Source of the DNA: Archangium sp.
GTDB lineage: Bacteria > Myxococcota > Myxococcia > Myxococcales > Myxococcaceae
Length of the DNA stretch: 64,000 bases
Assembly (NCBI GenBank): GCA_030681645.1
Contig: JAUXRX010000057.1
Location: forward strand, 186,001-250,000
Direction: 5' to 3'
Shown: positions 1 to 64,000 of the stretch, one piece after another
Position numbering within the stretch: position 1 is the stretch's first letter
Layout: each line of letters begins with the position of its first letter
Made by a program: the position numbers and the translations under genes
Notes under the pieces: model-generated
What the model was told of the DNA's origin: nothing
The model's database searches: none
The model's input: only the letters and a program-made list of their open reading frames with translations

Positions 1-684
1 CGCAGCGACACCGAGGTGATCGTCACCGCCCAGACCGCGGTCTACGTGTGGACCGGCAGCGGCTGGAGCACGCTGGCCGTCAGCGGGCTGCAGGGCCCGA
101 TCCTCGACCTGCTCTGGTGCGGCACCGCGTTGTGGGGCGCCGGCGAAGGCGGCACGGTCTACAAGGGCAACGCCACGCTGCTCGAGACCGCGGGTTCCAT
201 CGCCCCGGGGCCGATCAGCTCGTTGCACTGCAACCAGACCTCCGAGGTGTGGGTCGCGGGCGATCAGTTCCTCGCCTCGAAGACGCCCACCGGCACGTGG
301 ACGGGGCGCCAGTCCGACTCGGTCTCGCAGGCGCCGTGGCTGGCGGTGTGGAGCCCGGGCCCGGGTGAGGGCTTCGCCTTCGGCGATGCGCGGTTTGGCG
401 TGTATTACGACACCAAAGACCTGCTGCTGCAGGACTCGACCGGCCCCATCTCGATCGACGTGGCGACGGCGATGTGGGGAAACAAGATCGACAACCTCTA
501 CATGACCGGGCTCTCGAGCCTCCCGTCGGTGTTCGGCTTCATGCTCCGCTTCGACGGCATCAACTGGTCGCTGGTCGACTCGGGCGCTTCGCGCAAGGGC
601 ACGGCGCTCTTCGGCCGGAGCACCAACGAGATCTGGCTGGGCACCGAAGGCGGCGGAGTGCTCAAGGCCGTGCCGCCTCCCTGA
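1..684 (+). CDS. Propeller-like repeat protein, 5' end outside window
   Basis: The frame is open from the first base and ends with TGA at 682-684, so the N-terminus lies outside the window. About 227 residues are visible. They contain irregular repeats with Trp-Thr-Gly-Ser-Gly-Trp, Val-Trp-Val-Ala-Gly and Ile-Trp-Leu-Gly-Thr patches, each followed by a Gly-rich turn. This is the look of a beta-propeller in the BNR, Kelch or two-component-propeller style. Such proteins are commonly secreted or cell-surface in myxobacteria, but no signal peptide can be seen because the start is missing. No catalytic residues are recognisable. It converges with the amidase gene, with only 4 nt between the stops. 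Confidence 0.55.
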   Translation, partial: RSDTEVIVTAQTAVYVWTGSGWSTLAVSGLQGPILDLLWCGTALWGAGEGGTVYKGNATLLETAGSIAPGPISSLHCNQTSEVWVAGDQFLASKTPTGTWTGRQSDSVSQAPWLAVWSPGPGEGFAFGDARFGVYYDTKDLLLQDSTGPISIDVATAMWGNKIDNLYMTGLSSLPSVFGFMLRFDGINWSLVDSGASRKGTALFGRSTNEIWLGTEGGGVLKAVPPP

Positions 685-688
685 AGCG

Positions 689-2272
689 TCAGTCGACCTG
701 GGCGACCTTGTTCCGCTCCTCGAGGAAGCCGCCCACGGCCTCCGCGATCGAGTCGGCCACGCTCTGCTGGTACTCCTCCGAAGCAAGGCGCTCCTCTTCC
801 TCCGGGTGCGAGAGGAAGCTGGTCTCGACCAGGATGGCGGGCATCTTCGCGCCCAGCAGCACGAAGAAGAGCGCCTCCTTCGTGCCCAGGTCCTTCACGC
901 CCTTGTACGAGCCCGAGAGGTTGCGCACGAGCGCGCGCTGCACCCGGTCGGCGAGGTGCGACGACTCGCCGGTGTTCGCCTTGGTCGCCAGGTCCGCGAG
1001 GATGTACTGGAGATCGCCCACGCCCCGCTCGGTGGTGGAGTTCTCGCGCGCCGCGAGCCGAATCGAGTAGCGGTTCGACGAGGTGTTGAGGGTGTAGGTC
1101 TCGATGCCCCGCAGCGTCTTGCTCGGCGCCGCGTTGCAGTGCACCGAGATGAAGAGATCGCCCTTCTGCCGGTTGGCGAAGCGGGTGCGATCTTCGAGCT
1201 TCACGAAGGTGTCGTCGTCGCGGGTGAGGATGACCTCGAGCCCCGCCTCTTCCAGCCGCGCGGCCAGCTTCTTCGCGATCGAGAGAGCCACGTCCTTCTC
1301 CCGGGTGCCCTTGGGGCCGATCGCGCCGGTGTCGTGGCCGCCGTGGCCCGCGTCGATGATCACCCGCCGCACCTTGAGGCCCAGCTGCTGGGCCAGGGTG
1401 AGCTCGGCGCCGCCCTCTTCCTTCGCCAGCTTCTTGAAGCGGCTGCGGGTCTCGGTGTCGTCGTTGCCGGGCAGGCGCGCGCCCACGCGCACGTCGCGCA
1501 GCTTCTCGGCGAGGCTGGCCACCACCGGCTCCGATTCCTCGAGCACGGGCGCCTCGACCTCGGGCTCCACTTCCTCGACCTCGTCGGGCCGCATCGAAGG
1601 CGCGCGGCGGGCCTGCACGGTGGGCGCGGGCTCGGCGAGCTGGGCGAGCTGGAGCGGCCTGATGGCCCGGCGGATCGCCTCGGCGACGTCGGTGGCCGGG
1701 GCCTCGGCCCGCTTGAGAGGCTCGGGGGCCGGCCGCGCCGGGGTCGCTTGACGCGCGGGCGCAGGCCTGGCGATCACCACGGGCTTCGCTTCCTTCGGGA
1801 GGGCTGCCAGCATGCCCTGCATGTCCTTCTTCTTGTCGCCGGCGGTCTTGAGCGCGCTCTCGAGCACGCGGCGGGCGCCGGAGGGATCACCTTCGCGATC
1901 GGCGAGCAGCCGGGCCAGCGAGAAGGCGGCGTCATCGGCGAGCCGGTGCGCAGGCCAGCCTTCGATCAGCCGACGGTAGCTGCGCTTGGCCGCCTCGCGA
2001 TCTTCGTCCTTCGCCGAGAAGCGGGAGAGCTCGTTGTTGAGCTCGCCCGAGTTGAACAGCGCCTCGGGAGCGCGCTCGCTCTTCGGGTGCCTGGTGGCCA
2101 CCGCCTCGAACTTCTTCGCCACGTTCTGCCAGTGGTGCCGCAGGGCGCGCCGCTTCTGGTCGCCCTTGAGCTTCGTGTAGGCGCTCTTCGCGTCCTGGTA
2201 GGCGTCGTCGGCGCTCGCGCCGAAGGCGGCGGCAGCGGCGAGAATCAGGGCGGCGGAGACGGCTCGGATCAT
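689..2272 (-). CDS. N-acetylmuramoyl-L-alanine amidase (Amidase_3) with N-terminal helical repeat region
   Basis: Predicted to cleave the amide bond between MurNAc and L-Ala in peptidoglycan, in the periplasm. The chosen ATG at 2272 gives a clean signal peptide (MIRAVSAALILAAAAAFGA); a longer frame reaches 2347 but has no signal-like start. Residues about 22-150 form TPR-like helices (YTKLKGDQKRR, FEAVATRHPKSERAPEA). A Pro/Ala/Glu-rich linker follows. From about residue 305 comes the Amidase_3 fold with zinc ligands in DAGHGGHD, the Glu of TREKD, SVHCNA, and the late Glu in VETSFLSH. Total length about 527 aa, longer than single-domain AmiC catalytic units because of the repeat region. Divergent from the gene at 2371. 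Confidence 0.9.
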   Translation of the reverse strand: MIRAVSAALILAAAAAFGASADDAYQDAKSAYTKLKGDQKRRALRHHWQNVAKKFEAVATRHPKSERAPEALFNSGELNNELSRFSAKDEDREAAKRSYRRLIEGWPAHRLADDAAFSLARLLADREGDPSGARRVLESALKTAGDKKKDMQGMLAALPKEAKPVVIARPAPARQATPARPAPEPLKRAEAPATDVAEAIRRAIRPLQLAQLAEPAPTVQARRAPSMRPDEVEEVEPEVEAPVLEESEPVVASLAEKLRDVRVGARLPGNDDTETRSRFKKLAKEEGGAELTLAQQLGLKVRRVIIDAGHGGHDTGAIGPKGTREKDVALSIAKKLAARLEEAGLEVILTRDDDTFVKLEDRTRFANRQKGDLFISVHCNAAPSKTLRGIETYTLNTSSNRYSIRLAARENSTTERGVGDLQYILADLATKANTGESSHLADRVQRALVRNLSGSYKGVKDLGTKEALFFVLLGAKMPAILVETSFLSHPEEEERLASEEYQQSVADSIAEAVGGFLEERNKVAQVD

Positions 2273-2370
2273 GAGGGCACGGGACAACCAGTCGCTACAG
2301 AGGTGTGGGATGTGAACACGCCGCACACATCGCGGCAAAAAAACCACCGATCGGGCTAGTCTCCCGGGCC

Positions 2371-3216
2371 ATGTCGCAGGAACAACACGGCAAGGGTGGA
2401 TCAGCTGATCAGAAGAAGCCGGCCGCGGCCCCCGCCAAGGGAACCGCCGCCCCTCGCACCGCCACCGGCAGCATCCCCGCCCAGGGGAACCCGGGCGCGG
2501 CGGTGAGCGAATATTCGACCAGCGCGTCGATCCTCACCAAGACCCAGAAGAGCCAGCTCGGCTCGCAGTTCGCCGACTCGAGCGCCGAGCGCAAGCGCAG
2601 CTCGGTGCTGGGCACCTCGATGCCGTCGGCCCAGGCCGTCGCCGCTGCCGCCGCCGAGGAAGAGGTCAGCACCGTCGGCATGAAGTTCGACGGCAAGGAC
2701 GTGCCCAAGGTGCTCCAGGGCCGCGACGTGTGGATCGCCGTGCAGGCCCCGCTGCAGAGCCGCGAGGGCAAGCGCTCAGCCGAGACCTACGAGATGTTGA
2801 TCAAGCAGTTCGGCGTGACGGTGAACCCGCGCTATTCCGACGACGCGCCCGGCAAGATCCGCGGGCACATCTTCGTGTGGGACGTGAGCCGCGCGATGAA
2901 CTGCGAGATCCCCCACTTCGTCGGCGCCAAGGAACTGACCCTCGCGCAGACCTGCGACTGGCTGCGGCACGAGGGGCCGATGCGCGGGTGGAAGCGGGTG
3001 TCAGGGGCCGACATCTTCGAGGCAGCGAACAGCGGCCGGCTGGTGATCGCCCTGCCCCGCGAGACGCGCACCAAGCACCTCGCGGTGGTGCTGCCCCAGG
3101 CGATGCCCGATGACGGCTCGCCGCGCCTCACCGGCATCTGTCTGAAGCGGGACGTCAGCGTGCACCCGCGCGAGATGTTCGGCGCGAAGCCGGTCGACTG
3201 TTTCTACCACGACTGA
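2371..3216 (+). CDS. Hypothetical protein with low-complexity N-terminus
   Basis: Not recognised. The ATG at 2371 (MSQEQHGKGG) is preferred over an upstream frame start at 2305, which would overlap the promoter region of the divergent amidase. Residues 1-110 are rich in Ala, Pro, Ser, Gln and Lys and look disordered. Residues about 115-281 look globular (GRDVWIAVQAPLQSREGKRS, HIFVWDVSRAMNC, DWLRHEGPMRGWKRVSG, GRLVIALPRE) and the chain ends in DCFYHD. There is no signal peptide or membrane segment, so it is probably cytoplasmic. The fold resembles no family I can name with confidence. Confidence 0.6.
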   Translation: MSQEQHGKGGSADQKKPAAAPAKGTAAPRTATGSIPAQGNPGAAVSEYSTSASILTKTQKSQLGSQFADSSAERKRSSVLGTSMPSAQAVAAAAAEEEVSTVGMKFDGKDVPKVLQGRDVWIAVQAPLQSREGKRSAETYEMLIKQFGVTVNPRYSDDAPGKIRGHIFVWDVSRAMNCEIPHFVGAKELTLAQTCDWLRHEGPMRGWKRVSGADIFEAANSGRLVIALPRETRTKHLAVVLPQAMPDDGSPRLTGICLKRDVSVHPREMFGAKPVDCFYHD

Positions 3217-3231
3217 ACGAGGGTTCGATTT

Positions 3232-3268
3232 GCCCTCCCCGACCTCTCCCTCTCAGGGAGAGGGAGGC
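3232..3268. terminator. Bidirectional hairpin, REP-like family C copy 1
   Basis: The 9-bp arms CCTCTCCCT (3243-3251) and AGGGAGAGG (3255-3263) enclose a 3-nt loop. The hairpin sits between two convergent genes (ends at 3216 and 3276), where a bidirectional terminator is expected. The same CCCTCTCCCC core recurs near 35.4, 36.0, 39.8 and 44.7 kb, so it is also a dispersed repeat. Confidence 0.6.
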
Positions 3269-3275
3269 AGGTGCC

Positions 3276-4040
3276 TCAGCGGTACCAGCCGAGCCCCTTC
3301 GCCAGCTCTTCGTCCACCACGCGGACCCAGGTGGGCTCGCTGGGCACCACCGCCGCCAGCACCTTCTCGCCGTTGCGCACGGGCCGGCGCCCCGGCCGCC
3401 CCCGCGCGGTGACGGAGAGCTTCACGTCGTCGCGGAAGTAGTGGGCGGCGAAGCGGAGCTCGTCTTTCGTGTCGGGCAGCGGCTCGTCGGCGGTGAGCCA
3501 CACCAGCGCGCCCAGCCGCAGCGGCGCCACCTCGCGGCGGATCGCGCGGCGCAGCTCGGAGCCCACCAGCCCCGCGGCGAGCAGCAGCCCCAGCCCGACG
3601 ATCAACGAGCCCAGCCAGACCAGGCCCACCCGGCTGCGCAGCCACTGCGCTTCCTGCGGCTTTCCGGGCGCGGAGGGGTCGACGAGCAGCGTCACCTTCG
3701 AGCCGGTGAAGAGCTGCTCGGCGTCGACGCTGTTCGCCTGCACCCCCGAGGCGGCGTAGTCCTTGCCCCGCAGCTTGTAGATGACGCGCAGCTTCGCGGG
3801 CGTCTCGAGCCGGCTTTCCATCGGGGGCAGCACCACCTCGGTCACCTGCCCCTTCACCTCTTCGGCGCGCGCGAGGAAGTCGCGCTCGGCGCTCAGCGAA
3901 GACTGGGCCCGCGCGGCGACGAGCCACACCACCAGGGTGAGCGCGACGGCGCCGCCCCCCACGATCGCCACGCGGCGCAGCGCCCCCGGCACCTGGCTGA
4001 GCTTCACGGCACGCGGCGCGCTGGGAATGGCGAGCTGCAT
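3276..4040 (-). CDS. DUF3592-like membrane protein
   Basis: A 254-aa protein with two membrane segments, about residues 22-43 (RRVAIVGGGAVALTLVVWLV) and 140-165 (VGLVWLGSLIVGLGLLLAAG). Between them is a beta-rich region (KGQVTEVVLPPMESR, RVIYKLRGKDYAASG, KVTLLVDPSAPGKPQEAQWL). This matches the DUF3592 layout, in which an extracytoplasmic beta domain lies between two helices. Function is unknown for the family. It starts 7 nt after the mutS stop and is probably the last gene of the rmuC-mutS run. Confidence 0.7.
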   Translation of the reverse strand: MQLAIPSAPRAVKLSQVPGALRRVAIVGGGAVALTLVVWLVAARAQSSLSAERDFLARAEEVKGQVTEVVLPPMESRLETPAKLRVIYKLRGKDYAASGVQANSVDAEQLFTGSKVTLLVDPSAPGKPQEAQWLRSRVGLVWLGSLIVGLGLLLAAGLVGSELRRAIRREVAPLRLGALVWLTADEPLPDTKDELRFAAHYFRDDVKLSVTARGRPGRRPVRNGEKVLAAVVPSEPTWVRVVDEELAKGLGWYR

Positions 4041-4047
4041 CGGGCGG

Positions 4048-6771
4048 CTAGGCTTTCTTCAAGGTGCGCTTCCATTCCGCCAGCGCGGTGAGCGCCTCGA
4101 GCGGGCTCGAGGTGTCGATGGAGAAGTTCTCGAGCGCCGCGAGCACCGCTTCCTGCGCCGAGCTGGGCGACTTCTTCGCCGGCGCCCCGAAGAGCCCGAG
4201 CTGGGAATCGTCGACCACGGCTGCAGCCGGTCGCTCCCCGCCCCCGGTGGCCCGCTTGGCGAGCCGGGGCCGGCCCGCTTCGTCGAATTCCCCCGCCTCG
4301 AGGTTCTTGAGCAGCTCGCGGGCGCGGGCGAGCACCTCGGGCGGGAGCCCCGCCAGGCGCGCCACCTCGATGCCGTAGCTGCGGCTGGCGGCCCCGGGAA
4401 TGAGCTTGCGCAGGAAGATGATCTTTCCCTGCTGCTCGCGCACCGCGATGGAGCAGTTCTTCACCCGCGGCTTCTCGCGCGTGAGGTCGGTGAGCTCGTG
4501 GTAGTGCGTGGCGAAGAGCGTGCGCGCGCCCACGCGATCGTGGAGGTGCTCGGCCACCGCCCAGGCGATCGACAGGCCGTCGAAGGTGCTCGTGCCGCGG
4601 CCGATCTCGTCGAGGATCACCAGGCTGCGCTTCGTGGCGTGGTGGAGGATGTTCGCCGTCTCGGTCATCTCGACCATGAAGGTCGACTGGCCCCGGGCCA
4701 GGTTGTCGGACGCGCCCACCCGGGTGAACACGCGATCACACAGGCCGATGCGCGCGGCCTTCGCGGCCACGAAGCAGCCCGCCTGCGCCATCACCGCGGC
4801 GATGGCCACCTGGCGCATCACCGTCGACTTCCCGGCCATGTTGGGGCCGGTGATGATCAGCACCTGCCCGTCGTCGCGATCGACGCGCACGTCGTTGGGG
4901 ATGAACGAGTCACCGCCCAGCGCCTTCTCCACCACCGGGTGCCGGCCCAGGGTGAGCTCGAGCACGCCCGATTCGTCGACCACCGGGCGCACGTAGCCGT
5001 TCTCGGCCGAGACGCGGGCGAACGAGACGAGCGCGTCGAGAGTGGCTACCGCGTCACCGGCGGCGCGCAGCAGGCTGGCGCGCGAGACCACCAGGGCGCG
5101 CAGCTCTTCGAAGAGCCGCTGCTCGAGCGCGATGCGCTTCTCGTCGGCGGTGAGCACCTTCTCTTCGTACGTCTTGAGCTCTTCGGTGACGTAGCGCTCG
5201 CCGCCCGCGGTGGTCTGCTTGCGGATCCATTCCTTCGGGACGTTGTGCAGGTTCGCCCGGGTGACCTCGAGGTAGTAGCCGAAGACCTTGTTGTAGCGGA
5301 CCTTCAGCGACGCGATGCCGGTGCGCTCGCGCTCGCGCAGCTCGAGCTTGAGCAGGTAGTCCTTGCCGCTGGTGGACAGCTCGACCAGCGCGTCGAGCTC
5401 GGCGAGGTAGCCCACCTTGATGAAGCCGCCGTCGGCCAGCACGGGGGGCGGCTCGTCGACGAGCGCCCGGCCCAGGGTCTTGCCCAGCTCGAGCAGGTGG
5501 GCCGACGAGAGCGGCCCCACCAGCGCCTTGAGCAGGTCGCCCGTCATCGTCGAGAGCATCGCGGCCAGCTTCGGCATGGCGGCCAGCGAGCGGCCCAGCG
5601 CGCTCAGGTCTCTGGCGCCGCCCGAGGCGAGCGAGAGCTTGCCGCAGAGGCGCTCGACGTCGGCGACCTCCTTGAGGGTGGCGATGAGGGCCTCGCGCTG
5701 GGCGGCCTTCTGGAAGAGCTCGTCGACGGCGTCGAGGCGGGCGTCGATGGCGCGTGCGTCGCCCAGGGGCGAGGTGAGCCAGCGGGAAAGCTTGCGCGCG
5801 CCCAGCGAGGTGGCGGTGCGATCGAGCACGCCCAGCAGCGAGCCTGCGCGGGCGCCGTCTTTGAGCGTCTTGACCAGCTCGAGGTTGGCCCGGGTGGCCT
5901 CGTCGATCACCAGCGCCCCGCCCCGCGCCTGCAGGCTGATGCGATCGATGTGGCCGGCCGCGCTCTTCTGCGTCTCCTTCACGTAGCGCAGGGCCGCGCC
6001 GGCGGCGCCGAGCGAGGGGCCGGCCTTTTCCACCCCGAAGCCCTCGAGCGTCTGCACCCCGAGGTGGGTGAGCAGGAGCTGGCGCCCCCGCTTCAGGTCG
6101 AACGCATCGGCCCCGAGGAAGGCGAGCGCGGGGCGGCGGGCGAAGGCGCGCAGCAGCGGCTCGAGGCGCTCTTCCGAGCCTTCGGGCGCGAGCAGCTCGC
6201 GGGGGCTGGCGCGGGACACCTCGTCGGCGACGACGGCGAGCGGGCCTGGCTGGACGGCGGCGAATTCGCCGGTGGAGGCGTCGATGAGCGCGGCGCCCCA
6301 GTCGTCTTCCCCGTCGGCGGGGAGCACGGCCACGAGGAAGTTGTTTTCCCGCGCCTCGAGCACCTCGTCGTCGAGCACCATGCCCGGGGTGACGACGCGC
6401 ACCACCCCGCGCTCGACGATGCCCTTGCCCGGCAAGGTGAGCTGCTCGCAGATGGCGACCTTCTCGCCCGCCTCGATCAGCCGGGCGATGTAGCGGCGGG
6501 CCGCGTGGTACGGCACCCCGCACATGGGAATGCGATCGCTGCCCTTCGCGCGCGAGGTGAGGGTGATCTGCAGCAGCTCGGCGGCCTTCACCGCGTCGTC
6601 GAAGAAGAGCTCGTAGAAGTCGCCGAGGCGGAAGAAGAGCAGCGCGTGCGGGTTCTGCGCCTTGACCTCGAGGTACTGCTTCATCATCGGCGTCAGGGTC
6701 GACGCATCGACGATCTCCGCGGGGGGGCTGATCTCTTCGGCAGCGGCGCTCACCGGGGCCTCGTCTAGCAC
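4048..6771 (-). CDS. mutS: DNA mismatch repair protein MutS
   Basis: Recognises mispairs and short loops and starts methyl- or nick-directed repair in the cytoplasm. The mismatch-reading Phe-x-Glu is in GDFYELF near the N-terminus. The ATPase has Walker [10 protein letters not shown] (about residue 643) and Walker [17 protein letters not shown] (about 720), followed by a C-terminal helix-turn-helix region and a short tail. I chose GTG at 6771 because GGGGAGGG lies 5 nt upstream and it begins 22 nt after the rmuC stop. A frame open to ATG 6843 would overlap rmuC by 50 nt and would translate the dispersed repeat there. About 907 aa, slightly longer than the usual 850-880. Confidence 0.95.
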
Positions 6772-6793
6772 GCAGCCCTCCCCATGGATCGCC

Positions 6794-8482
6794 TCAGGCG
6801 CCAGCCTCGAGCTGGAGCTGGGTCTGAAGGGAGGTCTCTTCATCTGTCTCTGGTCGCTCCGCCTTGGCCAGTTCTCCGCTGCGCTCCGAGCCTGGCTGGT
6901 CTGACGTTCCGTCAGACCGGCTCCGCTCCGGGTCGGGCTCTGCGTCCATGGCCTTCTCGGCGGCGAGCAGCCTCTCGGGCTTGTTGGCCCGGGCGCCGAG
7001 CTGCACCACCTTGTTGGCGATGGCGAGCACGTTGCCCTTGCCGTTGGACAGGCGTCCCCGCGCGCCCTCGAAGGCGTTCTGCGCCTGGTTGAGCCGCTCG
7101 CCCACCTCGTTGAACGACTCGAGCGCGGCCGAGAGCTTGTCGATCATCTTCCCCGCTTCCTCGGCGATGCGCTGGGCGTTGAGGGTCTGCCGCTCGCTGC
7201 GCCAGACGTGGTGCACCATCTGCAGGGTGGCGAGCACGGTGGTGGGGCTGCACACCACCACCCGCTGCCGCAGGGCCTCCTCGGAGAGCCCGGGACAGCG
7301 CGAGAGCGCGGCGTGGAAGGCGGCCTCGCTGGGCACGAAGAGGAAGACGAAGTCGAGTGAACGTTCCTTGAGCACCGACTGGTAGTCCTTGGCCGAGAGC
7401 AGCTTCACGTGGGTGCGCAGCGACGCCACGTGGGCCTCGAGATCGCTTTCCCGTTCCTCCTCGGAAGCGGCCCGGGTGGACGCCACGAAGGCCTGGAGCG
7501 AACACTTGGCGTCGATCACGATGGCGCGGTTGGGCGGCAGGTAGACCAGCGCGTCGGGGCGGCGGTGACCGCCCTCTTCATTGCGGTGATCGACCTGGAG
7601 CTCGTACTCGCGGCCCTCGGTGAGGCCGGCGCTGGCGAGCAGGCTCTCGAGCACGAGCTCGCCCCAGTCGCCCTGCGCGCGCGATTCGCCGGTGAGGGCG
7701 CGGGAGAGCGCCGAGGCGTCTTCATGGAGCCTGCTCTGCGTTTCCTGCAGGATCCGGAGGCGCTCGAGCAGCGACGCGCGATCGCGGCTGTCCTGATCGG
7801 AGCTGAGCTGGAACTTGTCTTCGAAGTCCTTGAGCCGCTCGCGCACGGGGGTCAGCAGCCCTTCGAGGCTCTTGTGGTTCTGCTCGAGCATCGACCTGCC
7901 CTTCTCTTCGAGCAACTTCTGCCCCAGGGCCTCGAACTCGAGCCGCATGGCCTTTCGGCTGCGTTCGAACTCGAGGGCCCGCTCTTCGGTGCGGGCACGT
8001 TCGGCGTCGAGCAGCGACTCGGTGCGGGCCAGCGCCTCGGAGAGCACCTGCGCGCGCTGCTGCAGGGGCTCGAGCGCCCCGAGCTGTGCCTCGAGCGTCT
8101 CCCTGCGTTCAGCAGCTGAGCGGGCCTCGGCCTCGGCGCGGGCGAGCTGGGCCCAGGCCTGGTTCAGCTGGGCCTCGAGCGTGGCCTCAGACGTGCGGAG
8201 CTGCTCGACCTGCGTGGCCAGCATGCGGCCGATCGCGTCGGCGCGGGCGTACTCCGCGCGGGTGGTGGTGAGCACGCCCGAGAGTTGCTCCTCCTGCATG
8301 GTGAGCTGGGACACCTGGTGATCGACCCGCGCCAGCGCCGCGTCGCGCCCGGAGAGCTGGGCTCTGGCCGCTGCGAGATCCATCTCCATCACGCGCAGCG
8401 CGGCGTCGCGAGACCTGCGCGCGAGCAGCCACCCCAGCGCCCCGCCGACGATTCCTCCCAGCACTGTGAGCGCGAAAATCAT
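6794..8482 (-). CDS. rmuC: DNA recombination protein RmuC
   Basis: RmuC-family proteins limit inversions at short inverted repeats and resemble nucleases; the mechanism is not settled. Residues 2-20 form an N-terminal membrane anchor ([17 protein letters not shown]), followed by a coiled coil to about residue 200 rich in Ala, Glu, Gln and Arg. The RmuC domain follows, with [29 protein letters not shown] and the nuclease-like DAKCSLQAF. Length 562 aa is somewhat over the usual 400-500. The excess is the last 50 residues, partly encoded by a dispersed repeat at 6848-6890 ([15 protein letters not shown]). It is the first gene of a likely rmuC-mutS-DUF3592 unit. Confidence 0.92.
6848..6890. repeat. 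Dispersed repeat family A, copy 1
   Basis: About 43 bp sharing GGTCGCTCCGCC, GGCCAGTTCTCCGCT and GCTCCGA with 42587-42630, differing at only a few positions. A more diverged reverse-complement copy lies at 39839-39882. This copy is inside the 3' end of rmuC. Confidence 0.8.
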
Positions 8483-8622
8483 GTCAGCGCCGTGTACCAG
8501 AGGCGTCTGACATCGCCCTCAAGCCCCTGAAATCAGGGGTGCACGACGATGGCGATTGGGGAACGCGACGGTATTCTCCTGAGACATGCTGGGCCACGAC
8601 GGAGCCTCGGGAGCCGCAAGCG

Positions 8623-9393
8623 ATGAGAGAGCCACGCAAGCCCGGCATCAGTCACCACGCCCCCTCGGCGCACCTGCGCAGTCGGGTGGCGGCGATTCAG
8701 CTCGTCGTCAGCGATGGGACGCCGGTGTCGGTGCTTCCCTCGAGCTCGAGCGTGCTCGGCTTTCAATACAGCGGCCGCATCCGCGCCGAAGAAGGGCTGC
8801 TCTCCACCGCGGGCGTCACCGGCCTTCAGCGGGGGCCCCGGCGCTACCGCTACCTCGGTGAGACCGCCTCCGTCCTCGTGCGTTTCACCCCGCTGGGCTC
8901 GACCTGCCTCGGAGCCCCTGCCGACGAGCTCGCGGACAAGAGCGTCCCACTCGAGGGCTTGTTGTCGCCCCTTCTCGTGCGGCAGACCACCGAGCGCCTG
9001 CTCGAGGCGCCGGACGAGCGCTCGCGGGTCGAGGTCATCGAACGACTGCTCGCCCGGCTCCCCTGGGAACCCGACGCGCTCGTGGCCCACGCGCTCGAGC
9101 TGCTGGAGCACATGCCAGTCGCACGCATCGCCAGGGAACTCGGGCTCAGTGAGCGCCAGCTCGAGCGGCGCTTTCGTGCGCGCGTGGGAATCAGCCCGCG
9201 CGCGTTCGCCTCGTTGCGCCGCTTCGAGCGCGCGGTCGCCTTGTCGAAGCACACCGCTTCACTCACCGAGCTCGCGCTCGAAGCCGGCTACTACGACCAG
9301 TCGCACTTCAACCGCGACTTCCGCCGCTTCGCCGGCACGTCCCCGACCCACTCGCTGGTCGTGTCGGATTCGTACAAGTCCCGCGCGCGTTGA
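8623..9393 (+). CDS. AraC-family transcriptional regulator
   Basis: A 256-aa DNA-binding regulator. The N-terminal half (SVLPSSSSVLGFQYSGRI, TASVLVRFTPLGSTCLG) resembles the DUF6597-type sensor domain common in AraC-like proteins. The C-terminal half has the two AraC helix-turn-helix units: PVARIARELGLSERQLERRF and SLTELALEAGYYDQSHFNRD. ATG 8623 (MREPRKPG) was chosen over a start at 8539, whose extra residues do not look like protein. It is divergent from rmuC and lies 18 nt before an HHE-domain gene on the same strand, which it may control. The ligand is unknown. Confidence 0.87.
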   Translation: MREPRKPGISHHAPSAHLRSRVAAIQLVVSDGTPVSVLPSSSSVLGFQYSGRIRAEEGLLSTAGVTGLQRGPRRYRYLGETASVLVRFTPLGSTCLGAPADELADKSVPLEGLLSPLLVRQTTERLLEAPDERSRVEVIERLLARLPWEPDALVAHALELLEHMPVARIARELGLSERQLERRFRARVGISPRAFASLRRFERAVALSKHTASLTELALEAGYYDQSHFNRDFRRFAGTSPTHSLVVSDSYKSRAR

Positions 9394-9411
9394 TTCGGCA
9401 TCTTGCCGGAC

Positions 9412-9963
9412 ATGAAAACTCCAGACCTGTTCGTCAACGTTCACAAAGGCATTCGCCGTGCGCTCTTCGAGACCATCGGTGCGTTGAGTCGTGGCGCACC
9501 CGACGCGCGTTCGCTGTTGAAGACCACGTTGCGCTTCCTCGAGCACCACGGCGCCAACGAAGACGTCCTCCTCATTCCATTGGCGCGCACCCGGGTGCCT
9601 GAGCTCGCGGCCCGAATGGAACGAGCCCACGAGCGCATCACCCCGCTCTTCACTGAGCTGCAGCGCGCCTCGGAATCCATGGGCCTCGACGAGCTCTTCA
9701 CGCTCACCAACGGCTTCCTCGCGGCGTACCTCCAGCACATGCACGAAGAAGAGACCGCCTTCGACTCCGGGCTGCGCGCGGCGTTCAGCGCCGAGGAACT
9801 CTCGGCCTTCGGAATGAAGAGCGCGCAGCGCACGCAGCCCGCCGACCAGCTCATGATGCTCGGGTGGATGCTGCCGGCGATTCCGCGTGATCAGGCCGAG
9901 GTCTTCCTCAACCGCGTGCCGCCCGAGGCCGCGGCCACGCTGCGACGCCAACTCAACGACTGA
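9412..9963 (+). CDS. Hemerythrin HHE-domain protein
   Basis: A 183-aa all-helical protein with His/Glu pairs spaced as in the HHE cation-binding family: VHKGIRRALFETIG, FLEHHGANEDVLL, RAHERITPLF and YLQHMHEEET. Such proteins bind a di-iron centre and act in oxygen, NO or redox sensing; the substrate here is unknown. ATG 9412 is preferred to a TTG at 9403. It directly follows the AraC regulator on the same strand, so the pair is probably co-transcribed. A second, unrelated bacteriohemerythrin lies at 35.5-35.9 kb. Confidence 0.8.
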   Translation: MKTPDLFVNVHKGIRRALFETIGALSRGAPDARSLLKTTLRFLEHHGANEDVLLIPLARTRVPELAARMERAHERITPLFTELQRASESMGLDELFTLTNGFLAAYLQHMHEEETAFDSGLRAAFSAEELSAFGMKSAQRTQPADQLMMLGWMLPAIPRDQAEVFLNRVPPEAAATLRRQLND

Positions 9964-10343
9964 GGGAAGAAGCCGTCGAAGCAGGAGACCGCTGGGCTCG
10001 GCTCGCGAAGAAGGGGTAGACAGCGACACTCAGTGACTCGACCCCATGGCAGCGCGTTCCAACCGGATGCTCCGCGGGTCGTCCTCGAGCCCATCGCGCT
10101 CGAACAGGCTCCGGCGGCGAAGCTCCCCTTCGTGTCGGAGGGGGTCGATTGGTCGGTGCTTCGAATCGACAGCTCAGTGGTGGCGGGCTCGAACCCCATT
10201 TGACGGTTCGAGCGTTCCCGAGCGGCGCAATGCGCTTGCCACGAAGGAAACCCGAGAGAATCAGGCGGCGGGTCGGCTGCGACGAAGCGGTCACGCCTGA
10301 CCACAACCCGGGCTTCGCTCCGAATCCCCGTTACGCTTGGTGC
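9964..10343. other. Intergenic region, 380 bp, no supported gene
   Basis: No coding signal stands out. It holds an 8-bp inverted repeat CTCGAACC (10188-10195) and GGTTCGAG (10205-10212) with a 9-nt loop. The first arm looks superficially like a tRNA T-arm, but no acceptor stem can be paired with it. The region probably contains the promoter of the downstream histidine kinase. No clear -35/-10 or sigma-54 motif was found. Confidence 0.5.
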
Positions 10344-12047
10344 GTGGCTGCCGAGATCCCGACCAGGTGGGAAGCATGGGTGGAGCGCATGCTCCCGCCC
10401 GGGCTCCCCACCGAGGCGCGCAGCCGCTCGCGCTTCTTCGTGCGGGGCTGGACGGTCGCCAGCACCTTCGCGGCGATCTCGCAGACCCTGTACCTGTCGA
10501 CGGCGATGTGGTCGCAGGTCGCAACCACGGCCCTGCTGGTCTGCAGCGGGCCGGTGGTCCTGTGGCTCCACCGGCGCGGGGTGAACTTCACCGGCCTGGC
10601 GCACGCCTCGCTGGCGATCGCGGCGCTGGTGTTCGGGCTGTCGGCGCTGGCCCAGCGCCCCGCCGACTACACCAGCCTCTCGTTGATGTTGATCGTCCCG
10701 TCGCTGGCGGGCTTCCTGCTCGGCTCGAGGCGCGCGGTGCCCTGGCTGTTCATCACGGCGGCCTGGGCGGCCCTCGTCATCTACGCGATGGACCACGGCT
10801 GGCTGGCCGACTTCGTCGACCCGGTGCCCACGCTCTCGCACGCGATCAACTTCAGCGTGGGCCTGGTGGTGGCCTGGCTGTTCGCCAGCACCTTCGACGA
10901 CGTGAGCGAACAGGCCCTCGCCGAGCTGCGCCGGCTCGACCGTAGCCGCAGCGCCTTCCTCGCCAACATCAGCCACGAGATCCGCACGCCCATGAACGGG
11001 GTGCTGGGCATGACCGAGGTGCTGCTGCAGGACCAGCTCAGCCCGCTCCACCGCGAGCAGCTGTCCATCATCCAGCGCAGCGGGCGCACCCTGGTCTCGT
11101 TGATCAACGACCTGCTCGACGTCTCGAAGATGGAAGCGGGCAAGCTGGTCCTCGAGACCGCCGACTTCAACCTGAGCACCGTGCTGGCCGACGTGCAGGC
11201 GCTCTCGGCCGCCAACGCCACCAGCAAGGGCCTGACCCTGAAGGTGCGCAAGGCCGACGACGTGCCCGCGCGGCTGCGGGGCGACGGGCGGCGCCTGAGC
11301 CAGGTGCTCACCAACCTGGTCAGCAACGCGGTGAAGTTCACCGCAACGGGCACGGTGACGCTCGAGGTGACCCGGCGCCCGGGCGACGACGCGGTGCACT
11401 GCGACTTCGCGATCACCGACACGGGCGTGGGCATCGCGCCCGCGGTGCTGCCGTTGCTCTTCAACGCCTTCCAGCAGGGCGACTCGTCCACTACCCGGCG
11501 GTTCGGCGGAACGGGCCTGGGTCTCGCGCTCTCTCAGCAGCTCGTCACCCTGATGGGCGGCAAGATCCTGGTCACTTCGAGACCGGGGGCGGGGAGCCGC
11601 TTCAGCTTCGGGGTGTCGTTCGACGAGGCGGAGGAGCCCTCGGCGGTGCACATCCTGCCGCCCCGCTCCGTCGAAGGCCCGCGCCGGACGGTGCTGGTCG
11701 TCGACGACAACGCCATCAACCTGAAGGTCGCGGTGAGCCTGGTGGAGAAGGCCGGCTTCCAGGCCGACGGCGCTGTCAACGGCAAGGCCGCGCTCGAGGC
11801 GGTGCGCAACGGCCACTACGCCCTGGTGCTGATGGACTGCCACATGCCGGAGATGGACGGCTTCGAAGCGACCGAGCACATCCGCGCGCTGGAGGGTGAG
11901 CTGCGCCACACCCCCATCGTGGCGCTCACCGCCTCGGCCATGCCCGACGAGCTGGCGGCCTGCCGACGGGTGGGGATGAACTCGGTGCTGGCCAAGCCGC
12001 TCACCTTCGCGGCGCTGCGCGAGACGTTGCGCGAGCAGCTGGGCTGA
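10344..12047 (+). CDS. Hybrid sensor histidine kinase with C-terminal receiver
   Basis: An approximately 567-aa membrane kinase. Several hydrophobic helices span residues about 30-190 (FFVRGWTVASTFAAISQTLY, SLAGFLLGSRRAVPWLFITA), with little room for a periplasmic sensor. The phospho-acceptor His is in FLANISHEIRTPMNG (about residue 211). The ATPase has an N box with LTNLVSNAVKFT, then DTGVGIAP and GGTGLGLALS. A receiver follows, with VLVVDDNAINLKVA, acceptor Asp in LVLMDCHMPEMDG (about 497) and Lys in VLAKPLTF. No response regulator lies next door. GTG 10344 is my choice; ATG 10389 is possible. Its stop abuts the stop of the SDR gene (TGATCA). Confidence 0.9.
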   Translation: MAAEIPTRWEAWVERMLPPGLPTEARSRSRFFVRGWTVASTFAAISQTLYLSTAMWSQVATTALLVCSGPVVLWLHRRGVNFTGLAHASLAIAALVFGLSALAQRPADYTSLSLMLIVPSLAGFLLGSRRAVPWLFITAAWAALVIYAMDHGWLADFVDPVPTLSHAINFSVGLVVAWLFASTFDDVSEQALAELRRLDRSRSAFLANISHEIRTPMNGVLGMTEVLLQDQLSPLHREQLSIIQRSGRTLVSLINDLLDVSKMEAGKLVLETADFNLSTVLADVQALSAANATSKGLTLKVRKADDVPARLRGDGRRLSQVLTNLVSNAVKFTATGTVTLEVTRRPGDDAVHCDFAITDTGVGIAPAVLPLLFNAFQQGDSSTTRRFGGTGLGLALSQQLVTLMGGKILVTSRPGAGSRFSFGVSFDEAEEPSAVHILPPRSVEGPRRTVLVVDDNAINLKVAVSLVEKAGFQADGAVNGKAALEAVRNGHYALVLMDCHMPEMDGFEATEHIRALEGELRHTPIVALTASAMPDELAACRRVGMNSVLAKPLTFAALRETLREQLG

Positions 12048-13022
12048 TCAGAACCACCCCGCCTCGCGGTACCCGTCAGCCGCGCGGCGCAGGGCCGCTT
12101 CCAGCTCGAAGCGCGCGCGCCAGCCGAAGTCCTTCGTCAGAAGCGCGCTGGAGCACACGAAGCCGGGCGCGGTGAGCTGCTCGTACTGCTTCTCGTCGAG
12201 CTGGTTGGTGAAGCCGAACGCCTTCGAGAGGGCGGTCATGGTCACCATCGCCCCGTAGAGGAGGGGCCGAGGCAGCGGCAGCACGCGCACCTTGCGCCCG
12301 AAGGTGGCGCCCAGCGCGGTCCACAGGCCCCGGTTGGTGGTCGGCGCCGGGTGGCTGACGAAGTAGGTGCGGTGGTCCGTCGAGGGGTCGCCCAGCAGCA
12401 GCACCAGCGCGTCGAGCAGGTCGTCGATCTGCACCCAGCTCAGCCCCGGGTCGCGGCCTGCGACCTGAAAGCCCAGCCCGCGCCGCGCGAGGCGGAACAA
12501 GGTCACCGTGGCGGGGTCGTTCGGGCCGAACACGAGCGCAGGCCGGAAGGACGTGGTGGGGAAAGGCGCGCTGCGCAGGAAGTCTTCGGCCCGCATCTTC
12601 GATTCGCCATAGGGCTCGACCGGCGCGCAGCCGTCGGCCTCGGTGCGCAGCGCCCCATCGCGGCTGGGGCCGCTCGCGGCGAGCGAGGAGGCGAAGAGCA
12701 GCCGGCGCGGCTTCCAGGCCTGGCGCGCCAGCGCCTGCACCAGGTGCTGCACGGCGACGAAGTTGACGTCGTGGTAGTCGCTCAGCCGCTTCGCAGTCAC
12801 CACGCCCGCCAGGTGCACCACCGCTTCGCACTCGGGCAGCACCAGGTCGGGCCGGGTGAAGAGCGACAGGTCACCGCGCAGGAGCTCGACACCTTCCTTC
12901 GGCAGGCCCCCGGCCTTCGCCGGATCTCGCACCAGCGCCACCACCCGGTGCCCTTCCGCCACGAGCCGGTGGCAGAGGTGGGTGCCGATGAAGCCCGTCG
13001 CGCCGGTGATCAGCACCCGCAT
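12048..13022 (-). CDS. NAD-dependent epimerase/dehydratase (extended SDR)
   Basis: A 324-aa Rossmann enzyme. The dinucleotide-binding motif is [13 protein letters not shown] at the N-terminus. Catalytic residues are Ser in [11 protein letters not shown] and Tyr/Lys in YGESK (about 143-147), followed by the extended-SDR motif [11 protein letters not shown]. It probably acts on a nucleotide sugar or a steroid/flavonoid-like carbonyl; the substrate cannot be read from the sequence. The hydrophobic patch at about 245-265 ([19 protein letters not shown]) is frequent in membrane-associated 3-beta-HSD-like members. It is followed in the upstream direction by a small membrane protein gene, 6 nt away. 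Confidence 0.87.
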
Positions 13023-13028
13023 CCCGGG

Positions 13029-13292
13029 TCACCCTCGCGAAGCGACGAAGCCGGCGGCGATGGAGGCGAGCACGCACCCAGCGAAGACCAGCGCCGAGAG
13101 CACGAAGCGCCGCTGCAGGGGCCGGCCCGCCTCGGTGAAGGTGGCCGCGGAGAAGAAGCGGAAGCCTCCGAGCACGAGCTGTCCGACGGTGACGTCGGGG
13201 CGACGGTACGCCACGAGCCAGATGGCGTGCACCGCCGCGCTCAGCCAGGCCAGCCCCGCGACGGACGCGATGATGATGATGAGCGCAGGCAT
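13029..13292 (-). CDS. Small two-helix membrane protein
   Basis: An 87-aa protein starting at ATG 13292 (MPALIIIIASVAGLAWLSA). It has one membrane helix at about 2-23 and a second at about 65-83 (FVLSALVFAGCVLASIAAGF), with a short loop containing RRPDVTVGQLVLGG between them. The family is not recognised. It lies 6 nt upstream of the SDR gene on the same strand, so the two are likely co-transcribed. The longer frame to 13556 overlaps the divergent gene and is not supported. Confidence 0.6.
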   Translation of the reverse strand: MPALIIIIASVAGLAWLSAAVHAIWLVAYRRPDVTVGQLVLGGFRFFSAATFTEAGRPLQRRFVLSALVFAGCVLASIAAGFVASRG

Positions 13293-13422
13293 GTCACGGC
13301 GAGAGTACCCGCTTCTCCGCCGGGCTGTCCGGACAGCTCGAACTCCGACCGCCGGACGCCACGCCGCGACCGATGGGCGGGAAGGAGCCCTCCGGCGCGC
13401 GCCGGGTGGGCAGGCTCTGGGC

Positions 13423-14055
13423 ATGACCTCGCTCCCGCTCGAGACTCCGGGTTTCGCCACCGCGCACACGAAGGAGGAGCTGATCGCCGCGGTCCGCAGG
13501 CCGCACGAGCTGCTCCACCTGGTGCTGGTGCAGCGGGAACGGCTCCACACCAGCATCGCGAGGGATCAGCACCTGTGGTGGCTGGTGGCGTCACTGGTGC
13601 TGGGCACGGTGCTGTACGCCCTCCCCTTCGGCGCGGTGCTGGGCGTGACGAAGTTCTGGCGCGTCTCGGCGCTGCTGCTGGGGTCGATCGCGATCTGCGT
13701 GCCCTCGCTCCACGTGGTGGGGGCGTTCATCGGCTCGCGGCTTCAGCCGGCGCAGACGTTGTGCCTGGCGCTGGTGAGCTCATCGGTGGCCGCGCTCTTC
13801 AGCTTCGGCTTCTTCCCCATCATCTGGTTCCTCGGGGCGACGATGGAGGAGAGTTCGGCCATCAGCGCGGGGACGATCGCGGTGCTGCTGCTGTTTGTCT
13901 CGCAGGCCGCGGGGGTGGCGCAGTTTCTCCGCTCGCAGCACGCGGTGAGCCTGCTGCGCGAGTTCAAGCCGACCTTCAAGGTGCTGCTGGTGGGGTGGCT
14001 GTTCCTGCTGGTGTTCATCACCGCGCGGCTGGCGATGGCGCTCGAGCTGGTGTGA
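13423..14055 (+). CDS. Multi-pass membrane protein, first of a coupled pair
   Basis: A 210-aa protein starting at ATG 13423 (MTSLPLETPG). A cytosolic-looking N-terminus with LLHLVLVQRERLHTS is followed by about five hydrophobic helices (LVASLVLGTVLYALPFGAVL, ALLLGSIAICVPSLHVVGAF, LCLALVSSSVAALFSFGFFP, AGTIAVLLLFVSQAAGVAQF, FKVLLVGWLFLLVFITARLA). No catalytic motif is evident and the family is not recognised. Its stop overlaps the start of the next gene (GTGA), so the two products are probably made in fixed ratio and may form a complex. Divergent from the gene at 13292. Confidence 0.7.
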   Translation: MTSLPLETPGFATAHTKEELIAAVRRPHELLHLVLVQRERLHTSIARDQHLWWLVASLVLGTVLYALPFGAVLGVTKFWRVSALLLGSIAICVPSLHVVGAFIGSRLQPAQTLCLALVSSSVAALFSFGFFPIIWFLGATMEESSAISAGTIAVLLLFVSQAAGVAQFLRSQHAVSLLREFKPTFKVLLVGWLFLLVFITARLAMALELV

Positions 14056-14672
14056 AGAAGCTGCTCGTCCTCCTCGGGAGCGCGGCCGTGTACGGCTTCT
14101 CGGTGGGCTGCGTGCACAGCCTCGAGTTCGGGGTGCACAACCTGCTCAAGTTCCCGCTGCTGCTGGTGGTGACGGCGTCGGTCTGCGCGGTGGCGTACCA
14201 CCTGGTGGCGAGCTTCCTGGGGGCGCGGCTGAGCTTCGGCGAGGTGCAGGCGCTGAGCTTCGCGCTCTTCCGCGACGCGTCGGTGATGCTGGCTTCGCTC
14301 GCGCCGGTGGGCCTGTTTCTTTCGCTCACCATCGAGCGGCCCAGCGTGCGGGGGCTGGGGGAGTACCCGCTGTTTCTCGGCTTCAACGTGGTGCTGATCG
14401 CGGTGAGCGGCGTCGTTGCGCTCTGGAGGCAGACTCGCGGGTTGACGAAGACGGCGAGGCTGAGCCGAGGGCGCGGGGCGATGGTGGTGGCAAGTTGGCT
14501 GGCGCTGTCGCTGCTCGTCGGCAGCCAGGCCGCGTGGTTCTTCAGGCCGTTCTTCGGGGTGGCGACGATCAGCTCGGAGGTGACTCCGTTCTTTCTCGGG
14601 ACGAACCCGGACTTCCGCGGGGCGACGAACTTCTACGAGGCCGTTTGGCAGCTCTTCGCGCCGCCGAGGTGA
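14052..14672 (+). CDS. Multi-pass membrane protein, second of a coupled pair
   Basis: A 206-aa protein from GTG 14052, overlapping the previous stop by 4 nt. About five hydrophobic segments (LLVLLGSAAVYGFSVGCVHS, FPLLLVVTASVCAVAYHLVA, ASVMLASLAPVGLFLSLTIE, PLFLGFNVVLIAVSGVVALW, MVVASWLALSLLVGSQAAWF) end in a soluble tail containing FFLGTNPDFRGATNFYEAVW. It has the same general layout as its partner (AVSFGEVQALSFALF-like spacing after the second helix), which suggests the two are distant paralogues. The family is not recognised. Confidence 0.7.
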   Translation: MKKLLVLLGSAAVYGFSVGCVHSLEFGVHNLLKFPLLLVVTASVCAVAYHLVASFLGARLSFGEVQALSFALFRDASVMLASLAPVGLFLSLTIERPSVRGLGEYPLFLGFNVVLIAVSGVVALWRQTRGLTKTARLSRGRGAMVVASWLALSLLVGSQAAWFFRPFFGVATISSEVTPFFLGTNPDFRGATNFYEAVWQLFAPPR

Positions 14673-15896
14673 TCACTTCTTCAGCAGTTCCAGGCCCTGC
14701 TTCCCCTTTTCCCAGACTGACGAGGGCGACGCGCCGGCCAGGCCGCGGCGGGTGCGCTCGAGCCAGGTGAGCGGCAGGGCGATCTTCTTCGCGTGCTCTT
14801 CCCCCACCACGAGGGTGAGCAGGTGCTCGACGCCGCCGGCGCGGGAGAGCAGCGCCTGCGCGAGGATGAAGGTGGCGCGCGCTTCCAGCATCAGGGGGAT
14901 CGCGTGCTCCTGGCTTCGCATCGCCGCGGCCGCGGCGGTGAGCTCGGTGCGCGTCTTCTCGTCGAGGTGGGGGCTCTGGGCCAGCTTGTCCAGCTCGGCG
15001 GCCGACGGGTCGAAGCGGCCACGCCTGGCGTGCACCAGCGCCCACCCCCACTGGGTCAGCTCGTTCTCCACGCCGAGGGCCTGCAGCTCGGTCAGGCCCT
15101 TCTCCAGATCTTCGGTGGAGCCCTCTTCCCGCTCGAGGCCCATGCGATTCCACGCGCGCACGAAGTAGCCCGCGGCGCGCAGGCCATGCATCGTCTGCGC
15201 GGGGGTGGCGTTGGCCGAGGTCCAGCCGGTGAAGTCGCTGGCGGTGGTGGTCTCCATGGCGGTGACGTAGGCGGTGAGCTCTTCCTCGGCGGCGTAGTGG
15301 TACTTCGCGGCGCAGAAGGCGCCACCGCGCAGCAGCTGGGCAAACCAGCGCGCCTCTTTCGGCCACCCGGGCTGCGGGGTGGCGCGCGCCAGCTCGTAGA
15401 AGACGTACTCGGTGCCGCCGGGGATCTTCTTCCCCTGGTCGGCCGAGTCGACGATGAACCAGAAGGCGCTCAGGCCGAGGTGCTCCAGCTGCATGTCGAA
15501 GGGCGGAGGCAGGGGCGCGTGGAGCAGGACCTGGGCCAGCGGGGGGAATTCGTCCTCGTCGCGGTCCTTCATCGTCTCGCGCGCGTCGTAGAGCGCCTTG
15601 AGGAGCCGGGCGTAGGTGGCCGCCTCGTGCAGCACCTCTGCGGTGGTGGCGGGCTTGGGGGGGAGGGCCTGGGTCTCTGCCAGCATCAGCTGCAGGGCGT
15701 CGACCGCGGGCGGGCGGCGGGGATCGTCCTTGGCGCGCACGCCGATCTTCACCAGCCGGTACGGCAGCAGGGTGAGGGAGGTCTTGATGCGCTCCTCCAG
15801 CTGATCGCGCTCGGCCTGCGCCTTCTGGGCGTCGGTCTTCCGGCAGGCACAGGAAGTGAGCAGCAGGGGGATGAGCAGCCACGACAAGCGCCTCAT
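14673..15896 (-). CDS. Lipoprotein of unknown function
   Basis: A 407-aa protein starting at ATG 15896 with a lipoprotein signal (MRRLSWLLIPLLLTSC, Cys at 16). The body is almost entirely helical and Ala/Leu/Glu-rich, with TPR-like spacing (ELARATPQPGWPKEARWFAQ, LGVENELTQWGWALVHARRG, AELDKLAQSPHLDEKTRTEL). The lipobox is followed by further Cys residues (CACRK). It is probably attached to the inner leaflet of the outer membrane. The family is not recognised. Its stop abuts that of the gene at 14672 (TGATCA). Confidence 0.75.
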   Translation of the reverse strand: MRRLSWLLIPLLLTSCACRKTDAQKAQAERDQLEERIKTSLTLLPYRLVKIGVRAKDDPRRPPAVDALQLMLAETQALPPKPATTAEVLHEAATYARLLKALYDARETMKDRDEDEFPPLAQVLLHAPLPPPFDMQLEHLGLSAFWFIVDSADQGKKIPGGTEYVFYELARATPQPGWPKEARWFAQLLRGGAFCAAKYHYAAEEELTAYVTAMETTTASDFTGWTSANATPAQTMHGLRAAGYFVRAWNRMGLEREEGSTEDLEKGLTELQALGVENELTQWGWALVHARRGRFDPSAAELDKLAQSPHLDEKTRTELTAAAAAMRSQEHAIPLMLEARATFILAQALLSRAGGVEHLLTLVVGEEHAKKIALPLTWLERTRRGLAGASPSSVWEKGKQGLELLKK

Positions 15897-16008
15897 GCGG
15901 TGCGCGTTGCTAGCACGAGCCGGTCGACGGCTGCCTGCAGGGGCGTGGTGAAGCAGGTTTCCTTCCGTGCGCGTCGCGTGCTGGCCCCTCACCTCGGACA
16001 AGGACGCG

Positions 16009-16138
16009 CATGTGACGCCCCGGGTCGGCTCTCGTTTCAAGGCATGTTACCGCTGATACGCGATAGTCGAGTCGGACTAGACCATCGCGTATTGGCGGTA
16101 ACACACCCTGAAAAGGCCAGGGCGGGGGCGGTCACCTG
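16009..16138. repeat. Long imperfect inverted repeat, MITE-like element
   Basis: The inner arms 16045-16068 and 16080-16103 are 24 nt with 3 mismatches (core GTTACCGC ... ATACGCGAT) around an 11-nt loop. Weaker symmetry continues outwards to CATGTGAC (16009-16016) and GTCACCTG (16131-16138). It lies in a 406-bp gap between two minus-strand genes. Apart from this element I see nothing else in 15897-16302. It may be a non-autonomous mobile element or a strong RNA hairpin. Confidence 0.7.
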
Positions 16139-16302
16139 CTCATCGCTGGGCTCACCGCGTCACAAGAAGCGCGCGCTGAGGGCCTGCTCGTATTGGCGAT
16201 GGAGCCAACCCAGACCAGACCTCGTCGCTCGAGGCACTTCACCCGTCGGAGCCCAGATCGCGTACTCGACGCGATCGGTGTCAGCTTCGCGGTGCGCGCT
16301 GC

Positions 16303-18801
16303 TCAAGGCAACGAGAGCTCGACCTGCGCGCCGGGGGCGAGGGTGAAGGGCCTGGGAACCAGCCCGCCGCACGTCGGACACTCGACCCGGGCCGTGTACT
16401 CACCCGCAGGAATCGGGTCGGACGCGAAGGTGCCATCGGGGCGCGGCACCACCTGGAGGCCCTCGGTCTTCGAGATCAGCAACACCATGATCACCCCGGG
16501 CACCGTGACCTTTCCGCTCACGCGCCCCACCGGCTCGAGCCGCAGCGAGGCCTCGGTGGTCTGCCCTGACGTCGTCACCACGCGCACCCGGCCCGCGCTC
16601 GTTTCGTCGGCGCTCATGGCCTTGAGCCTGACCCGGCCCACCGGCATCTCGTCGAGCCAGACCTCGCTGCCGGTGGCGCGCAGCTCGTCTGTGAACAGGT
16701 CCCCCTCGAGCTCCGCCTCGATGCGGGTCATGCCCGAGACGCCCGAGAGCCGCAGGTGAATGCGTGCGGCCGGGAGCAGCGTGAGCGTCACGTGCCCGAG
16801 CGCGCGGCGAAGCCCGGTCACCTGGGCGCTGCGCCCCTGCTTGGACGCGGTCACCGTCACCCCGGTGTCTGAGGGGAAGCCGAGTTGCGCCACGCCGTCA
16901 GCGTCCGCGGCGGTGGCCCAGATCCCTCCCGCCCTGCTCTTCGCGGTGACGTTCGCGAAGGGGGCCGGGTGGCCGTCGGTCTCGAGCACGGTCACCTCGA
17001 AGGTCTCGTCAGAGGGGCCCAGCACGAGCCGCACAGGCGCTGGCACCCGGCCCGGCTCGAGGGCGACCTGGAGGGCCCTCTTCAGCGTGCAGTTCCTCGC
17101 GTCCGTGTCCCAGGCTGCCACCTGCCAGGTCCCGGGGCTGAGCAGGAACATGACGCGATCCGTGCCGACGGGGACCATTCGCTTGACCCCCTTCTGAGAC
17201 ATGTTGGGTTCCGTCGTGACCACGGTCACGTCGGTGGCTGGCGTGCAGCGGCTGCGGTCGAGCGTCACCTCGAGTGCCACGGAGTCGAAGACCGTCACCT
17301 TCACCTCGCTCGTGCTTCCCGGCTTCACCTTCACGTCAAATCCCAGAGAGTGTTCGTCCGGGGTGCGCGCGGCCGTGACGAACGCGGCGCCGGGCGGAAC
17401 GTCTTCGAAGACGAAGTGCCCCGCGCTGTCGGCGACCGCCTGGCGATCCGCAAACGATCTGCGCATCGAATGCAGCGTGACGCGGGCGCTGAGCGGGGCA
17501 CCGGTGGGGGTCTCGACCAGCCCCTTCACCCTGCCGGGCCGGGAGAGGACCAGCTCGGCCTGCTGGGTCATTCCTTCGGCAACGAAGAAGCCGCGCTCGG
17601 TTGCCTTCATCAGGCCCTTCGCCTCGGCGTCGAGGTCGTACGTGCCTCGCGGGTAGCCGCTGATCGAGAACGTGCCGTCCGCGCCGGTGGTGGCCTGGCC
17701 GCACAGGCCGTCCTCGTTGTGCGGGCTGGCCAGCACGAGGGCGCCCTCCACGGGCACACCGTCGTCGCGTCTCACCGTTCCTGCGAGGGTGCCGCCCTTG
17801 CCCGTGACCACGATGCGCGTGGCCGTGGTGTCGCCGGCGTGCACCTGCGCGACCTGGTCCGCCGTGCCCACCAGGCCTGCGTACTGCGCGGACAGCCGGT
17901 ACGAGCCGGGCATGCGCTCGACGGAGAAGGTCCCCGTCGCGCTCGCTTCCAGCGCCTCGTTGCCGTCCGCGCCGCCGACGACCACCAGCGCGCGCGGCGC
18001 GACGCCTCCGTCAGCCTGCACCACCACGCCCTCGAGGAAGCCCGAGCGCCGAAAGCGGAGCTTCACCACCTCGTCCGTGGGCAGGCGGATCAGCCTCGGC
18101 TCTGCGCGCCCGGAGCCCTCGGCGTCGCCTTCCAGCCGCCACCACCCGCTCGCCAGCGCGGTGAAGTGGAAGGCCCCCTTCGCGTCGACGGTGGTCTCGG
18201 CCACGCCCATCGGCGCGCTGCGACGCCGGGTCGAGAGCTCTCCCAGCGGCGTGGCGAGAATCCGTGCGGGCACGACTGCGAGGCCCTTCAGATCGAGCGC
18301 GAGGCCGCGCAGGTCGTTGCCGTGCTCGAGCCTGAGCTCGACCGGGGTCACGCGCTCGCCTGCAGGCTTCACCACGTCGAGCGTTGCGGTGGCGAAGCCC
18401 TGCTTCACCGCGGTGAGGACCCAGGTGCCGGCGCCAGCCGCGAACTCAGCGCGGCCACGAGCGTCGGTTCGCTGCAACAGCGGAGGGTCCCACGAGGGAC
18501 GCCACGCAGACGAGGTGGGTTGCTGCGCAGAGGCGGAGAGTTGAACGTCGGGCACCGGAGCGCCGTCGGCCGTCACCAACACGGTGAAGACACTGTCAGC
18601 AGGGGTGGAGCCCGGCGCGGGCTGCGGACTCGAGCTGACGGTGAGCGTACCCGTCGACGGCACAGCCGGCCCGCCGTCGACGTTCCGTTGCGCTCCGGAG
18701 GTCGGTGGCTCGACTGCCTCGCGCGGGGCAAGCAGGGCCCAGCCGAAAAAGGCGGCCGCGGCCACCAACACCAGGAAACCCAGCCAGCGACGCCGCCCCA
18801 T
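16303..18801 (-). CDS. Large anchored protein with carboxypeptidase-regulatory-like repeats
   Basis: An 832-aa protein. An N-terminal signal anchor (MGRRRWLGFLVLVAAAAFF) and a Pro/Ser/Thr-rich stalk precede about eight beta-sandwich repeats of the CarboxypepD_reg type. Recurrent patches are LAGTVRRDDGVPVEGALVLA with TTGADGTFSISGYPRGTYDL, VKGLVETPTGAPLSARVTL with ADSAGHFVFEDVPPGAAFV, and FEVTVLETDGHPAPFANVTA with ADADGVAQLGFPSDTGVTV. It ends with CPTCGG and a short beta tail. It is likely exported and periplasmic or surface-displayed, with a binding or structural role. ATG 18801 is preferred over 18819. The lipoprotein gene upstream on the same strand ends 60 nt away. Confidence 0.85.
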   Translation of the reverse strand: MGRRRWLGFLVLVAAAAFFGWALLAPREAVEPPTSGAQRNVDGGPAVPSTGTLTVSSSPQPAPGSTPADSVFTVLVTADGAPVPDVQLSASAQQPTSSAWRPSWDPPLLQRTDARGRAEFAAGAGTWVLTAVKQGFATATLDVVKPAGERVTPVELRLEHGNDLRGLALDLKGLAVVPARILATPLGELSTRRRSAPMGVAETTVDAKGAFHFTALASGWWRLEGDAEGSGRAEPRLIRLPTDEVVKLRFRRSGFLEGVVVQADGGVAPRALVVVGGADGNEALEASATGTFSVERMPGSYRLSAQYAGLVGTADQVAQVHAGDTTATRIVVTGKGGTLAGTVRRDDGVPVEGALVLASPHNEDGLCGQATTGADGTFSISGYPRGTYDLDAEAKGLMKATERGFFVAEGMTQQAELVLSRPGRVKGLVETPTGAPLSARVTLHSMRRSFADRQAVADSAGHFVFEDVPPGAAFVTAARTPDEHSLGFDVKVKPGSTSEVKVTVFDSVALEVTLDRSRCTPATDVTVVTTEPNMSQKGVKRMVPVGTDRVMFLLSPGTWQVAAWDTDARNCTLKRALQVALEPGRVPAPVRLVLGPSDETFEVTVLETDGHPAPFANVTAKSRAGGIWATAADADGVAQLGFPSDTGVTVTASKQGRSAQVTGLRRALGHVTLTLLPAARIHLRLSGVSGMTRIEAELEGDLFTDELRATGSEVWLDEMPVGRVRLKAMSADETSAGRVRVVTTSGQTTEASLRLEPVGRVSGKVTVPGVIMVLLISKTEGLQVVPRPDGTFASDPIPAGEYTARVECPTCGGLVPRPFTLAPGAQVELSLP

Positions 18802-18861
18802 GCGCCCTTGATAGGTCAACGCGGCACGCGAGCCCAGTCCCTCTCCATGCCAGCTCCGCCG

Positions 18862-19515
18862 TCACTGCTTACGCGGAGCCGTTCCCTTCCCGACCTCGAT
18901 GAAGGCGGAGACGCCTTCGGGGCCCCAGCTCTCCTCGCTCACCGCCAGGTCCGTGCGGATGCGCTCGAGCACCGCCACGCGAAACTCTGCTGGCCGGGCG
19001 CCGAGCGCCTGCACCCAGCCTGGCGGCGGCGAGGCCTCGCGCTCGAAGGTCTGCACGAAGAAGTCCTCGAGCTGGCCCGGGCCCGTCTGCCCCTCGAGCA
19101 GGTCGGCGATCTTCACGAAACGCTCGAGGCTCGCGCAGAGTCCCAAGTCTACTGCGGCGTCCTTGAACGTCCGGACCTCCTTCCAGTTGAGCCGGCCCGC
19201 AATCGTCTCGCAGAGCGGCAAGGTGGTGGCGCCCTCGAGGTAGAGGACGTGCCAGCCCGAGTCGCCGCACCAGTAGGCGAGCCGTCTTCCGTCGGGTGCC
19301 GCTGAGATCCCTCCGCGGTCACTGCTGCAGGAGGGGTAGTGGTTGCCGAAGCCTTCGACTTCCAGCTCGTATCGGGTCGAGGTCCCCAACCAGGGGACCG
19401 CTTCGTAGTGTTGCGTCAGCTTCGAGTTCACGTGCAGCCACGTGGAGTCGATCGTCTTGGTGCAGACACAGCCAGAGGCCAGCCCGGCCAGGGTCAGAGC
19501 GAGCACGCGGTGCAT
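18862..19515 (-). CDS. Small lipoprotein of unknown function
   Basis: A 217-aa protein from ATG 19515 with a lipoprotein signal ending LAGLASGC (Cys at 16). The mature part begins CVCTKTIDSTWLHVNSKLTQ and has Cys residues at CSSD, YWCGDSG, LPLCET and LGLCASL that could form disulfides. A short region, AAPDGRRLAYWCGDSGWHVL, looks like one propeller-type beta unit. The family is not recognised. It is probably co-transcribed with the repeat protein downstream. Confidence 0.7.
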   Translation of the reverse strand: MHRVLALTLAGLASGCVCTKTIDSTWLHVNSKLTQHYEAVPWLGTSTRYELEVEGFGNHYPSCSSDRGGISAAPDGRRLAYWCGDSGWHVLYLEGATTLPLCETIAGRLNWKEVRTFKDAAVDLGLCASLERFVKIADLLEGQTGPGQLEDFFVQTFEREASPPPGWVQALGARPAEFRVAVLERIRTDLAVSEESWGPEGVSAFIEVGKGTAPRKQ

Positions 19516-19652
19516 GCGCCAGCGGTACCAGAGACGGCCTGATCGCACAGTCAGCCCGACGGAAAGATGCGCCTTCGAAGGGGAACCTCCCGGGCGCCAC
19601 GAACTCGAACGGCCCGCCGAGGTGCTTCGCTTCTCCGGGGACCTGTCGCAAG

Positions 19653-20201
19653 GTGCACCGCGTGTTCTTCGTCGAGCTCACCGCGCTGGCGATCGTGTCC
19701 CTCGCGCTGCTGTCGATCTTCTGGAGCACGATCACGCTCGGCATCTCGCCCATGCCCACCAGCCGCAAGGTGAAGCAGGAGGTGCTCACCCTCATCCCCG
19801 GCGACCTCGACGGCGAGGTGCAGGAGCTCGGCGCCGGCTGGGGCACGCTCGCCTGGGCGGTCGCCTCGAGGTTCCCGCGCGCGCGTGTGATCGGCTGGGA
19901 GCGCTCACCCTTCCCCTTCCTGTTCTGCCGCCTTCGCCTCCTGATTCAGCCGCGCGAGAACCTCACCATCCGCTTCGGTGACTTCCACCGCGCCGATCTG
20001 AAACACGCCCACCTCGTGCTCACCTACCTCTGGACCGGCGCCATGCTGCGCCTCGGGCCGAAGTTCGACGCAGAGCTGCCCGACGGAGCGCTCGTGATCA
20101 GCCACACCTTCGCCTGGCGCGGAAGAGACCCCGAGCTCACCCACACCACCGCGGACCTCTACCGCACGCCCGTCTACCGCTACCGGATCACCCGGCCCTG
20201 A
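19653..20201 (+). CDS. Membrane-anchored SAM-dependent methyltransferase-like protein
   Basis: An approximately 182-aa protein. An N-terminal hydrophobic helix (LTALAIVSLALLSIFWSTIT) is followed by SPMPTSRKV and a class I Rossmann fold. Motif I is VQELGAGWGTLAWAVA, the acidic strand-2 end is VIGWERSPFP, and LIQPRENLTIRFGDFHRADL corresponds to motif III. ADLKHAHLVLTYLWTGAM resembles motif IV of small methyltransferases that act on membrane lipids or proteins. The start is GTG 19653 or GTG 19662; neither has a strong ribosome-binding site. The substrate cannot be told. Confidence 0.72.
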   Translation: MHRVFFVELTALAIVSLALLSIFWSTITLGISPMPTSRKVKQEVLTLIPGDLDGEVQELGAGWGTLAWAVASRFPRARVIGWERSPFPFLFCRLRLLIQPRENLTIRFGDFHRADLKHAHLVLTYLWTGAMLRLGPKFDAELPDGALVISHTFAWRGRDPELTHTTADLYRTPVYRYRITRP

Positions 20202-20280
20202 TCGCCACCAAGTGGATGTGGGCCCTCCCTTCCCTTTCCATTTCCAGTGGTGGGCTGATCAGGCGCTAGGCTGCGCCGCC

Positions 20281-20490
20281 ATGGCCACCCGCAAGAAGAA
20301 GGCGAAGTCGAAGCCCCGCGCGAAGGCGAAGACCGCGGCGAAGAAGCCGAAGTCGAAGTCGAAGTCGAAGAGCCCTGCGAAGACGAAGAAGCCGCAGGTC
20401 TTCAACGACGCCTCGACGCAGCAGATCGCGATCGCAGAGATCGTCGGCGACATCGAAGAGCGCATGGCCCTCGATCGACTGAGTGAGTGA
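20281..20490 (+). CDS. Small Lys-rich, histone-H1-like protein
   Basis: A 69-aa protein starting at ATG 20281. Residues 3-40 are nearly all Lys, Ala, Ser, Pro and Arg (KPRAKAKTAAKKPKSKSKSK), like the basic tails of bacterial histone-H1-like and AlgP-like proteins. Residues 41-69 (VFNDASTQQIAIAEIVGDIE) look like a short helix. The basic tail could bind DNA or RNA. A family B repeat begins directly after the stop. Confidence 0.6.
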   Translation: MATRKKKAKSKPRAKAKTAAKKPKSKSKSKSPAKTKKPQVFNDASTQQIAIAEIVGDIEERMALDRLSE

Positions 20491-20516
20491 CCCCTCGACT
20501 CCGCTCGGGGTGAACG
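20491..20516. repeat. Dispersed repeat family B, copy 1
   Basis: Core CCCCTCGACTCCGCTCGGGG followed by TGAACGGG. Copies lie at 27641-27667 (inverted), 44204-44263 (an inverted pair) and 53739-53763 (inverted). It starts at the first base after the Lys-rich gene and is partly self-complementary, so it could act as a terminator. Confidence 0.75.
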
Positions 20517-20568
20517 GGCGCCCGGGTGAACGTTTGCCCCCCTCCACTTCCCGTGGTTGGGTGAGCGG

Positions 20569-22248
20569 GTGATTCGCGAGGCCTTCCAGGATCTCAACCG
20601 CATCCGTCAGATCTCCCTGATCGCCGGACGGTACGGGTTCGCGGATCTCCTCGAGCGCACCGGGCTGCGCAAGAAGGACGAGTCGAAGCCCGAGACCACC
20701 GAGTCGGCCCGCGCCGCCAGCGTGGCGCACCGCTTCAAGCTGCTGCTCACCGAGCTGGGGCCCACCTTCGTGAAGCTGGGCCAGGTGATGTCCACGCGCG
20801 CCGACCTGCTGCCCCGCGAGTTCATCGAGGAGCTCGAGACCCTGCAGGACGACGTGCCCCCGGTGCCCTTCGACCAGGTGCGCAAGGTCATCCGCGAGGC
20901 CTTCGGCAGGGAGCTGGAAGAGGTCTTCGCCGAGTTCTCGAAGGAGCCCATCGCCGCCGCCTCGATGGCGCAGGCGCACAAGGCGAAGACGAAGGAAGGC
21001 GAAGACGTCATCGTCAAGGTGCAGCGCCCGGGCATCACCGAGCAGCTGCGCGCTGATCTCTCGGTGCTCCACTACATCGCCCGCGCGCTCGAGGCGGTGA
21101 TCGAAGAGGTCGGCGTCTACACGCCCACCGGCATCATCGAGGAGTTCGACAAGGCCGTGCACGAGGAGCTCGACTTCCTCAACGAGGCCGCGAACATCCG
21201 CGCGTTCTACAAGAACTACCTCAACGTCACGCACACGCGCATTCCGAAGGTCTACGACGACCTCACCGCGCGCACCGTGCTCACGATGGAGTTCTTCGAC
21301 GCGCCCAAGCTGCAGAACGCGAAGCTCGACGACGAGGGCAAGAAGACCATCGCCAAGACCATTCTCGAGGGGGCCTTCAAGCAGCTCTTCGAAGACGGGC
21401 TGTTCCACGGAGATCCCCACCCCGGCAACCTGCTGGTGCTCGAGGGCCCGGTGCTGGGCCTCATCGACTTCGGCCTGGTGGGCCGCGTCACCCGGCAGAT
21501 GCAGGACACGCTGGTGCAGCTGGTGCTCGCCATCGGCCTGAAGGACTCCGAGTCGGTGGCGCGGCTGCTCTACCGGCTGGGCACGCCCGACACGCGCACG
21601 AACCTCATCGCCTTCCGCGGCGACATCGAGGCGATCCTGAGCACGTACCTGCCGACGTCGCTCAAAGACGTGAACACCCGGCACCTGCTCGCCGACATCC
21701 TGAACCTGGCGGTGAAGTACAAGATCCGCATCCCCCGCGAGTTCGCGATCCTCTCGCGCGCGTCGGTGGCGATCGAGGGCGTGCTCCGCTCGCTCTACCC
21801 CGACCTGCCCATCAACGAGATCTTCCTGCCGTACGCCAAGCGCCTGCTCAGCGAGCGGTACGACCCGACGCAGCTCCAGGGCGGCGTGATGAAGACGCTC
21901 CTGCGCCTGCAGGGCGCGGCGAACGATCTGCCCATGCAGTTGCAGCAGATCATGCTCGACCTCGAGTCGGGCAAGTTCACCGTGACGGTGAAGGCCGACC
22001 AGATGAACGAGCTCAACAACAACCTGCGCGCGTTCGCCGTGGTGGCCTTCGCGGGGCTGTGCGCGTGCGGGTTCATCATCGGTACGTTCATCGCGTTCGC
22101 GAGCAAGCCGTTCGAGATCTGGGGCGTCCCGGTGCTGGGGATCTTCGGCATCGCGGCGACGATGTTCCTCTTCAGCACGGCCGTGGTGCGGCAGTCGTGG
22201 ACGGGCTTCCGCAAGCTGTCGATCAAGCGCTTCATCGGCAAGAAGTAG
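20569..22248 (+). CDS. UbiB/AarF (ABC1) family atypical kinase
   Basis: A 559-aa member of the ABC1/ADCK/UbiB family, which have an atypical protein-kinase-like fold and support ubiquinone or other isoprenoid lipid metabolism. It has the family KxGQ motif in TFVKLGQVMSTRADLLP, the Ala-rich loop in PIAAASMAQAHKAK, catalytic FHGDPHPGNLL and the metal-binding IDFGLVGRV. Two C-terminal helices (FAVVAFAGLCACGFIIGTFI, GVPVLGIFGIAATMFLFSTA) anchor it in the membrane. GTG 20569 (MIREAFQDLNRIRQI) matches the usual family N-terminus; a TTG lies four codons upstream. Confidence 0.92.
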   Translation: MIREAFQDLNRIRQISLIAGRYGFADLLERTGLRKKDESKPETTESARAASVAHRFKLLLTELGPTFVKLGQVMSTRADLLPREFIEELETLQDDVPPVPFDQVRKVIREAFGRELEEVFAEFSKEPIAAASMAQAHKAKTKEGEDVIVKVQRPGITEQLRADLSVLHYIARALEAVIEEVGVYTPTGIIEEFDKAVHEELDFLNEAANIRAFYKNYLNVTHTRIPKVYDDLTARTVLTMEFFDAPKLQNAKLDDEGKKTIAKTILEGAFKQLFEDGLFHGDPHPGNLLVLEGPVLGLIDFGLVGRVTRQMQDTLVQLVLAIGLKDSESVARLLYRLGTPDTRTNLIAFRGDIEAILSTYLPTSLKDVNTRHLLADILNLAVKYKIRIPREFAILSRASVAIEGVLRSLYPDLPINEIFLPYAKRLLSERYDPTQLQGGVMKTLLRLQGAANDLPMQLQQIMLDLESGKFTVTVKADQMNELNNNLRAFAVVAFAGLCACGFIIGTFIAFASKPFEIWGVPVLGIFGIAATMFLFSTAVVRQSWTGFRKLSIKRFIGKK

Positions 22249-22305
22249 TCGTCACGCGTCGAGAACCTCGCGACTTCGAGCCCGGTCGGTAGCAACCTTC
22301 GGATC

Positions 22306-24093
22306 ATGCGCCTGCTCGCCCTCGCCCTCTTGACCCTGCCGTTCAGCGCTTCCGCGTTCTGTGGCTTCTATGTCTCGGGCGCAGGGGGCAAGCTGTTCAA
22401 CGACGCCTCGATGGTGGTGCTGCTGCGTGACGGGGCGCGCACCGTCCTCTCGATGCAGAACAACTACCGCGGCCCGGCAGAAGACTTCGCGCTGGTGGTG
22501 CCCGTGCCCGTCATTCTCGCGAAGGAGAACGTGAAGACGATTCCGCGCGCGGCGTTCACGCGGGTGGACGAGCTCACCTCGCCGCGGCTCGTGGAGATGC
22601 CGAAGGAAACCTGCCCGGTCGGCATCGGCAGCATCGGCACCCGGGGGCGCGGCGGCGGCACGGGCGGCTACGGGAGCGGCGTGGGTGGGAGCCTGGGCGT
22701 GAAGGTCGAAGCGAAGTTCAACGTCGAGGAGTACGAGATCGTCATCCTCTCGGCGAAGTTCTCGCTCGGGCTCGAGACGTGGCTCAAGGAGAACCGCTAC
22801 CAGATCCCCGAGGGCGCGGCGGCGGCGCTGCAGCCCTACGTCCAGAGCGGTTCGAAGTTCTTCGTCGCCCGGGTCGACGCGAAGAAGGCGAAGTTCGAGA
22901 CGGTGAAGGACGCGTCGGGGCAGGAGAAGAGCCAGCTCGTCCTCTCGCCGCTGCGCTTTCACTACGACAGCGAGACCTTTTCCCTGCCGGTGCGCCTCGG
23001 GCTCTTGAACAGCAGCGGGACCCAGGACCTCATCGTCCACGTGGTGGCGAAGGACCGCTACGAGCTCGCCAACGGGAAGAACGTCTTCGTGCCCACCAAC
23101 ATCGACGTGAGCGAGCGGGCGCGGGCGCAGTTCGGCGGCTTCTACAAGGAGCTGCTCGCGCGCACGTTCAAGAAGCACCCCGGCGCGGCGGTGACCGAGT
23201 TCGCGTGGAAGGGCGCGCTCCCGCCCCCGAAGCAGATGGTCTCGAGCGGCATCTACGGGGTGACGTGCGACCCCTGCCCTCCGCCGCACCCGGTAGACGA
23301 CCCGCTCGCGCGCTACCTCGGGGTCGAGCTGTTGCCGAACATCAAGACCGACGAGCAGGTGGCCGCGTTCACGCAGGAGTCGACCCTCACGCGGCTCCAC
23401 CTTCGCTACGCGAAGGACAGCGCGCCCGACGATCTCGTCTTCAAGGTCGCTCCGGCGGTGCATGGAGGCATTCCCGATGTGAAGGGCGCGATGACGTCGC
23501 AGACCAACCGCTTCCAGGGCCGCTACCTGATGTGGGTCGACGGCTGTGGCGCTGGCACCAGCGCGTTCGGCCGCATGTTCAGTCCACCCGCCCTCACGGT
23601 GGGCACGCAGACCACGGCCACCGAGCTGGTGGACGCGTTCGAGCAGGTCATCACCAGCGACATCCACGAGCTGAACCTCAAGCCGATGCCGCTCCCGAAG
23701 GAGCCCAGGCCGCTGCCTGAGCCACCGCCCGCGCCCAAACCCGACTGGGGGGTCCAGCAGCCTCAGGGAACTGCGATCGCGTACGACACCCCCGAGGTCC
23801 AGGGGAGGTACGACCCGGAGCTGCTGAAGAAGGTGGTGCACGCCAACCGCGGACAGCTCCGGTACTGCTACGAGCTCGCGCTCACGACCAACCCGGCACT
23901 CGCGGGTCGCGTGGTGTTCAGCTTCGAGATCTCCCCGGGCGGCGTGGTGACGGCGAGCAGTATCGCCACGGCGACGCTGCCCGACGAGGCCGCCAAGGCC
24001 TGCATGGCCGGCCGGGTGCGCACGTGGATCTTCCCGAAGCCCAGAGACGGGACGGTGAAGGTGAAGATGGGGGTCTCGTTCAGCCAGAAGTGA
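22306..24093 (+). CDS. DUF2330 protein fused to an AgmX/PglI-like C-terminal domain
   Basis: A 595-aa secreted protein with a signal peptide ending SASA (17 residues). Residues about 18-460 match DUF2330: it begins CGFYVSGAGGKLFNDAS and has NNYRGPAEDFALVVPVPV and TLTRLHLRYAKDSAPDDLVF. A Pro-rich hinge (PLPEPPPAPKPDW) leads to residues about 500-595, an AgmX/PglI-type TonB-like domain (LLKKVVHANRGQLRYCYELA, AGRVVFSFEISPGGVV, CMAGRVRTWIFPKP). The latter domain is known from myxobacterial motility and envelope proteins. The substrate or partner is unknown. Confidence 0.85.
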   Translation: MRLLALALLTLPFSASAFCGFYVSGAGGKLFNDASMVVLLRDGARTVLSMQNNYRGPAEDFALVVPVPVILAKENVKTIPRAAFTRVDELTSPRLVEMPKETCPVGIGSIGTRGRGGGTGGYGSGVGGSLGVKVEAKFNVEEYEIVILSAKFSLGLETWLKENRYQIPEGAAAALQPYVQSGSKFFVARVDAKKAKFETVKDASGQEKSQLVLSPLRFHYDSETFSLPVRLGLLNSSGTQDLIVHVVAKDRYELANGKNVFVPTNIDVSERARAQFGGFYKELLARTFKKHPGAAVTEFAWKGALPPPKQMVSSGIYGVTCDPCPPPHPVDDPLARYLGVELLPNIKTDEQVAAFTQESTLTRLHLRYAKDSAPDDLVFKVAPAVHGGIPDVKGAMTSQTNRFQGRYLMWVDGCGAGTSAFGRMFSPPALTVGTQTTATELVDAFEQVITSDIHELNLKPMPLPKEPRPLPEPPPAPKPDWGVQQPQGTAIAYDTPEVQGRYDPELLKKVVHANRGQLRYCYELALTTNPALAGRVVFSFEISPGGVVTASSIATATLPDEAAKACMAGRVRTWIFPKPRDGTVKVKMGVSFSQK

Positions 24094-24101
24094 GCCGGCG
24101 C

Positions 24102-25094
24102 TCACATCATTCGAGCCCCAAGCCCCGAGTACGCCTTCAGCAGCTTCTCGTGCACCGACGTGTCGTGATCGCGCTTGGGCATGAGCAGCACCTTCACCGT
24201 GCCTGCAGGCACGAGCGGCCGCACGGTGAGCAACTCCTGCAACGTCATGTTCTGCAGCGTGAGCCCGGTCCCCCCGGGCTCGCGGGTGAGCTCGAAGGAC
24301 CCCGGCACGGTGAGCTGCTCCAGCGGGAGCCGTGGCCACACCGCAGCGAGCTCGGCGAAGCGCCGGTGATCCCCGAAGCCGTCGCCCGTGAGCGTGAGCC
24401 GCTTGAGCGACGGATGTGCCGCGAGCCGCTCGAGGTTCCCAGCCAACCTCCGGAGCCTTGGAGGAGGGACCGGGCGCGACGGTGACCGAGGCGCGACCGA
24501 AGAAGCCCTCGCGCTGAGCCGCGACACCTTCGAGAACACAGGCGAGCCGAGCAGCAGCGCGCAGTCCTCCTTCGTCAACTCGAAGCCCAGCGAGAGGCCA
24601 GTCAGCCGCCCTGGCACGCCCCGCTGCGCCGTCGCGGTGAAGAGCTCACGGCGCGCGAGCACGACCTCCCGCAGCTCGCGCAGCCTGGGTGACGCGATGG
24701 CCTCGACGATCGCGTCCCCGTCATACGCGCAGGCGAGCTTTCGCAACGTGACGAGCATCGGCGCGCCCAGGGAAGCGATGAGCATGGCCGGAGTCACCTT
24801 CGGCAGCAGCCGCGCCTCGACCGGAAAGCCGCGATCGAGCTTCACCTCGCACAGCAGCTTGTCGACGCCCGCCATCCACTCGCGCTTGTGCGTGCGCCAG
24901 AGATCCTCCGCCCGCTGCCGAATCGGCCCTGAGGCCTGGTTCTCGGCGATCAGAAACTGCAGCAGCAGGAATTCCCCGCGTGGGTCACCCCGCTCCAGCA
25001 ACAGGTCGCCGAGCACGCGGCGCCGCCCCTCGTCACCGGGACCTTCGGCCACGGACGCCAGCGCAGCGATGAGCTCGGGATCGTCTGGCTTCAA
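24102..25094 (-). CDS. TIGR02996-domain protein with leucine-rich-like repeats
   Basis: A 330-aa protein. The N-terminal 45 residues match the TIGR02996 repeat-companion pattern (LGDLLLERGDPRGEFLLLQ), typical of proteins found beside leucine-rich repeats in myxobacteria and planctomycetes. The rest has irregular Leu-rich segments (LRELREVVLARRELF, LERLAAHPSLKRLTLTGDGF, RLPLEQLTVPGSFELT) like degenerate LRR units. There is no signal peptide. It is probably a protein-binding scaffold; the partner is unknown. It converges with the DUF2330 gene, 8 nt apart. Confidence 0.75.
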   Translation of the reverse strand: MKPDDPELIAALASVAEGPGDEGRRRVLGDLLLERGDPRGEFLLLQFLIAENQASGPIRQRAEDLWRTHKREWMAGVDKLLCEVKLDRGFPVEARLLPKVTPAMLIASLGAPMLVTLRKLACAYDGDAIVEAIASPRLRELREVVLARRELFTATAQRGVPGRLTGLSLGFELTKEDCALLLGSPVFSKVSRLSARASSVAPRSPSRPVPPPRLRRLAGNLERLAAHPSLKRLTLTGDGFGDHRRFAELAAVWPRLPLEQLTVPGSFELTREPGGTGLTLQNMTLQELLTVRPLVPAGTVKVLLMPKRDHDTSVHEKLLKAYSGLGARMM

Positions 25095-25180
25095 GAATTC
25101 CCCCGATAATCCGCCCGAAACGTAAGCGGGCCTTCCATCCCACTTCCCAGCGGGCGTCGGTGCGTGTCCGACAACCCCTC

Positions 25181-25837
25181 ATGAGCTACCAGATCCGCAG
25201 CGGAGACACCCTGTCGGCCCTCTCTCAGCGGTACGGCACGACGGTCTCGGCGTTCATGAAGGCGAACCCGCAGATCAAGAACGCCAACCTCATCTACACC
25301 GGCGCGAAGCTCAACATCCCCGGCCGCGCTGACTCCTTCGATCCCGCGCCGGTGCGGCCCTCTCCTTCCACGCCGTCAGGCCCCACCCACACGGGCCCGG
25401 CCAGCAGCGCCTTCGCCATCGCCCGCGCGCAGATGGGCAAGAACGCGGGCAGCCTCAAGCTCGAGAACTCGGCGCTCGGCCGCGCGATGGAAGACTGGGT
25501 TCCGAACAACGTGAACTGCGCCAGCTTCGTGGCGGGCTGCCTGCAGGCCGCCGGGCAGATCGGCCACGGCGACTATTCCGCCGGGTGCGTGCAGCTGGCC
25601 GCCAACCTCGATCGCAACTCGAACTTCCGCCGGGTGAGCCTGGCCAACGCGAGCCCCGGTGACGTGGTCACCTTCTCCACCGGCGGCGGCGGTCACCACA
25701 CGGTGATGTTCGCGGGCTGGTCGAACGGGCGCCCCCAGTTCATCGGCTCGAACAACGTGAACGCCGACGGCAGCCAGCGCATCACCCAGGGCTCGATGAA
25801 CTACCAGGTGCTGTCGGTTCACCACTACGTCGGCTGA
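25181..25837 (+). CDS. LysM plus NlpC/P60- or CHAP-like peptidoglycan hydrolase
   Basis: A 218-aa protein starting at ATG 25181 (MSYQIRSGDT). Residues 2-46 are a LysM peptidoglycan-binding module (YQIRSGDTLSALSQRYGTTV ... AKLNIPGR). After a Pro/Ser linker comes a papain-like hydrolase region with the likely catalytic Cys in NVNCASFVAGCLQAAG (about 113) and His in GGGHHTVMFAGW (about 173). There is no signal peptide, so release would need a special export route or lysis; phage-type endolysins and some secretion effectors look like this. Its stop is one base away from the converging small lipoprotein gene. Confidence 0.85.
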   Translation: MSYQIRSGDTLSALSQRYGTTVSAFMKANPQIKNANLIYTGAKLNIPGRADSFDPAPVRPSPSTPSGPTHTGPASSAFAIARAQMGKNAGSLKLENSALGRAMEDWVPNNVNCASFVAGCLQAAGQIGHGDYSAGCVQLAANLDRNSNFRRVSLANASPGDVVTFSTGGGGHHTVMFAGWSNGRPQFIGSNNVNADGSQRITQGSMNYQVLSVHHYVG

Positions 25838-25838
25838 T

Positions 25839-25988
25839 CTACGGGCCGGCGTCGGGCACCTCACACGCGACCTTGCCCAGGCTGCGCACGACGCACACCC
25901 GGCCTTCGCTGCAGGGAATGCCGTCGCACGGCTCCTTCGCGGCGCCGCAGCCTGCCAGCAGCAGGAAGATCACTTTCCAGTAGTGCAC
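25839..25988 (-). CDS. Very small Cys-containing lipoprotein, overlapping the upstream gene
   Basis: A 44- to 49-aa product. GTG 25988 gives MHYWKVIFLLLAGC, a short but plausible lipoprotein signal with Cys at 14. GTG 25973 overlaps the upstream stop as GTGA. The mature part has PCDGIPCSEGRVCVVRSLG with four Cys, like the short knob repeats at the N-termini of other lipoproteins in this window. Coding is supported by the lipobox and by codon bias outside the overlap. It is probably translated together with the Cys-rich repeat protein. Confidence 0.5.
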   Translation of the reverse strand: MHYWKVIFLLLAGCGAAKEPCDGIPCSEGRVCVVRSLGKVACEVPDAGP

Positions 25989-26437
25989 TTGTTGCTCCTG
26001 CACTTGCCGCCCGGGCACTCGGAGTCGGAGAAGCACTGACCGCCCGCCGTGGTGCACTGGTTGCCCCGGCACTTCCCGCCCGCGCATTCCGAGTCTGAGA
26101 AGCACTGCGCCCCGGCCGTCGTGCACTTGTTGCCGCGGCACTTGCCACCCGGGCACTCGGAATCAGAGAAGCACTGCCCGCCGGCCGTGGTGCACAGGTT
26201 CCCGCGGCACTTGCCACCCGCGCACTCGGAGTCCGAGAAGCACTGCGCCCCCGCCGTGGTGCACTTGTTGCCGCGGCACTTCCCGCCGGGGCACTCTGAG
26301 TCGGAGAAGCACTGCCCTCCGCTGGTGGTGCACTGGTTGCTCCGGCACTTGCCGCCGCCGCACTCCGAGTCTGAGTAGCAGTCAGCGAGCGCGGGCAACG
26401 AGGTGAGGCAACAGAGGACGGCGAGGCGGGTGAACAT
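25970..26437 (-). CDS. Secreted Cys-rich tandem-repeat protein
   Basis: A 155-aa protein with signal peptide MFTRLAVLCCLTSLPALA, then six 23-residue units of the form CFSDSECPGGKCRGNKCTT plus AGxQ, each with four Cys at fixed spacing (C-x5-C-x4-C-x4-C). This matches the myxobacterial Cys-rich repeat type, which folds through disulfides in the periplasm or outside the cell. Function is unknown. ATG 26437 is preferred; an ATG at 26458 would add seven residues ahead of the signal. The gene is followed by an overlapping small lipoprotein frame. Confidence 0.85.
   Translation of the reverse strand: MFTRLAVLCCLTSLPALADCYSDSECGGGKCRSNQCTTSGGQCFSDSECPGGKCRGNKCTTAGAQCFSDSECAGGKCRGNLCTTAGGQCFSDSECPGGKCRGNKCTTAGAQCFSDSECAGGKCRGNQCTTAGGQCFSDSECPGGKCRSNKCTTGK
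25973..26380. repeat. Tandem array of six 69-bp coding units with dimeric order
   Basis: Units repeat every 69 bp (for example AGCACTG at 26032 and 26101). Units 2, 4 and 6 encode CPGG with NK, and units 3 and 5 encode CAGG with NL or NQ, so the array also has a 138-bp higher-order period. It is fully inside the Cys-rich gene. Confidence 0.85.
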
Positions 26438-26454
26438 GACCGCGGACCTTATCG

Positions 26455-26928
26455 TCATCTGGCCGGCAGGAGACGCTCGAGGTCCCAGGCCAGGTTCGGC
26501 GCGTCGAGCACGCCCGGCACCTGCCCGGGGAGCGACTTCAGCCAGGCGAGGGTCGCGGGCACGCTGCCATGGAGCTGAATGGGGTTGCGGAGCTTGCCGA
26601 GCATCAGCACCGCGTTGACCGCCATGCGGAGCATCGTGCCCTTGAGACCCGGCACCGTGATGGTGATGCAGGTGCCCACCAGGTGCTCGTGCAGGTCGCC
26701 CAGGAGCGTGGCAAAGGCCGCCTGGGTCGCGCGGCTGGCCCGGGCTCTTCCATCGAAGTTCGGGATCAGGATCAGCACGTTGATGCGCGGCTGCCTCGTC
26801 AGCACCTCGCGCACGCGCGCCCCGGACTCGATGAACGCAGCGTCGTCGGGCGAGCTCCGCATCAGGATGACGATCAGCCCCGGGCACTCGAAGATCGCCA
26901 GGCCGGGTTCGTCCAGGAGCGGCGTCAT
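26455..26928 (-). CDS. Small soluble protein, possibly STAS-like
   Basis: A 157-aa protein from ATG 26928 (MTPLLDEPGLAIFECPG); ATG 26955 is also possible. Alternating strands and helices (GLIVILMRSSPDDAAFIESG, PRINVLILIPNFDGRAR, FATLLGDLHEHLVGTCITIT, TMLRMAVNAVLMLGKLRNP, LPATLAWLKSL-like end) resemble a STAS or SpoIIAA-type fold. I cannot point to a diagnostic phospho-acceptor Ser. It is divergent from an Mla-type ABC ATPase only about 50 nt away, and the E. coli partner MlaB is a STAS protein, so a link is possible but unproven. Confidence 0.5.
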   Translation of the reverse strand: MTPLLDEPGLAIFECPGLIVILMRSSPDDAAFIESGARVREVLTRQPRINVLILIPNFDGRARASRATQAAFATLLGDLHEHLVGTCITITVPGLKGTMLRMAVNAVLMLGKLRNPIQLHGSVPATLAWLKSLPGQVPGVLDAPNLAWDLERLLPAR

Positions 26929-26980
26929 TGGACCAAAACCATACTCCCGGCCCATGGGGAGGTAGCCTTCAGTCTCTTCG

Positions 26981-27676
26981 ATGCGCCTCTCGACGCACCA
27001 CCTGTCGCTGCACTTCGGAAACGTGCGCGCGCTCCACGAGCTGACGCTCGAGTTCCCCGTGGGCAGCCGCACCGTGCTGTGGGGCCCGGCGGGCGGCGGC
27101 AAGACGTCGCTGCTCAAGTGCCTCACCGGGCTGGTGATGCCGACGGGGGGCGAGGTGCAGTGGGACGACGTGCCGGTGAGCCAACGCACGGCGCAGGAGA
27201 AGCGCGACGCGCAGGTGGCCTTCGGCATGGTCTTTCAGAGCGACGCGCTCTTCGACTCGCTGACCGTGCTGGAGAACGTGCTGCTGCCGCTGCGCAAGCG
27301 CCACGTGCCCGAAGCCGAGGCGCTGGAGCGGGCGAACGAGGCGATCAAGCGGGTGCACCTCACCGAGGCGGCGCAGAAGCACCCGGAGAACCTGTCGGGA
27401 GGCATGAAGAAGCGCGCGGGGGTGGCGAGGGCGATCGTGGCGCGGCCGCAGGTGCTGCTGGCCGATGATCCGTTCGCAGGGCTCGACCCGAAGACCGAGC
27501 GATCGATCGCCGAGCTGCTGCTGGAGATCTCCGAGGGGCGCACCCTGATCGTCGCCCTGCCTGACCCCGTGCCGTCGCTGCCGGTCGATCGAACCATCCG
27601 CCTGGTCGCCGGCCAGGTGCAACCGTTCGGAAGCGCCCACCCGTTCACCCCGAGCGGAGTCGAGGGGCCCCGGTGA
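26981..27676 (+). CDS. MlaF-like ABC ATPase with degenerate Walker B and switch regions
   Basis: A 231-aa nucleotide-binding subunit of an Mla/MCE-type lipid transporter. Walker A is GPAGGGKTS (35-43), the Q-loop is VFQSDALFDSLTV as in MlaF, and the signature LSGGMKKR (139-146) is intact. The catalytic Glu after Walker B is Asp (ADDPFAGLD, D163), and the switch His is missing (VALPDP, Pro194 where VSHD is usual). This points to a non-hydrolysing half-site. The last 12 or so residues (HPFTPSGVEGPR) come from a family B repeat. It overlaps the first permease gene (GTGA) and heads a coupled operon. Confidence 0.88.
   Translation: MRLSTHHLSLHFGNVRALHELTLEFPVGSRTVLWGPAGGGKTSLLKCLTGLVMPTGGEVQWDDVPVSQRTAQEKRDAQVAFGMVFQSDALFDSLTVLENVLLPLRKRHVPEAEALERANEAIKRVHLTEAAQKHPENLSGGMKKRAGVARAIVARPQVLLADDPFAGLDPKTERSIAELLLEISEGRTLIVALPDPVPSLPVDRTIRLVAGQVQPFGSAHPFTPSGVEGPR
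27641..27667. repeat. Dispersed repeat family B, copy 2, at the 3' end of the ATPase gene
   Basis: CCGTTCACCCCGAGCGGAGT followed by CGAGGGG, the reverse complement of the copy at 20491-20516. It is translated as the C-terminus of the ATPase. Confidence 0.8.
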
Positions 27677-28449
27677 GCGTCATCCGCCACTTCGGCGCCT
27701 TCGTGCTCTGGCTCACCCGGTTGGTGGGCGCGAACATGCTCGTGTTCGGGCGCACCCTGCTCCACCTGCCGCGCTTGAACCTGGGCGAGCTGGGCCGGGC
27801 GATGGTGCTGTTCGGCTACCGCTCGCTGCCGCTCTCGCTGGGGGCCGCGACGCTGATCGGCGCGACGGTGGTGCTGCAGGCGGGCGTGTACGCGACCAAG
27901 TTCGGCGCCCGCCTCTACGTGGGCTGGGCGGCGGGCTTCGCGCTGCTGTGGGAGTTCGGCCCCCTGCTGCTCGGCCTGGTGATGGCCGCGCGCATCGGCG
28001 CCCGCAACGCGGCCGAGCTCGCGCTGCTCACGGTCAACGGACAGATCGAGGGGCTCAAGGGGATCTCGCTCGATCCGTTCCGCATCCTGGTGGCGCCGCG
28101 GGTGGTGGCGAGCGTGCTGTCGGTGATGATGCTGACGACCACGACGTTCATCGTGTCGATCGGCTGGGAAGCGGTCGCGGCGTATTACACGCTCGATCTG
28201 CCGGTGCGGATCTTCTTCCAGGCGTTCTCCGACATGTTGCGCTGGGGCGACCTGGTGGGCGGCGTGCTCAAGACCACCGCGTTCGGGCTGGCGATCTCCG
28301 TGGTGTCGACGGCGGCCGGTCTTCGCGCCACCGGCGGCGCGCGCGGAGTCGGCCAGGCGGCCGCGGCTTCGGTGGTGACGAGCTGCGCGGCGATCTTCAC
28401 GCTCGACTTCCTGCTCACCCCGGTGCTCTCGAGGATGTTCGGCGGATGA
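27673..28449 (+). CDS. MlaE/YrbE-type permease A
   Basis: A 258-aa inner-membrane permease. The amphipathic N-terminus (GRTLLHLPRLNLGELGRAM) and helices ATLIGATVVLQAGVYATKFG, FGPLLLGLVMAARIGARNAA and RVVASVLSVMMLTTTTFIVS follow the MlaE fold. The conserved Glu/Ile-rich coupling region reads LALLTVNGQIEGLKGISLDP. MlaE dimers bring phospholipid or other hydrophobic cargo between the inner membrane and an MCE protein. GTG 27673 overlaps the ATPase stop, and its own stop overlaps the next permease (ATGA). Confidence 0.9.
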   Translation: MSVIRHFGAFVLWLTRLVGANMLVFGRTLLHLPRLNLGELGRAMVLFGYRSLPLSLGAATLIGATVVLQAGVYATKFGARLYVGWAAGFALLWEFGPLLLGLVMAARIGARNAAELALLTVNGQIEGLKGISLDPFRILVAPRVVASVLSVMMLTTTTFIVSIGWEAVAAYYTLDLPVRIFFQAFSDMLRWGDLVGGVLKTTAFGLAISVVSTAAGLRATGGARGVGQAAAASVVTSCAAIFTLDFLLTPVLSRMFGG

Positions 28450-29189
28450 CGATGATCCACACCCTCGGCGCGCAGGCGCTGCTCTTCACCCGATCGCTGC
28501 GCAGCGCGAAGCGCGAGGGCGTGATGTGGCGCGAGGTGCTGCGTCACATGGCGGAGCTGGGGGCGAGCTCGAGCCTGCTCATCGGCGCGGGCCTGGCGTT
28601 CTTCGGCACGGTGATGGTGACCATCGCGTACGCCCAGGCGCGCAAGTACACGGGCAACATCACGGTGGTCGGGCCGGCGTACTTCGAGCTGATCTTGCGC
28701 GAGTTCGCCCCGATGTTGACCGCGCTGCTGGCGGCGTCACGGCAGGCGGCGTCGACGTCGGCCGAGCTGGGCGCGATGTCGGTGAACGAGCAGGTGGAAG
28801 CGCTCGAGCTGTCCGCCGCAGATCCGCTCGCCGAGCTGGTGGCGCCGCGCATCATCGCCTCGACGTTGACGCTGCCGCTGCTGACGGTGGTGGGCACCTG
28901 GTTCGCCACCCTGTCTGCGGTGGCGACGGTGACGTACGTGTTTGGCGCCGACGGCAGAGCGTTCATGGATCCCTCGATGGTGGATCCCGGCGACGTGGCC
29001 TGCGCGTTCGTGAAGGCGATCGTGTGCGGGGCGTTCATTCCGGTGGCCGCCGCGTACCGGGGGCTGCGCGCGAAGGGCGGCGCGAGCGCCGTGGGTGAGG
29101 CCGTCACCACGGGGGTCGTGGAGGCGTGCATGGGCTGCCTGCTGCTCGACTTCCTCGTGGCAGCGGTGTTCCTCATCATCGGCGTATGA
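28446..29189 (+). CDS. MlaE/YrbE-type permease B
   Basis: A 247-aa second permease from ATG 28446, overlapping permease A by 4 nt. It has the same fold: GAGLAFFGTVMVTIAYAQAR, FAPMLTALLAASRQAASTSA, ELGAMSVNEQVEALELSAAD and PRIIASTLTLPLLTVVGTWF. It is clearly diverged from permease A, so the pair probably forms a heterodimer, as YrbE-A/YrbE-B do in actinobacterial Mce systems. Its stop overlaps the start of a further short frame at 29186. Confidence 0.9.
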   Translation: MTMIHTLGAQALLFTRSLRSAKREGVMWREVLRHMAELGASSSLLIGAGLAFFGTVMVTIAYAQARKYTGNITVVGPAYFELILREFAPMLTALLAASRQAASTSAELGAMSVNEQVEALELSAADPLAELVAPRIIASTLTLPLLTVVGTWFATLSAVATVTYVFGADGRAFMDPSMVDPGDVACAFVKAIVCGAFIPVAAAYRGLRAKGGASAVGEAVTTGVVEACMGCLLLDFLVAAVFLIIGV

Positions 29190-29395
29190 AGATGAGCCCC
29201 GCAATTCCGATCTCCGCCAGTGTCGGTGCCTGCCTGGGCGGGTTCATCGGATACGCGCTTGCTCCCGGCTGGGAGATAGCTCCATTCGTGATCGGCGTCG
29301 TCGAGGGTCATGGCCCTGGGGACGGCGGCAGGGCAGGGTTGCCCCGTGCTCGACTCGCCCAGGCCCCTCAGCCACGGGCAAGGACCCGAGGGTGA
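29186..29395 (+). CDS. Short coupled membrane frame, probably a truncated fourth operon gene
   Basis: ATG 29186 overlaps the permease stop (ATGA), as do the other joints of this operon. The first 39 or so residues (SASVGACLGGFIGYALAPGW) form a convincing membrane segment. The following 30 (GHGPGDGGRAGLPRARLAQA) are Gly/Pro/Arg-rich and unlike protein in this genome. The frame ends 10 nt before a nested palindromic element. I read it as the start of a membrane gene whose remainder was lost. A genuine 69-aa protein is also possible. Confidence 0.4.
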   Translation: MKMSPAIPISASVGACLGGFIGYALAPGWEIAPFVIGVVEGHGPGDGGRAGLPRARLAQAPQPRARTRG

Positions 29396-29405
29396 CGCGG
29401 TCACG

Positions 29406-29545
29406 TTGTCTCCTTTGTTGACTGTGAGGGCGGGGGCGGAGGGGCTCAATAACCTCGTCCTCTTTGTTGACAACCCTTCGTCAACAAAGAGGACAGGGAT
29501 TTGTGGGGTCGGTCCCCCCACCCTCACAGTCAACAAAGGAGACAA
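29406..29545. repeat. Nested palindromic element
   Basis: The outer arms 29406-29430 and 29521-29545 are a perfect 25-bp inverted repeat containing CTCCTTTGTTGAC. The inner arms 29457-29471 and 29480-29494 are a perfect 15-bp inverted repeat with the related CCTCTTTGTTGAC and an 8-nt loop. The four copies of TTTGTTGAC (two per strand) give a REPIN-like layout. The 29546-29690 remainder shows no gene. The A+T level in the arms is visibly higher than in the surrounding DNA. Confidence 0.8.
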
Positions 29546-29690
29546 GTGGCCGACCGAACCTTCGTACCCCGAACCGCGACCCGGGAGCGGAGGCGGTTGG
29601 TGACGGGTCGCCGCACCGGACATGCTCGGCACCGCTGACGACGCTGGGTATGAGCCCGTCAGTCGCGGCGACTCGGGACGTGAACCGATC

Positions 29691-30359
29691 ATGGGACTGA
29701 ACTTCGCCTTCGTCTTTCTTCTGGAGCGCACTGAGCTGCCGAGGCTGGCGCAGGCGATCACCGCCCGCCTGACTGCTGAGTCAGCGCGTCCCCGGCTGAC
29801 CGACCCACCTGAGCGGGCGCTGGAGTCCACCGGCTATCGATTCGCGCGCGACCCGCACGCCCCTTGCCTCAGCTTCCGTGACCCTGTCGGTCACCACTCA
29901 CCCTTTGGCTGTGTCTACCTGGAGCGGCTGGAAGGGCTGCGGTTCGCGATCATCTCCCTCCGCGCTGCGGCCACCTCGATGAGCCACCGGTTTGACACCG
30001 ATGGGGCCATCTCCGGAATGATGCGTGAGATCGCGGAGAGCGGAGGCGTCCTGGCCGTGGCGTTCGACCGAGAGCTGAGCGCATGGGGGCGTCCGCCTGA
30101 CGAGAGCATGGGTGGTGGCCTGCCGTTTCCTGAGATCGCCGAGTACCTCCCCTTCTGGGCCAGCGAGTTCGGAGTGCCCCTCGGGCCCGCCCGTCAGCGT
30201 GCGCTCGAGGCCCGCGCCACGATTCTGGGCTCGCGCCTGGCATCGGACACAGAGGAGGCCGTCCGCGAAGCGCTGCTGGATGACGATGCGTTCGACGCCC
30301 GGATCGACGAGTTCGTCGTGCGGGTTCTGGACGCCCGTTCCGGCCGCAAACACAGCTGA
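29691..30359 (+). CDS. Hypothetical cytoplasmic protein
   Basis: A 222-aa protein from ATG 29691 (MGLNFAFVFLLERTELPRLA); an upstream frame to 29622 is not supported. It is mixed alpha/beta, with a GHHSPFGCVYLERLEGLRFA strand pair, an acidic C-terminal helix (DTEEAVREALLDDDAFDARI) and no signal peptide or membrane segment. The family is not recognised. Codon use is a little less GC-biased than in neighbouring genes, and it follows the palindromic element, so acquisition together with that element is conceivable. Confidence 0.6.
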   Translation: MGLNFAFVFLLERTELPRLAQAITARLTAESARPRLTDPPERALESTGYRFARDPHAPCLSFRDPVGHHSPFGCVYLERLEGLRFAIISLRAAATSMSHRFDTDGAISGMMREIAESGGVLAVAFDRELSAWGRPPDESMGGGLPFPEIAEYLPFWASEFGVPLGPARQRALEARATILGSRLASDTEEAVREALLDDDAFDARIDEFVVRVLDARSGRKHS

Positions 30360-30374
30360 GCTAGGGTCGCGGCC

Positions 30375-31574
30375 GTGCTCCGTTCAGCCGGCCTGATCGT
30401 CATCGTCGTGTTCGCAGCTTCGTGCGGCGGACCCACCAAAGAGAAGTGCGACGCCGTCACCTGCAGCAGCGGCTGCTGTGACGCCCTGGGGGAGTGCCAG
30501 GGCGGCTTCGACTCGTCCGCGTGCGGCGCGCCCGGAGGCGTCTGCACTGCGTGTGGAACCGATCAGCTCTGCTCGTTCGGCATCTGCATCGGCGGCAGCA
30601 GCGGAGGAGGCGGCGGCGCGAGTGGTGGCGGAACCGGCGGCGGCGCGACGGGTGGCGGAACCGGTGGCGGCGCGACCGGAGGCGGCGGAATGACCGGCGG
30701 CGGAGCAGGCGATGCCGGAGTGCCGTCCTGCACGAACATCACCGGCGACCGCCGCACCCAGGTCTGCCTTCGCTGGACCTGCGATCGCGCCGACATGAAC
30801 GAAGGCACCTGGAACGGCAGCGTGGCCGCCTGCATGCCCGGGGACCTCACCGCGGCCGCCCGCGCGAACGCACTCAAGATCCTCAACACGTACCGCTTCG
30901 TGGCCGACCTGCCTCCCGTCACCACCAACCCCACCCGCGACACGGCCGCCCAGGAATGCGCCCTCATCCAGGACGCGGCCAACATGCTCAGCCACACGCC
31001 CGACGCCGGCACGCCCTGCTACACGGCGATCGGCGCGAGCGCTGCGGGCAACAGCAACATCTCGAGCGCGGCCGCGGTGCGATCGATCGACATGTACATG
31101 TCGGACTTCGGCAACTCGACCACCATGGGCCATCGCCGCTGGTTCCTCTCGAACACGCTCGGCCCCGTCGGCATCGGCGGCACCACCGGCGCGAGCTGTC
31201 ACTGGGTGATCGGCGGCAGCGGCACGGCCACCAAGCGCTTCATGGCGTGGCCTCCGCCGGGCCCGGTGCCGCTGCAGGCGATCGCCATCCCCACGGTGGG
31301 CACGGGGAACTCCGTCGACCGCACGGGGTGGACGGTGCAGACGTACGCCACCGCCGACAACCTCGCGAACGCCACCATCACCGTCACCGACAACGGCACC
31401 AGCCTGCCCGTCACCATCAACGCGCTGGGCGCGAACTACGGCAGCCGCTCGGCCGTGCGCTTCGTGCCCATGGGGTGGACGAGCCAGGCGGGCCACAGCT
31501 ACGTGGTCACGGTCACCTCACCCACGATGACCACGCCGATCACCTACACGGTGGACGTCGTCACGTGCCCGTAG
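30375..31574 (+). CDS. CAP/SCP-domain lipoprotein with Gly-rich linker
   Basis: A 399-aa protein from GTG 30375 with a lipoprotein signal (VVFAASC, Cys at 17). A Cys-rich knob (KCDAVTCSSGCCDALGECQG) is followed by a roughly 35-residue Gly/Thr/Ala linker. A CAP (SCP/PR1) fold follows: ALKILNTYRFVADLPPV, AAQECALIQDAANMLSHTP and STTMGHRRWFLSNTLGPVGI. The C-terminal beta domain may be Ig-like (TVTDNGTSLPVTINALGANY). CAP proteins bind lipids or act in cell-cell interactions; the role here is unknown. Probably surface-exposed. Confidence 0.85.
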   Translation: MLRSAGLIVIVVFAASCGGPTKEKCDAVTCSSGCCDALGECQGGFDSSACGAPGGVCTACGTDQLCSFGICIGGSSGGGGGASGGGTGGGATGGGTGGGATGGGGMTGGGAGDAGVPSCTNITGDRRTQVCLRWTCDRADMNEGTWNGSVAACMPGDLTAAARANALKILNTYRFVADLPPVTTNPTRDTAAQECALIQDAANMLSHTPDAGTPCYTAIGASAAGNSNISSAAAVRSIDMYMSDFGNSTTMGHRRWFLSNTLGPVGIGGTTGASCHWVIGGSGTATKRFMAWPPPGPVPLQAIAIPTVGTGNSVDRTGWTVQTYATADNLANATITVTDNGTSLPVTINALGANYGSRSAVRFVPMGWTSQAGHSYVVTVTSPTMTTPITYTVDVVTCP

Positions 31575-31587
31575 GTGTTCAGGTCGA

Positions 31588-33447
31588 TCACTTCGCCAGC
31601 CCCACCATCCCCGTCGTCATGACCTCGAGGTAGGTGATGAGCAGCACGCCCACCGCGAGGATCAACAGGAACGGCAGCGTGCGCGCGTAGAGGTACGGCA
31701 GCGGCTTCTGGAAGCGCGACGACGCGAGGAAGAGGTTGAGCCCCATCGGCGGGAAGAGGAAGCCGAGCTCGAGGTTCGCCAGGAAGATCACCCCGAGGTG
31801 CACGGGATCGATGCCGTACGCCACGCCGATCGGCGCGACCAGGGGCGCGAGCACCACGATGGCCGCGTAGATCTCGAGCACGCTGCCGAAGATGAGCAGG
31901 CCCACGTTGAGCGCCAGCAGGAACACCCAAGGGCTCTTCACGTGCGTGGTCGTCCACTCCAGCAGCAGCGTGGGCACCTCGGCGTCGACCAGGTAGGACG
32001 AGAGCCCCATCGCCACCCCGAGCAGGATCACCACGGCGCCCACCAGCGTGCTCGCGGTCACCAGCACCCGGGGCAGGTCCTTCACCGGGCGGATGGTGCG
32101 GAAGACCACCATCTCGACGAAGAGCGCGTACGCGCAGCCCAGCGCGCTCGCCTCGACGATGGTGCCGAAGCCCGAGACGACGGTGGCGATCACGATGACC
32201 GGCAGCCCGAGATCCCACTTCGCTTCCCACAGCCCCAGGCCCGCGTCCTTAGGCTTGAACTTCTGCCGGGCGATCTTGTGGCGAATGCCCATGAAGATGC
32301 CGTACGCCGCCACCATCGCCATCATCAGCAGGCCGGGAACGAGGCCTCCGAGGAAGAGGTGCGCGACGGGCACCGAGGCGACCACCGAGTAGAGGATCAC
32401 CGGCAGCGACGGCGGGAAGAGAAGGCCCAGCGAGCCTGACGCGGTCACCAGGCCCATGCTGAAGCCTTCGGGGTAACCCTCTTCCTTCAGCATCGGCAGC
32501 AGGAGCCCGCCGAGCGCGAGAATGGTCACGCCCGAGCCGCCCGTGAACGTGGTGAACACCGCGCACACCACCGTGGCCATGATCGCCACTCCGCCCGGCA
32601 TCCACCCGAAGAAGCCCTTGTAGGCCTTCACCAGTCGCTTGGCCGCGCCGCCTTCCGCCAGCACGTAGCCCGCGATCGTCAGGAGCGGGATCGCCGGCAA
32701 CGTCGCCGACGACACCAGGCGGAACGTCTCTGCCGGCACCGCCGCGACGGGCGTGCCGTCATGCCAGAACAGCACCATCGCCACCGCGCCCATCACCACG
32801 AACACCGGCGCGCCGCTCAGGAACGCGATGCCGATGATCACCAGCAGCACGGTCATCACCGCAGACGACGGCGCGAAAGCCCCGAGCGCGAAGGCGAGCC
32901 CGATGGCGACCAGGGCGACGCCGCGATCGATCCACGACTGCGGCTCCTTGCCGACGCGCCAGGCGAAGCGCAGCGCCATCACCGCGAAGGCGAAGGGCAT
33001 GATCGCCTCGCTCCACGACACGGGGAACGAGCCGACCACCGTGCGGCCGCTGTCTGCGTCGGCCTGCACCACCTTCCACGACGCGTAGGCCAGCAACGCG
33101 CAGACCGCCGCCGCCGTGACGCGGGTGAGCAGGCTCGCGACGCGCCGCGGCCAGCCCTTCGGGATCGCCTCGACGGTGGAGAGCGCGAGGTGCTTGCCCG
33201 TGCCCGCCGCGAGCAGCGCTCCGAGGAAGCCGATCCACAGGGTCAGGTGCTGGACGATCACCGACGCGCTGGGGATCTCGGTGTCGGCCACCTTACGCGC
33301 GAGCGCCTGGATCACCGGCAACGCCACCATCACCAGCGCGAGCAGGCCCACGAACAGGCCTGCGCCGGTGGTGAGCTTGCGCTCGATCGGCGAGAGGTCC
33401 TTCTGAGCGTCCTCGAACTCCCCTTCGGGCGTCATCTCGGTGGTCAT
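31588..33447 (-). CDS. TRAP transporter fused permease (DctQM)
   Basis: A 619-aa inner-membrane protein. The first third (TGAGLFVGLLALVMVALPVI, LTLWIGFLGALLAAGTGKHL) is the small DctQ subunit. From about residue 210 the large DctM subunit follows, with FLSGAPVFVVMGAVAMVLFW, SSATLPAIPLLTIAGYVLAE, VFTTFTGGSGVTILALGGLL and GLLFPPSLPVILYSV. Such carriers use the Na+ or H+ gradient to import organic acids or similar solutes with a periplasmic binding protein. ATG 33447 is chosen; starts at 33468 and 33480 are possible. It is divergent from the TatT-DctP genes. Confidence 0.92.
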   Translation of the reverse strand: MTTEMTPEGEFEDAQKDLSPIERKLTTGAGLFVGLLALVMVALPVIQALARKVADTEIPSASVIVQHLTLWIGFLGALLAAGTGKHLALSTVEAIPKGWPRRVASLLTRVTAAAVCALLAYASWKVVQADADSGRTVVGSFPVSWSEAIMPFAFAVMALRFAWRVGKEPQSWIDRGVALVAIGLAFALGAFAPSSAVMTVLLVIIGIAFLSGAPVFVVMGAVAMVLFWHDGTPVAAVPAETFRLVSSATLPAIPLLTIAGYVLAEGGAAKRLVKAYKGFFGWMPGGVAIMATVVCAVFTTFTGGSGVTILALGGLLLPMLKEEGYPEGFSMGLVTASGSLGLLFPPSLPVILYSVVASVPVAHLFLGGLVPGLLMMAMVAAYGIFMGIRHKIARQKFKPKDAGLGLWEAKWDLGLPVIVIATVVSGFGTIVEASALGCAYALFVEMVVFRTIRPVKDLPRVLVTASTLVGAVVILLGVAMGLSSYLVDAEVPTLLLEWTTTHVKSPWVFLLALNVGLLIFGSVLEIYAAIVVLAPLVAPIGVAYGIDPVHLGVIFLANLELGFLFPPMGLNLFLASSRFQKPLPYLYARTLPFLLILAVGVLLITYLEVMTTGMVGLAK

Positions 33448-33522
33448 CGCGGGTTGCGCTCGTACCATGTAACGGCGCAATTCGTTGACCCCCGGGGTCC
33501 GAGGTCCTTATGAGCGAGCGGC

Positions 33523-34416
33523 ATGCTTCGACTCGCTCTCATCGCTGCGCTCGCGGTCTTCGGTTCAGGCTGCTTCGCCTCGTTCGCCACCGGCGTCGTC
33601 GCCGACGCGCTCTCGGGCCCCGGCACGCTGGGCACCGACGACGATCCCGAGCTGGTGCGTGACGCGGCTCCCTTCGGCCTCAAGACCATGGAGAGCGTGC
33701 TGCAGTCGCAGCCTCGCCACGTGGGCCTGCTCACCTCGCTCGCCTCGGGCTTCACCCAGTACGGCTACGCCTTCGTGCAGCAGGACGCCGACGCCGAGGA
33801 GTTCGCCGGCCGCAACACCCCCGCCGCCACCATGCGCCTGCGCGCGAAGAAGCTGTTCCTGCGCGCCCGCGACTACGGGCTGCAGGGCCTCGAGCTCTCG
33901 AGCCCGGGCATCACCGAGAAGCTCAAGTCGATGCGCGGCCTGCCCGAAGCGGTAGCGCCCCTGAAGAAAGAGGACGTGCCCCTCGTCTACTGGACCGCTG
34001 CGGCCTGGTCGCTGGCCATCTCGAACGGGAAGGAAGACATGGGGCTGGTGTCAGAGCTGCCGGCTCCGGAGGCCTTGATGAAGCGCGCGCTGGAGCTCGA
34101 CGAGACGTGGGAAGAGGGCTCGCTGCTCGAGTTCTTCGTGTCCTACGAGGCCGCGCGCCCGGGCGGGACTGAAGCGGGCGCCAAAGCGTTCCTGGATCGA
34201 TCGCTCAAGCTGAGCGGCGGGAAGCACCTGGGCGTGCAGGTGTCGTGGGCCGAGGGCGTGCTGGTGCAGTCGCAGAAGCGCGAGGAGTTCGAGGCGGTGC
34301 TCAAGGCCGTGATCGCCGCCGACGTGGACGCCTCGAAGAAAGATCGCCTGGCGAACACGATTGCGCAGCGCCGCGCGAAGATGCTGCTCAAGTATGCGGA
34401 CGACCTTTTCAACTGA
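33523..34416 (+). CDS. TRAP-associated TatT-like lipoprotein
   Basis: A 297-aa lipoprotein (LAVFGSGC, Cys at 17). The helical body has TPR-like repeats (LLTSLASGFTQYGYAFVQQD, RLRAKKLFLRARDYGLQGLE, WTAAAWSLAISNG, LLEFFVSYEAARP) and matches TRAP T-component (TatT) proteins. In Treponema, TatT (Tp0956) forms a trimer that docks the binding protein TatP. It lies just upstream of the DctP gene, so the pair is probably the periplasmic part of the transporter at 31.6-33.4 kb. Confidence 0.88.
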   Translation: MLRLALIAALAVFGSGCFASFATGVVADALSGPGTLGTDDDPELVRDAAPFGLKTMESVLQSQPRHVGLLTSLASGFTQYGYAFVQQDADAEEFAGRNTPAATMRLRAKKLFLRARDYGLQGLELSSPGITEKLKSMRGLPEAVAPLKKEDVPLVYWTAAAWSLAISNGKEDMGLVSELPAPEALMKRALELDETWEEGSLLEFFVSYEAARPGGTEAGAKAFLDRSLKLSGGKHLGVQVSWAEGVLVQSQKREEFEAVLKAVIAADVDASKKDRLANTIAQRRAKMLLKYADDLFN

Positions 34417-34426
34417 GGGAATCAAC

Positions 34427-35410
34427 GTGACCAAACGACTCGTGGTGCTGGTGGCGGTGCTGGTGGCGAACGTGGCGCTCGCGCAGGACGTGACGATCAA
34501 GCTGGGCACGCTCGCGCCGCAGGGCTCGACCTGGCACTCGCTGCTCAAGGAGATGGCCGAGAAGTGGTCGGAGGCCTCGGGCGGCAAGGTGAAGCTCAAG
34601 ATCTACGCCGGCGGCACGCAGGGCAGCGAAGGCGACATGGTGCGGAAGATGGGCGTGGGGCAGCTCCAGGCCTCGTCGATCACCAACGTCGGGCTGCACG
34701 ATATCGTGGCCGAGCCGATGGTGTTCTCCACCCCGGGCCTGTTCGACGAGCGCGACTTCCGCGACACGTTCCCCAAGCTCGAGGCGCAGCTCAACGGCAT
34801 CGTCGAGGCCAAGGGCTACGTGGTGCTGTCGTGGGCGCAGGTCGGCACGGTGCAGATCTTCTGCACGAAGCCCTACACGACGCCCGAGGCCGCGGCTGAC
34901 GCGAAGTTCTTCGCCTGGGACGGCGACCCGGCGGCGGTCGAGGCCTTCAAGCTCGTCGGCTTCCGGCCGGTGGTGCTGTCGTCGACCGACATCGTGCCCT
35001 CGCTGCAGACGGGCATGATCACCTGCGTGTCGCAGGTGCCGGCGTACGTGCTCACCGCGCGGCTGTTCGACAAGGCCAACCAGATGGTCGACTACCCCTG
35101 GGCGTACCTGATCGGCGCGACGATCGTGAAGAAGGACGCGTGGGAGAAGATCCCCGCCGACGTGCGGCCCAAGCTGCTGGCGATCACCAGGGACATCAAC
35201 TCGCGCATCGACGCCGAGGTGAAGCGGCTCAATGACGACGCGGTGGCCGCGATGAAGAAGCAGGGCCTCAACGTGGTGAAGGTCGATGCGGGCCCGTGGG
35301 AGAAGGCGGCCATGCGCTCGTGGCCTGCCGTGCGCGGGAAGGTCGTGCCCGAGGCGTTCTTCGACCAGGCGCTCAAGGCGCGCGATGAGGCGCGCAAGGC
35401 GCGGAAGTAG
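34427..35410 (+). CDS. TRAP transporter substrate-binding protein (DctP)
   Basis: A 327-aa periplasmic protein starting at GTG 34427, with GAGGGA 7 nt upstream. The signal peptide is MTKRLVVLVAVLVANVALA. It has the DctP fold: IKLGTLAPQGSTWHSLLKEM, VKLKIYAGGTQGSEGDMVRK, the central helix LQASSITNVGLHDIV and LTARLFDKANQMVDYPWAY. The Arg that usually binds a substrate carboxylate is not obvious, so the ligand may not be a simple C4-dicarboxylate. It starts 10 nt after the TatT stop. Confidence 0.93.
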   Translation: MTKRLVVLVAVLVANVALAQDVTIKLGTLAPQGSTWHSLLKEMAEKWSEASGGKVKLKIYAGGTQGSEGDMVRKMGVGQLQASSITNVGLHDIVAEPMVFSTPGLFDERDFRDTFPKLEAQLNGIVEAKGYVVLSWAQVGTVQIFCTKPYTTPEAAADAKFFAWDGDPAAVEAFKLVGFRPVVLSSTDIVPSLQTGMITCVSQVPAYVLTARLFDKANQMVDYPWAYLIGATIVKKDAWEKIPADVRPKLLAITRDINSRIDAEVKRLNDDAVAAMKKQGLNVVKVDAGPWEKAAMRSWPAVRGKVVPEAFFDQALKARDEARKARK

Positions 35411-35418
35411 CCGTGTAT

Positions 35419-35460
35419 CTCCCTCTCCCCGAGGGGGAGAGGGTCGGGGAGAGGGCAAGC
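35419..35460. repeat. REP-like family C, copy 2, with terminator-like hairpin
   Basis: The 10-bp arms CCCTCTCCCC (35421-35430) and GGGGAGAGGG (35434-35443) have a 3-nt loop. It lies between convergent dctP and hemerythrin genes and probably terminates both. The whole 42-nt unit is the reverse complement of 35971-36012 with one mismatch. Confidence 0.85.
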
Positions 35461-35470
35461 CGATTGAGCG

Positions 35471-35893
35471 CTATGCACGGACCACAGGACGATGTGTGGC
35501 CGCCGGTGCAGAGAGGTAGCGCCCGAACTGCTGGTCCATGCCGAGGATGTGGGTGTGCAGCCAGGCCACCATCACCTTGTGCACCTTGATCGCCAGCCAC
35601 GCGGTCTCGCCGGTCTGCTGGTACTCGGCCTTGATCTGCAGGAACAGCTCGACGAAGCGGTCGTGGACGCCTTTGTGGATGGCGAAGAAGGGGTACCCGG
35701 TTTCCTTCATCTTCCGCTCCTCGCAGCCGAAGTGCTCGACCACGTAGTCGCCGAGGAAGTCGAGCATCTCGACCACCTGCTGGTGGTCCCCTTCACGCAG
35801 GGAGGCCTCGAGCCTGCCCACGCGCGCAAACAACTCCTGGTGCTGACGGTCGATCTCTTCGACTCCGAGTTCGAAGCGCGTTTCCCATTGCAT
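35471..35893 (-). CDS. Bacteriohemerythrin
   Basis: A 140-aa four-helix protein that binds O2 at a non-haem di-iron site. The ligands are all visible: GVEEIDRQHQELF, VEHFGCEERKM, FFAIHKGVHDRF and VAWLHTHILGMDQQF. Length fits the single-domain family (about 130-150 aa). There is no signal peptide. Likely roles are oxygen storage or delivery, or sensing in motile cells. It is flanked by two inverted copies of a REP-like repeat. Confidence 0.92.
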   Translation of the reverse strand: MQWETRFELGVEEIDRQHQELFARVGRLEASLREGDHQQVVEMLDFLGDYVVEHFGCEERKMKETGYPFFAIHKGVHDRFVELFLQIKAEYQQTGETAWLAIKVHKVMVAWLHTHILGMDQQFGRYLSAPAATHRPVVRA

Positions 35894-35950
35894 GGCTCGG
35901 CCTCCGGCGTCCGGCGAACACCCTCGCCGCGGCGGCGTCGTTGATCTCGA

Positions 35951-37606
35951 TCAACTCACCCGGCCGTTTGGCTTGCCCTCTCCCCGGCCCTCTCCCCCTC
36001 GGGGAGAGGGAGACACGAGTTCGAGCTGCGTCTCGGCCGCCGCCGCGATGCGATTCGACTGGCGCGATCGATATGCCGCCGCTTCACGCACGGCCTGCGC
36101 CAGGTGCTTCTGCCCGTCCGCCAGCGGTGACGCCCTGCCCTGCAGCGTCGAGAACGGAATCGCCGCCGACCTCGCGCTCGCTACCCGCTTCGTCAGATCC
36201 CGCTCGAGCAGTCGCATCACCGCTGCGTCCACCTCCGGCGGGATCTCCGGGCGGATCGCCGACGGCGGACGCAGGGCCATCTCCAGCACCTCGTACCGTT
36301 CCTGCTCGCTCGCGCCCGTCGAGAACAACGGCCGCCCCGTCAGAGCCTCGTGCAGCGTCAGCCCCACCGCGAACAGATCCGCCCGCCCATCGAGCGGCTT
36401 GTCCGTCAGCTGCTCGGGCGCCAGGTAGCCGGGCTTGCCCTTGATGTACCCGGCCGCCGTCATCCGGGCCGCGCCCATGCTCGCCCGCGCGATGCCGAAG
36501 TCCGTCAGCTTCACCTCGCCCAGCGTCGACACCAGGATGTTCGGCGGGTTCACGTCACGGTGAACGAGGTTGAGCGGCTGCCCATCGGACCCCGAGCGGT
36601 AGTGCACGTACTCCAGCGCCGCCAGCAGCTCGACGGCCAGGAAGGAGACCGCCGCGATCGGCAGCCCCAGCTTGTGCGCGTCCATCACCCGCTTCAGCGA
36701 AAACCCCTCCACGTATTCCATCGCCAGGAACCACGTGTCGCCGAAGCGCCCGAAGTCCATCACCTGCACCACGTTCGGGTGGTTGAGCCGGCTGCACAGC
36801 GCCGCCTCCTGCCGGAACAGCTCGATGAAATCGAGGTCGTCTGCGTAGCTCGGCAGGATCTTCTTCACCGCCACGGTCTTCTCGAAGCCGCCCTCCGGGG
36901 AATAGCTCGCGCGAAACACCTCGGCCATGCCGCCCGCCCCGATGCGCTCGTGCAGCAGGTATTTCCCCAGCAAGTCGCGCGCGCGCACCGCCGCCAACGC
37001 TTCTTCCGCGCGGCGGTTGAAGTGCCCCACGAAGGCCGCGGTCACCAGCCCCGAGCAGAAGAGCAGGAACGCCCGCGTCACGATCATCGGCGCCTGCAAC
37101 GTCACCCAGATGTCCGCCGGCAGCTTCGGCGCAGCCACCAGGAAATAGAGCGCCAGGTACTCGCCCGCCGCCAGCCCGCCTGCGAGCACCGCCAGCGACT
37201 TCGAGCCGCGCAGCGCCGAGAGCGCCACCAGCGTGCCCCAGATCGCCAGGGGCGGCGCGGTGAGCGCGTATTCCGCCCCGCGCGCCCGCGTGTCGACCAG
37301 GAAGATCAGCGCCGGCGCCGACACTTCGATCGCCACGTTGAGCCAGGCCACCGCCGGCTTGAACCACCCCCGCCGCAACAGCCACCACTGCGCGCCGTAC
37401 CAGGTGGCCAGCAACCCCAGCAGCACCGCCAGCGAGTACGAGAGCCGCGCGCCGATCAACGGCTGCAGCGCCAGGGCCGCCAGCCCCGACGCCGCCGTGG
37501 CGAACACCATGAAGCGGGCGACCGACAGCTCCCGCGCCGGGGCGTCTCTGGTCAGGTGCTCGCGGAGGGCCCGGGTGCCGGCGTTGGTGGGGGCGCTGGC
37601 GGCCAT
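35951..37606 (-). CDS. Membrane Ser/Thr protein kinase with N-terminal membrane domain
   Basis: A 551-aa protein. Residues about 30-195 contain six or so membrane helices (VFATAASGLAALALQPLIGA, YSLAVLLGLLATWYGAQWW, FLLFCSGLVTAAFVGHF). The kinase domain, about 215-480, has IGAGGMAEVFRA, VAVKKIL, the catalytic loop HRDVNPPN (Asn where Lys is usual), TDFGIARA and YLAPEQ. The kinase therefore sits behind the membrane part rather than before it, the reverse of most PknB-like kinases. The last 20 residues (SPSPRGGEGRGEGKP) are encoded by the REP-like copy at 35971-36012. Divergent from the large lipoprotein gene. Confidence 0.88.
   Translation of the reverse strand: MAASAPTNAGTRALREHLTRDAPARELSVARFMVFATAASGLAALALQPLIGARLSYSLAVLLGLLATWYGAQWWLLRRGWFKPAVAWLNVAIEVSAPALIFLVDTRARGAEYALTAPPLAIWGTLVALSALRGSKSLAVLAGGLAAGEYLALYFLVAAPKLPADIWVTLQAPMIVTRAFLLFCSGLVTAAFVGHFNRRAEEALAAVRARDLLGKYLLHERIGAGGMAEVFRASYSPEGGFEKTVAVKKILPSYADDLDFIELFRQEAALCSRLNHPNVVQVMDFGRFGDTWFLAMEYVEGFSLKRVMDAHKLGLPIAAVSFLAVELLAALEYVHYRSGSDGQPLNLVHRDVNPPNILVSTLGEVKLTDFGIARASMGAARMTAAGYIKGKPGYLAPEQLTDKPLDGRADLFAVGLTLHEALTGRPLFSTGASEQERYEVLEMALRPPSAIRPEIPPEVDAAVMRLLERDLTKRVASARSAAIPFSTLQGRASPLADGQKHLAQAVREAAAYRSRQSNRIAAAAETQLELVSPSPRGGEGRGEGKPNGRVS
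35971..36012. repeat. REP-like family C, copy 3, in the kinase 3' end
   Basis: The arms CCCTCTCCCC (35988-35997) and GGGGAGAGGG (36001-36010) form the same hairpin as copy 2, in opposite orientation. It lies inside the kinase coding region just before its stop. Confidence 0.85.
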
Positions 37607-37714
37607 GGCGGCTCAGGGTAGCCGAAGCGCGCTCCCGTCTCGACTTCAGCGAGCCTGAGCGAATAGGGTCCGGCCCCGTTCCAAAAGGGGCAGTACCAGG
37701 GAGTCGGACGCCAC

Positions 37715-39760
37715 ATGAAGCAACTGACGATCACCACGATCCTCGCGGGCGCGCTGCTGTTCGCCTGCACGCCACCGGCGACCAAGTGCACCACCTTCGC
37801 CGACTGCCTGACCAACCAGGTCTGCGTCCAGGGAGAATGTCGCGGCGGCCTCGCCGGCGGCACGGGCGGCAGCGGTAACGGCCAGGGCGGCGGCGTGGGC
37901 GCAGGTGGCGGTGGCGGCACCACCAGCGGCGGCGGCACGGGCGGCTCCGGCGGCGGCGTCACCGGCGGCGGCACCGGCGGCGGCGTGACGGGCGGCGGCA
38001 CCGGCACTGGCGGCGGCGGCCTGGTCGAGCCCGACGCAGGCGTGAACCCCACCTACGACGGCGGCTGCGGCCCCCCGATGCCCGGCAACCCCACCATTCG
38101 CCGGCTCTGCGCGGCGCCCACCCTGAGCGAGTGCGACGGCCCCACCGACTCCGCCCTCACCAGCGGCAGCGTCCCCGCGGCGCGCCTCAACGGCACCCAG
38201 GGCAACGGCTTCGATGACGACTGCGACGGCGAGGTCGACGAGGGCTGCTTCTGCCCCGCCAACGGCGTCACCAAGGACTGCTACCTCGTGCCCGCCACCC
38301 AGGTCAGCGACGTCAGCGGCCTCCCCGTGGGCTGGTGCACCAACAACGCGAAGGGCAGCCTCGACTGCTCCGGCGGCGAGCTCGCCACCTGGTCTGGCGT
38401 GTGCCGCGGCGCGCAGCCCCCTGCGCTCACCGATTCCTGCGCGTCCGGTGACTACAACTGCGACGGCCTCTCGGGGAACAACGCGGCCGAGGGCTGCATG
38501 TGCCCCAACAGCGTGCAGTGCCCGAGCAACACCATCACGCTCGCGCCGTACCCGAACCCCAACGCGATCCCCATCATCGACGGCTCGCAGTGGATCACCG
38601 ACGTCGCCGCCCGGAACCGCACCACCAACTGGGCGTGGACCGTGCTCGGCGGCGACTGCGACAACGTGCTGCCCAACCCCACCTTCGCCATCTACAACCA
38701 GACCAACTCCACGATCGGCGGAGCGCGCCGCGGCACCCGCACCGGCGTGCGCCTCGACGCCACGCAGACGCCCGCCCGGTACGTGGTGCAGGCCAATTCC
38801 CCCCTCATCGGCATCCAGGCGACGGCGTACGGCAACGGCGCCAGCGGCGGCCAGGTCTTCCCCGCCTTCGGCCTGTCCGGTGACTACATCGTGCAAGGCG
38901 AGTTCACCCTCGACGGCCGCACCTACAGCTGCACCCAGAAGGTCCAGGTGCGCGCCCCGGGCATCCGCGCAGAGCTGTGCTGGGACAACGTGGGCAGCAA
39001 CGACGTCGATCTCCACTTCGCCCGCCTGCAGGGCAACACCTGCACCACCCGCGGCTGGACGACCACCTGCATGAACGGCAACGGCTCGGTCCAGGACTGC
39101 TACTACTCGACGCTCTCGAGCTGCCCGAACGGGAGCACCACCACCGGCTGGGGCTACACCGCGTCGGCGACCACGGCCTGCCAGGGCTGGTCGAGCAGGC
39201 GCACCTCGGCCTGCAGCAACCCCCGCCTCGATCGCGACAACGTCTCGTGCACACGCGGCGAGACCGACCCGACCGCGGGCTCGTTCTGCGGCCCGGAGAA
39301 CATCAACCTCGACAACCCCAACAACGATGACGCCTTCGTGGTCGGGGTGAACATGTACTCGGGCGCGAACAGCAAGCCGCACGTGAACCTGTACTGCAAC
39401 GGTGAGCGCGTGGTCTCCGTCGGCTACAACCCGGCGACGGGCCAGACGGCCTTCCCGCTGCTGAGGAACGCGGGCGCGGGCACCTCGGGCGACTTCTGGA
39501 CGGTGGCGACCATCAAGGCGAACGTCGCGGGCGGCAACCTGGCCTCGTGCACGGTCACCACCGTCCCCTCCCGGGTGGCCAACGCCAGTCGCGATGGCCT
39601 GCCGAACATGGGCTCGACCGGCAACGACATCTGCGTGGACTCCGCCGCGACCGACGCGACGTTCCGCTACACGTCCAAGGCCTTCGTCGAGAACGCCACG
39701 GGCCAGGGTCTGGCGCCCGGCGCGCAGCCGATGACGGCGACGCAGTGGTGCAAGCACTGA
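37715..39760 (+). CDS. Large lipoprotein with MopE-like metal-binding motif and Gly-rich linker
   Basis: A 681-aa protein with lipobox LLFAC (Cys at 18), a Cys knob (CTTFADCLTNQVCVQGEC) and a roughly 60-residue Gly/Thr/Ser linker. Next come Cys-rich stretches with DDDCDGEVDEGC, the MopE-like putative Ca-binding motif seen in myxobacterial surface proteins. Residues about 390-590 form a beta domain with ELCWDNVGSNDVDLHFARL and NPNNDDAFVVGVNMYSG, resembling YfaP-like or jelly-roll domains. The protein is probably on the cell surface. It is divergent from the membrane kinase, 108 nt apart. Confidence 0.82.
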   Translation: MKQLTITTILAGALLFACTPPATKCTTFADCLTNQVCVQGECRGGLAGGTGGSGNGQGGGVGAGGGGGTTSGGGTGGSGGGVTGGGTGGGVTGGGTGTGGGGLVEPDAGVNPTYDGGCGPPMPGNPTIRRLCAAPTLSECDGPTDSALTSGSVPAARLNGTQGNGFDDDCDGEVDEGCFCPANGVTKDCYLVPATQVSDVSGLPVGWCTNNAKGSLDCSGGELATWSGVCRGAQPPALTDSCASGDYNCDGLSGNNAAEGCMCPNSVQCPSNTITLAPYPNPNAIPIIDGSQWITDVAARNRTTNWAWTVLGGDCDNVLPNPTFAIYNQTNSTIGGARRGTRTGVRLDATQTPARYVVQANSPLIGIQATAYGNGASGGQVFPAFGLSGDYIVQGEFTLDGRTYSCTQKVQVRAPGIRAELCWDNVGSNDVDLHFARLQGNTCTTRGWTTTCMNGNGSVQDCYYSTLSSCPNGSTTTGWGYTASATTACQGWSSRRTSACSNPRLDRDNVSCTRGETDPTAGSFCGPENINLDNPNNDDAFVVGVNMYSGANSKPHVNLYCNGERVVSVGYNPATGQTAFPLLRNAGAGTSGDFWTVATIKANVAGGNLASCTVTTVPSRVANASRDGLPNMGSTGNDICVDSAATDATFRYTSKAFVENATGQGLAPGAQPMTATQWCKH

Positions 39761-39773
39761 CACTGAGTCTGGT

Positions 39774-39900
39774 TTGCCCTCTCCCCGACCCTCTCCCCCA
39801 CCAGCGAAGCCGGTTCAGCGGAACGCTGGACCAGCGCATCTGAAGCGAAGCGGAAGATGCGCCAAGGCGAAGCGACCAGAGACTCGGGGAGAGGGAGACA
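39774..39900. repeat. REP-like family C, copy 4, split by an insert with a family A copy
   Basis: The left arm CCCTCTCCCC (39789-39798) and right arm GGGGAGAGGG (39886-39895) match copy 3 but are separated by 87 nt instead of 3. The insert contains a CCAGCG/CGCTGG hairpin (39801-39829) and a diverged family A repeat (39839-39882). It lies between the large lipoprotein gene and the second Mla ATPase gene. Confidence 0.75.
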
Positions 39901-39910
39901 GTTTGCGTCC

Positions 39911-40585
39911 GTGAGCACCCTCTCGCTCCGAGGCATCACCAAGCGCTTCGGCGCAGCCACCATCCTCGAGGGGCTCTCGGTGGAGATACCCCTCACGGGC
40001 ATCACCTTCATCGTGGGCACCTCGGGGAGCGGCAAGTCGGTGCTCTGCCGCCTCGCGGTGGGCCTGCTCAAGCCCGACGCGGGCGAGGTGTTTCTCTTCG
40101 ACCAGCGCGTCGACACCATGCCCGAGCGCAAGCTGCAGCAACTGCGCGCGCAGGCGCCATACCTGGTGCAGGGCCCGGCGCTGCTCGACTGGCTGACCCT
40201 CTTCGACAACGTGGCGCTGGCCGACCCGAAGTCGCGCGAAGACGGGCGGGCCGAAGCGGCGATGACGCGGCTGGGGCTGATGCAGTTCTCGGGGCGGAAG
40301 CCGCCCGAGGTGGGCCCCGGCATCCGCAAGCGGGCCGCCATCGCCCGGGCGCTGGTGCTGGAGCCTGAGGTGCTGCTGCTCGACGAGCCCACCACGGGGC
40401 TGGATCGGGAGGCGGCGGGCCAGGTGAACGACGCCCTGGCCCTGGTGCGCGAGCAGGGGTTGGGGGTGGCCCTGGTGTCCCACGACTACGACGCGCTCGG
40501 AAAGCTCGCGGACCGGGTCGTTCAGGTGAAGGATCGGCAGGTCGGCTACTGCGGCCCGGCGAAGGACTTCCCGCGAGAGAGATGA
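39911..40585 (+). CDS. MlaF-like ABC ATPase with degenerate signature motif
   Basis: A 224-aa nucleotide-binding subunit from GTG 39911. Walker A is GTSGSGKSV (36-44), the Q-loop is in LVQGPALLDWLTL, and Walker B with catalytic Glu is VLLLDEPTTGLD (D158, E159). The switch His is present in LVSHDY (H191). The signature is broken: VGPGIRKR (134-141) replaces LSGGMRKR, so its own signature face should be inactive. This is the exact complement of the ATPase at 27 kb. An MCE gene follows after one base, so the pair is the second half of an Mla-type transporter. Confidence 0.88.
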   Translation: MSTLSLRGITKRFGAATILEGLSVEIPLTGITFIVGTSGSGKSVLCRLAVGLLKPDAGEVFLFDQRVDTMPERKLQQLRAQAPYLVQGPALLDWLTLFDNVALADPKSREDGRAEAAMTRLGLMQFSGRKPPEVGPGIRKRAAIARALVLEPEVLLLDEPTTGLDREAAGQVNDALALVREQGLGVALVSHDYDALGKLADRVVQVKDRQVGYCGPAKDFPRER

Positions 40586-40586
40586 C

Positions 40587-41597
40587 ATGGACGAGAGTCG
40601 GCTCGAACTCAAAGTAGGCGCGCTGGTGTTGGCGGCGGTGCTGGGCGCCTTCACCCTGCTCGTGCTGATGGGGGAGCTCTCCTTCGGCGGCGCGAAGAAG
40701 ATCACCGTCGACTTCTCCCACACGGGGAACGTGGTGAAGAACGCACCGGTGAAGCTGGGCGGCGTGGTGGTGGGCAAGGTGGAAGACGTCGAGCTGCTCG
40801 CCTCGCGCCGCGACGCCGAGGGCAGCCCGCTGCCGGTGAAGATGACCCTGGGGCTCACCAACGACGCGGCGGCCTCGCTGCGCACCGACGCGATCGTCAC
40901 CGTGTCGAGCGTGGGCCCGCTGGGAGAGTCCTACCTCGAGGTGTACTCGGGCTCGGCGAAGGACCCGCATGATCCGAAGGTGCCCATTCGCGGGCTCGAT
41001 TCTCCCCGCATCGACGTGGTGAGCAACCGGCTGGCGAAGTTCCTCGACGCGGCCTCGCGCGTGCTCGAGAGCGATCCCGAGGCGCTCACCAAGCTCGTGC
41101 GCGGCGTGGGCGGGCTCACCACCACCGTCGACGGGGTGATCGTCGAGAACCGCGAGCAGCTCAAGACCCTCGCCAGCGAGCTCTCGATCGCGGCCGCCGA
41201 TCTCCGCGTGCTCGCCGCCACCGCCCGCAAGCAGCTGGAGCCGGGCGGCAAGGCCAACGCGCTCCTCGACGACGCGGCGGCGACGGCGAAGGTGGCGCGG
41301 GCCGAGCTGCCCGAGCTCTCGAAGCAGGCGTCGATCGCGCTGGGCGGGCTGGCGCGCGTGTCGGGGCCGTTGACTGAAGAAGACGGTCAACGCCTCAAGG
41401 CGATGATCGTGAAGTACCAGGAGGCCGGCGAGAAGGTCGACGCCCTGGCCAGCCGCGCGGACCGGGTGCTGGCCAAGCTCGAGGCCGGTGAAGGCAGCAT
41501 GGGCAAGGTGTTGAAGGACCCCGCCGTGTACGACGAGCTCAAGACCCTGCTGACCGATGTGCGCAAGAACCCCTGGAAGCTGCTCTGGAAGGACTGA
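40587..41597 (+). CDS. MlaD-like MCE-domain protein
   Basis: A 336-aa protein with an N-terminal membrane anchor (KVGALVLAAVLGAFTLLVLM) and an MCE domain at about residues 38-130 (VDFSHTGNVVKNAPVKLGGV, DAIVTVSSVGPLGESYLEVY). A long helical region follows to the end (about 140-330), with heptad-like Ala/Leu spacing as in MCE proteins that extend across the periplasm. MCE hexamers form the lipid channel of these transporters. The start is 1 nt after the ATPase stop. Confidence 0.92.
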   Translation: MDESRLELKVGALVLAAVLGAFTLLVLMGELSFGGAKKITVDFSHTGNVVKNAPVKLGGVVVGKVEDVELLASRRDAEGSPLPVKMTLGLTNDAAASLRTDAIVTVSSVGPLGESYLEVYSGSAKDPHDPKVPIRGLDSPRIDVVSNRLAKFLDAASRVLESDPEALTKLVRGVGGLTTTVDGVIVENREQLKTLASELSIAAADLRVLAATARKQLEPGGKANALLDDAAATAKVARAELPELSKQASIALGGLARVSGPLTEEDGQRLKAMIVKYQEAGEKVDALASRADRVLAKLEAGEGSMGKVLKDPAVYDELKTLLTDVRKNPWKLLWKD

Positions 41598-41692
41598 GCG
41601 GAGATCGCGCGGGACCGATCCACCCTGGTGCATCGCGCCCGCGCGGATCCGTCCCATCAGGCGCTTAGCCGTTGGCATTCCCCCTGCTGAGT

Positions 41693-41736
41693 GACTCCTC
41701 GACCGCGACGTTCCCGTCAAAGGTCATCGAGGAGTC
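41693..41736 (+). promoter_or_regulatory. Hairpin that sequesters the ribosome-binding site of the MBL gene
   Basis: Perfect 10-bp arms GACTCCTCGA (41693-41702) and TCGAGGAGTC (41727-41736) are separated by 24 nt. The second arm contains GGAG (41731-41734), the Shine-Dalgarno 6 nt before ATG 41741. When folded, the RNA would block translation, as in RNA thermometers or other leader switches. The trigger is not known. Confidence 0.5.
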
Positions 41737-41740
41737 TCCA

Positions 41741-42571
41741 ATGGACGTCCGATTCTGGGGTGTACGTGGCAGCGTGGCGTCATCTGGTTCAAACGTCGCG
41801 AAGATCGGAGGCAACACCTCGTGCCTGGAGCTGGAGAGCCAGGGCCACCGGTTGATCTTCGACGCGGGCACGGGCCTGCGCAGCCTGGGCGACTGCCTGA
41901 TGAAGTCGCCGCCGGTGAAGGCGACGATGCTCTTCTCGCACCTGCACTGGGATCACGTGCAGGGCTTTCCCTTCTTCTCGCCGGCCTTCATGCCCACCAC
42001 CGAGCTGACGATGTACGGGCCGGGCGCCGACGGTGAACAGCAGCTGCAGTCGGTGCTGCGCAAGCAGATGGAGCCGCCGAACTTCCCCGTCCCCCTCTCC
42101 GCCATGCGCGCGAAGATGGACTTCCGCTCGGCCGTGCCCGGCGGGGTGATCGAGACGGGTCCGTTCCGCATCACGCCGTTCGACCTGCCCCACCCCCAGG
42201 GCTGCATCGGGTACCTGGTCGAGGCCGACGGCTGCCGCTTCGCCTACTGCACCGACGTCGAGATGACGCTGGAGTCGCTGCGCAGCGACGTGGGCGACGT
42301 GCTCAGCGGCGTCGACGCGCTGGTGCTCGACGCGCAGTACACCCGCGACGAGTACGAGGGCCGCGTAGGGCCTCCGAAGAAGGGCTGGGGCCATTCCACC
42401 AACGTCGACGCCGCGCGCATCGCGCAGTCGGTCGGCGCGGGGCGGCTGTTCCTCTTCCACCATGATCCCGGTCACGTCGACACCCAGGTGGAGGACATGG
42501 CCGAGGAAGCCCGCCACTACTTCCCCGCCAGCGAGCCGGCCCGCGAGAACAAACGCATCTCCCTGGGGTGA
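41741..42571 (+). CDS. Metallo-beta-lactamase-fold hydrolase
   Basis: A 276-aa protein from ATG 41741 (MDVRFWGVRGSVASSG). The HxHxDH motif is in LFSHLHWDHVQGFPFF, preceded by GGNTSCLEL and FDAGTGLRSLGDCL. Further ligands are YCTDVEM and FHHDPGHVD. The N-terminal FWGVRGS motif is typical of a phosphodiesterase-like MBL subgroup often linked to signalling. The substrate is uncertain; a cyclic nucleotide or related phosphodiester is possible. Its stop overlaps a GTG (GTGA) of the next frame. Confidence 0.9.
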   Translation: MDVRFWGVRGSVASSGSNVAKIGGNTSCLELESQGHRLIFDAGTGLRSLGDCLMKSPPVKATMLFSHLHWDHVQGFPFFSPAFMPTTELTMYGPGADGEQQLQSVLRKQMEPPNFPVPLSAMRAKMDFRSAVPGGVIETGPFRITPFDLPHPQGCIGYLVEADGCRFAYCTDVEMTLESLRSDVGDVLSGVDALVLDAQYTRDEYEGRVGPPKKGWGHSTNVDAARIAQSVGAGRLFLFHHDPGHVDTQVEDMAEEARHYFPASEPARENKRISLG

Positions 42572-42586
42572 CCTTGTTCGCCGCCT

Positions 42587-42630
42587 CTCTGGGTCGCTCC
42601 GCCTCGGCCAGTTCTCCGCTCCGCTCCGAT
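42587..42630. repeat. Dispersed repeat family A, copy 2
   Basis: Same element as 6848-6890 (GGTCGCTCCGCC, GGCCAGTTCTCCGCT). It lies between the MBL gene and the likely start of the sigma-54 activator, or would be translated if the activator starts at GTG 42568. Confidence 0.8.
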
Positions 42631-42681
42631 TCTTTGCCTTGCACCACCGGCCCCTTGGGGTTGGACTCACTGCTCCTCGAG

Positions 42682-44190
<1,509 letters not shown>

Positions 44191-44203
44191 CCGTGGCGAA
44201 GGC

Positions 44204-44263
44204 CCTCGACTTCGCCCGGGCTGAACGGTGCGCCAGTTTCGTTCACGCCGAGAGGAGTCGAGG
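44204..44263. repeat. Inverted pair of family B elements
   Basis: CCTCGACT ... TGAACG (44204-44227) and CGTTCA ... AGTCGAGG (44240-44263) are diverged copies of family B facing each other 12 nt apart. They lie just after the sigma-54 activator and before a secreted-protein gene, and would form a hairpin. Confidence 0.65.
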
Positions 44264-44296
44264 CGCGCGTACGTCCTCGGGACTACGCTGCGGCGC

Positions 44297-44659
44297 ATGA
44301 AACGCCTCTTCCTCGCGATGCTGTCCCTGCCCTGTGTTGCGCTCGCCGATGAGATCGTCAACGCAGCGCCCTCTGCGGCCGAGCTGGGCCGCTACACCGT
44401 CGTCCGCACCCCTGAGCTCACCGCGCGCTTCGACTCGGCGACGGGCGGCACCTGGTACCTGTGCGCGAACAAGAAGAGCAAGCAGGCGTGGTGCAGGGCG
44501 AAGGACATTCCCTCGCTGCCGTCGGGGCCGGTGGGCCGGTACAAGCTGGTCGAGGGCGCCCCGTTGATCCTGATCGACACCGTCACCGGCCGCTCGTGGA
44601 GCCGCTGCGAGCTGCCCACCCCGGAGAAGGGGCTCGCCTGGTGCGCGCTGGAGGAATGA
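44297..44659 (+). CDS. Small secreted protein
   Basis: A 120-aa protein from ATG 44297 with signal peptide MKRLFLAMLSLPCVALA. The mature part is beta-rich and contains two related segments, GRYTVVRTPELTARFDSATG with TWYLCANKKSKQAWCRAKDI, and GRYKLVEGAPLILIDTVTGR with SWSRCELPTPEKGLAWCALE. Each has a Trp and two Cys at similar spacing, suggesting an internal duplication that binds a ligand. The family is not recognised. It ends next to a terminator-like hairpin. Confidence 0.75.
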   Translation: MKRLFLAMLSLPCVALADEIVNAAPSAAELGRYTVVRTPELTARFDSATGGTWYLCANKKSKQAWCRAKDIPSLPSGPVGRYKLVEGAPLILIDTVTGRSWSRCELPTPEKGLAWCALEE

Positions 44660-44684
44660 CTCACGAAGTGGCCCCTCACCCCGG

Positions 44685-44711
44685 CCCTCTCCCCGCTCCG
44701 CAGGGAGAGGG
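44685..44711. terminator. Bidirectional hairpin, REP-like family C copy 5
   Basis: The arms CCCTCTCCC (44685-44693) and GGGAGAGGG (44703-44711) have a 9-nt loop. It lies between the stops of the secreted-protein gene and the converging kinase gene, so it can terminate both. Confidence 0.65.
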
Positions 44712-44713
44712 AG

Positions 44714-46660
44714 TCAGTTGGATCTCGGTGCGGGCCGCACTCCAGGCTGCCCCTCGACGGTGAGGTTGTCGAAGCGGCAGACGTGGTTGCGGCAGCCCAA
44801 CGCGACCTTGCCCACCTGCCCCGCCAGCCCCGGCAACACCTGCCTCGTCACCCGCGTGCTGTTCATGAACGCCTCGGCGTTGACGTCGCCGTTCTTGAGC
44901 GCGGTCAGCTTGAGCCTCAGCCTGAACTTGCCCGCCGGCACCCGCACCGGGTCCTCCTGGAGCTCCTGGAGGTCGATGGACGAGTTGCCTTCCACCCGCT
45001 GGCCGTCCTTGCGGAAGTACCGCCAGCCGATGCGCATGTCCGTCCCGGGAATGGCGAAGACGCTCACCTGCAGATCGTTGATGCGAAACGCGAGCTCGGC
45101 GAAGTGCTGCACCTTGTCGTAGGCGACCGGGGGGAACTCCGCAGGCAGGGGCAGCACCTCGACGTCCACCGAAGCCTCGAACCGATCGGCCACGTAGTAC
45201 CGCTTGGCCAGGTACGCCCGCGGCACCAACACGTCCTGCTGGAGCGCGTCACCGTACTGCACCACCGACATCGCGCCGCTCTCGAGGGTCCACAGGCCGG
45301 AGTGCAGGTTGATCTCCTCGCCCCCCTCGGTGACCGGCTCGAAGCCCAGCGTGAAGCCGTCCTTGTCGGTGGTGATGCTCGAGAGCAGCTCCTCGTCGTC
45401 GCTGTCGCGGTACCAGGCCGGCGGCGCCAGCGGCACCTGGGCATCCGGGCTCTCGGGCCAGAACTTCACCACCACCCCGAAGACGAGCAGGCCACCGAGC
45501 ACGAACACGCCCGCCTTCCACCCGGCCCCCGGCTCCTGCACGAAGGACGTCGCCCGTCCCTGCGCGGCGCGCACGGGCGCCGGGCCCAGCGACGAGGCCG
45601 GCGCAGGCCCGCCACTGGCCGGAATCACCTGCTCCAGCACCTCGGCGACGAGGTTCGCGCGAACGGGCCGCGCCTCGGGCTCGGTCTCGAGCAGCGCCCC
45701 GACGATCTCGTCCACCCGGGGATCGAGCCCGTCCACCTTCTGCGAGGGCAGCTTGAAGCGCCCCAGCGGCACCTCGCCGGTGAACATCTCGTAGAGCAAC
45801 ACGCCCAGCGAATACAGGTCCGCCCGGTGATCGACGTTCTTCGCGTCGCGGCGCTGCTCGGGCGCCATGTAGTTCACCGTGCCCATCGCCACCGCGGTGG
45901 CCGTCAGCGAGATGTCGCGCTCGTTGCCCTTCATGCCCGCGAGGCCGAAGTCGGCGATCTTCACGTGCCCGCGCGCGTCGATGAGGATGTTCTCGGGCTT
46001 CAGGTCGCGGTGCACGACCTTCATCTCGTGCGCGTAGTCGATGGCCCGCGCGATCTGCGTGCCGATGCGCGCGGCGTCTTTCACCGGCAGCCGCCCCGCC
46101 GCCATCATCTCGCGGAGGTTGATGCCCGGCACCAGCTCCATGGCGAAGAAGTAGTGATCGCCCGCCTGGCCGCGATCGATGATCTGCACCACGCCCGGGT
46201 GCGAGAGCGAGGCGAGCGCCTGCGCTTCCTTGTCGAAGCGCGCCACGAACTCGGGGTCCTTCGCGAAGCGCGGCGGCAGCAGCTTCACCGCCACCAGCCG
46301 GCCCAGCGAGGTCTGCTTCGCCCGCCACACCTCGCCCATGCCGCCCTTGCCCAGCAGCTCCACCAGCTCGTAGCCGGGCACCTTCGGGCTCGCCGTCACG
46401 CTGGTGGGCTCGTCGTCGTCCACCAACTGGGGGTCGGGCTTGCTGCTGGCGAAGGTCTTCTCCATCACCACGCCGTCGCCCCGGGCGTTCGCGGTGATCA
46501 CCTCGGACTTCGGCTTCACGTCGCTGCGCCTGACCTCGAACCTGATGCCGCAGGCACAGACGAGCTGCTGCCCCGACACGTACACGCCCACGTCGTGAAG
46601 CTTCCCGCAATTGGGACAGGCTTGAGCGACGACGCTCCGCGAGGAACGCGCGTCGGTCAT
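44714..46660 (-). CDS. Ser/Thr protein kinase with N-terminal zinc ribbon and C-terminal sandwich domain
   Basis: A 648-aa protein. A zinc-ribbon-like N-terminus has Cys 15, 18, 35 and 37. The kinase, about 95-360, has LLGKGGMGEVWRA, VAVKLL, HRDLKPENILID, IADFGLAGM and YMAPEQ, all canonical. A membrane helix at about 400-420 (AGVFVLGGLLVFGVVVKFW) leads to a beta-sandwich domain (FTLGFEPVTEGGEEINL ... RFDNLTVEGQP), like laminin-G/DUF1080 folds, likely periplasmic. Its ATG overlaps the stop of the FHA-cyclase gene (ATGA). Confidence 0.92.
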   Translation of the reverse strand: MTDARSSRSVVAQACPNCGKLHDVGVYVSGQQLVCACGIRFEVRRSDVKPKSEVITANARGDGVVMEKTFASSKPDPQLVDDDEPTSVTASPKVPGYELVELLGKGGMGEVWRAKQTSLGRLVAVKLLPPRFAKDPEFVARFDKEAQALASLSHPGVVQIIDRGQAGDHYFFAMELVPGINLREMMAAGRLPVKDAARIGTQIARAIDYAHEMKVVHRDLKPENILIDARGHVKIADFGLAGMKGNERDISLTATAVAMGTVNYMAPEQRRDAKNVDHRADLYSLGVLLYEMFTGEVPLGRFKLPSQKVDGLDPRVDEIVGALLETEPEARPVRANLVAEVLEQVIPASGGPAPASSLGPAPVRAAQGRATSFVQEPGAGWKAGVFVLGGLLVFGVVVKFWPESPDAQVPLAPPAWYRDSDDEELLSSITTDKDGFTLGFEPVTEGGEEINLHSGLWTLESGAMSVVQYGDALQQDVLVPRAYLAKRYYVADRFEASVDVEVLPLPAEFPPVAYDKVQHFAELAFRINDLQVSVFAIPGTDMRIGWRYFRKDGQRVEGNSSIDLQELQEDPVRVPAGKFRLRLKLTALKNGDVNAEAFMNSTRVTRQVLPGLAGQVGKVALGCRNHVCRFDNLTVEGQPGVRPAPRSN

Positions 46661-48336
46661 CACGGGCCCGTGTAGTCGAGCACCCGGTAGGCGGGCACGC
46701 CCTTCTCCTTGCCCTTGACCTGCAGCACGGAGACGGCTTCCACCTTGAAGCCGGGGCCAGCGCGCTTCACCGTCACGTCGCTGGCCAGCACCTCGCCACC
46801 CTTCGCCAGGCCGCACAGGCGCGAGGCCGTGTTGACCGAGTCACCGATGGCGGTGAACTCGTGGCGCTCGTTGCTGCCGATGTAGCCGACGACGGCCTGC
46901 CCGGTGTTGACGCCGATGCCCACCTCGATCGCCTTCTTGCCGGCGGCCACCCGGGCCTCGTTCATCGAGTTGATCTCGTCGAGCATCTCCAGCGCGCACT
47001 TGAGCGCACGGCCTGCGTCGTCAGGGTGTGTGATCGGCGGGCCCCAGGTGGCCATCACGCAGTCGCCGATGAACTTATCGAGGTTGCCTTCGTGCGTGAA
47101 AATGCAGTTCGCCATCGCGGTGAAGAACGTGTTCAGCATCGCGACGGTTTCCTGCGGGCTGTCGGCCTCGGCCATCGAGGTGAAGCCGCGGATGTCGGCG
47201 AAGATGCAGCTCACCTCGGCCAGGCGGCCCACGCGCAGCAGCTCGACCTTGCCGGACACCACCGCCTCGGCCACGGCGGGCGCGAGGAAGCGCGACAGCT
47301 CGGCGCGGGTGACGACCTCCTGCTCGATCTTGCGCGCCAGCTCGGAGTTCTCGAGGGCGATCGCCGCCTGCGAGGCGATGCCCGAGAGCACCTTCAGGTC
47401 CTTCTCCGAGAACGCGTTGGTGCGCTCGCGCGTGTCGCAGAACAACACCCCGCGCAGCACGCCCTTGCTCAACAGCGGCACGGCCATGGCCGAGCGGATG
47501 CCCTGGGCGACGATCGACTCCGAAGAAGAGAACCGGCTGTCGAGGATCGCGTCGGCGGTGAGCACCGCGCTGCGGGTCTCGGTCACGCGCTTGAGCACGG
47601 TGTCGGACACCACCACCTCGGCGGCGTCCTGCTTGCGGCGCAGCACGGCCTGCGGCGAGAGCGTGCCCTCTTCGCTGGCGAGGAAGACGACCGCGTTGTC
47701 GGCGGCGAGCAGCTGGAAGGCCACCTTCAAGATCTTGTCGAGCAGGCTCTTGAGATCGCGCTCCATGCCGACGAGGCGGTGGAACTCGTTGGCGATGCGC
47801 AGCTTCTCGTAGTCCTGCTTGAGCGACTCGAGATCGTTGAGCTTGTCCGCGGGGCGGAACTCGGCCGACTCCATCTGCGCCACGGTGGCGAGGAAGGCCG
47901 GCATCGACTGCGCCGAGGCGACCACGGTGACGCCCGCAGAGGTGGTGTGGCCCGCCTGGCCACCGCCGTCGTGGAAGACCAGGCGGCTGTTGCCCAGGGC
48001 GATCTCGTCGCCGTCACGCAGGCGCAGCTCGCGCACCTTGCGGCCGTTCACGAAGGTGCCGTTGCTCGAGTTCAGGTCGCGCAGCAGGTAATTGCCGCCC
48101 ACCTTCTCGACGATGCAGTGCTCCTTCGAGACCTCGCGATCCACCAGGCGCAGCGTGTTGTTGGGGTGGCGGCCCATCGACGTGCGATCGGACAGGGGGA
48201 ACTCGCCGACCTTTCCATCGGCGAAGCGGCCCGACAGGCGCGGGCCCTTCAGCTGGCCGGGCGCGAACACCTGGCCGGGGCGCGGCTGAGATCCCGTCCC
48301 AGCGACATCAGTGAGCGGAATGGGTTGGTTGCTCAA
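46660..48336 (-). CDS. FHA-GAF-class III adenylate/guanylate cyclase
   Basis: A 558-aa signalling protein. The FHA domain at about 35-125 has SMGRHPNN, SKEHCIVE and NSSNGTFVNG for phospho-Thr binding. GAF follows at about 190-350 (LLAADNAVVFLASEEG). The cyclase domain is at about 365-550, with metal-binding Asp in FADIRGFT and IGDCVMATWG, the purine-selecting Lys in DKFIGD, and IGDSVNTASR. It is expected to make a cyclic nucleotide, probably cAMP. Coupling by ATGA to a Ser/Thr kinase suggests the kinase (or its targets) supplies the phospho-Thr read by the FHA domain. Confidence 0.92.
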   Translation of the reverse strand: MSNQPIPLTDVAGTGSQPRPGQVFAPGQLKGPRLSGRFADGKVGEFPLSDRTSMGRHPNNTLRLVDREVSKEHCIVEKVGGNYLLRDLNSSNGTFVNGRKVRELRLRDGDEIALGNSRLVFHDGGGQAGHTTSAGVTVVASAQSMPAFLATVAQMESAEFRPADKLNDLESLKQDYEKLRIANEFHRLVGMERDLKSLLDKILKVAFQLLAADNAVVFLASEEGTLSPQAVLRRKQDAAEVVVSDTVLKRVTETRSAVLTADAILDSRFSSSESIVAQGIRSAMAVPLLSKGVLRGVLFCDTRERTNAFSEKDLKVLSGIASQAAIALENSELARKIEQEVVTRAELSRFLAPAVAEAVVSGKVELLRVGRLAEVSCIFADIRGFTSMAEADSPQETVAMLNTFFTAMANCIFTHEGNLDKFIGDCVMATWGPPITHPDDAGRALKCALEMLDEINSMNEARVAAGKKAIEVGIGVNTGQAVVGYIGSNERHEFTAIGDSVNTASRLCGLAKGGEVLASDVTVKRAGPGFKVEAVSVLQVKGKEKGVPAYRVLDYTGP

Positions 48337-48467
48337 GACGGCCGGACGCTAGCAAGAGAAAGATGGCGAGACACCACTGCTCACGAGTGTCGCCCGCGGG
48401 CGTGAACCCTTCGAGAAATCTCCTTCGTTCCGCTGCATTGGGCCCCCGAGGTGGCTAGTTCTGACTC

Positions 48468-49502
48468 ATGACTCGCGCCGCCCGGCAGAAGGTTCCACCC
48501 CGCCCCGCACCACGGCGCGTAACTGCGCGGAAACAGAAGCTCCCGCCTGAGGCCCCCGCAGCTCCTGCGCCTCCCACGGAAGCCCAGCGGCTGGCCGCCC
48601 GGGCGGAGAGTCTTGATGGCATTCGCCAGCGTCTGTGGGGCAGCGCCGGCACGGTGGTGGGGCGCGTGGAGGCGGTGACGATCAGCTGCGGCTCGCTGGC
48701 GAGGGGGCGGCCGCACTGGCAGCTGCTCACCGAGGGCCTGGCGCCGCAGGGCTACGAGCTGTCCCTGCGGGTGCAGAAGGAAAAAGACGAGTTCGCCGCG
48801 CCACCGTGGGCGATCACCCTGCTCAGCACGCTCATCACCCGCGCCACCGAGGGCCAGCTCTCGGCCGACACCAACCAGGTGATGGTGCTGGCGCAGGGAG
48901 TGGCCCCGGGCACCGACTCCGAGCTCTTCGGGGTGGTGTTCACGCCTGATCCCGAGGCGCCCGCGGTGATCACCGACTACGAGAGCGTGCCCCTGCTGCT
49001 GGCCGTGCCGGTCACGAAGGACGAGACGCGGGCGGTGCGCGAGTGGTCTCCCACGGGCCTGGTCGAGGTGCTCGCCCGGGTCGACCCGCTGCTGATCTCG
49101 CTGCTCGATCGCGCCTCGCTGCTCAGCTCGCCGCGCGCGCGGATCTTGATCGACCAGCGCATGGAAAAAGAGGGCAGCAGCCTCTCGACCATGACCGCCA
49201 CCACCAGCCAGGCGTCGAAGGCGGGCGAGCTGGTGACGTGGAAGCTCTCGGCCGACGGCGTGGGCACCTTCTGCAGCCTGCTCAAGGGCCGCATCGGGCA
49301 CCAGCGCCCCTTCAGCGTGGTGTCGGGCGCCAGCCGGGTCGAAGTGGTGAACGGCGACCCCTCGCTGGCCGACTTCAAGAAGCGGCAGTTGACGTTGCGC
49401 CTCACCCTGGTCGCCGCCCGCCAGCTGCGCTCGCTGCTGCGCAGCACCCCGGGGAACTACACCTTCGAGCAGCTGCCGAACTTCGCCATCACGGTGGTGT
49501 GA
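48468..49502 (+). CDS. Suppressor-of-fused (SUFU)-like domain protein
   Basis: A 344-aa cytoplasmic protein. A basic, Pro-rich tail (residues 1-40) precedes a SUFU-like fold: VTISCGSLARGRPHWQLLTE, ELSLRVQKEKDEFAAPPWAI, LLSTLITRATEGQ and SELFGVVFTPDPEAP. SUFU domains in bacteria are often found in toxin-immunity proteins, but no toxin gene is adjacent. The later half (ASKAGELVTWKLSADGVGTF) is less typical. It is divergent from the FHA-cyclase gene and 37 nt before truD. Confidence 0.72.
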   Translation: MTRAARQKVPPRPAPRRVTARKQKLPPEAPAAPAPPTEAQRLAARAESLDGIRQRLWGSAGTVVGRVEAVTISCGSLARGRPHWQLLTEGLAPQGYELSLRVQKEKDEFAAPPWAITLLSTLITRATEGQLSADTNQVMVLAQGVAPGTDSELFGVVFTPDPEAPAVITDYESVPLLLAVPVTKDETRAVREWSPTGLVEVLARVDPLLISLLDRASLLSSPRARILIDQRMEKEGSSLSTMTATTSQASKAGELVTWKLSADGVGTFCSLLKGRIGHQRPFSVVSGASRVEVVNGDPSLADFKKRQLTLRLTLVAARQLRSLLRSTPGNYTFEQLPNFAITVV

Positions 49503-49539
49503 GCGCAGCGGCTGGTTCGGTGATAGGGCTGGCCGCGAA

Positions 49540-51000
49540 ATGAAGATCAAGCAGAAGCCCGAGGACTTCTCCGTCAAGGAGTCGTACCGGTTCGACGAGG
49601 TCGAGACGGGCCCGTTCCGCGTGTACCTGATGGACAAGCAGAAGCTGTCCACCTTCGACGCGGTGGGGCGCATTCAGCAGCAGTTCGGCCTCTCGCCGGG
49701 CTCGGTCAGCTACTGCGGCCTCAAGGACAAGCAGGGCCGCACCGAGCAGCTGATCGCGGTGAAGGGTGTCGACATCGACATGCAGGACGAGGATCTGCGC
49801 CTCAAGTACCTCGGTCGCACCGACAAGGCGCTCTCGTCGAAGAACACCACCAGCAACCGCTTCGCCGTCACCGTGCGCCAGCTCAAGCCCCCCGAGCTCT
49901 CCGAGGTCGCCATCGCGGCCACCGAGGTGCAGCGCCTGGGGGTGGTGAACTACTTCGACAGCCAGCGCTTCGGCAGCCTCAAGCACGGCCAGGGCTTCAT
50001 CGCGAAGGACCTGATTCGCGGTGACTTCGAGGCGGCGCTGCACAACTACCTCGCCAAGCCCTCGCCGCTCGATCGCACCGACGACGGCAAGGTGAAGCAG
50101 TTCTGGGCCTCGAACTGGGGCGACTGGACGGCGAAGGTCCCCTACGACGCGGGGCACAAGTACATCCGCATCATCAAGGCGCTGCGCGACGAGCCGAACG
50201 ACTTCGTCAACGCGTTCCTGCAGATCGACGCCGACTACCGCGCGCTGCTGCTCTTCACCTACCAGAGCTACCTCTGGAACGAGGGCGTGCGGCGCCTGCT
50301 GCAGCTCGTCTTCCCCCGCGAGCACCTCTTCCCCATGCCGTACCAGGCGGGCACGCTGCTGCACCACACCGACGCCACGCCCGACGTGATGGCGTACATC
50401 AAGCACCGCACCTTCCCGCTGCTCGCGCCCAACAGCTCGTTCAACGACCCGAAGGTGGAAGAAGCGGTGAAGTGGGTGCTGGGCAAGGAGAAGCTGACCC
50501 TCGAGGATCTGCGGATCGAAGAGGCGCCCCGCCTGCTGTTCTTCAGGCACGAAGAGCGCCCCGTGCTGGTGAACCCGGCCAAGCTGGTGATCGGCAAGCC
50601 GCGCCCCGACGAGCTCAACCGCGGCTTCATCAAGGTGAACATCGCCTTCACCCTGCCCCCGGGCAGCTACGCCACGCTGGTGGTCAAGCGGCTCTTCCAC
50701 TTCGGGGTGAAGAAGGAGACCGACGAAGAGGTGGCTCCCCGGCCCTACTCCGACTACCCGCAGGTCTCGTCGTCGACCGTCGACCACAAGTCAGGCGCGT
50801 CGAAGAAGCCGGTCGCGGCCCCCGTGCAGCACTCGCGCTCGAAGGTGGACCACAAGAGCGGCGAGGAGAAGAAGAAGGCCAACCTCGCCCCCGCCCGTCC
50901 GGTCCCTGCCCTTCAGGCCGGGCCCCGGGGCTTCCTCGCCCAGCAGCGCGAGGCCAAAAAGCTCAAGGCTTCTCGACGGATGGAGAACTCAAAGCGCTGA
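49540..51000 (+). CDS. truD: tRNA pseudouridine(13) synthase TruD
   Basis: A 486-aa enzyme converting U13 of some tRNAs to pseudouridine. The catalytic Asp is in SYCGLKDKQGRT, and NYFDSQRFGSLKHG is the TruD signature. The N-terminal EDFSVKESYRF is typical. The last 80 or so residues form a basic, low-complexity tail with VDHKSG twice and many Lys/Arg, beyond the usual family length of 340-400. That tail may help RNA binding. Confidence 0.93.
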   Translation: MKIKQKPEDFSVKESYRFDEVETGPFRVYLMDKQKLSTFDAVGRIQQQFGLSPGSVSYCGLKDKQGRTEQLIAVKGVDIDMQDEDLRLKYLGRTDKALSSKNTTSNRFAVTVRQLKPPELSEVAIAATEVQRLGVVNYFDSQRFGSLKHGQGFIAKDLIRGDFEAALHNYLAKPSPLDRTDDGKVKQFWASNWGDWTAKVPYDAGHKYIRIIKALRDEPNDFVNAFLQIDADYRALLLFTYQSYLWNEGVRRLLQLVFPREHLFPMPYQAGTLLHHTDATPDVMAYIKHRTFPLLAPNSSFNDPKVEEAVKWVLGKEKLTLEDLRIEEAPRLLFFRHEERPVLVNPAKLVIGKPRPDELNRGFIKVNIAFTLPPGSYATLVVKRLFHFGVKKETDEEVAPRPYSDYPQVSSSTVDHKSGASKKPVAAPVQHSRSKVDHKSGEEKKKANLAPARPVPALQAGPRGFLAQQREAKKLKASRRMENSKR

Positions 51001-51077
51001 TATCGCGAGTCTTTTCGGGTGTTTCAGCCTGTTGGCAATGAGGGTCTGAGCTCTCCGTATTGTGGGACGTGCACGCG

Positions 51078-51692
51078 ATGAACGTCCTCTCCCCGCTGTC
51101 CCCGATGTCGCTGGGCATCATGGCCAACGAGCCGGCACAACCCTGGGTCGATGACGTTCGCCGGGCGCGCCGCGGTGACTCGAACGCGTTCGCCGCCCTG
51201 GTGAAGTCGGTGCAGCGCCAGGTCTACGGCCTGTGCCTGCGGTTGCTGCGCACCGAGGCCGAGGCCGCCGAGGTGGCGCAGGAGACCTTCCTGCGCGCGT
51301 ACCAGAACCTCGATCGCTACGACGACTCGCGGCCGTTCGATCTCTGGGTGCTCACCATCGCGCGCAACCAGTGCCTCGACCTGCTGCGGCGCCGGCAGAA
51401 GATGAAGACCGACGACGTGGAAGATCACGCCCACTCGCTCTCGTCGGGTGAGCCCACGCTCGAGGAAGGCGCGATCGCCCGCCAGGAGCGCAAGTCGCTG
51501 GAAGACGCGATGAACACGCTCTCGGTCGACGATCGCGAAGTGCTCGCGCTCTATTACGTGCAGAAGCGCACCACGAAGGAGATCGCCGAGGTGATGGACG
51601 TCGCTCCCGGCACGATCATGGCGCGGTTGTTTCGCGCGAGAGAGAAGCTCCGCACCCGGATGACGGCTGCCGAGACGAAGGGAGCAGCGTGA
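51078..51692 (+). CDS. ECF-family RNA polymerase sigma factor
   Basis: A 204-aa protein. Region 2 has AFAALVKSVQRQVYGLCLRL and EAAEVAQETFLRAYQNLDRY, then FDLWVLTIARNQCLDLLRRR. Region 4 has MNTLSVDDREVLALYYVQKR, TTKEIAEVMDVAPGTIMARL and FRAREKLRTR. ATG 51078 is used; ATG 51120 (MANEPAQPW) would also be a good start, and a TTG at 51060 is less likely. Its stop overlaps the start of the anti-sigma gene (TGATG). Confidence 0.92.
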   Translation: MNVLSPLSPMSLGIMANEPAQPWVDDVRRARRGDSNAFAALVKSVQRQVYGLCLRLLRTEAEAAEVAQETFLRAYQNLDRYDDSRPFDLWVLTIARNQCLDLLRRRQKMKTDDVEDHAHSLSSGEPTLEEGAIARQERKSLEDAMNTLSVDDREVLALYYVQKRTTKEIAEVMDVAPGTIMARLFRAREKLRTRMTAAETKGAA

Positions 51693-52171
51693 TGAACGAG
51701 CCCAACGATCTTGAGTTGGAGGCGCTGCTCTCGGAGCTCGCCCCCACCGAAGCCGAGCGCGCCGCGCTCCTCGAGGAGCACCGGCAGCTCGAGAAGGACC
51801 TGCTGCGGCTGGCTGACCCGCTGCCGCCCCCCGACTTCCTCGCGAAGGTGATGTCGCGCGTGGCCGAGGCCCCTGCCCGCCCGCTCTCGCGCGCCGACGT
51901 CTGGTCGGCCGTGGCCATCGTCGGGGTCACGCTCTCGCTGGCGGTGATCGCGCTGCTGGTCAGCGGTGGCGTCACCGGGAGCTTCGGGCTCGCGCTGGCC
52001 TCGCTGGTGGTGAAGCTGCGTGAAGGCCTGGTCGCCTCGGCGAGCGCGCTGCTCGCCCTGTGGACCACCGCGGCCCTGCCGACCGTCCTGGGTCTCTCCC
52101 TGCTGCTCGCTGCGACGCTGACCGCGTTCCGCCGCCTGGTTCAGCCCGCACAAGTGAAGGTGGTGTCGTGA
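51692..52171 (+). CDS. Putative membrane anti-sigma factor
   Basis: A 159-aa protein overlapping the sigma gene by one base. Residues 1-60 form a cytosolic helical segment (EALLSELAPTEAERAALLEE), as in anti-sigma factors. Three membrane segments follow (WSAVAIVGVTLSLAVIALLV, GLALASLVVKLREGL, ALPTVLGLSLLLAATLTAF). There is no zinc-binding HxxxCxxC motif, so it is not a ZAS-type anti-sigma factor. The call rests on position and layout. Confidence 0.75.
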   Translation: MNEPNDLELEALLSELAPTEAERAALLEEHRQLEKDLLRLADPLPPPDFLAKVMSRVAEAPARPLSRADVWSAVAIVGVTLSLAVIALLVSGGVTGSFGLALASLVVKLREGLVASASALLALWTTAALPTVLGLSLLLAATLTAFRRLVQPAQVKVVS

Positions 52172-53715
52172 TGATGATCTCAATGATGGCAGCGATGGTG
52201 CTGGCGGCGGCCCCGGTCTCGATGGAGTTCGACGGCTCGCTCAAGGACGGGCTCAAGCAGCTCGCCCAGAAGAGCGGCCTCAACCTGGTGGTGATCGGCG
52301 ACTTCCCCGAGCACGTGAACCTGAACCTCCCCAGCGTGAACGGCGAAGAGGCGCTCGAGACGATCGCCCAGGCCTACGGCCTCGAGGTGACGCGCTCGGG
52401 CAAGGCCGCCGACGGCAAGATGTGGGTGATTCGCCGGGCCACCACTCCGACTCCGGTCGTCGCGCCGGTCGCGGTGACGCCGGTGACGCCGGGGACGCCC
52501 GTGGTGGCGCCGCTGGTGCCGCTCAAGAGCGTGGGCGCCGATGCGGCGCGTGAAGCCGCAGACCGGGCGCGCGAGTCAGCCGAGCTGGCGCGAGAGAAGG
52601 CCGACGAGCTGCGCGAGAAGACCGACGCGGTGCGCGAGGCCTCGCAGGACGCCCGCGAGCAGGCGCGCGAGGCGGCCGAGACCGCCCGGGAGCAGGCGCA
52701 GGAGGCCGCCGAGGCCGCGCGTGAGCAGGCGCAGGAAGCCGCAGAGCTGGCCCGCGAGCAAGCGCAGGAGGCCGCCGAGGCCGAGCGTGAGCGCGTCCAG
52801 GCGCTGCGTGAGCAGGGCCAGGCGCAGGCCGAGCTGTCGCGTGCGCAGGCCGAGCTCGAGCGGCACCGCGTGAGCACCGGTGGCCCGGTGACGATCGAGA
52901 AGGGCTCGAGGATCGACACGGCGGTCGCCTACGGCGGGCCGGTGATCATCGAGGAAGACGCGGTGGTCGAGGGTGACGCGGTGGCCTTCGGTGGCGACGT
53001 GATCCTCAAGAAGGGCGCGGTCGTCGAGGGTGACGCCGTTTCCTTCGGCGGGAGCGTGGTGAAGGGCGAAGGCTCGTCGGTGCACGGTGAGTCGGTGTCG
53101 ATGGGCGGCTCGGGCTTCGGCACCTCGGTGGCGCGGGGCATGGTGAAGTCGCAGCGCTCGGCGCGGGTGACCGAGGCGCAGGACGCCGCCGACGATTCCC
53201 GCAGCGGCTTCGGCCGCGGGCTGGCCGGCTTCCTCCTCCAGTTCGCCGTCTTCTTCGGCCTGGGCTTCGTGCTGATGATGTTCGCCCCGCAGCGCATGAA
53301 GGCCCTCGAGGCCACCATCAAGGCCGAGCCGGGCAAGAACGGGCTCGCCGGGTTCCTCGGGTTGCTGGCGACCATTCCGCTGACGGTGATGCTGGTGGTC
53401 ACGCTGGTCGGTATCCCCGTGGCGATGCTGATGTGGGTCGCATTGGCCCTCTTCGTGCCCGTCGGCCTCGCAGTGGTGGCCAACGCGGTCGGCGCACGGC
53501 TGCCCACCGGCAAGCTGCGCAAGACCCAGGCGCTGGTGCTCGCGGTCGGGTTGCTCGCGCTGCTGCTGGTCGGCCACATCCCCGTGATTGGCCCGCTGGT
53601 GATGGCCCTGTCGGTGTTCGTCTCGATGGGCGCCATCATCCGCACCCGGTTCGGGCAGAACTCGCGCAGCACCCCGATGCTCGACCCGATGCCGCAGACG
53701 GCGCCGATGCTCTGA
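52171..53715 (+). CDS. STN-coiled coil-beta-helix membrane protein (bactofilin-like)
   Basis: An approximately 514-aa protein overlapping the anti-sigma gene (TGATG). The signal-like N-terminus is followed by an STN/secretin-like domain at about 12-85 (LKQLAQKSGLNLVVIGDFPE). A long Ala/Glu/Arg coiled coil has repeats of REQAQEAAE. A short beta-helix at about 238-310 repeats VVEGDAVAFGGDVILKKGA-type rungs, as in bactofilins. Several membrane helices lie at the C-terminus (FLLQFAVFFGLGFVLMMFAP, LLATIPLTVMLVVTLVGIPV). It probably works in the envelope under control of the upstream sigma factor. Confidence 0.85.
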   Translation: MMISMMAAMVLAAAPVSMEFDGSLKDGLKQLAQKSGLNLVVIGDFPEHVNLNLPSVNGEEALETIAQAYGLEVTRSGKAADGKMWVIRRATTPTPVVAPVAVTPVTPGTPVVAPLVPLKSVGADAAREAADRARESAELAREKADELREKTDAVREASQDAREQAREAAETAREQAQEAAEAAREQAQEAAELAREQAQEAAEAERERVQALREQGQAQAELSRAQAELERHRVSTGGPVTIEKGSRIDTAVAYGGPVIIEEDAVVEGDAVAFGGDVILKKGAVVEGDAVSFGGSVVKGEGSSVHGESVSMGGSGFGTSVARGMVKSQRSARVTEAQDAADDSRSGFGRGLAGFLLQFAVFFGLGFVLMMFAPQRMKALEATIKAEPGKNGLAGFLGLLATIPLTVMLVVTLVGIPVAMLMWVALALFVPVGLAVVANAVGARLPTGKLRKTQALVLAVGLLALLLVGHIPVIGPLVMALSVFVSMGAIIRTRFGQNSRSTPMLDPMPQTAPML

Positions 53716-53738
53716 GCACGGAGAGCGAAGCCATCACC

Positions 53739-53763
53739 GCTCACCCCGAGCGAAGTCGAGGGG
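53739..53763. repeat. Dispersed repeat family B, copy 5
   Basis: GCTCACCCCGAGCGAAGTCG followed by AGGGG, matching the reverse complement of the 20491 copy with a few changes. It lies between the beta-helix protein gene and a toxin-antitoxin module. Confidence 0.75.
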
Positions 53764-53833
53764 CGATTCACTCTGCGACCTGGGCACCATGGGTCGGTTG
53801 CAGATATCTGCCTGAGCTGGTCTGCTCATCTGC

Positions 53834-54082
53834 ATGCGGACCACGCTGGACCTCAACGAGCAGCTCGTCAGGCGAGCCAAGAAGGCCGCCGCGGAACGGG
53901 GCACCACGCTCACGGCCATCATCGAAGACGCGCTCCGGGAGAAGCTGGCCCGGCCCACGCGTGCCGCGTCGGGGAAACGACGCGTGCTCCACACCTTCAA
54001 GGGTGACGGCCTGCAGCGCAGAGTCGACCTGACGAGCACCTCGGCGCTGCTCGACCTCCTGGAGGACGATGCTGCTCCTTGA
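53834..54082 (+). CDS. VapB-like ribbon-helix-helix antitoxin
   Basis: An 82-aa protein. The N-terminus MRTTLDLNEQLVRRAKKAAA, with ERGTTLTAIIEDALREKLA, matches the RHH antitoxin pattern (strand, then two helices). The C-terminal tail probably blocks the toxin. It overlaps the PIN toxin gene by 14 nt, and the pair is expected to autoregulate. Confidence 0.87.
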   Translation: MRTTLDLNEQLVRRAKKAAAERGTTLTAIIEDALREKLARPTRAASGKRRVLHTFKGDGLQRRVDLTSTSALLDLLEDDAAP

Positions 54083-54503
54083 CGTGAACCCCCTGCTCTA
54101 TGCGCTGAGAGAAGACGTGCCTGAGCACCGGGCCTGGTCTCGCTGGATGGGAGACCTGCTCAACGGCGACGAGTCGTTCGCGGTGTGCAGCGCGACGCTC
54201 ACGGCTGTGTTGAGGGTCGCCACGAGCAGGAAGGTCTTCAAGACCCCGACGCCCCTCGACGACGTCCTGCTCTTCATCGATGGCGTGCGCGACGCGCCGG
54301 GCTTCGTGCTGCTCGAGCCCGGGCCCCAGCACTGGTCGATGATGGAGCGCCTCTGTCGGGCGGTCGGGGTCACCGGCAACCTCGCCAGCGACGCGTACCT
54401 CGCAGCGCTCGCGCTCGAGGCCGACGCCGAGCTGATCACCGCCGATCGCGACTTCGCGCGCTTTCCCCGGCTGCGCTTCCGCCACCCGCTCGTCAAAGCC
54501 TGA
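54069..54503 (+). CDS. VapC-like PIN-domain ribonuclease toxin
   Basis: A 144-aa protein. Acidic PIN residues are visible: LLLDVNPLLYALRED at the N-terminus, then SATLTAVLRVATS, NLASDAYLAALALEADAEL and TADRDFARFPRL. VapC toxins cleave tRNA or rRNA to stop growth. It is paired with the antitoxin upstream. Its 3' end overlaps the convergent gene by 11 nt. Confidence 0.9.
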   Translation: MLLLDVNPLLYALREDVPEHRAWSRWMGDLLNGDESFAVCSATLTAVLRVATSRKVFKTPTPLDDVLLFIDGVRDAPGFVLLEPGPQHWSMMERLCRAVGVTGNLASDAYLAALALEADAELITADRDFARFPRLRFRHPLVKA

Positions 54504-55065
54504 GCCCGATCGCCAGCGTCACCCTCGCCGCGCCGAAATACGAGCCCAGCAACGAGACCTCGAGGCCGACGTCGCCCACCATCACCGCCCCACCCAGCCG
54601 AAGCGTCGGCGCGACGGTGGCGGCCAGCATCCAGTCGCCGTCCACCTTCGCGCGCAGCAGCTCGAACGCGACCAGCAGGTCCAGCCAGCCCTGGAGGTGC
54701 TCGTCTCCGAACGCGAGGCCGGCGCACGGGGAGAGCGTGATGAACATCGCCGCCGACACCACCTCCCGGGTCGGCGCGAACGGAACGAGCGGCTCGCTGC
54801 GGCCGACCTCGAGGTCCGAGCGGGGGCCCTCGAGCGCGTCGAGGCCGAGCTGACCTCCGAGGCGGAACCGGGACACGCGCGCGATCAGCTCCACCGTGCC
54901 GCCGAACGAGACCCCGCCCCCGCTGAGAGCTGCACGTTCGCGCCCCGCGCCCACCTGCACCTCGTCCAGCCAGCGGCCGGAGACCGTGCCGTTGACGCTG
55001 GCGCGGGGCCGGTCTTCAGCCCGAACAGCGAAGGGAATCAGGCACAGCAGCAGGAGAGCGCGCAC
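54493..55065 (-). CDS. Secreted beta-rich protein, possible outer-membrane barrel
   Basis: A 190-aa protein with signal peptide MRALLLLCLIPFAVRA. The mature part alternates hydrophobic and polar residues in long strands (GGGVSFGGTVELIARVSRFR, VVSAAMFITLSPCAGLAFG, MLAATVAPTLRLGGAVMVGD, SYFGAARVTLAIGLRL) and ends in a hydrophobic strand, like a small beta-barrel. The family is not recognised. Confidence 0.6.
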   Translation of the reverse strand: MRALLLLCLIPFAVRAEDRPRASVNGTVSGRWLDEVQVGAGRERAALSGGGVSFGGTVELIARVSRFRLGGQLGLDALEGPRSDLEVGRSEPLVPFAPTREVVSAAMFITLSPCAGLAFGDEHLQGWLDLLVAFELLRAKVDGDWMLAATVAPTLRLGGAVMVGDVGLEVSLLGSYFGAARVTLAIGLRL

Positions 55066-55220
55066 GACGGCCCGACGGCGGCGACGCGTCGCTCATTCAC
55101 CACACCACCGAGACGTGCACGTCGTGGTGCTGGAAAGGCCGGCCCGTCGTCGCGGCAGCAGGCGGAGGTGAGATCCGCGGCCGACCGGCGGGCGGAACGG
55201 CCCTTGCTCCGCTGGGCCCC

Positions 55221-55949
55221 ATGTCCGGAAACCCGACCTCTCCCAGGCCACCTCGCGCAGAAGGTGCAGGCCAGCCGCAAAGCGGGGAACGTGGCCGCTT
55301 CGTGGAGCTCTCGCAGCGCCTGGCGGACGGGCGGAGCCGCCGCGTGGTGTTCGTCTCGCACTGCCTGCTGAACGAGAACACGCGGTACCTGGGTGGCGCG
55401 AGGCGCCCGGGGCCCGTGCGCGAGGTGATCGACGCGTGCCTGCGCAGCGGCGTGGGGATGGTGCAGCTGCCCTGCCCCGAGCAGCTGGCGTGGGGAGGCG
55501 TGCTCAAGCGCCGCCTGCTGCGGTTGTACGGGGCGGCCCCGGCGAGCGGCGCGGCGCTGGCCGGCAGGAAAGCGCTGGTCCCCCTGGCGTTGGCGTGGAC
55601 CCGGATCAGGTACACGCGGCTGGCCAGGCGGGTGGTGGCACAGATGGCCGACTACGCGCGCAGTGGCTTCGAGGTGGTGGGGGCGATCGGCGTCGATGGT
55701 TCACCCTCGTGCGGCGTGCAGACGAGCCTCGCGCCGGCGTGCCTGGCCGAGACGGCCGCGGTGGGCACGAACGCGCTCACGGTGGAGAAACAGAACGAAC
55801 TCGTGCGCAGGCACGCGCGGCCGGGGCGGGGGCTCTTCGTCGAAGCGCTGGAACGGGAACTGGCCCGGCGCGGGCTCAGCGTGAGGCTGCTCGCGCACGA
55901 CCTGCTGACCGAGCTCGACGGGCGGCCCACGCCCTTCGACCTGGACTGA
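55221..55949 (+). CDS. DUF523/TudS-like protein
   Basis: A 242-aa protein. Three conserved Cys sites of the DUF523/TudS family are present: FVSHCLLNENTRY, QLPCPEQLAWGG and GVDGSPSCGVQ. In TudS these three Cys hold a [4Fe-4S] cluster that removes sulfur from 2-thiouracil. The same chemistry here is inferred. The first 40 residues are a basic, Pro-rich extension, and ATG 55221 might be too early. It converges with the DmeF-like gene, 3 nt apart. Confidence 0.8.
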   Translation: MSGNPTSPRPPRAEGAGQPQSGERGRFVELSQRLADGRSRRVVFVSHCLLNENTRYLGGARRPGPVREVIDACLRSGVGMVQLPCPEQLAWGGVLKRRLLRLYGAAPASGAALAGRKALVPLALAWTRIRYTRLARRVVAQMADYARSGFEVVGAIGVDGSPSCGVQTSLAPACLAETAAVGTNALTVEKQNELVRRHARPGRGLFVEALERELARRGLSVRLLAHDLLTELDGRPTPFDLD

Positions 55950-55952
55950 GCG

Positions 55953-56900
55953 CTACGACGCCCGGGTGCAGATCTCGACGGTGAGGTGATCGACCGGCGC
56001 GGCGCCCATCACCACGCGCTTGTATTCCTCGAGCGTCTTCGGCTCGGCCGACTGCACCGACACCATGCACACGAGCTGCCTGGGGCCCACCCGCCAGAGG
56101 TGGAGATCGACCACCCGCGTGCCCACCAGGCCCTCGAGCGCGGTCTTCACCTTCTCGCGGTGCTTCTGGGACGGGTCGAGGTCGATCAGCTGGCGGCCGC
56201 ACTCGCGAATGAGCCCCGCGCCCCACTTGAGGATCACCAGCGCACCGAACACGGCGACCACCGGGTCGATCCACTTCCACTGCAGGTAGCGCCCGGCGAG
56301 CAGCGCGCCGATCGCCAGCACCGAGGTGAGGGCGTCAGCCACCACGTGCAGATAGGCCGCGCGCAGGTTGTGATCGTGGCCGTGATCGTGATCGTGATCG
56401 TGGTCCCCGTGGTCGTGGTCGTGCGCGTGTTCATGCGGGTGATCGACGTCGAGCAGCCAGGCAGACAGGAGGTTGACCAGCAGGCCGAGCACGGCCACCG
56501 GGAACGCCTCGGCGAAGCGCACCGTCTCGGGGTTCACGAAGCGGTGAATCGACTCGCCGATCACCCCGAGCGCGACGGCGATGAGCAGCCCCGCGCTGGT
56601 GTAGCCGGCGAGCGCGTAGACCTTGCCGGTGCCGAAGGCGAACTCGGTCTGCCCCGCGCGGGTGCGGGCGTACCAGTACGCCAGCGCGCTGATGCCGAGC
56701 GCGCCCACGTGCGTGCCCATGTGCCAGCCGTCGGCGAGCAGGGCCAGGGAGTGCGTCCACCAGCCCACCACCAGCTCGAGCACCATCATCACCGCGGTGA
56801 GCGCGACCACGGCGCGGGTGCGGCCCTCGCCCTTCGTCACCACCGGCGGGGCGTGCACGGCACACGGCACTTCCACCACGTTCGTGTCAGGCGCAGTCAT
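55953..56900 (-). CDS. CDF-family Co(II)/Ni(II)-type cation exporter, DmeF-like
   Basis: A 315-aa inner-membrane metal/proton antiporter. The TM2 site reads LLADGWHMGTHVGAL (His replacing the second Asp), a pattern I associate with DmeF-type exporters, and TM5 has LHVVADALTSV. A His-rich cytosolic loop of about 25 residues (HPHEHAHDHDHGDHDHDHD) would gather metal ions. The C-terminal domain is KHREKVKTALEGLVGTRVVD. It overlaps the Fur-family regulator gene by 14 nt, which fits metal-controlled expression. Which metal is carried cannot be decided from the sequence. Confidence 0.87.
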   Translation of the reverse strand: MTAPDTNVVEVPCAVHAPPVVTKGEGRTRAVVALTAVMMVLELVVGWWTHSLALLADGWHMGTHVGALGISALAYWYARTRAGQTEFAFGTGKVYALAGYTSAGLLIAVALGVIGESIHRFVNPETVRFAEAFPVAVLGLLVNLLSAWLLDVDHPHEHAHDHDHGDHDHDHDHGHDHNLRAAYLHVVADALTSVLAIGALLAGRYLQWKWIDPVVAVFGALVILKWGAGLIRECGRQLIDLDPSQKHREKVKTALEGLVGTRVVDLHLWRVGPRQLVCMVSVQSAEPKTLEEYKRVVMGAAPVDHLTVEICTRAS

Positions 56901-57333
56901 CGCACTTGCCCCTGAGCTGGATCTCGACCTTCTGCTTCGACAACGACTTCGGCACGCCCTTGCCCGTCTTCACCGAGAGCGTCACCTCGGGCAGGCACGA
57001 CACCACCCCGCAGTCGGTGCAGGTGAAGTGCGGGTGGCGAATGCTCTCGCCGTCACCGCGCTTGAGCTCGAAGCGCCAGACGTGATCGCCGAGGTCGGTG
57101 CGCTGCACCAGGCCCGCCTCGGTGAGGTCGACCAGGTTCCGGTAGACGGTGGTGCGGTCCATGCCCTCTTCGGCGAGCGTGTCGACCAGCTCTCCGTGAG
57201 AGACCGGCGTCGTCGCCACGATCAACCGCTTGAGCACCGCGATGCGCGGCGCAGTGCTGCGCAGCCCCACTCCCCGGATGGTGGACTTGAGCTGGTCGAG
57301 GGAAGGCGCGACGGACGGCGTTGCTATTGCCAT
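56887..57333 (-). CDS. Fur-family metalloregulator
   Basis: A 148-aa repressor. The winged helix includes LRSTAPRIAVLKRLIVATTP and GMDRTTVYRNLVDLTEAGLV. Metal-binding residues are HPHFTCTDCGVVSCLP and a C-terminal KCDDC, forming a structural zinc site. The sensed metal (Fe, Zn, Mn, Ni) cannot be told from the sequence alone, but the overlapping DmeF-like exporter suggests Co or Ni. The start codon lies in a palindromic stretch that may be its own operator. Confidence 0.92.
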   Translation of the reverse strand: MAIATPSVAPSLDQLKSTIRGVGLRSTAPRIAVLKRLIVATTPVSHGELVDTLAEEGMDRTTVYRNLVDLTEAGLVQRTDLGDHVWRFELKRGDGESIRHPHFTCTDCGVVSCLPEVTLSVKTGKGVPKSLSKQKVEIQLRGKCDDCA

Positions 57334-57353
57334 TGCATTTGCAACCGTAGCAA
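57321..57353 (-). promoter_or_regulatory. Candidate autoregulatory operator of the Fur-family gene
   Basis: The inner 12-bp palindrome TTGCATTTGCAA (57333-57344) is flanked by TTGCTA (57321-57326) and TAGCAA (57348-57353), a second inverted repeat. The motif TTGC recurs on both strands. It is A+T-rich against a very GC-rich background and overlaps the start codon. Fur-family operators are usually such palindromes. This is inferred from position and symmetry. Confidence 0.5.
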
Positions 57354-57373
57354 TTCCACCCCGCGACGGGCGC

Positions 57374-59008
<1,635 letters not shown>

Positions 59009-59071
59009 CGGGAGCGGGTTTGCCAGAGAACCACCAGCGCTCAAAGTGCCAGTTGCGCTAAGGCGGCACGC

Positions 59072-60025
59072 ATGAAGCGCTTCGCTCTCGCTGGGTTGTT
59101 GATCGTCGGGTGTTCGCCGACCCCACCCTCAGTGACCGATGGCGGTGCGGACGCGGGGCTCGACGACGCGGGCTTCGATGCGGGCTTCGACGCCGGGGCG
59201 CCCGACGCGGGCTCGTACGTGCCTGATCCGCTCGTCACCGCCCGGCCCTTTGGTGAGGTCGTGCCGGTGGGCTACTCGCGCGGAACGCCGACGCCGCTGG
59301 TGGTGCTGCTGCACGGCTACACCGCCACCGCCGCGACCCAGGACGCCTACTTCCACCTCACCGGGCTCGCGCAGCAGCGCACCTTCCTGCTCGCGTTGCC
59401 CGACGGCACCATCGATTCCACCGGGCAGCATTTCTGGAACGCGACCGACGCGTGCTGCGCGTTCGGGGGCACCGTCGACGACGTGGCGTACCTGACCGCG
59501 GTCATCCACGACATGCAGGCCCGCTTCACGGTGGACCCGAAGCGCATCTTCCTGGTCGGGCACTCCAACGGCGGCTTCATGGCGCACCGCCTCGCGTGCG
59601 ATCGGAGCGAGCTCATCGCCGGCATCGTGTCACTGGCCGGCGCGGTGTGGGCCGACACGGCGCGGTGCAACCCGGCGCAGAGGGTGAACGTGCTGCAGGT
59701 GCACGGCACGCTCGACGCGGTGATCTCCTACAACGGCGGGGTGGCGCTGGCGGGCCAGCCGCCCTTCCCCTCGGCGGAGACCACCGTCACGACCTGGGCC
59801 GCAAAGAACGGCTGCACGGGGGCGATGCTCGAGTCGATCGGCGGCGATCTCGACCTGGTGACCGATCTGCCTTTCTCCGAGACGCAGCGCGAGTCGTTCA
59901 CTGGCTGTCCGCCCGGCGCCGCGGCCGAGCTCTGGCGCATTCGCGGCGGGAGCCATGTCCCGGTGTTCAACAGCCAGTGGGCGAGCAACATCTACACGTG
60001 GCTGTCGGCCCACCCGAAGCCCTGA
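59072..60025 (+). CDS. Lipoprotein esterase of the PHB-depolymerase/LpqC type
   Basis: A 317-aa protein from ATG 59072 with lipobox LLIVGC (Cys at 14) and an Asp/Ala/Gly-rich linker (DAGLDDAGFDAGFDAGAPDA). The alpha/beta hydrolase follows: VVLLHGYTATAATQ, nucleophile Ser in VGHSNGGFMAHRL (about 164), VLQVHGTLDAVISYNGG and GGSHVPVFNSQW for the catalytic His. It probably cleaves polyester or phenolic esters outside the cell. Confidence 0.88.
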   Translation: MKRFALAGLLIVGCSPTPPSVTDGGADAGLDDAGFDAGFDAGAPDAGSYVPDPLVTARPFGEVVPVGYSRGTPTPLVVLLHGYTATAATQDAYFHLTGLAQQRTFLLALPDGTIDSTGQHFWNATDACCAFGGTVDDVAYLTAVIHDMQARFTVDPKRIFLVGHSNGGFMAHRLACDRSELIAGIVSLAGAVWADTARCNPAQRVNVLQVHGTLDAVISYNGGVALAGQPPFPSAETTVTTWAAKNGCTGAMLESIGGDLDLVTDLPFSETQRESFTGCPPGAAAELWRIRGGSHVPVFNSQWASNIYTWLSAHPKP

Positions 60026-60042
60026 ACGACTATGCTGTCGGC

Positions 60043-60276
60043 GTGACCGCACGAGAGAGAGAAGTCCTGGGCGAGGCCCTGCGCCTCAACTCAAAACAGC
60101 GCGCACGGCTGGCAGCCGAACTCCTCGCCAGCATCGGCGGAGAGCCGGAGGGCGATGCCGACACGATGTGGACGCTGGAACTCGAGAAGCGCGCGAAGCG
60201 GGCTCTCGCCGGCAAATCCGTCGGAACCGATTGGGCGGTCGTGCGAGCTCGGATTCAGAAGCCCACTCGCCGCTGA
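60043..60276 (+). CDS. RelB/ParD-like addiction-module antitoxin
   Basis: A 77-aa protein from GTG 60043. It fits the Unstab_antitox family: VLGEALRLNSKQRARLAAEL, LLASIGGEPEGDADTMWTLE, ELEKRAKRALAG. It overlaps the toxin start by one base (TGATG), and both are probably autoregulated. Confidence 0.85.
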   Translation: MTAREREVLGEALRLNSKQRARLAAELLASIGGEPEGDADTMWTLELEKRAKRALAGKSVGTDWAVVRARIQKPTRR

Positions 60277-60602
60277 TGAAACCAATCAGGCTCGATGAGG
60301 AAGCTGCGGACGAATTGTCGGCCGCGCATGCCTGGTACCAGGAACAGGTTCGCGGCCTCGGCGACTCGTTGATCTCAGCAGTCAACGCGAAGCTCCTTCG
60401 GATTCAACGGTCACCGCGGCGGTCCCCTCTTGCCCCAGGCGTTCCAGTCGGTCTCGGTGTTCGTCGTGCGCTCCTCCACGGATTCCCTTTCGCGATCTTC
60501 TTCATCGAGTTGGAGGACGAAATCCGCGTACTCGCGATCGCTCACCACCGCCGCCGACCGGGCTACTGGAGACGGCGTGTGCGCAAGCCCACCGCCCACT
60601 AA
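60276..60602 (+). CDS. RelE/ParE-family toxin
   Basis: A 108-aa protein. The N-terminus IRLDEEAADELSAAHAWYQE, the VNAKLLRIQRSP helix and the C-terminal strands RRALLHGFPFAIFFIELEDE and VLAIAHHRRRPGYW match the RelE/ParE fold. It probably cleaves mRNA on the ribosome or poisons gyrase; which one cannot be told. Confidence 0.87.
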   Translation: MKPIRLDEEAADELSAAHAWYQEQVRGLGDSLISAVNAKLLRIQRSPRRSPLAPGVPVGLGVRRALLHGFPFAIFFIELEDEIRVLAIAHHRRRPGYWRRRVRKPTAH

Positions 60603-60650
60603 CGTCGTCGTTTCGCGGAAGCGAAGAGCGCAGTACACCCTTCGCAGCCC

Positions 60651-61907
60651 ATGCCGCGCCTCAGCCCCACCGATCCCACGGTCACCATCGAGCTGGACGG
60701 CGATCAACTGCAGGCCCGTGAGGGTGAGCCCGTCGCGTGCGCCGTCATCGCGAACGACCAGCTGATCTTCAGCCGCTCGCCCAAGTACCACCGCCCCCGC
60801 GGCCCTTTCTGCATGACCGGCGCCTGCGCGCAGTGCCTCATGCGCGTGGACGGCATCCCCAACGTGGCCACCTGCCGGGTGCCGGTGAAGGCCGGCATGC
60901 GGCTCGAGCGGCAGAACGCGATGCCCGACGTGCGCGTCGATCTCCTCCGCGCGAACGACTTCGTGTTCCGCGACTGGTTCAATCACCACGAGTTCATGGC
61001 CGGCTGGCCCATCGCCGAGCAGGTGCTGCTCAAGATCGCGCGCCAGCTCTCGGGCCTGGGCGTGCTGCCTGAACGGGCGGCGGCCGATCGTCAGCCTGCG
61101 ATCATCGAAGAGCACGACCTGGTGGTGGTCGGGGGCGGCGCTGCCGGGCTCTCGGCTGCACGCCAACTCGAGACGCGCGGGGTGAAGCACGTGCTCTTCG
61201 AGCGCGACCTGCACGTCGGTGGCCGGCTCACCTCGGGGGCGGAAGCAGGCCAGCCCGCTCCGTGGAACGCGCCGGCCCGGCTGGGCGCCGAGGTGGTGGG
61301 GCTCTTCGCCGACGACGGCAAGCCGTTCCTCGCGGTGGTGGAGGGCGAGCGGCTGCACCTCGTCTTCTACCAGCGGCTGCTCCTGGCCGTGGGCGGCCAC
61401 GCAATGTTGCCCACCTTCCCCAACAACGATCTCCCGGGCGTGATGGCGGGGCGCGCGGTGTCGATGCTGATCAGGCGCCACGGAATCCTCCCGGGCAGAC
61501 GGGTGGCGTGTGTCGGCGAAGCCAGCGAGGCGAGATCGCTGGCCGAGCTGGTGAAGGGAGCGGGCGGTGAGGCACTGGCAGTGGGCGCGGAGATCGTTCG
61601 CGCGCATGGCCTGCGCACCGTCAACGCGGTCACGGTGACCCCCGGGGGAAAAATCGACTGCGACGTGATCGCCGCCTGTGGTCCGCCGAGCCCCGCGTTC
61701 GAGCTGGCGCGGTGCGCGGGCGCCGAGGTGGTGTGGAACCCGGCGGCGCGGTGCTTCGTGGTGCAGACCGATTCGCGAGGGCAGACGGCGAACCCGGCCG
61801 TGTTCGTCGCAGGTGAGATGCGGGGGCCGATGTCGTCGGCTGCGGCGGCGGAGCAGGGGCTGGCCGCGGCAGATGCGCTGGCCCGGCCGCTCGCGGAGGC
61901 AACGTGA
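60651..61907 (+). CDS. [2Fe-2S]/FAD subunit of an amine or imino-acid dehydrogenase (HcnA-HcnB/SoxA-like)
   Basis: A 418-aa protein. Residues about 10-95 are a plant-type ferredoxin-like domain (PKYHRPRGPFCMTGACAQCL plus a later Cys in NVATCRVPVKAG), as in HcnA. From about 155 an FAD/NAD(P)-binding domain follows (HDLVVVGGGAAGLSAARQLE, VLFERDLHVGGRL, FVAGEMRGPMSS). The layout equals HcnA fused to the front of HcnB, but without the C-terminal BFD-like Cys domain. It is coupled by GTGA to the next subunit. The substrate is possibly proline, hydroxyproline, opine or glycine. Confidence 0.85.
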   Translation: MPRLSPTDPTVTIELDGDQLQAREGEPVACAVIANDQLIFSRSPKYHRPRGPFCMTGACAQCLMRVDGIPNVATCRVPVKAGMRLERQNAMPDVRVDLLRANDFVFRDWFNHHEFMAGWPIAEQVLLKIARQLSGLGVLPERAAADRQPAIIEEHDLVVVGGGAAGLSAARQLETRGVKHVLFERDLHVGGRLTSGAEAGQPAPWNAPARLGAEVVGLFADDGKPFLAVVEGERLHLVFYQRLLLAVGGHAMLPTFPNNDLPGVMAGRAVSMLIRRHGILPGRRVACVGEASEARSLAELVKGAGGEALAVGAEIVRAHGLRTVNAVTVTPGGKIDCDVIAACGPPSPAFELARCAGAEVVWNPAARCFVVQTDSRGQTANPAVFVAGEMRGPMSSAAAAEQGLAAADALARPLAEAT

Positions 61908-63394
61908 GCAAGTCACTCGTCTGCACCTGCGAAGACGTGACCGCCAGCGAGGTCGAGCACGCCATCAGCAAGGGCTACTGCGACATCGAGTCGGTCAAGC
62001 GCTTCACCGGCTTCGGCACCGGCATGTGCCAGGGCAAGCAGTGCCTCAACGCCGTGGCCCGGCTGCTCGAAGACAAGGCCCCGAAGAAGCCTGCCCCCGC
62101 GCAGTTGATGCCCTTCACCCCGCGGCCCCCGCTCTTCCCCACCGAGCTCGGCTACTGGGCCAGCGCCGCGTTCGACCCCGCGCGCGCTCCGGCCGGCGGC
62201 GTGCCCGCGGTGGACATCGCCTCGCCCACCCTGCGCTCGGAAGCGCCGGTGAAGGCGAAGGCGAAGATCGTGATCATCGGCGGCGGCATCATGGGCCTCG
62301 CGCTCGCCTGGAACCTCGCCGAGCTGGGCGAGACCGACGTGGTGGTGCTCGAGAAGGGGTACCTCTGCGCCGGCGCCTCGGGCCGCAACGGCGGCGGCAT
62401 CCGCGCGCAGTGGGGCACGCCCACGCTGATCTCGCTCGCGCGCCGCAGCATCGAGCTGATGAAGCGCTTCGCGCGCGACATGGGCATCAACGTCTGGTTC
62501 CGCCAGGGCGGCTACCTCTTCCTGGCGAAGTCCGACGAGGTGGTGCGGAAGATCGAGCGCGGCGCGGCGCTGCACAACCAGCACGGCGTGCCCACGCAGA
62601 TCCTCACCCCCGACGCGGCGCGCGACGTGGTGCCGCAGCTCACCCTGAAGGGCGTGAAGGCCGCCGCGTGGAACCCGAAGGACGCGGTGATCTTCCCCTG
62701 GCCGTTCCTGTGGGGCTACGCGCAGCAGGCGCAGAAGCGCGGGGTGCAGGTCGAGACCTTCACCGACGTGGTGGGCTTCGAGCTGGGCGGCGGGAAGATC
62801 AAGAAGGTGATCACCGATCGCGGCGAGATCGCCTGCGAGACGGTGGTGCTGGCGGCCGGCGCCTGGAGCCCGCAGATCGCGAAGCTCGCCGGCGTGCACC
62901 TGCCCAACCACCCGCACCGCCACGAGATCTGCAGCACCGAGCCGCTCAAGCCCTTCCTCGGGCCGCTGGTGTCGGTGCTCGACTCGGGCCTCTACTTCTC
63001 GCAGTCGATGCGCGGCGAGATCGTCGGCGGCATGGGCGACCCGCGAGAGCCGGTCGGCTTGAACCTGGGCTCGACCTCGCGCTTCCTCACCCGCTACGCG
63101 CAGGCGCTCACCGAGCAGCTGCCGCAGACCGGGAGAGTGAAGGTCTTGCGGCAGTGGTCAGGTCCGTACGACGTCACGCCCGACAACTCGCCCATTCTGG
63201 GCAAGACGCCGAAGCTCGAGAACCTGCTCAACCTGAGCGGCTTCGTGGGGCACGGCTTCATGATGGCGCCCGCCGTCGCCGAGCGGATGGCGAAGTGGAT
63301 GGCGACGGGTGAGTCCGACGAGCTGTTCGAGCGCTTCACGCTCTCGCGCTTCGCCGAGGGGCGAATGGAGCGCGAAGACATGATCATCGGGTGA
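61904..63394 (+). CDS. BFD-domain plus DAO-type FAD dehydrogenase subunit (HcnC-like)
   Basis: A 496-aa protein from GTG 61904. The N-terminus is a BFD-like [2Fe-2S] domain (LVCTCEDVTASEVEHA and GTGMCQGKQC, four Cys). From about 120 there is a DAO fold with IVIIGGGIMGLALAWNLAEL, GASGRNGGGIRAQWGTPTL and NLSGFVGHGFMMAPA. In HcnABC and octopine-type enzymes the BFD domain is at the end of the B subunit; here it is moved to the front of the catalytic subunit. It probably oxidises an amino or imino acid and passes electrons to the partner's iron-sulfur centre. Confidence 0.87.
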   Translation: MSKSLVCTCEDVTASEVEHAISKGYCDIESVKRFTGFGTGMCQGKQCLNAVARLLEDKAPKKPAPAQLMPFTPRPPLFPTELGYWASAAFDPARAPAGGVPAVDIASPTLRSEAPVKAKAKIVIIGGGIMGLALAWNLAELGETDVVVLEKGYLCAGASGRNGGGIRAQWGTPTLISLARRSIELMKRFARDMGINVWFRQGGYLFLAKSDEVVRKIERGAALHNQHGVPTQILTPDAARDVVPQLTLKGVKAAAWNPKDAVIFPWPFLWGYAQQAQKRGVQVETFTDVVGFELGGGKIKKVITDRGEIACETVVLAAGAWSPQIAKLAGVHLPNHPHRHEICSTEPLKPFLGPLVSVLDSGLYFSQSMRGEIVGGMGDPREPVGLNLGSTSRFLTRYAQALTEQLPQTGRVKVLRQWSGPYDVTPDNSPILGKTPKLENLLNLSGFVGHGFMMAPAVAERMAKWMATGESDELFERFTLSRFAEGRMEREDMIIG

Positions 63395-63402
63395 GCTCGA
63401 AC

Positions 63403-64000
63403 ATGGCTCCGGCGCTCGAACTCAAGGGCGTGACCAAGCGCTTCGGCGAGAAGGTCGCCGTCGACGACCTCACCCTGTCGATCGAGCCGGGCTCGTTCCT
63501 GGGGCTGGTGGGGCGCAACGGCGCGGGCAAGTCGACCACCCTCAAGATGGCCACCTCGCTGGTCGAGCCGACGTCCGGGAGCATCACGGTGCTCGGGCAC
63601 GACCTGCGGCACGACTCGCTGGCGGCGCGACGGCTCATGGGCGTGATGCCCGAAGACATGGCGCTGCTCGAGCTGCTCACGGGCGCGCAGTACCTCCACT
63701 TCGTGGGGCGCATGTACGGGCTCGAAGACGCCGAGATCGACAAGCGCGGCGCCGAGCTGTTCGACACGCTCGATCTCAAGCCGGGCACGCGCACCCTGGT
63801 GGCCGACTACAGCTTCGGCATGAAGAAGAAGCTCGCGTTGTGCGCGGCGCTCATCCACGGGCCGAAGCTGCTGTTCCTCGACGAGCCGTTCGAGGGCATC
63901 GACGCGATCACCAACCGCACCATCAAGGACATCCTCCTCGCGCTGCAGGCGAAGGGCGTGACGCTGGTGCTCACCAGCCACATCCTCGAGGTGGTGGAGA
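63403..64000 (+). CDS. ABC transporter ATP-binding protein, 3' end outside window
   Basis: From ATG 63403 (MAPALELKGVTKRFGEKVAV) about 199 residues are visible. Walker A is LVGRNGAGKSTTLK, the Q-loop region is MGVMPEDMALLELLTG, the signature is DYSFGMKKKLALC, Walker B is LLFLDEPFEGID and the switch is TLVLTSHILE. It is an ABC-2/drug-type ATPase (CcmA-like). The permease should follow outside the window. It starts 8 nt after the flavoenzyme gene. Confidence 0.87.
   Translation, partial: MAPALELKGVTKRFGEKVAVDDLTLSIEPGSFLGLVGRNGAGKSTTLKMATSLVEPTSGSITVLGHDLRHDSLAARRLMGVMPEDMALLELLTGAQYLHFVGRMYGLEDAEIDKRGAELFDTLDLKPGTRTLVADYSFGMKKKLALCAALIHGPKLLFLDEPFEGIDAITNRTIKDILLALQAKGVTLVLTSHILEVVE

Follow-up and report, generated by a model that had tools for sequence, protein, structure and literature searches.

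In Escherichia coli, the ATPase MlaF and the permease MlaE are each present in two identical copies in the complex MlaF2E2D6B2 (PMC7790496), and MlaF2 is an ATPase homodimer (PMC7367683, PMC7790496). Mycobacterial MceG also forms a homodimer, which sits on a YrbE heterodimer and is thought to be common to several MCE systems (PMC9882608). Paired ATP sites of unequal quality are known from other ABC proteins: in TAP, one composite site is complete and the other is impaired by changes in Walker B, the switch and/or the signature (PMC4242082), and the same pairing is found in TM287/288 and BmrCD (PMC4046567). The degenerate site of these three proteins turns over slowly and tends to remain nucleotide-bound (PMC4242082, PMC4046567).

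The window, that is, the whole stretch of 64,000 nucleotides analyzed here (C61:186001-250000), contains five genes that very probably encode the parts of a single lipid ABC transporter of the MCE type, in which the permeases and the ATPases would each pair as a heterodimer, with one live and one dead ATP site. These genes are as follows:

26981..27676, + strand: F1, an Mla-type ATPase with Walker A and LSGGM intact, D163 and P194; 49 homologues, forming one clade.
27673..28449, + strand: E1, the first MlaE-type permease, in which the cytoplasmic-loop motif GQxEGL replaces EQxxAL; its clade lies apart from E2 and canonical MlaE.
28446..29189, + strand: E2, the second MlaE-type permease, with the EQxEAL motif retained.
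39911..40585, + strand: F2, an Mla-type ATPase with Walker A, Q-loop, E159 and H191 intact and VGPGI in place of LSGGM; one clade.
40587..41597, + strand: D, an MCE protein with an N-terminal transmembrane (TM) helix, an MlaD-like barrel and predicted long C-terminal helices.

The five genes resemble those of MlaFEDB, the type VIII ABC transporter of E. coli, in the MlaE-family permeases and in the MCE protein with its TM helix and MlaD-like barrel. F1 and F2 branch beside canonical MlaF, and LSGGM is common to F1 and MlaF (PMC7367683). However, the myxobacterial operon encodes two permeases as well as a pair of ATPases whose defects are complementary, and no MlaB or MlaC gene was noticed within it (an observation confined to the operon and not genome-wide). 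The likeness to Mce1 (YrbE1A/YrbE1B/MceG/Mce1A-F) lies in the heterodimeric permease and the long helical C-termini of the MCE proteins, whereas the Mce1 ATPase is homodimeric; F1 and F2 differ, and a single MCE gene goes with them. TAP1/TAP2, TM287/288, and BmrCD share the pair of consensus and degenerate sites proposed for F1/F2, but they are exporters with a different fold, in which the membrane and ATPase domains are joined in a single polypeptide instead of the separate F and E chains. In the open-access literature (subscription papers were outside the scope), we found no description of a heterodimeric ATPase pair in MCE systems and nothing on an F1-E1-E2-F2-D operon in Myxococcus.

An earlier note on this DNA had claimed an ATPase with LSGGM but with D163 and P194, and another with E159 and H191 but with VGPGI, and both claims were confirmed by reading the residues directly. 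F1 has Walker A (GPAGGGKT) at 35 and LSGGM at 138, with Asp163 at the position of the catalytic Glu and Pro194 at that of the switch His; F2 has Walker A (GTSGSGKS) at 36, VGPGI at 134, Glu at 159, and His at 191. Both proteins matched ABC_tran in the domain search, and neither reached the NCBIfam cut-off of the E. coli-type MlaF equivalog. Searches with F1 and F2 by phmmer against PDB chains and by NCBIfam scans were unselective, as is usual for ABC ATPases. The start of F2 is uncertain because a second in-frame ATG is present at 39857. The window F1 and F2 have lengths of only 231 and 224 aa, against 269 aa for E. coli MlaF (PMC7367683), and the C-terminal 'handshake' that stabilizes the MlaF dimer may therefore be absent.

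The two MlaE permeases reported in the earlier note at the 27-kb locus are indeed different, with 36% identity across the aligned part and overlapping reading frames. E1 and E2 scored 171.5 and 157.1 bits, respectively, for the MlaE family (PF02405, cut-off 22.5). The Glu of the EQ motif is replaced by Gly in E1 of most Myxococcaceae and retained in E2. The coupling helix of MlaE, between TM2 and TM3, touches MlaF (PMC7790496), and we infer that the EQ-type motif of E1/E2 is located in this helix. The MCE domain (PF02470) was detected in D with 42.8 bits (cut-off 25.1). A helix at residues 3-27 followed by a barrel was predicted for D by AlphaFold, and MlaD and Mce1 chains, including 8fed/8fef, were the closest matches to the fold in the structure comparison, so that the MCE fold of D is directly supported. 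The long C-terminal helices remain tentative, because the model is good in the TM and MCE part only (mean pLDDT of 56).

The genome comprises 10.24 Mb in 66 contigs, with a listed contamination of 6.66%; the locus is nonetheless syntenic with its relatives. The statement that D is the only MCE protein holds within the window and fails for the genome, in which four MlaE and four MCE domains were counted. A search for a separate MlaFED set for each of the two ATPases yielded two complete canonical E-F-D operons elsewhere (C62 at ~309 kb and C61 at ~65 kb), each with its own canonical ATPase, in which the LSGGM, DEP, and SHD/THD motifs are all intact. These operons contain the same protein families as F1-E1-E2-F2-D, but each has one permease and one ATPase without motif defects. 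The fourth MCE gene is an orphan with a lipobox-like N-terminus (L011:5768-6568; G000:C17, ~168.8 kb), with no other MlaE gene nearby.

In most relatives whose loci were read, including Myxococcus xanthus, Corallococcus, and Pyxidicoccus, the five genes are contiguous in the order F1-E1-E2-F2-D, and the distance between E1 and D is ~2 kb in most relatives. This arrangement supports the earlier proposal of one transporter split over two loci. The two window loci are one ancestral operon broken by an insertion in the genus, and not a transporter assembled from unrelated loci. The insertion and the conserved surroundings of the operon are as follows:

29190..39910, no strand: the insertion splitting the operon, in the gap between E2 and F2; 10,721 bp, absent from most relatives.
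20557..22248, + strand: a UbiB/ABC1-like kinase, next to F1 on the upstream side in several relatives; context only and no part of the transporter.
41672..42571, + strand: an RNase Z-like protein of the metallo-beta-lactamase fold, downstream of D in several relatives; context.
42568..44190, + strand: a GAF/sigma-54 activator, a conserved neighbour in several relatives; context.

The insertion carries a protein kinase, repeat-rich ORFs, and a TRAP transporter (fused DctQM, T-component, and DctP; window 31588-35410). In G072, a genome of the same genus, only ~1.8 kb separate E2 from F2, and this gap includes a homologue of the ORF preceding F2 in the window, which suggests a stepwise growth of the insertion. 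Misassembly was rejected as the cause of the split, because same-genus genomes break at the identical point with different spacing. Other split points were found between F2 and D (G082 and G020) and between E1 and E2 (G096). Additionally, a short repeat array lies 5' of F1 (window 25980-26425), with a match in several registers in the same-genus genome G085.

Co-occurrence of the parts was observed across 195 genomes. E1 and F2 were both present in 90 and both absent in 100, leaving 5 discordant genomes (agreement in 190/195); for E1 and D, the counts were 88, 92, and 15 (180/195). The presence cut-offs were chosen by eye at gaps in the scores, three F2 were counted only after sequence reading, the sampling was confined to Myxococcota, and many of the genomes are fragmented assemblies. 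The Fisher p-values for co-occurrence overstate the evidence, because related genomes are not independent. In the class-wide sample, the genomes without E1 gave a best F2 match at the level of canonical ATPases, and for D they yielded weak matches to paralogues but no orthologue. Among those discordant genomes that were read, most proved to be contig ends (G140 and G161) or divergent copies of the same system (G107, G168, G170, G183, and G185). A D homologue was present in G192, where E1 was not found, and F1 was not identified in G191, where the candidate examined was canonical. The search for F1 covered part of the 195 genomes, and F1 accompanied F2 in almost every genome read, whether linked or unlinked. 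Six genomes from other classes (G106, G187, G189, G190, G193, and G194) yielded no F1 next to E1-E2-F2, but each of them encodes elsewhere a protein of the F1 clade that lacks the His and has SGGM intact. Both ATPases are likewise retained where the parts of the system are dispersed in G033, G087, G088, and G164. Genera without one part also lacked the others. The condition named in the earlier note as refuting, relatives with just one of the two loci, is the opposite of what was observed, since most relatives have all five genes in one operon and others retain the parts at separate sites.

The complementary defects noticed in the window are conserved across the phylum. SGGM, together with the Lys of Walker A and the Asp of Walker B, is kept in all 49 F1 homologues, while the catalytic position is occupied by Asp in 39, Glu in 9, and Gly in 1, and His is found at the switch position in only 3 of the 49. 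Hence 48/49 F1 lack at least one of the catalytic Glu and the switch His. The defect is not universal, since the F1 of G004 has both residues; the F2 of that genome still lacks the signature. Among the 44 F2 homologues, Lys, Gln, Asp, Glu, and His are retained without exception (44/44), and the signature is non-canonical in every one (44/44), with Pro (34), Ala (6), or other residues (4) at its third position. The more divergent operons of G170, G183, and G185 show the identical pattern. As the defects recur in 49 F1 and 44 F2 homologues, they cannot be attributed to chance.

In the trees, F2, canonical MlaF, E1, E2, and canonical MlaE each fell on one side of a supported branch, and F1 with its unlinked members did so with a support of 100/99. 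F1, F2, E1, and E2 are therefore four separate, old families, distinct from canonical MlaF and MlaE. The ATPase tree required a single change of the signature, at the base of F2, and at least five changes of the Glu state and two of the His state, all inside F1 and none in F2 or canonical MlaF. In the simplest order, which is inferred, the F2 signature would have been lost first, killing the site built with the F1 Walker motifs, and the catalytic residues of F1 would then have been free to decay. We consider it likely that these proteins represent an ancient, Myxococcota-wide class of MCE transporter with heterodimeric membrane and motor halves and one obligate dead ATP site, in which the loss of the F2 signature was followed by that of the F1 His and, several times, of the Glu, and in which each permease half is specialized for one ATPase (E1 without the loop Glu and E2 with it).

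In ABC proteins, each ATP site is built across two chains, one of which supplies the Walker motifs and the other the signature. Pairing of F1 with F2 would consequently give one site with every residue and one without signature, Glu, and His, whereas either homodimer would give two bad sites. We propose that E1 pairs with E2 in the membrane and F1 with F2 beneath them, with a ring of D on top; the docking of the ATPases on the permeases and the D ring are inferred. In the putative head-to-tail ATPase dimer, F2 would contribute its Walker motifs, Glu159, and His191 to a complete hydrolytic site opposite the F1 LSGGM. At the second site, the F1 Walker motifs, with Asp163 and Pro194, would meet the F2 VGPGI, and ATP could bind there with poor or no hydrolysis. 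An Asp at the catalytic position can keep some catalytic activity. If the analogy to TAP, TM287/288, and BmrCD extends to these proteins, ATP would stay bound at the dead site and leave the dimer partially engaged, with the live site powering the cycle. There is no direct evidence of a complex, and the physical heterodimer, its live/dead ATPase cycle, the lipid substrate, and the direction of transport are likewise inferences.

The same genes could instead belong to two distinct transporters, one formed by an F1 homodimer on E1/E2 and the other by an F2 homodimer together with D and another permease, with the degenerate ATPase tolerated in each. The two loci are 10.7 kb apart in the window genome and further MlaE genes exist, as this explanation would have it, but most relatives have a single operon, the parts are gained and lost jointly, and the remaining MlaE genes already have ATPase and MCE genes of their own. 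Moreover, Glu and His would be missing from both sites of an F1 homodimer, and the signature from both sites of an F2 homodimer; we regard this explanation as improbable. We also give little credence to the idea that one of the ATPases has a non-catalytic role, regulatory or structural, or that F1 pairs with a canonical MlaF. The absence of both catalytic residues from F1 in the window family is consistent with such a role, yet 49/49 F1 conserve SGGM along with the Lys of Walker A and the Asp of Walker B, as a partner site and ATP binding at a dead site would require, and F1 follows F2, whereas canonical MlaF also occurs in genomes without F1.

Pseudogene drift in the window lineage would account for both the split and the defects as signs of a decaying operon, and the interruption in the window and the variable spacing inside the genus could be read in this way. 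However, the five window frames are all open, F1, E1, F2, and D have third-position GC of the coding type, and identical motif defects are conserved in other genera and classes whose operons are intact. This explanation was rejected and retains almost no plausibility. The reading as one transporter with complementary ATPases is thus preferred.

The need for both ATP sites in MCE lipid transport is a question that nature has not posed in the MCE transporters of known structure, because their ATPases are homodimers. The proposed transporter seems to have one dead site fixed in organisms that are tractable, M. xanthus among them, beside symmetric MlaFED paralogues in the same genomes, and it becomes directly testable how many ATP sites a transport cycle requires and what the idle one does. 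In addition, complementary motif loss can reveal a split ABC transporter.

Two further observations were made in the sampled records. The record 'Comamonas sp. KCTC 72670' (L170) contains a complete Myxococcus-like F1-E1-E2-F2-D operon and is probably mislabelled or contaminated. At L192 (G107:C168), tandem divergent MlaE-like permeases lie beside an ATPase with LSGGQ and the His intact, constituting a different double-permease system.

Follow-up and report, generated by a model that had tools for sequence, protein, structure and literature searches.

Repeated nesting of a small structured repeat in REP-like hairpins of an Archangium genome

Introduction

Within a 64,000-nucleotide stretch of Archangium sp. 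contig JAUXRX010000057.1 (hereafter, the window), a palindromic repeat between two genes is opened in its loop by 87 nt that carry a copy of another repeat. This arrangement raises the question of whether one repeat inserted into another, and, if so, in which order the two arrived and how often this has happened. We compared the genome to which the window belongs (G000) with five congeners (G001 to G005), all fragmented assemblies, and searched a total of 40 genomes for the inner repeat, called M here, with a covariance model (CM) built from 30 copies. Individual loci are referred to by L numbers.

Results and Discussion

Anatomy of the composite

The outer element is a REP-like palindrome of approximately 45 nt. 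Both of its hairpin arms, as described in the earlier note on this DNA, are present in the window, forming an inverted repeat that is 89% complementary over 18 nt, and the 87 nt between them do stand in place of the usual short loop, which is commonly 2 to 5 nt long in G000 (Table 1). The insert holds a copy of the note's family A, which is our M, with two small hairpins. The trinucleotide CTC at the end of the insert is the commonest native REP loop. The note had proposed looking for a target duplication around the insert, and none is evident. In comparisons with 200 shuffles, the composite gives the better fold in 199 cases as DNA (z = -3.2) and in every case as RNA (z = -3.9). A phage origin was rejected, as the 127 bases have no match in a phage collection.

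Table 1. Features of the window; positions count from its first base.
Feature	Position	Strand	Basis
Inverted repeat of the composite	39777..39895		Arms 89% complementary over 18 nt
Left part of REP, with CCCTCTCCCC twice and GA between (double arm)	39777..39798	+	Read from sequence
REP left single arm CCCTCTCCCC, followed by GA spacer	39777..39786	+	Sequence
REP left single arm CCCTCTCCCC	39789..39798	+	Sequence
Expanded 87-nt loop in place of usual short loop	39799..39885	+	Sequence
M repeat copy, core	39803..39877	+	CM 99.1 bits, E 1.5e-18; nhmmer
First M hairpin, with a GNA triloop and compensatory stem changes	39813..39831	+	
Second M hairpin, with compensatory stem changes	39834..39862	+	
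CTC at end of expanded loop	39883..39885		
REP right arm GGGGAGAGGG	39886..39895	+	Sequence, inverted-repeat match
Upstream gene, 681 aa, stop codon immediately 5' of element	37715..39760	+	No Pfam match
Gene for an ABC-transporter ATPase, probably starting at the GTG at 39911	39911..40585	+	PF00005; orthologs in congeners
MlaD-like gene	40587..41597	+	PF02470
REP without M, 3-nt loop	35421..35455	-	
REP without M, 3-nt loop	35976..36010	+	
REP variant without M	44673..44711	+	
M copy of different subfamily, outside any REP	6852..6927	-	92.4 bits
Decayed M copy, after gene ending at 42571	42592..42655	-	33.5 bits, alignment

The composite had been placed in the promoter region of the ATPase gene, a reading that finds no support because the same two genes lie only 2 to 35 nt apart, between aligned flanks, in G002, G003, G004, and G005 (the ATPase ortholog of G004 is 93% identical). 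For the same reason, the element can be said to have split a close gene junction. Neither REP nor M is present in the orthologous junction of these four congeners, and both therefore arrived at this locus after the split from G004. The purine-rich right arm lies approximately 13 to 24 nt upstream of the probable GTG start, and a long stable hairpin precedes the ATPase gene. The effect of an element that separates two close genes and adds a long hairpin to the ATPase leader would likely be neutral or mildly regulatory, and it is possible that the leader hairpin alters ATPase expression.

Two independent repeat families

Allowing at most one mismatch, we counted 457 double-arm REP sites in G000, covering approximately 0.2% of the genome at about 46 nt each, against 415 in G003, 318 in G004, 82 in G005, 50 in G002, and 1 in G001. 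The element is a REP in the broad sense, being a short GC-rich palindrome with well over 100 copies in G000 that is intergenic at the inspected loci, and the commonest head ahead of its arm is TTTG. Double-arm REPs are abundant in exactly the three species that bear M and scarcer in the M-free congeners, which may reflect a joint expansion of both families.

M is a non-coding structured repeat with a core of about 75 nt, or about 85 nt with its edges, a length at which it encodes no transposase and is not an insertion sequence of the REP-targeting kind. The CM search detected at least 121 copies in G000, 83 in G003, and 60 in G004; the remaining 37 of the 40 genomes, congeners G001, G002, and G005 among them, gave none. 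A genome-wide scan for the M signature returned 72 stretches. M is present in 32 of these, which come exclusively from two myxobacterial MAGs and contain 39 matches in total, with 38 scoring above 50 bits. A spread of M outside the genus was rejected, as the remaining 40 stretches scored at most 31.6 bits and were taken as chance.

M is found within REPs, as solo copies, and as tandem arrays that repeat approximately every 85 nt. When the 127-base composite was used as a query, 56 matches were obtained in its own genome, a search that favors composites. The M copies retrieved are the best-scoring ones. A signature of M only, by comparison, has 45 exact copies in G000, 15 of which lie in REPs as judged by their flanks, and 77 of the 99 rows in the nhmmer table of M copies (where the copy in the window fills two rows, one of them under L001) are outside REPs. 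M and REP are thus independent families. Six contigs of G000 (C10, C15, C36, C52, C59, and C66) end at or inside M arrays, and array lengths are therefore probably underestimated in the assembly.

The structure of M consists of two hairpins in which 97.1% of alignment cells are paired, with 79 double-change cells; shuffled alignments had 26 such cells, and slid controls had no more than 8. Four GNA triloops recur in a set of 104 distinct full copies, with G and A nearly fixed and the middle base variable. GNA triloops are very stable in DNA. We dropped the balance of G.T over A.C cells (69 versus 22) as an indicator of strand preference, since 47 of the 69 G.T cells come from one pair. When the ends of the M consensus, AGCGNAGCC and GCGNAGCGACC, were inspected, they showed no terminal inverted repeats of the kind that define a MITE.

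Elsewhere in the window, the M copy at 6852 to 6927, whose subfamily differs from that of the 99.1-bit copy in the composite, is read as the 3' end of a 562-aa open reading frame, which we take to be RmuC-like; the gene just downstream is presumably MutS-like. A second subfamily was also seen in a REP of G003 (L143). The decayed copy of Table 1 has an intact M copy at its orthologous site in G003 (L196), so some M insertions predate the species split.

Mobility of M

Direct repeats of at least 5 nt span 16 of 48 solo M units, compared to 6.5% after random reassignment of flanks among units and 17% in the highest of 1,000 such shuffles, although about 6 of the 16 appear by eye to be the starts of a further tandem unit. 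At M-free congener sites, the flanking repeat is present as a single copy (L225, L231, L232, L235, and L245). Because solo copies are often flanked by repeats of about 5 nt that exist once where M is missing, M moves, and many solo sites fit transposition with target duplication. The same is observed at L021, where a REP arm is interrupted by M with TCTCC on either side and the REP is uninterrupted in G004. Insertions at the REP apex are different, with a duplication in only 1 of 18 units versus 7.8% in shuffles; the target-site duplication expected of a MITE is therefore found for solo M and not for the apex copies. Either the reaction in the loop differs, or M has been passed between REPs by exchange.

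Several copies or arrays of M lie at apparent gene start codons (L231, L244, L245, L225, and L232) and are flanked by CATG or CACG on the M strand, which suggests that the start codon has been duplicated on either side of the element. A copy in G003 (L120, 1501 to 1575) lies between direct repeats of approximately 26 nt, far above the usual 5.

As candidates for the mover, RAYT and other Y1 transposases were considered and rejected. The sole Y1_Tnp gene found in G000 is at a contig end (L085, G000:C48:229-552), with no REP arm within its 2 kb, and none was found in G001 to G005, though G003 and G004 hold both repeats. A Y1 transposase is therefore an unlikely mover.

REP first, M second at 11 loci

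A search of G000 for exact REP arms separated by a loop of 72 to 102 nt gave 17 matches per strand, none in a reversed control, at 13 loci, and M is present at all 13, so the insert that the earlier note had asked for in other loops does recur. About twenty nested pairs were identified, including the window copy. Split arms plus insert are not the normal full-length element, however, as a REP is usually free of M: in a set of 30 loci with exact double arms, chosen in list order, loops are mostly 2 to 5 nt long, 3 REPs carry M (L034, L036, and L058), and 1 holds what looks by eye like a remnant (L057). M is found in REP hairpins, mostly in the loop, far above their share of the genome (15 of 45 copies versus approximately 0.2%).

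We queried 18 composites, the window and 17 others, by their flanks and recovered an orthologous site for all except L003. At these 17 sites, nhmmer detected M in a REP in none of the congeners; the sole M in the orthologous loci is a separate copy outside a REP (L273). In contrast, a REP in the same orientation and without M is present in at least one congener for 11 of the 17, in G003 for L011, L012, L029, and L062; in G004 for L002, L005, L007, and L008; and in two congeners for L021 and L006 (G003 and G004) and L004 (G004 and G005). This count leaves out L015, with a weak REP, and L022, with a REP in the opposite orientation in G005 only. For 13 of the 17, an automatic scan of the junctions picked up a REP-like hairpin in one or more congeners; the background of the scan, which includes these sites, is 59 hits on both strands over 140,492 bases of those loci. 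No REP was found in any tested congener at the sites of L001, L025, and L026, and only a remnant at L020. The opposite orientation at L022 shows that separate gain of a REP does occur, whereas the matching orientation at the 11 others argues for one older REP. At L004, the REP of G005 has a short loop, and G005 is without M by the CM search. Composites of their own are present in G003 and G004 at other loci (for example, L117, L143, L250, and L254).

At these 11 composites, the REP came first and M second, which bears out the earlier claim that one repeat inserted into another. The relative age order drawn from that claim holds there but is not established by the window itself, where G002 to G005 lack both repeats; for this reason, we infer, by analogy with the 11, that the window composite arose from a REP that later received M. 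Taken together, the sequences indicate that M has entered older hairpins many times and in both orientations. A tree of 45 M copies mixes REP and solo labels, with 12 changes compared to a shuffled mean of about 15, and 0% of bootstrap trees have a single REP origin, but with one well-supported branch only, it is too poorly resolved to serve as an arbiter between one and many entries into REPs.

Weighing the explanations

The explanation that we consider very probable is nested insertion, with a REP-like palindrome on the outside and a mobile, structured M inside. Non-coding M would be mobilized in trans by an enzyme encoded elsewhere. It inserts at many kinds of sites, often with a target duplication of about 5 bp, and it is also found in REP hairpins, chiefly in the loop and in either orientation; the loop might be preferred as exposed or hairpin DNA. 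The compensatory base changes among M copies agree with a conserved fold. Points against this explanation are the lack of target duplication at apex copies, the failure of the Y1 search in G000 to G005 to give a mobilizing enzyme, and the window locus, where both steps are unseen in G002 to G005. A further proposal is that M needs folded single-stranded DNA (or RNA) in order to move and prefers to land in the hairpin loops of another repeat, with element and target both recognized by their hairpins rather than by sequence. This is doubtful; the four GNA triloops with nearly fixed outer bases and a variable middle are cited in its favor.

The missing duplications at apex copies could instead reflect the entry of M into most REP loops by exchange, with a REP that has M handing its loop to another through short arm homology (by template switching or gene conversion). 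Left junctions of composites are often identical (CCCC-CGG-M), and the palindromic arms would permit both orientations, which are indeed mixed (M is parallel to the double arm at the window locus, L002, and L003 and antiparallel at the others). We regard exchange as possible but rather unlikely, given that loop edges are of the recipient type (L004 retains GCTG...CAG, as in its M-free G005 ortholog), that L021 is a direct insertion into an arm with duplication, that a second M subfamily also occupies a REP (L143), and that the tree, poorly resolved as it is, intermingles copies from REPs with solo ones. If, alternatively, the composite were a single mobile unit, with REP arms as its ends and M as its interior, both would have spread together, as the absence of the whole composite from the window locus in four congeners, the lack of a REP in congeners at L026 as well, and junctions common to some composites might suggest. 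The REP-only orthologs at 11 of 17 composites, the occurrence of M alone at many places and of REP alone at hundreds, and the different REP loop types that hold M make this improbable.

A reversed history, in which the composite is ancestral and congeners dropped M by deletion inside the loop, is scarcely credible. The L057 loop with its apparently truncated M remnant indicates that loss can occur, yet M is kept in no orthologous composite, exact loss down to a short loop would have been needed many times, and G005, without any M by the CM search, has the L004 REP. It has also to be asked whether M is a cis-acting RNA, an attenuator or riboswitch-like element selected for regulation in leaders, as its conserved structure with compensatory changes, the several arrays against start codons (L231, L244, and L245), and the stable leader fold at the window locus would allow. 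This is very improbable for a repeat that occurs in many unrelated contexts in both orientations, forms tandem arrays, is present in three species only among 40 genomes, and has no Rfam match above threshold (14.7 bits, a chance-level score, against a cut-off of 90). Nested insertion thus remains the preferred explanation. Under it, the genus constitutes a natural time series, with M-free species alongside three M species in which different REPs are filled, which makes hairpin-loop targeting by a tiny non-coding element directly testable and provides many dated insertions. REP loci are shown growing into larger structured intergenic elements, in one case splitting a close gene junction.

Comparison with known systems

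Several insertion sequences target REPs, including ISRm22, ISPsy8, ISPa11, ISPpu9/10, IS1397, and IS621 (Tobes and Pareja 2006, PMC1525189); ISRm22 inserts at the palindrome axis, and ISPa11 is described without a direct repeat. M is like these elements as mobile DNA that breaks a REP and unlike them in having no transposase gene, in being only about 85 nt long and structured throughout, and in inserting outside REPs as well. The YPAL/RU-2 element of Yersinia (168 bp), reviewed together with other small bacterial mobile repeats, is non-coding, with internal inverted repeats, targets with dyad symmetry, and target duplications of 3 to 26 bp (Delihas, PMC2229807). M shares with YPAL/RU-2 a non-coding sequence that has internal inverted repeats, is not A+T rich, and lacks TA ends, together with target duplications that vary in size and targets at or beside dyad symmetry, a likeness drawn from descriptions.

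The pneumococcal repeats BOX, RUP, and SPRITE have inserted into one another and form modular arrays (BMC Genomics 2011;12:120, PMC3049150), so that small repeats are nested several times, as M and REP are here; they belong to a different organism, and hairpin-loop targeting is not described in the accessible part of that paper. As a short palindrome with hundreds of copies, the outer element resembles REP/BIME sequences, but the head of RAYT-linked REPs is GT(A/G)G, and one study found such REPs only in gammaproteobacteria (Nunvar et al. 2010, PMC2817692), whereas the REP of this genome has no such head and no adjoining RAYT gene, and no Y1 gene was found in G003 or G004. Among open-licence papers, we found none on M or on its nesting in REPs. 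REP-targeting elements and repeats nested in repeats are already known; the novelty lies in their pairing here, in which a tiny, structured, non-coding element found in three species only has repeatedly filled the loops of an older hairpin repeat.
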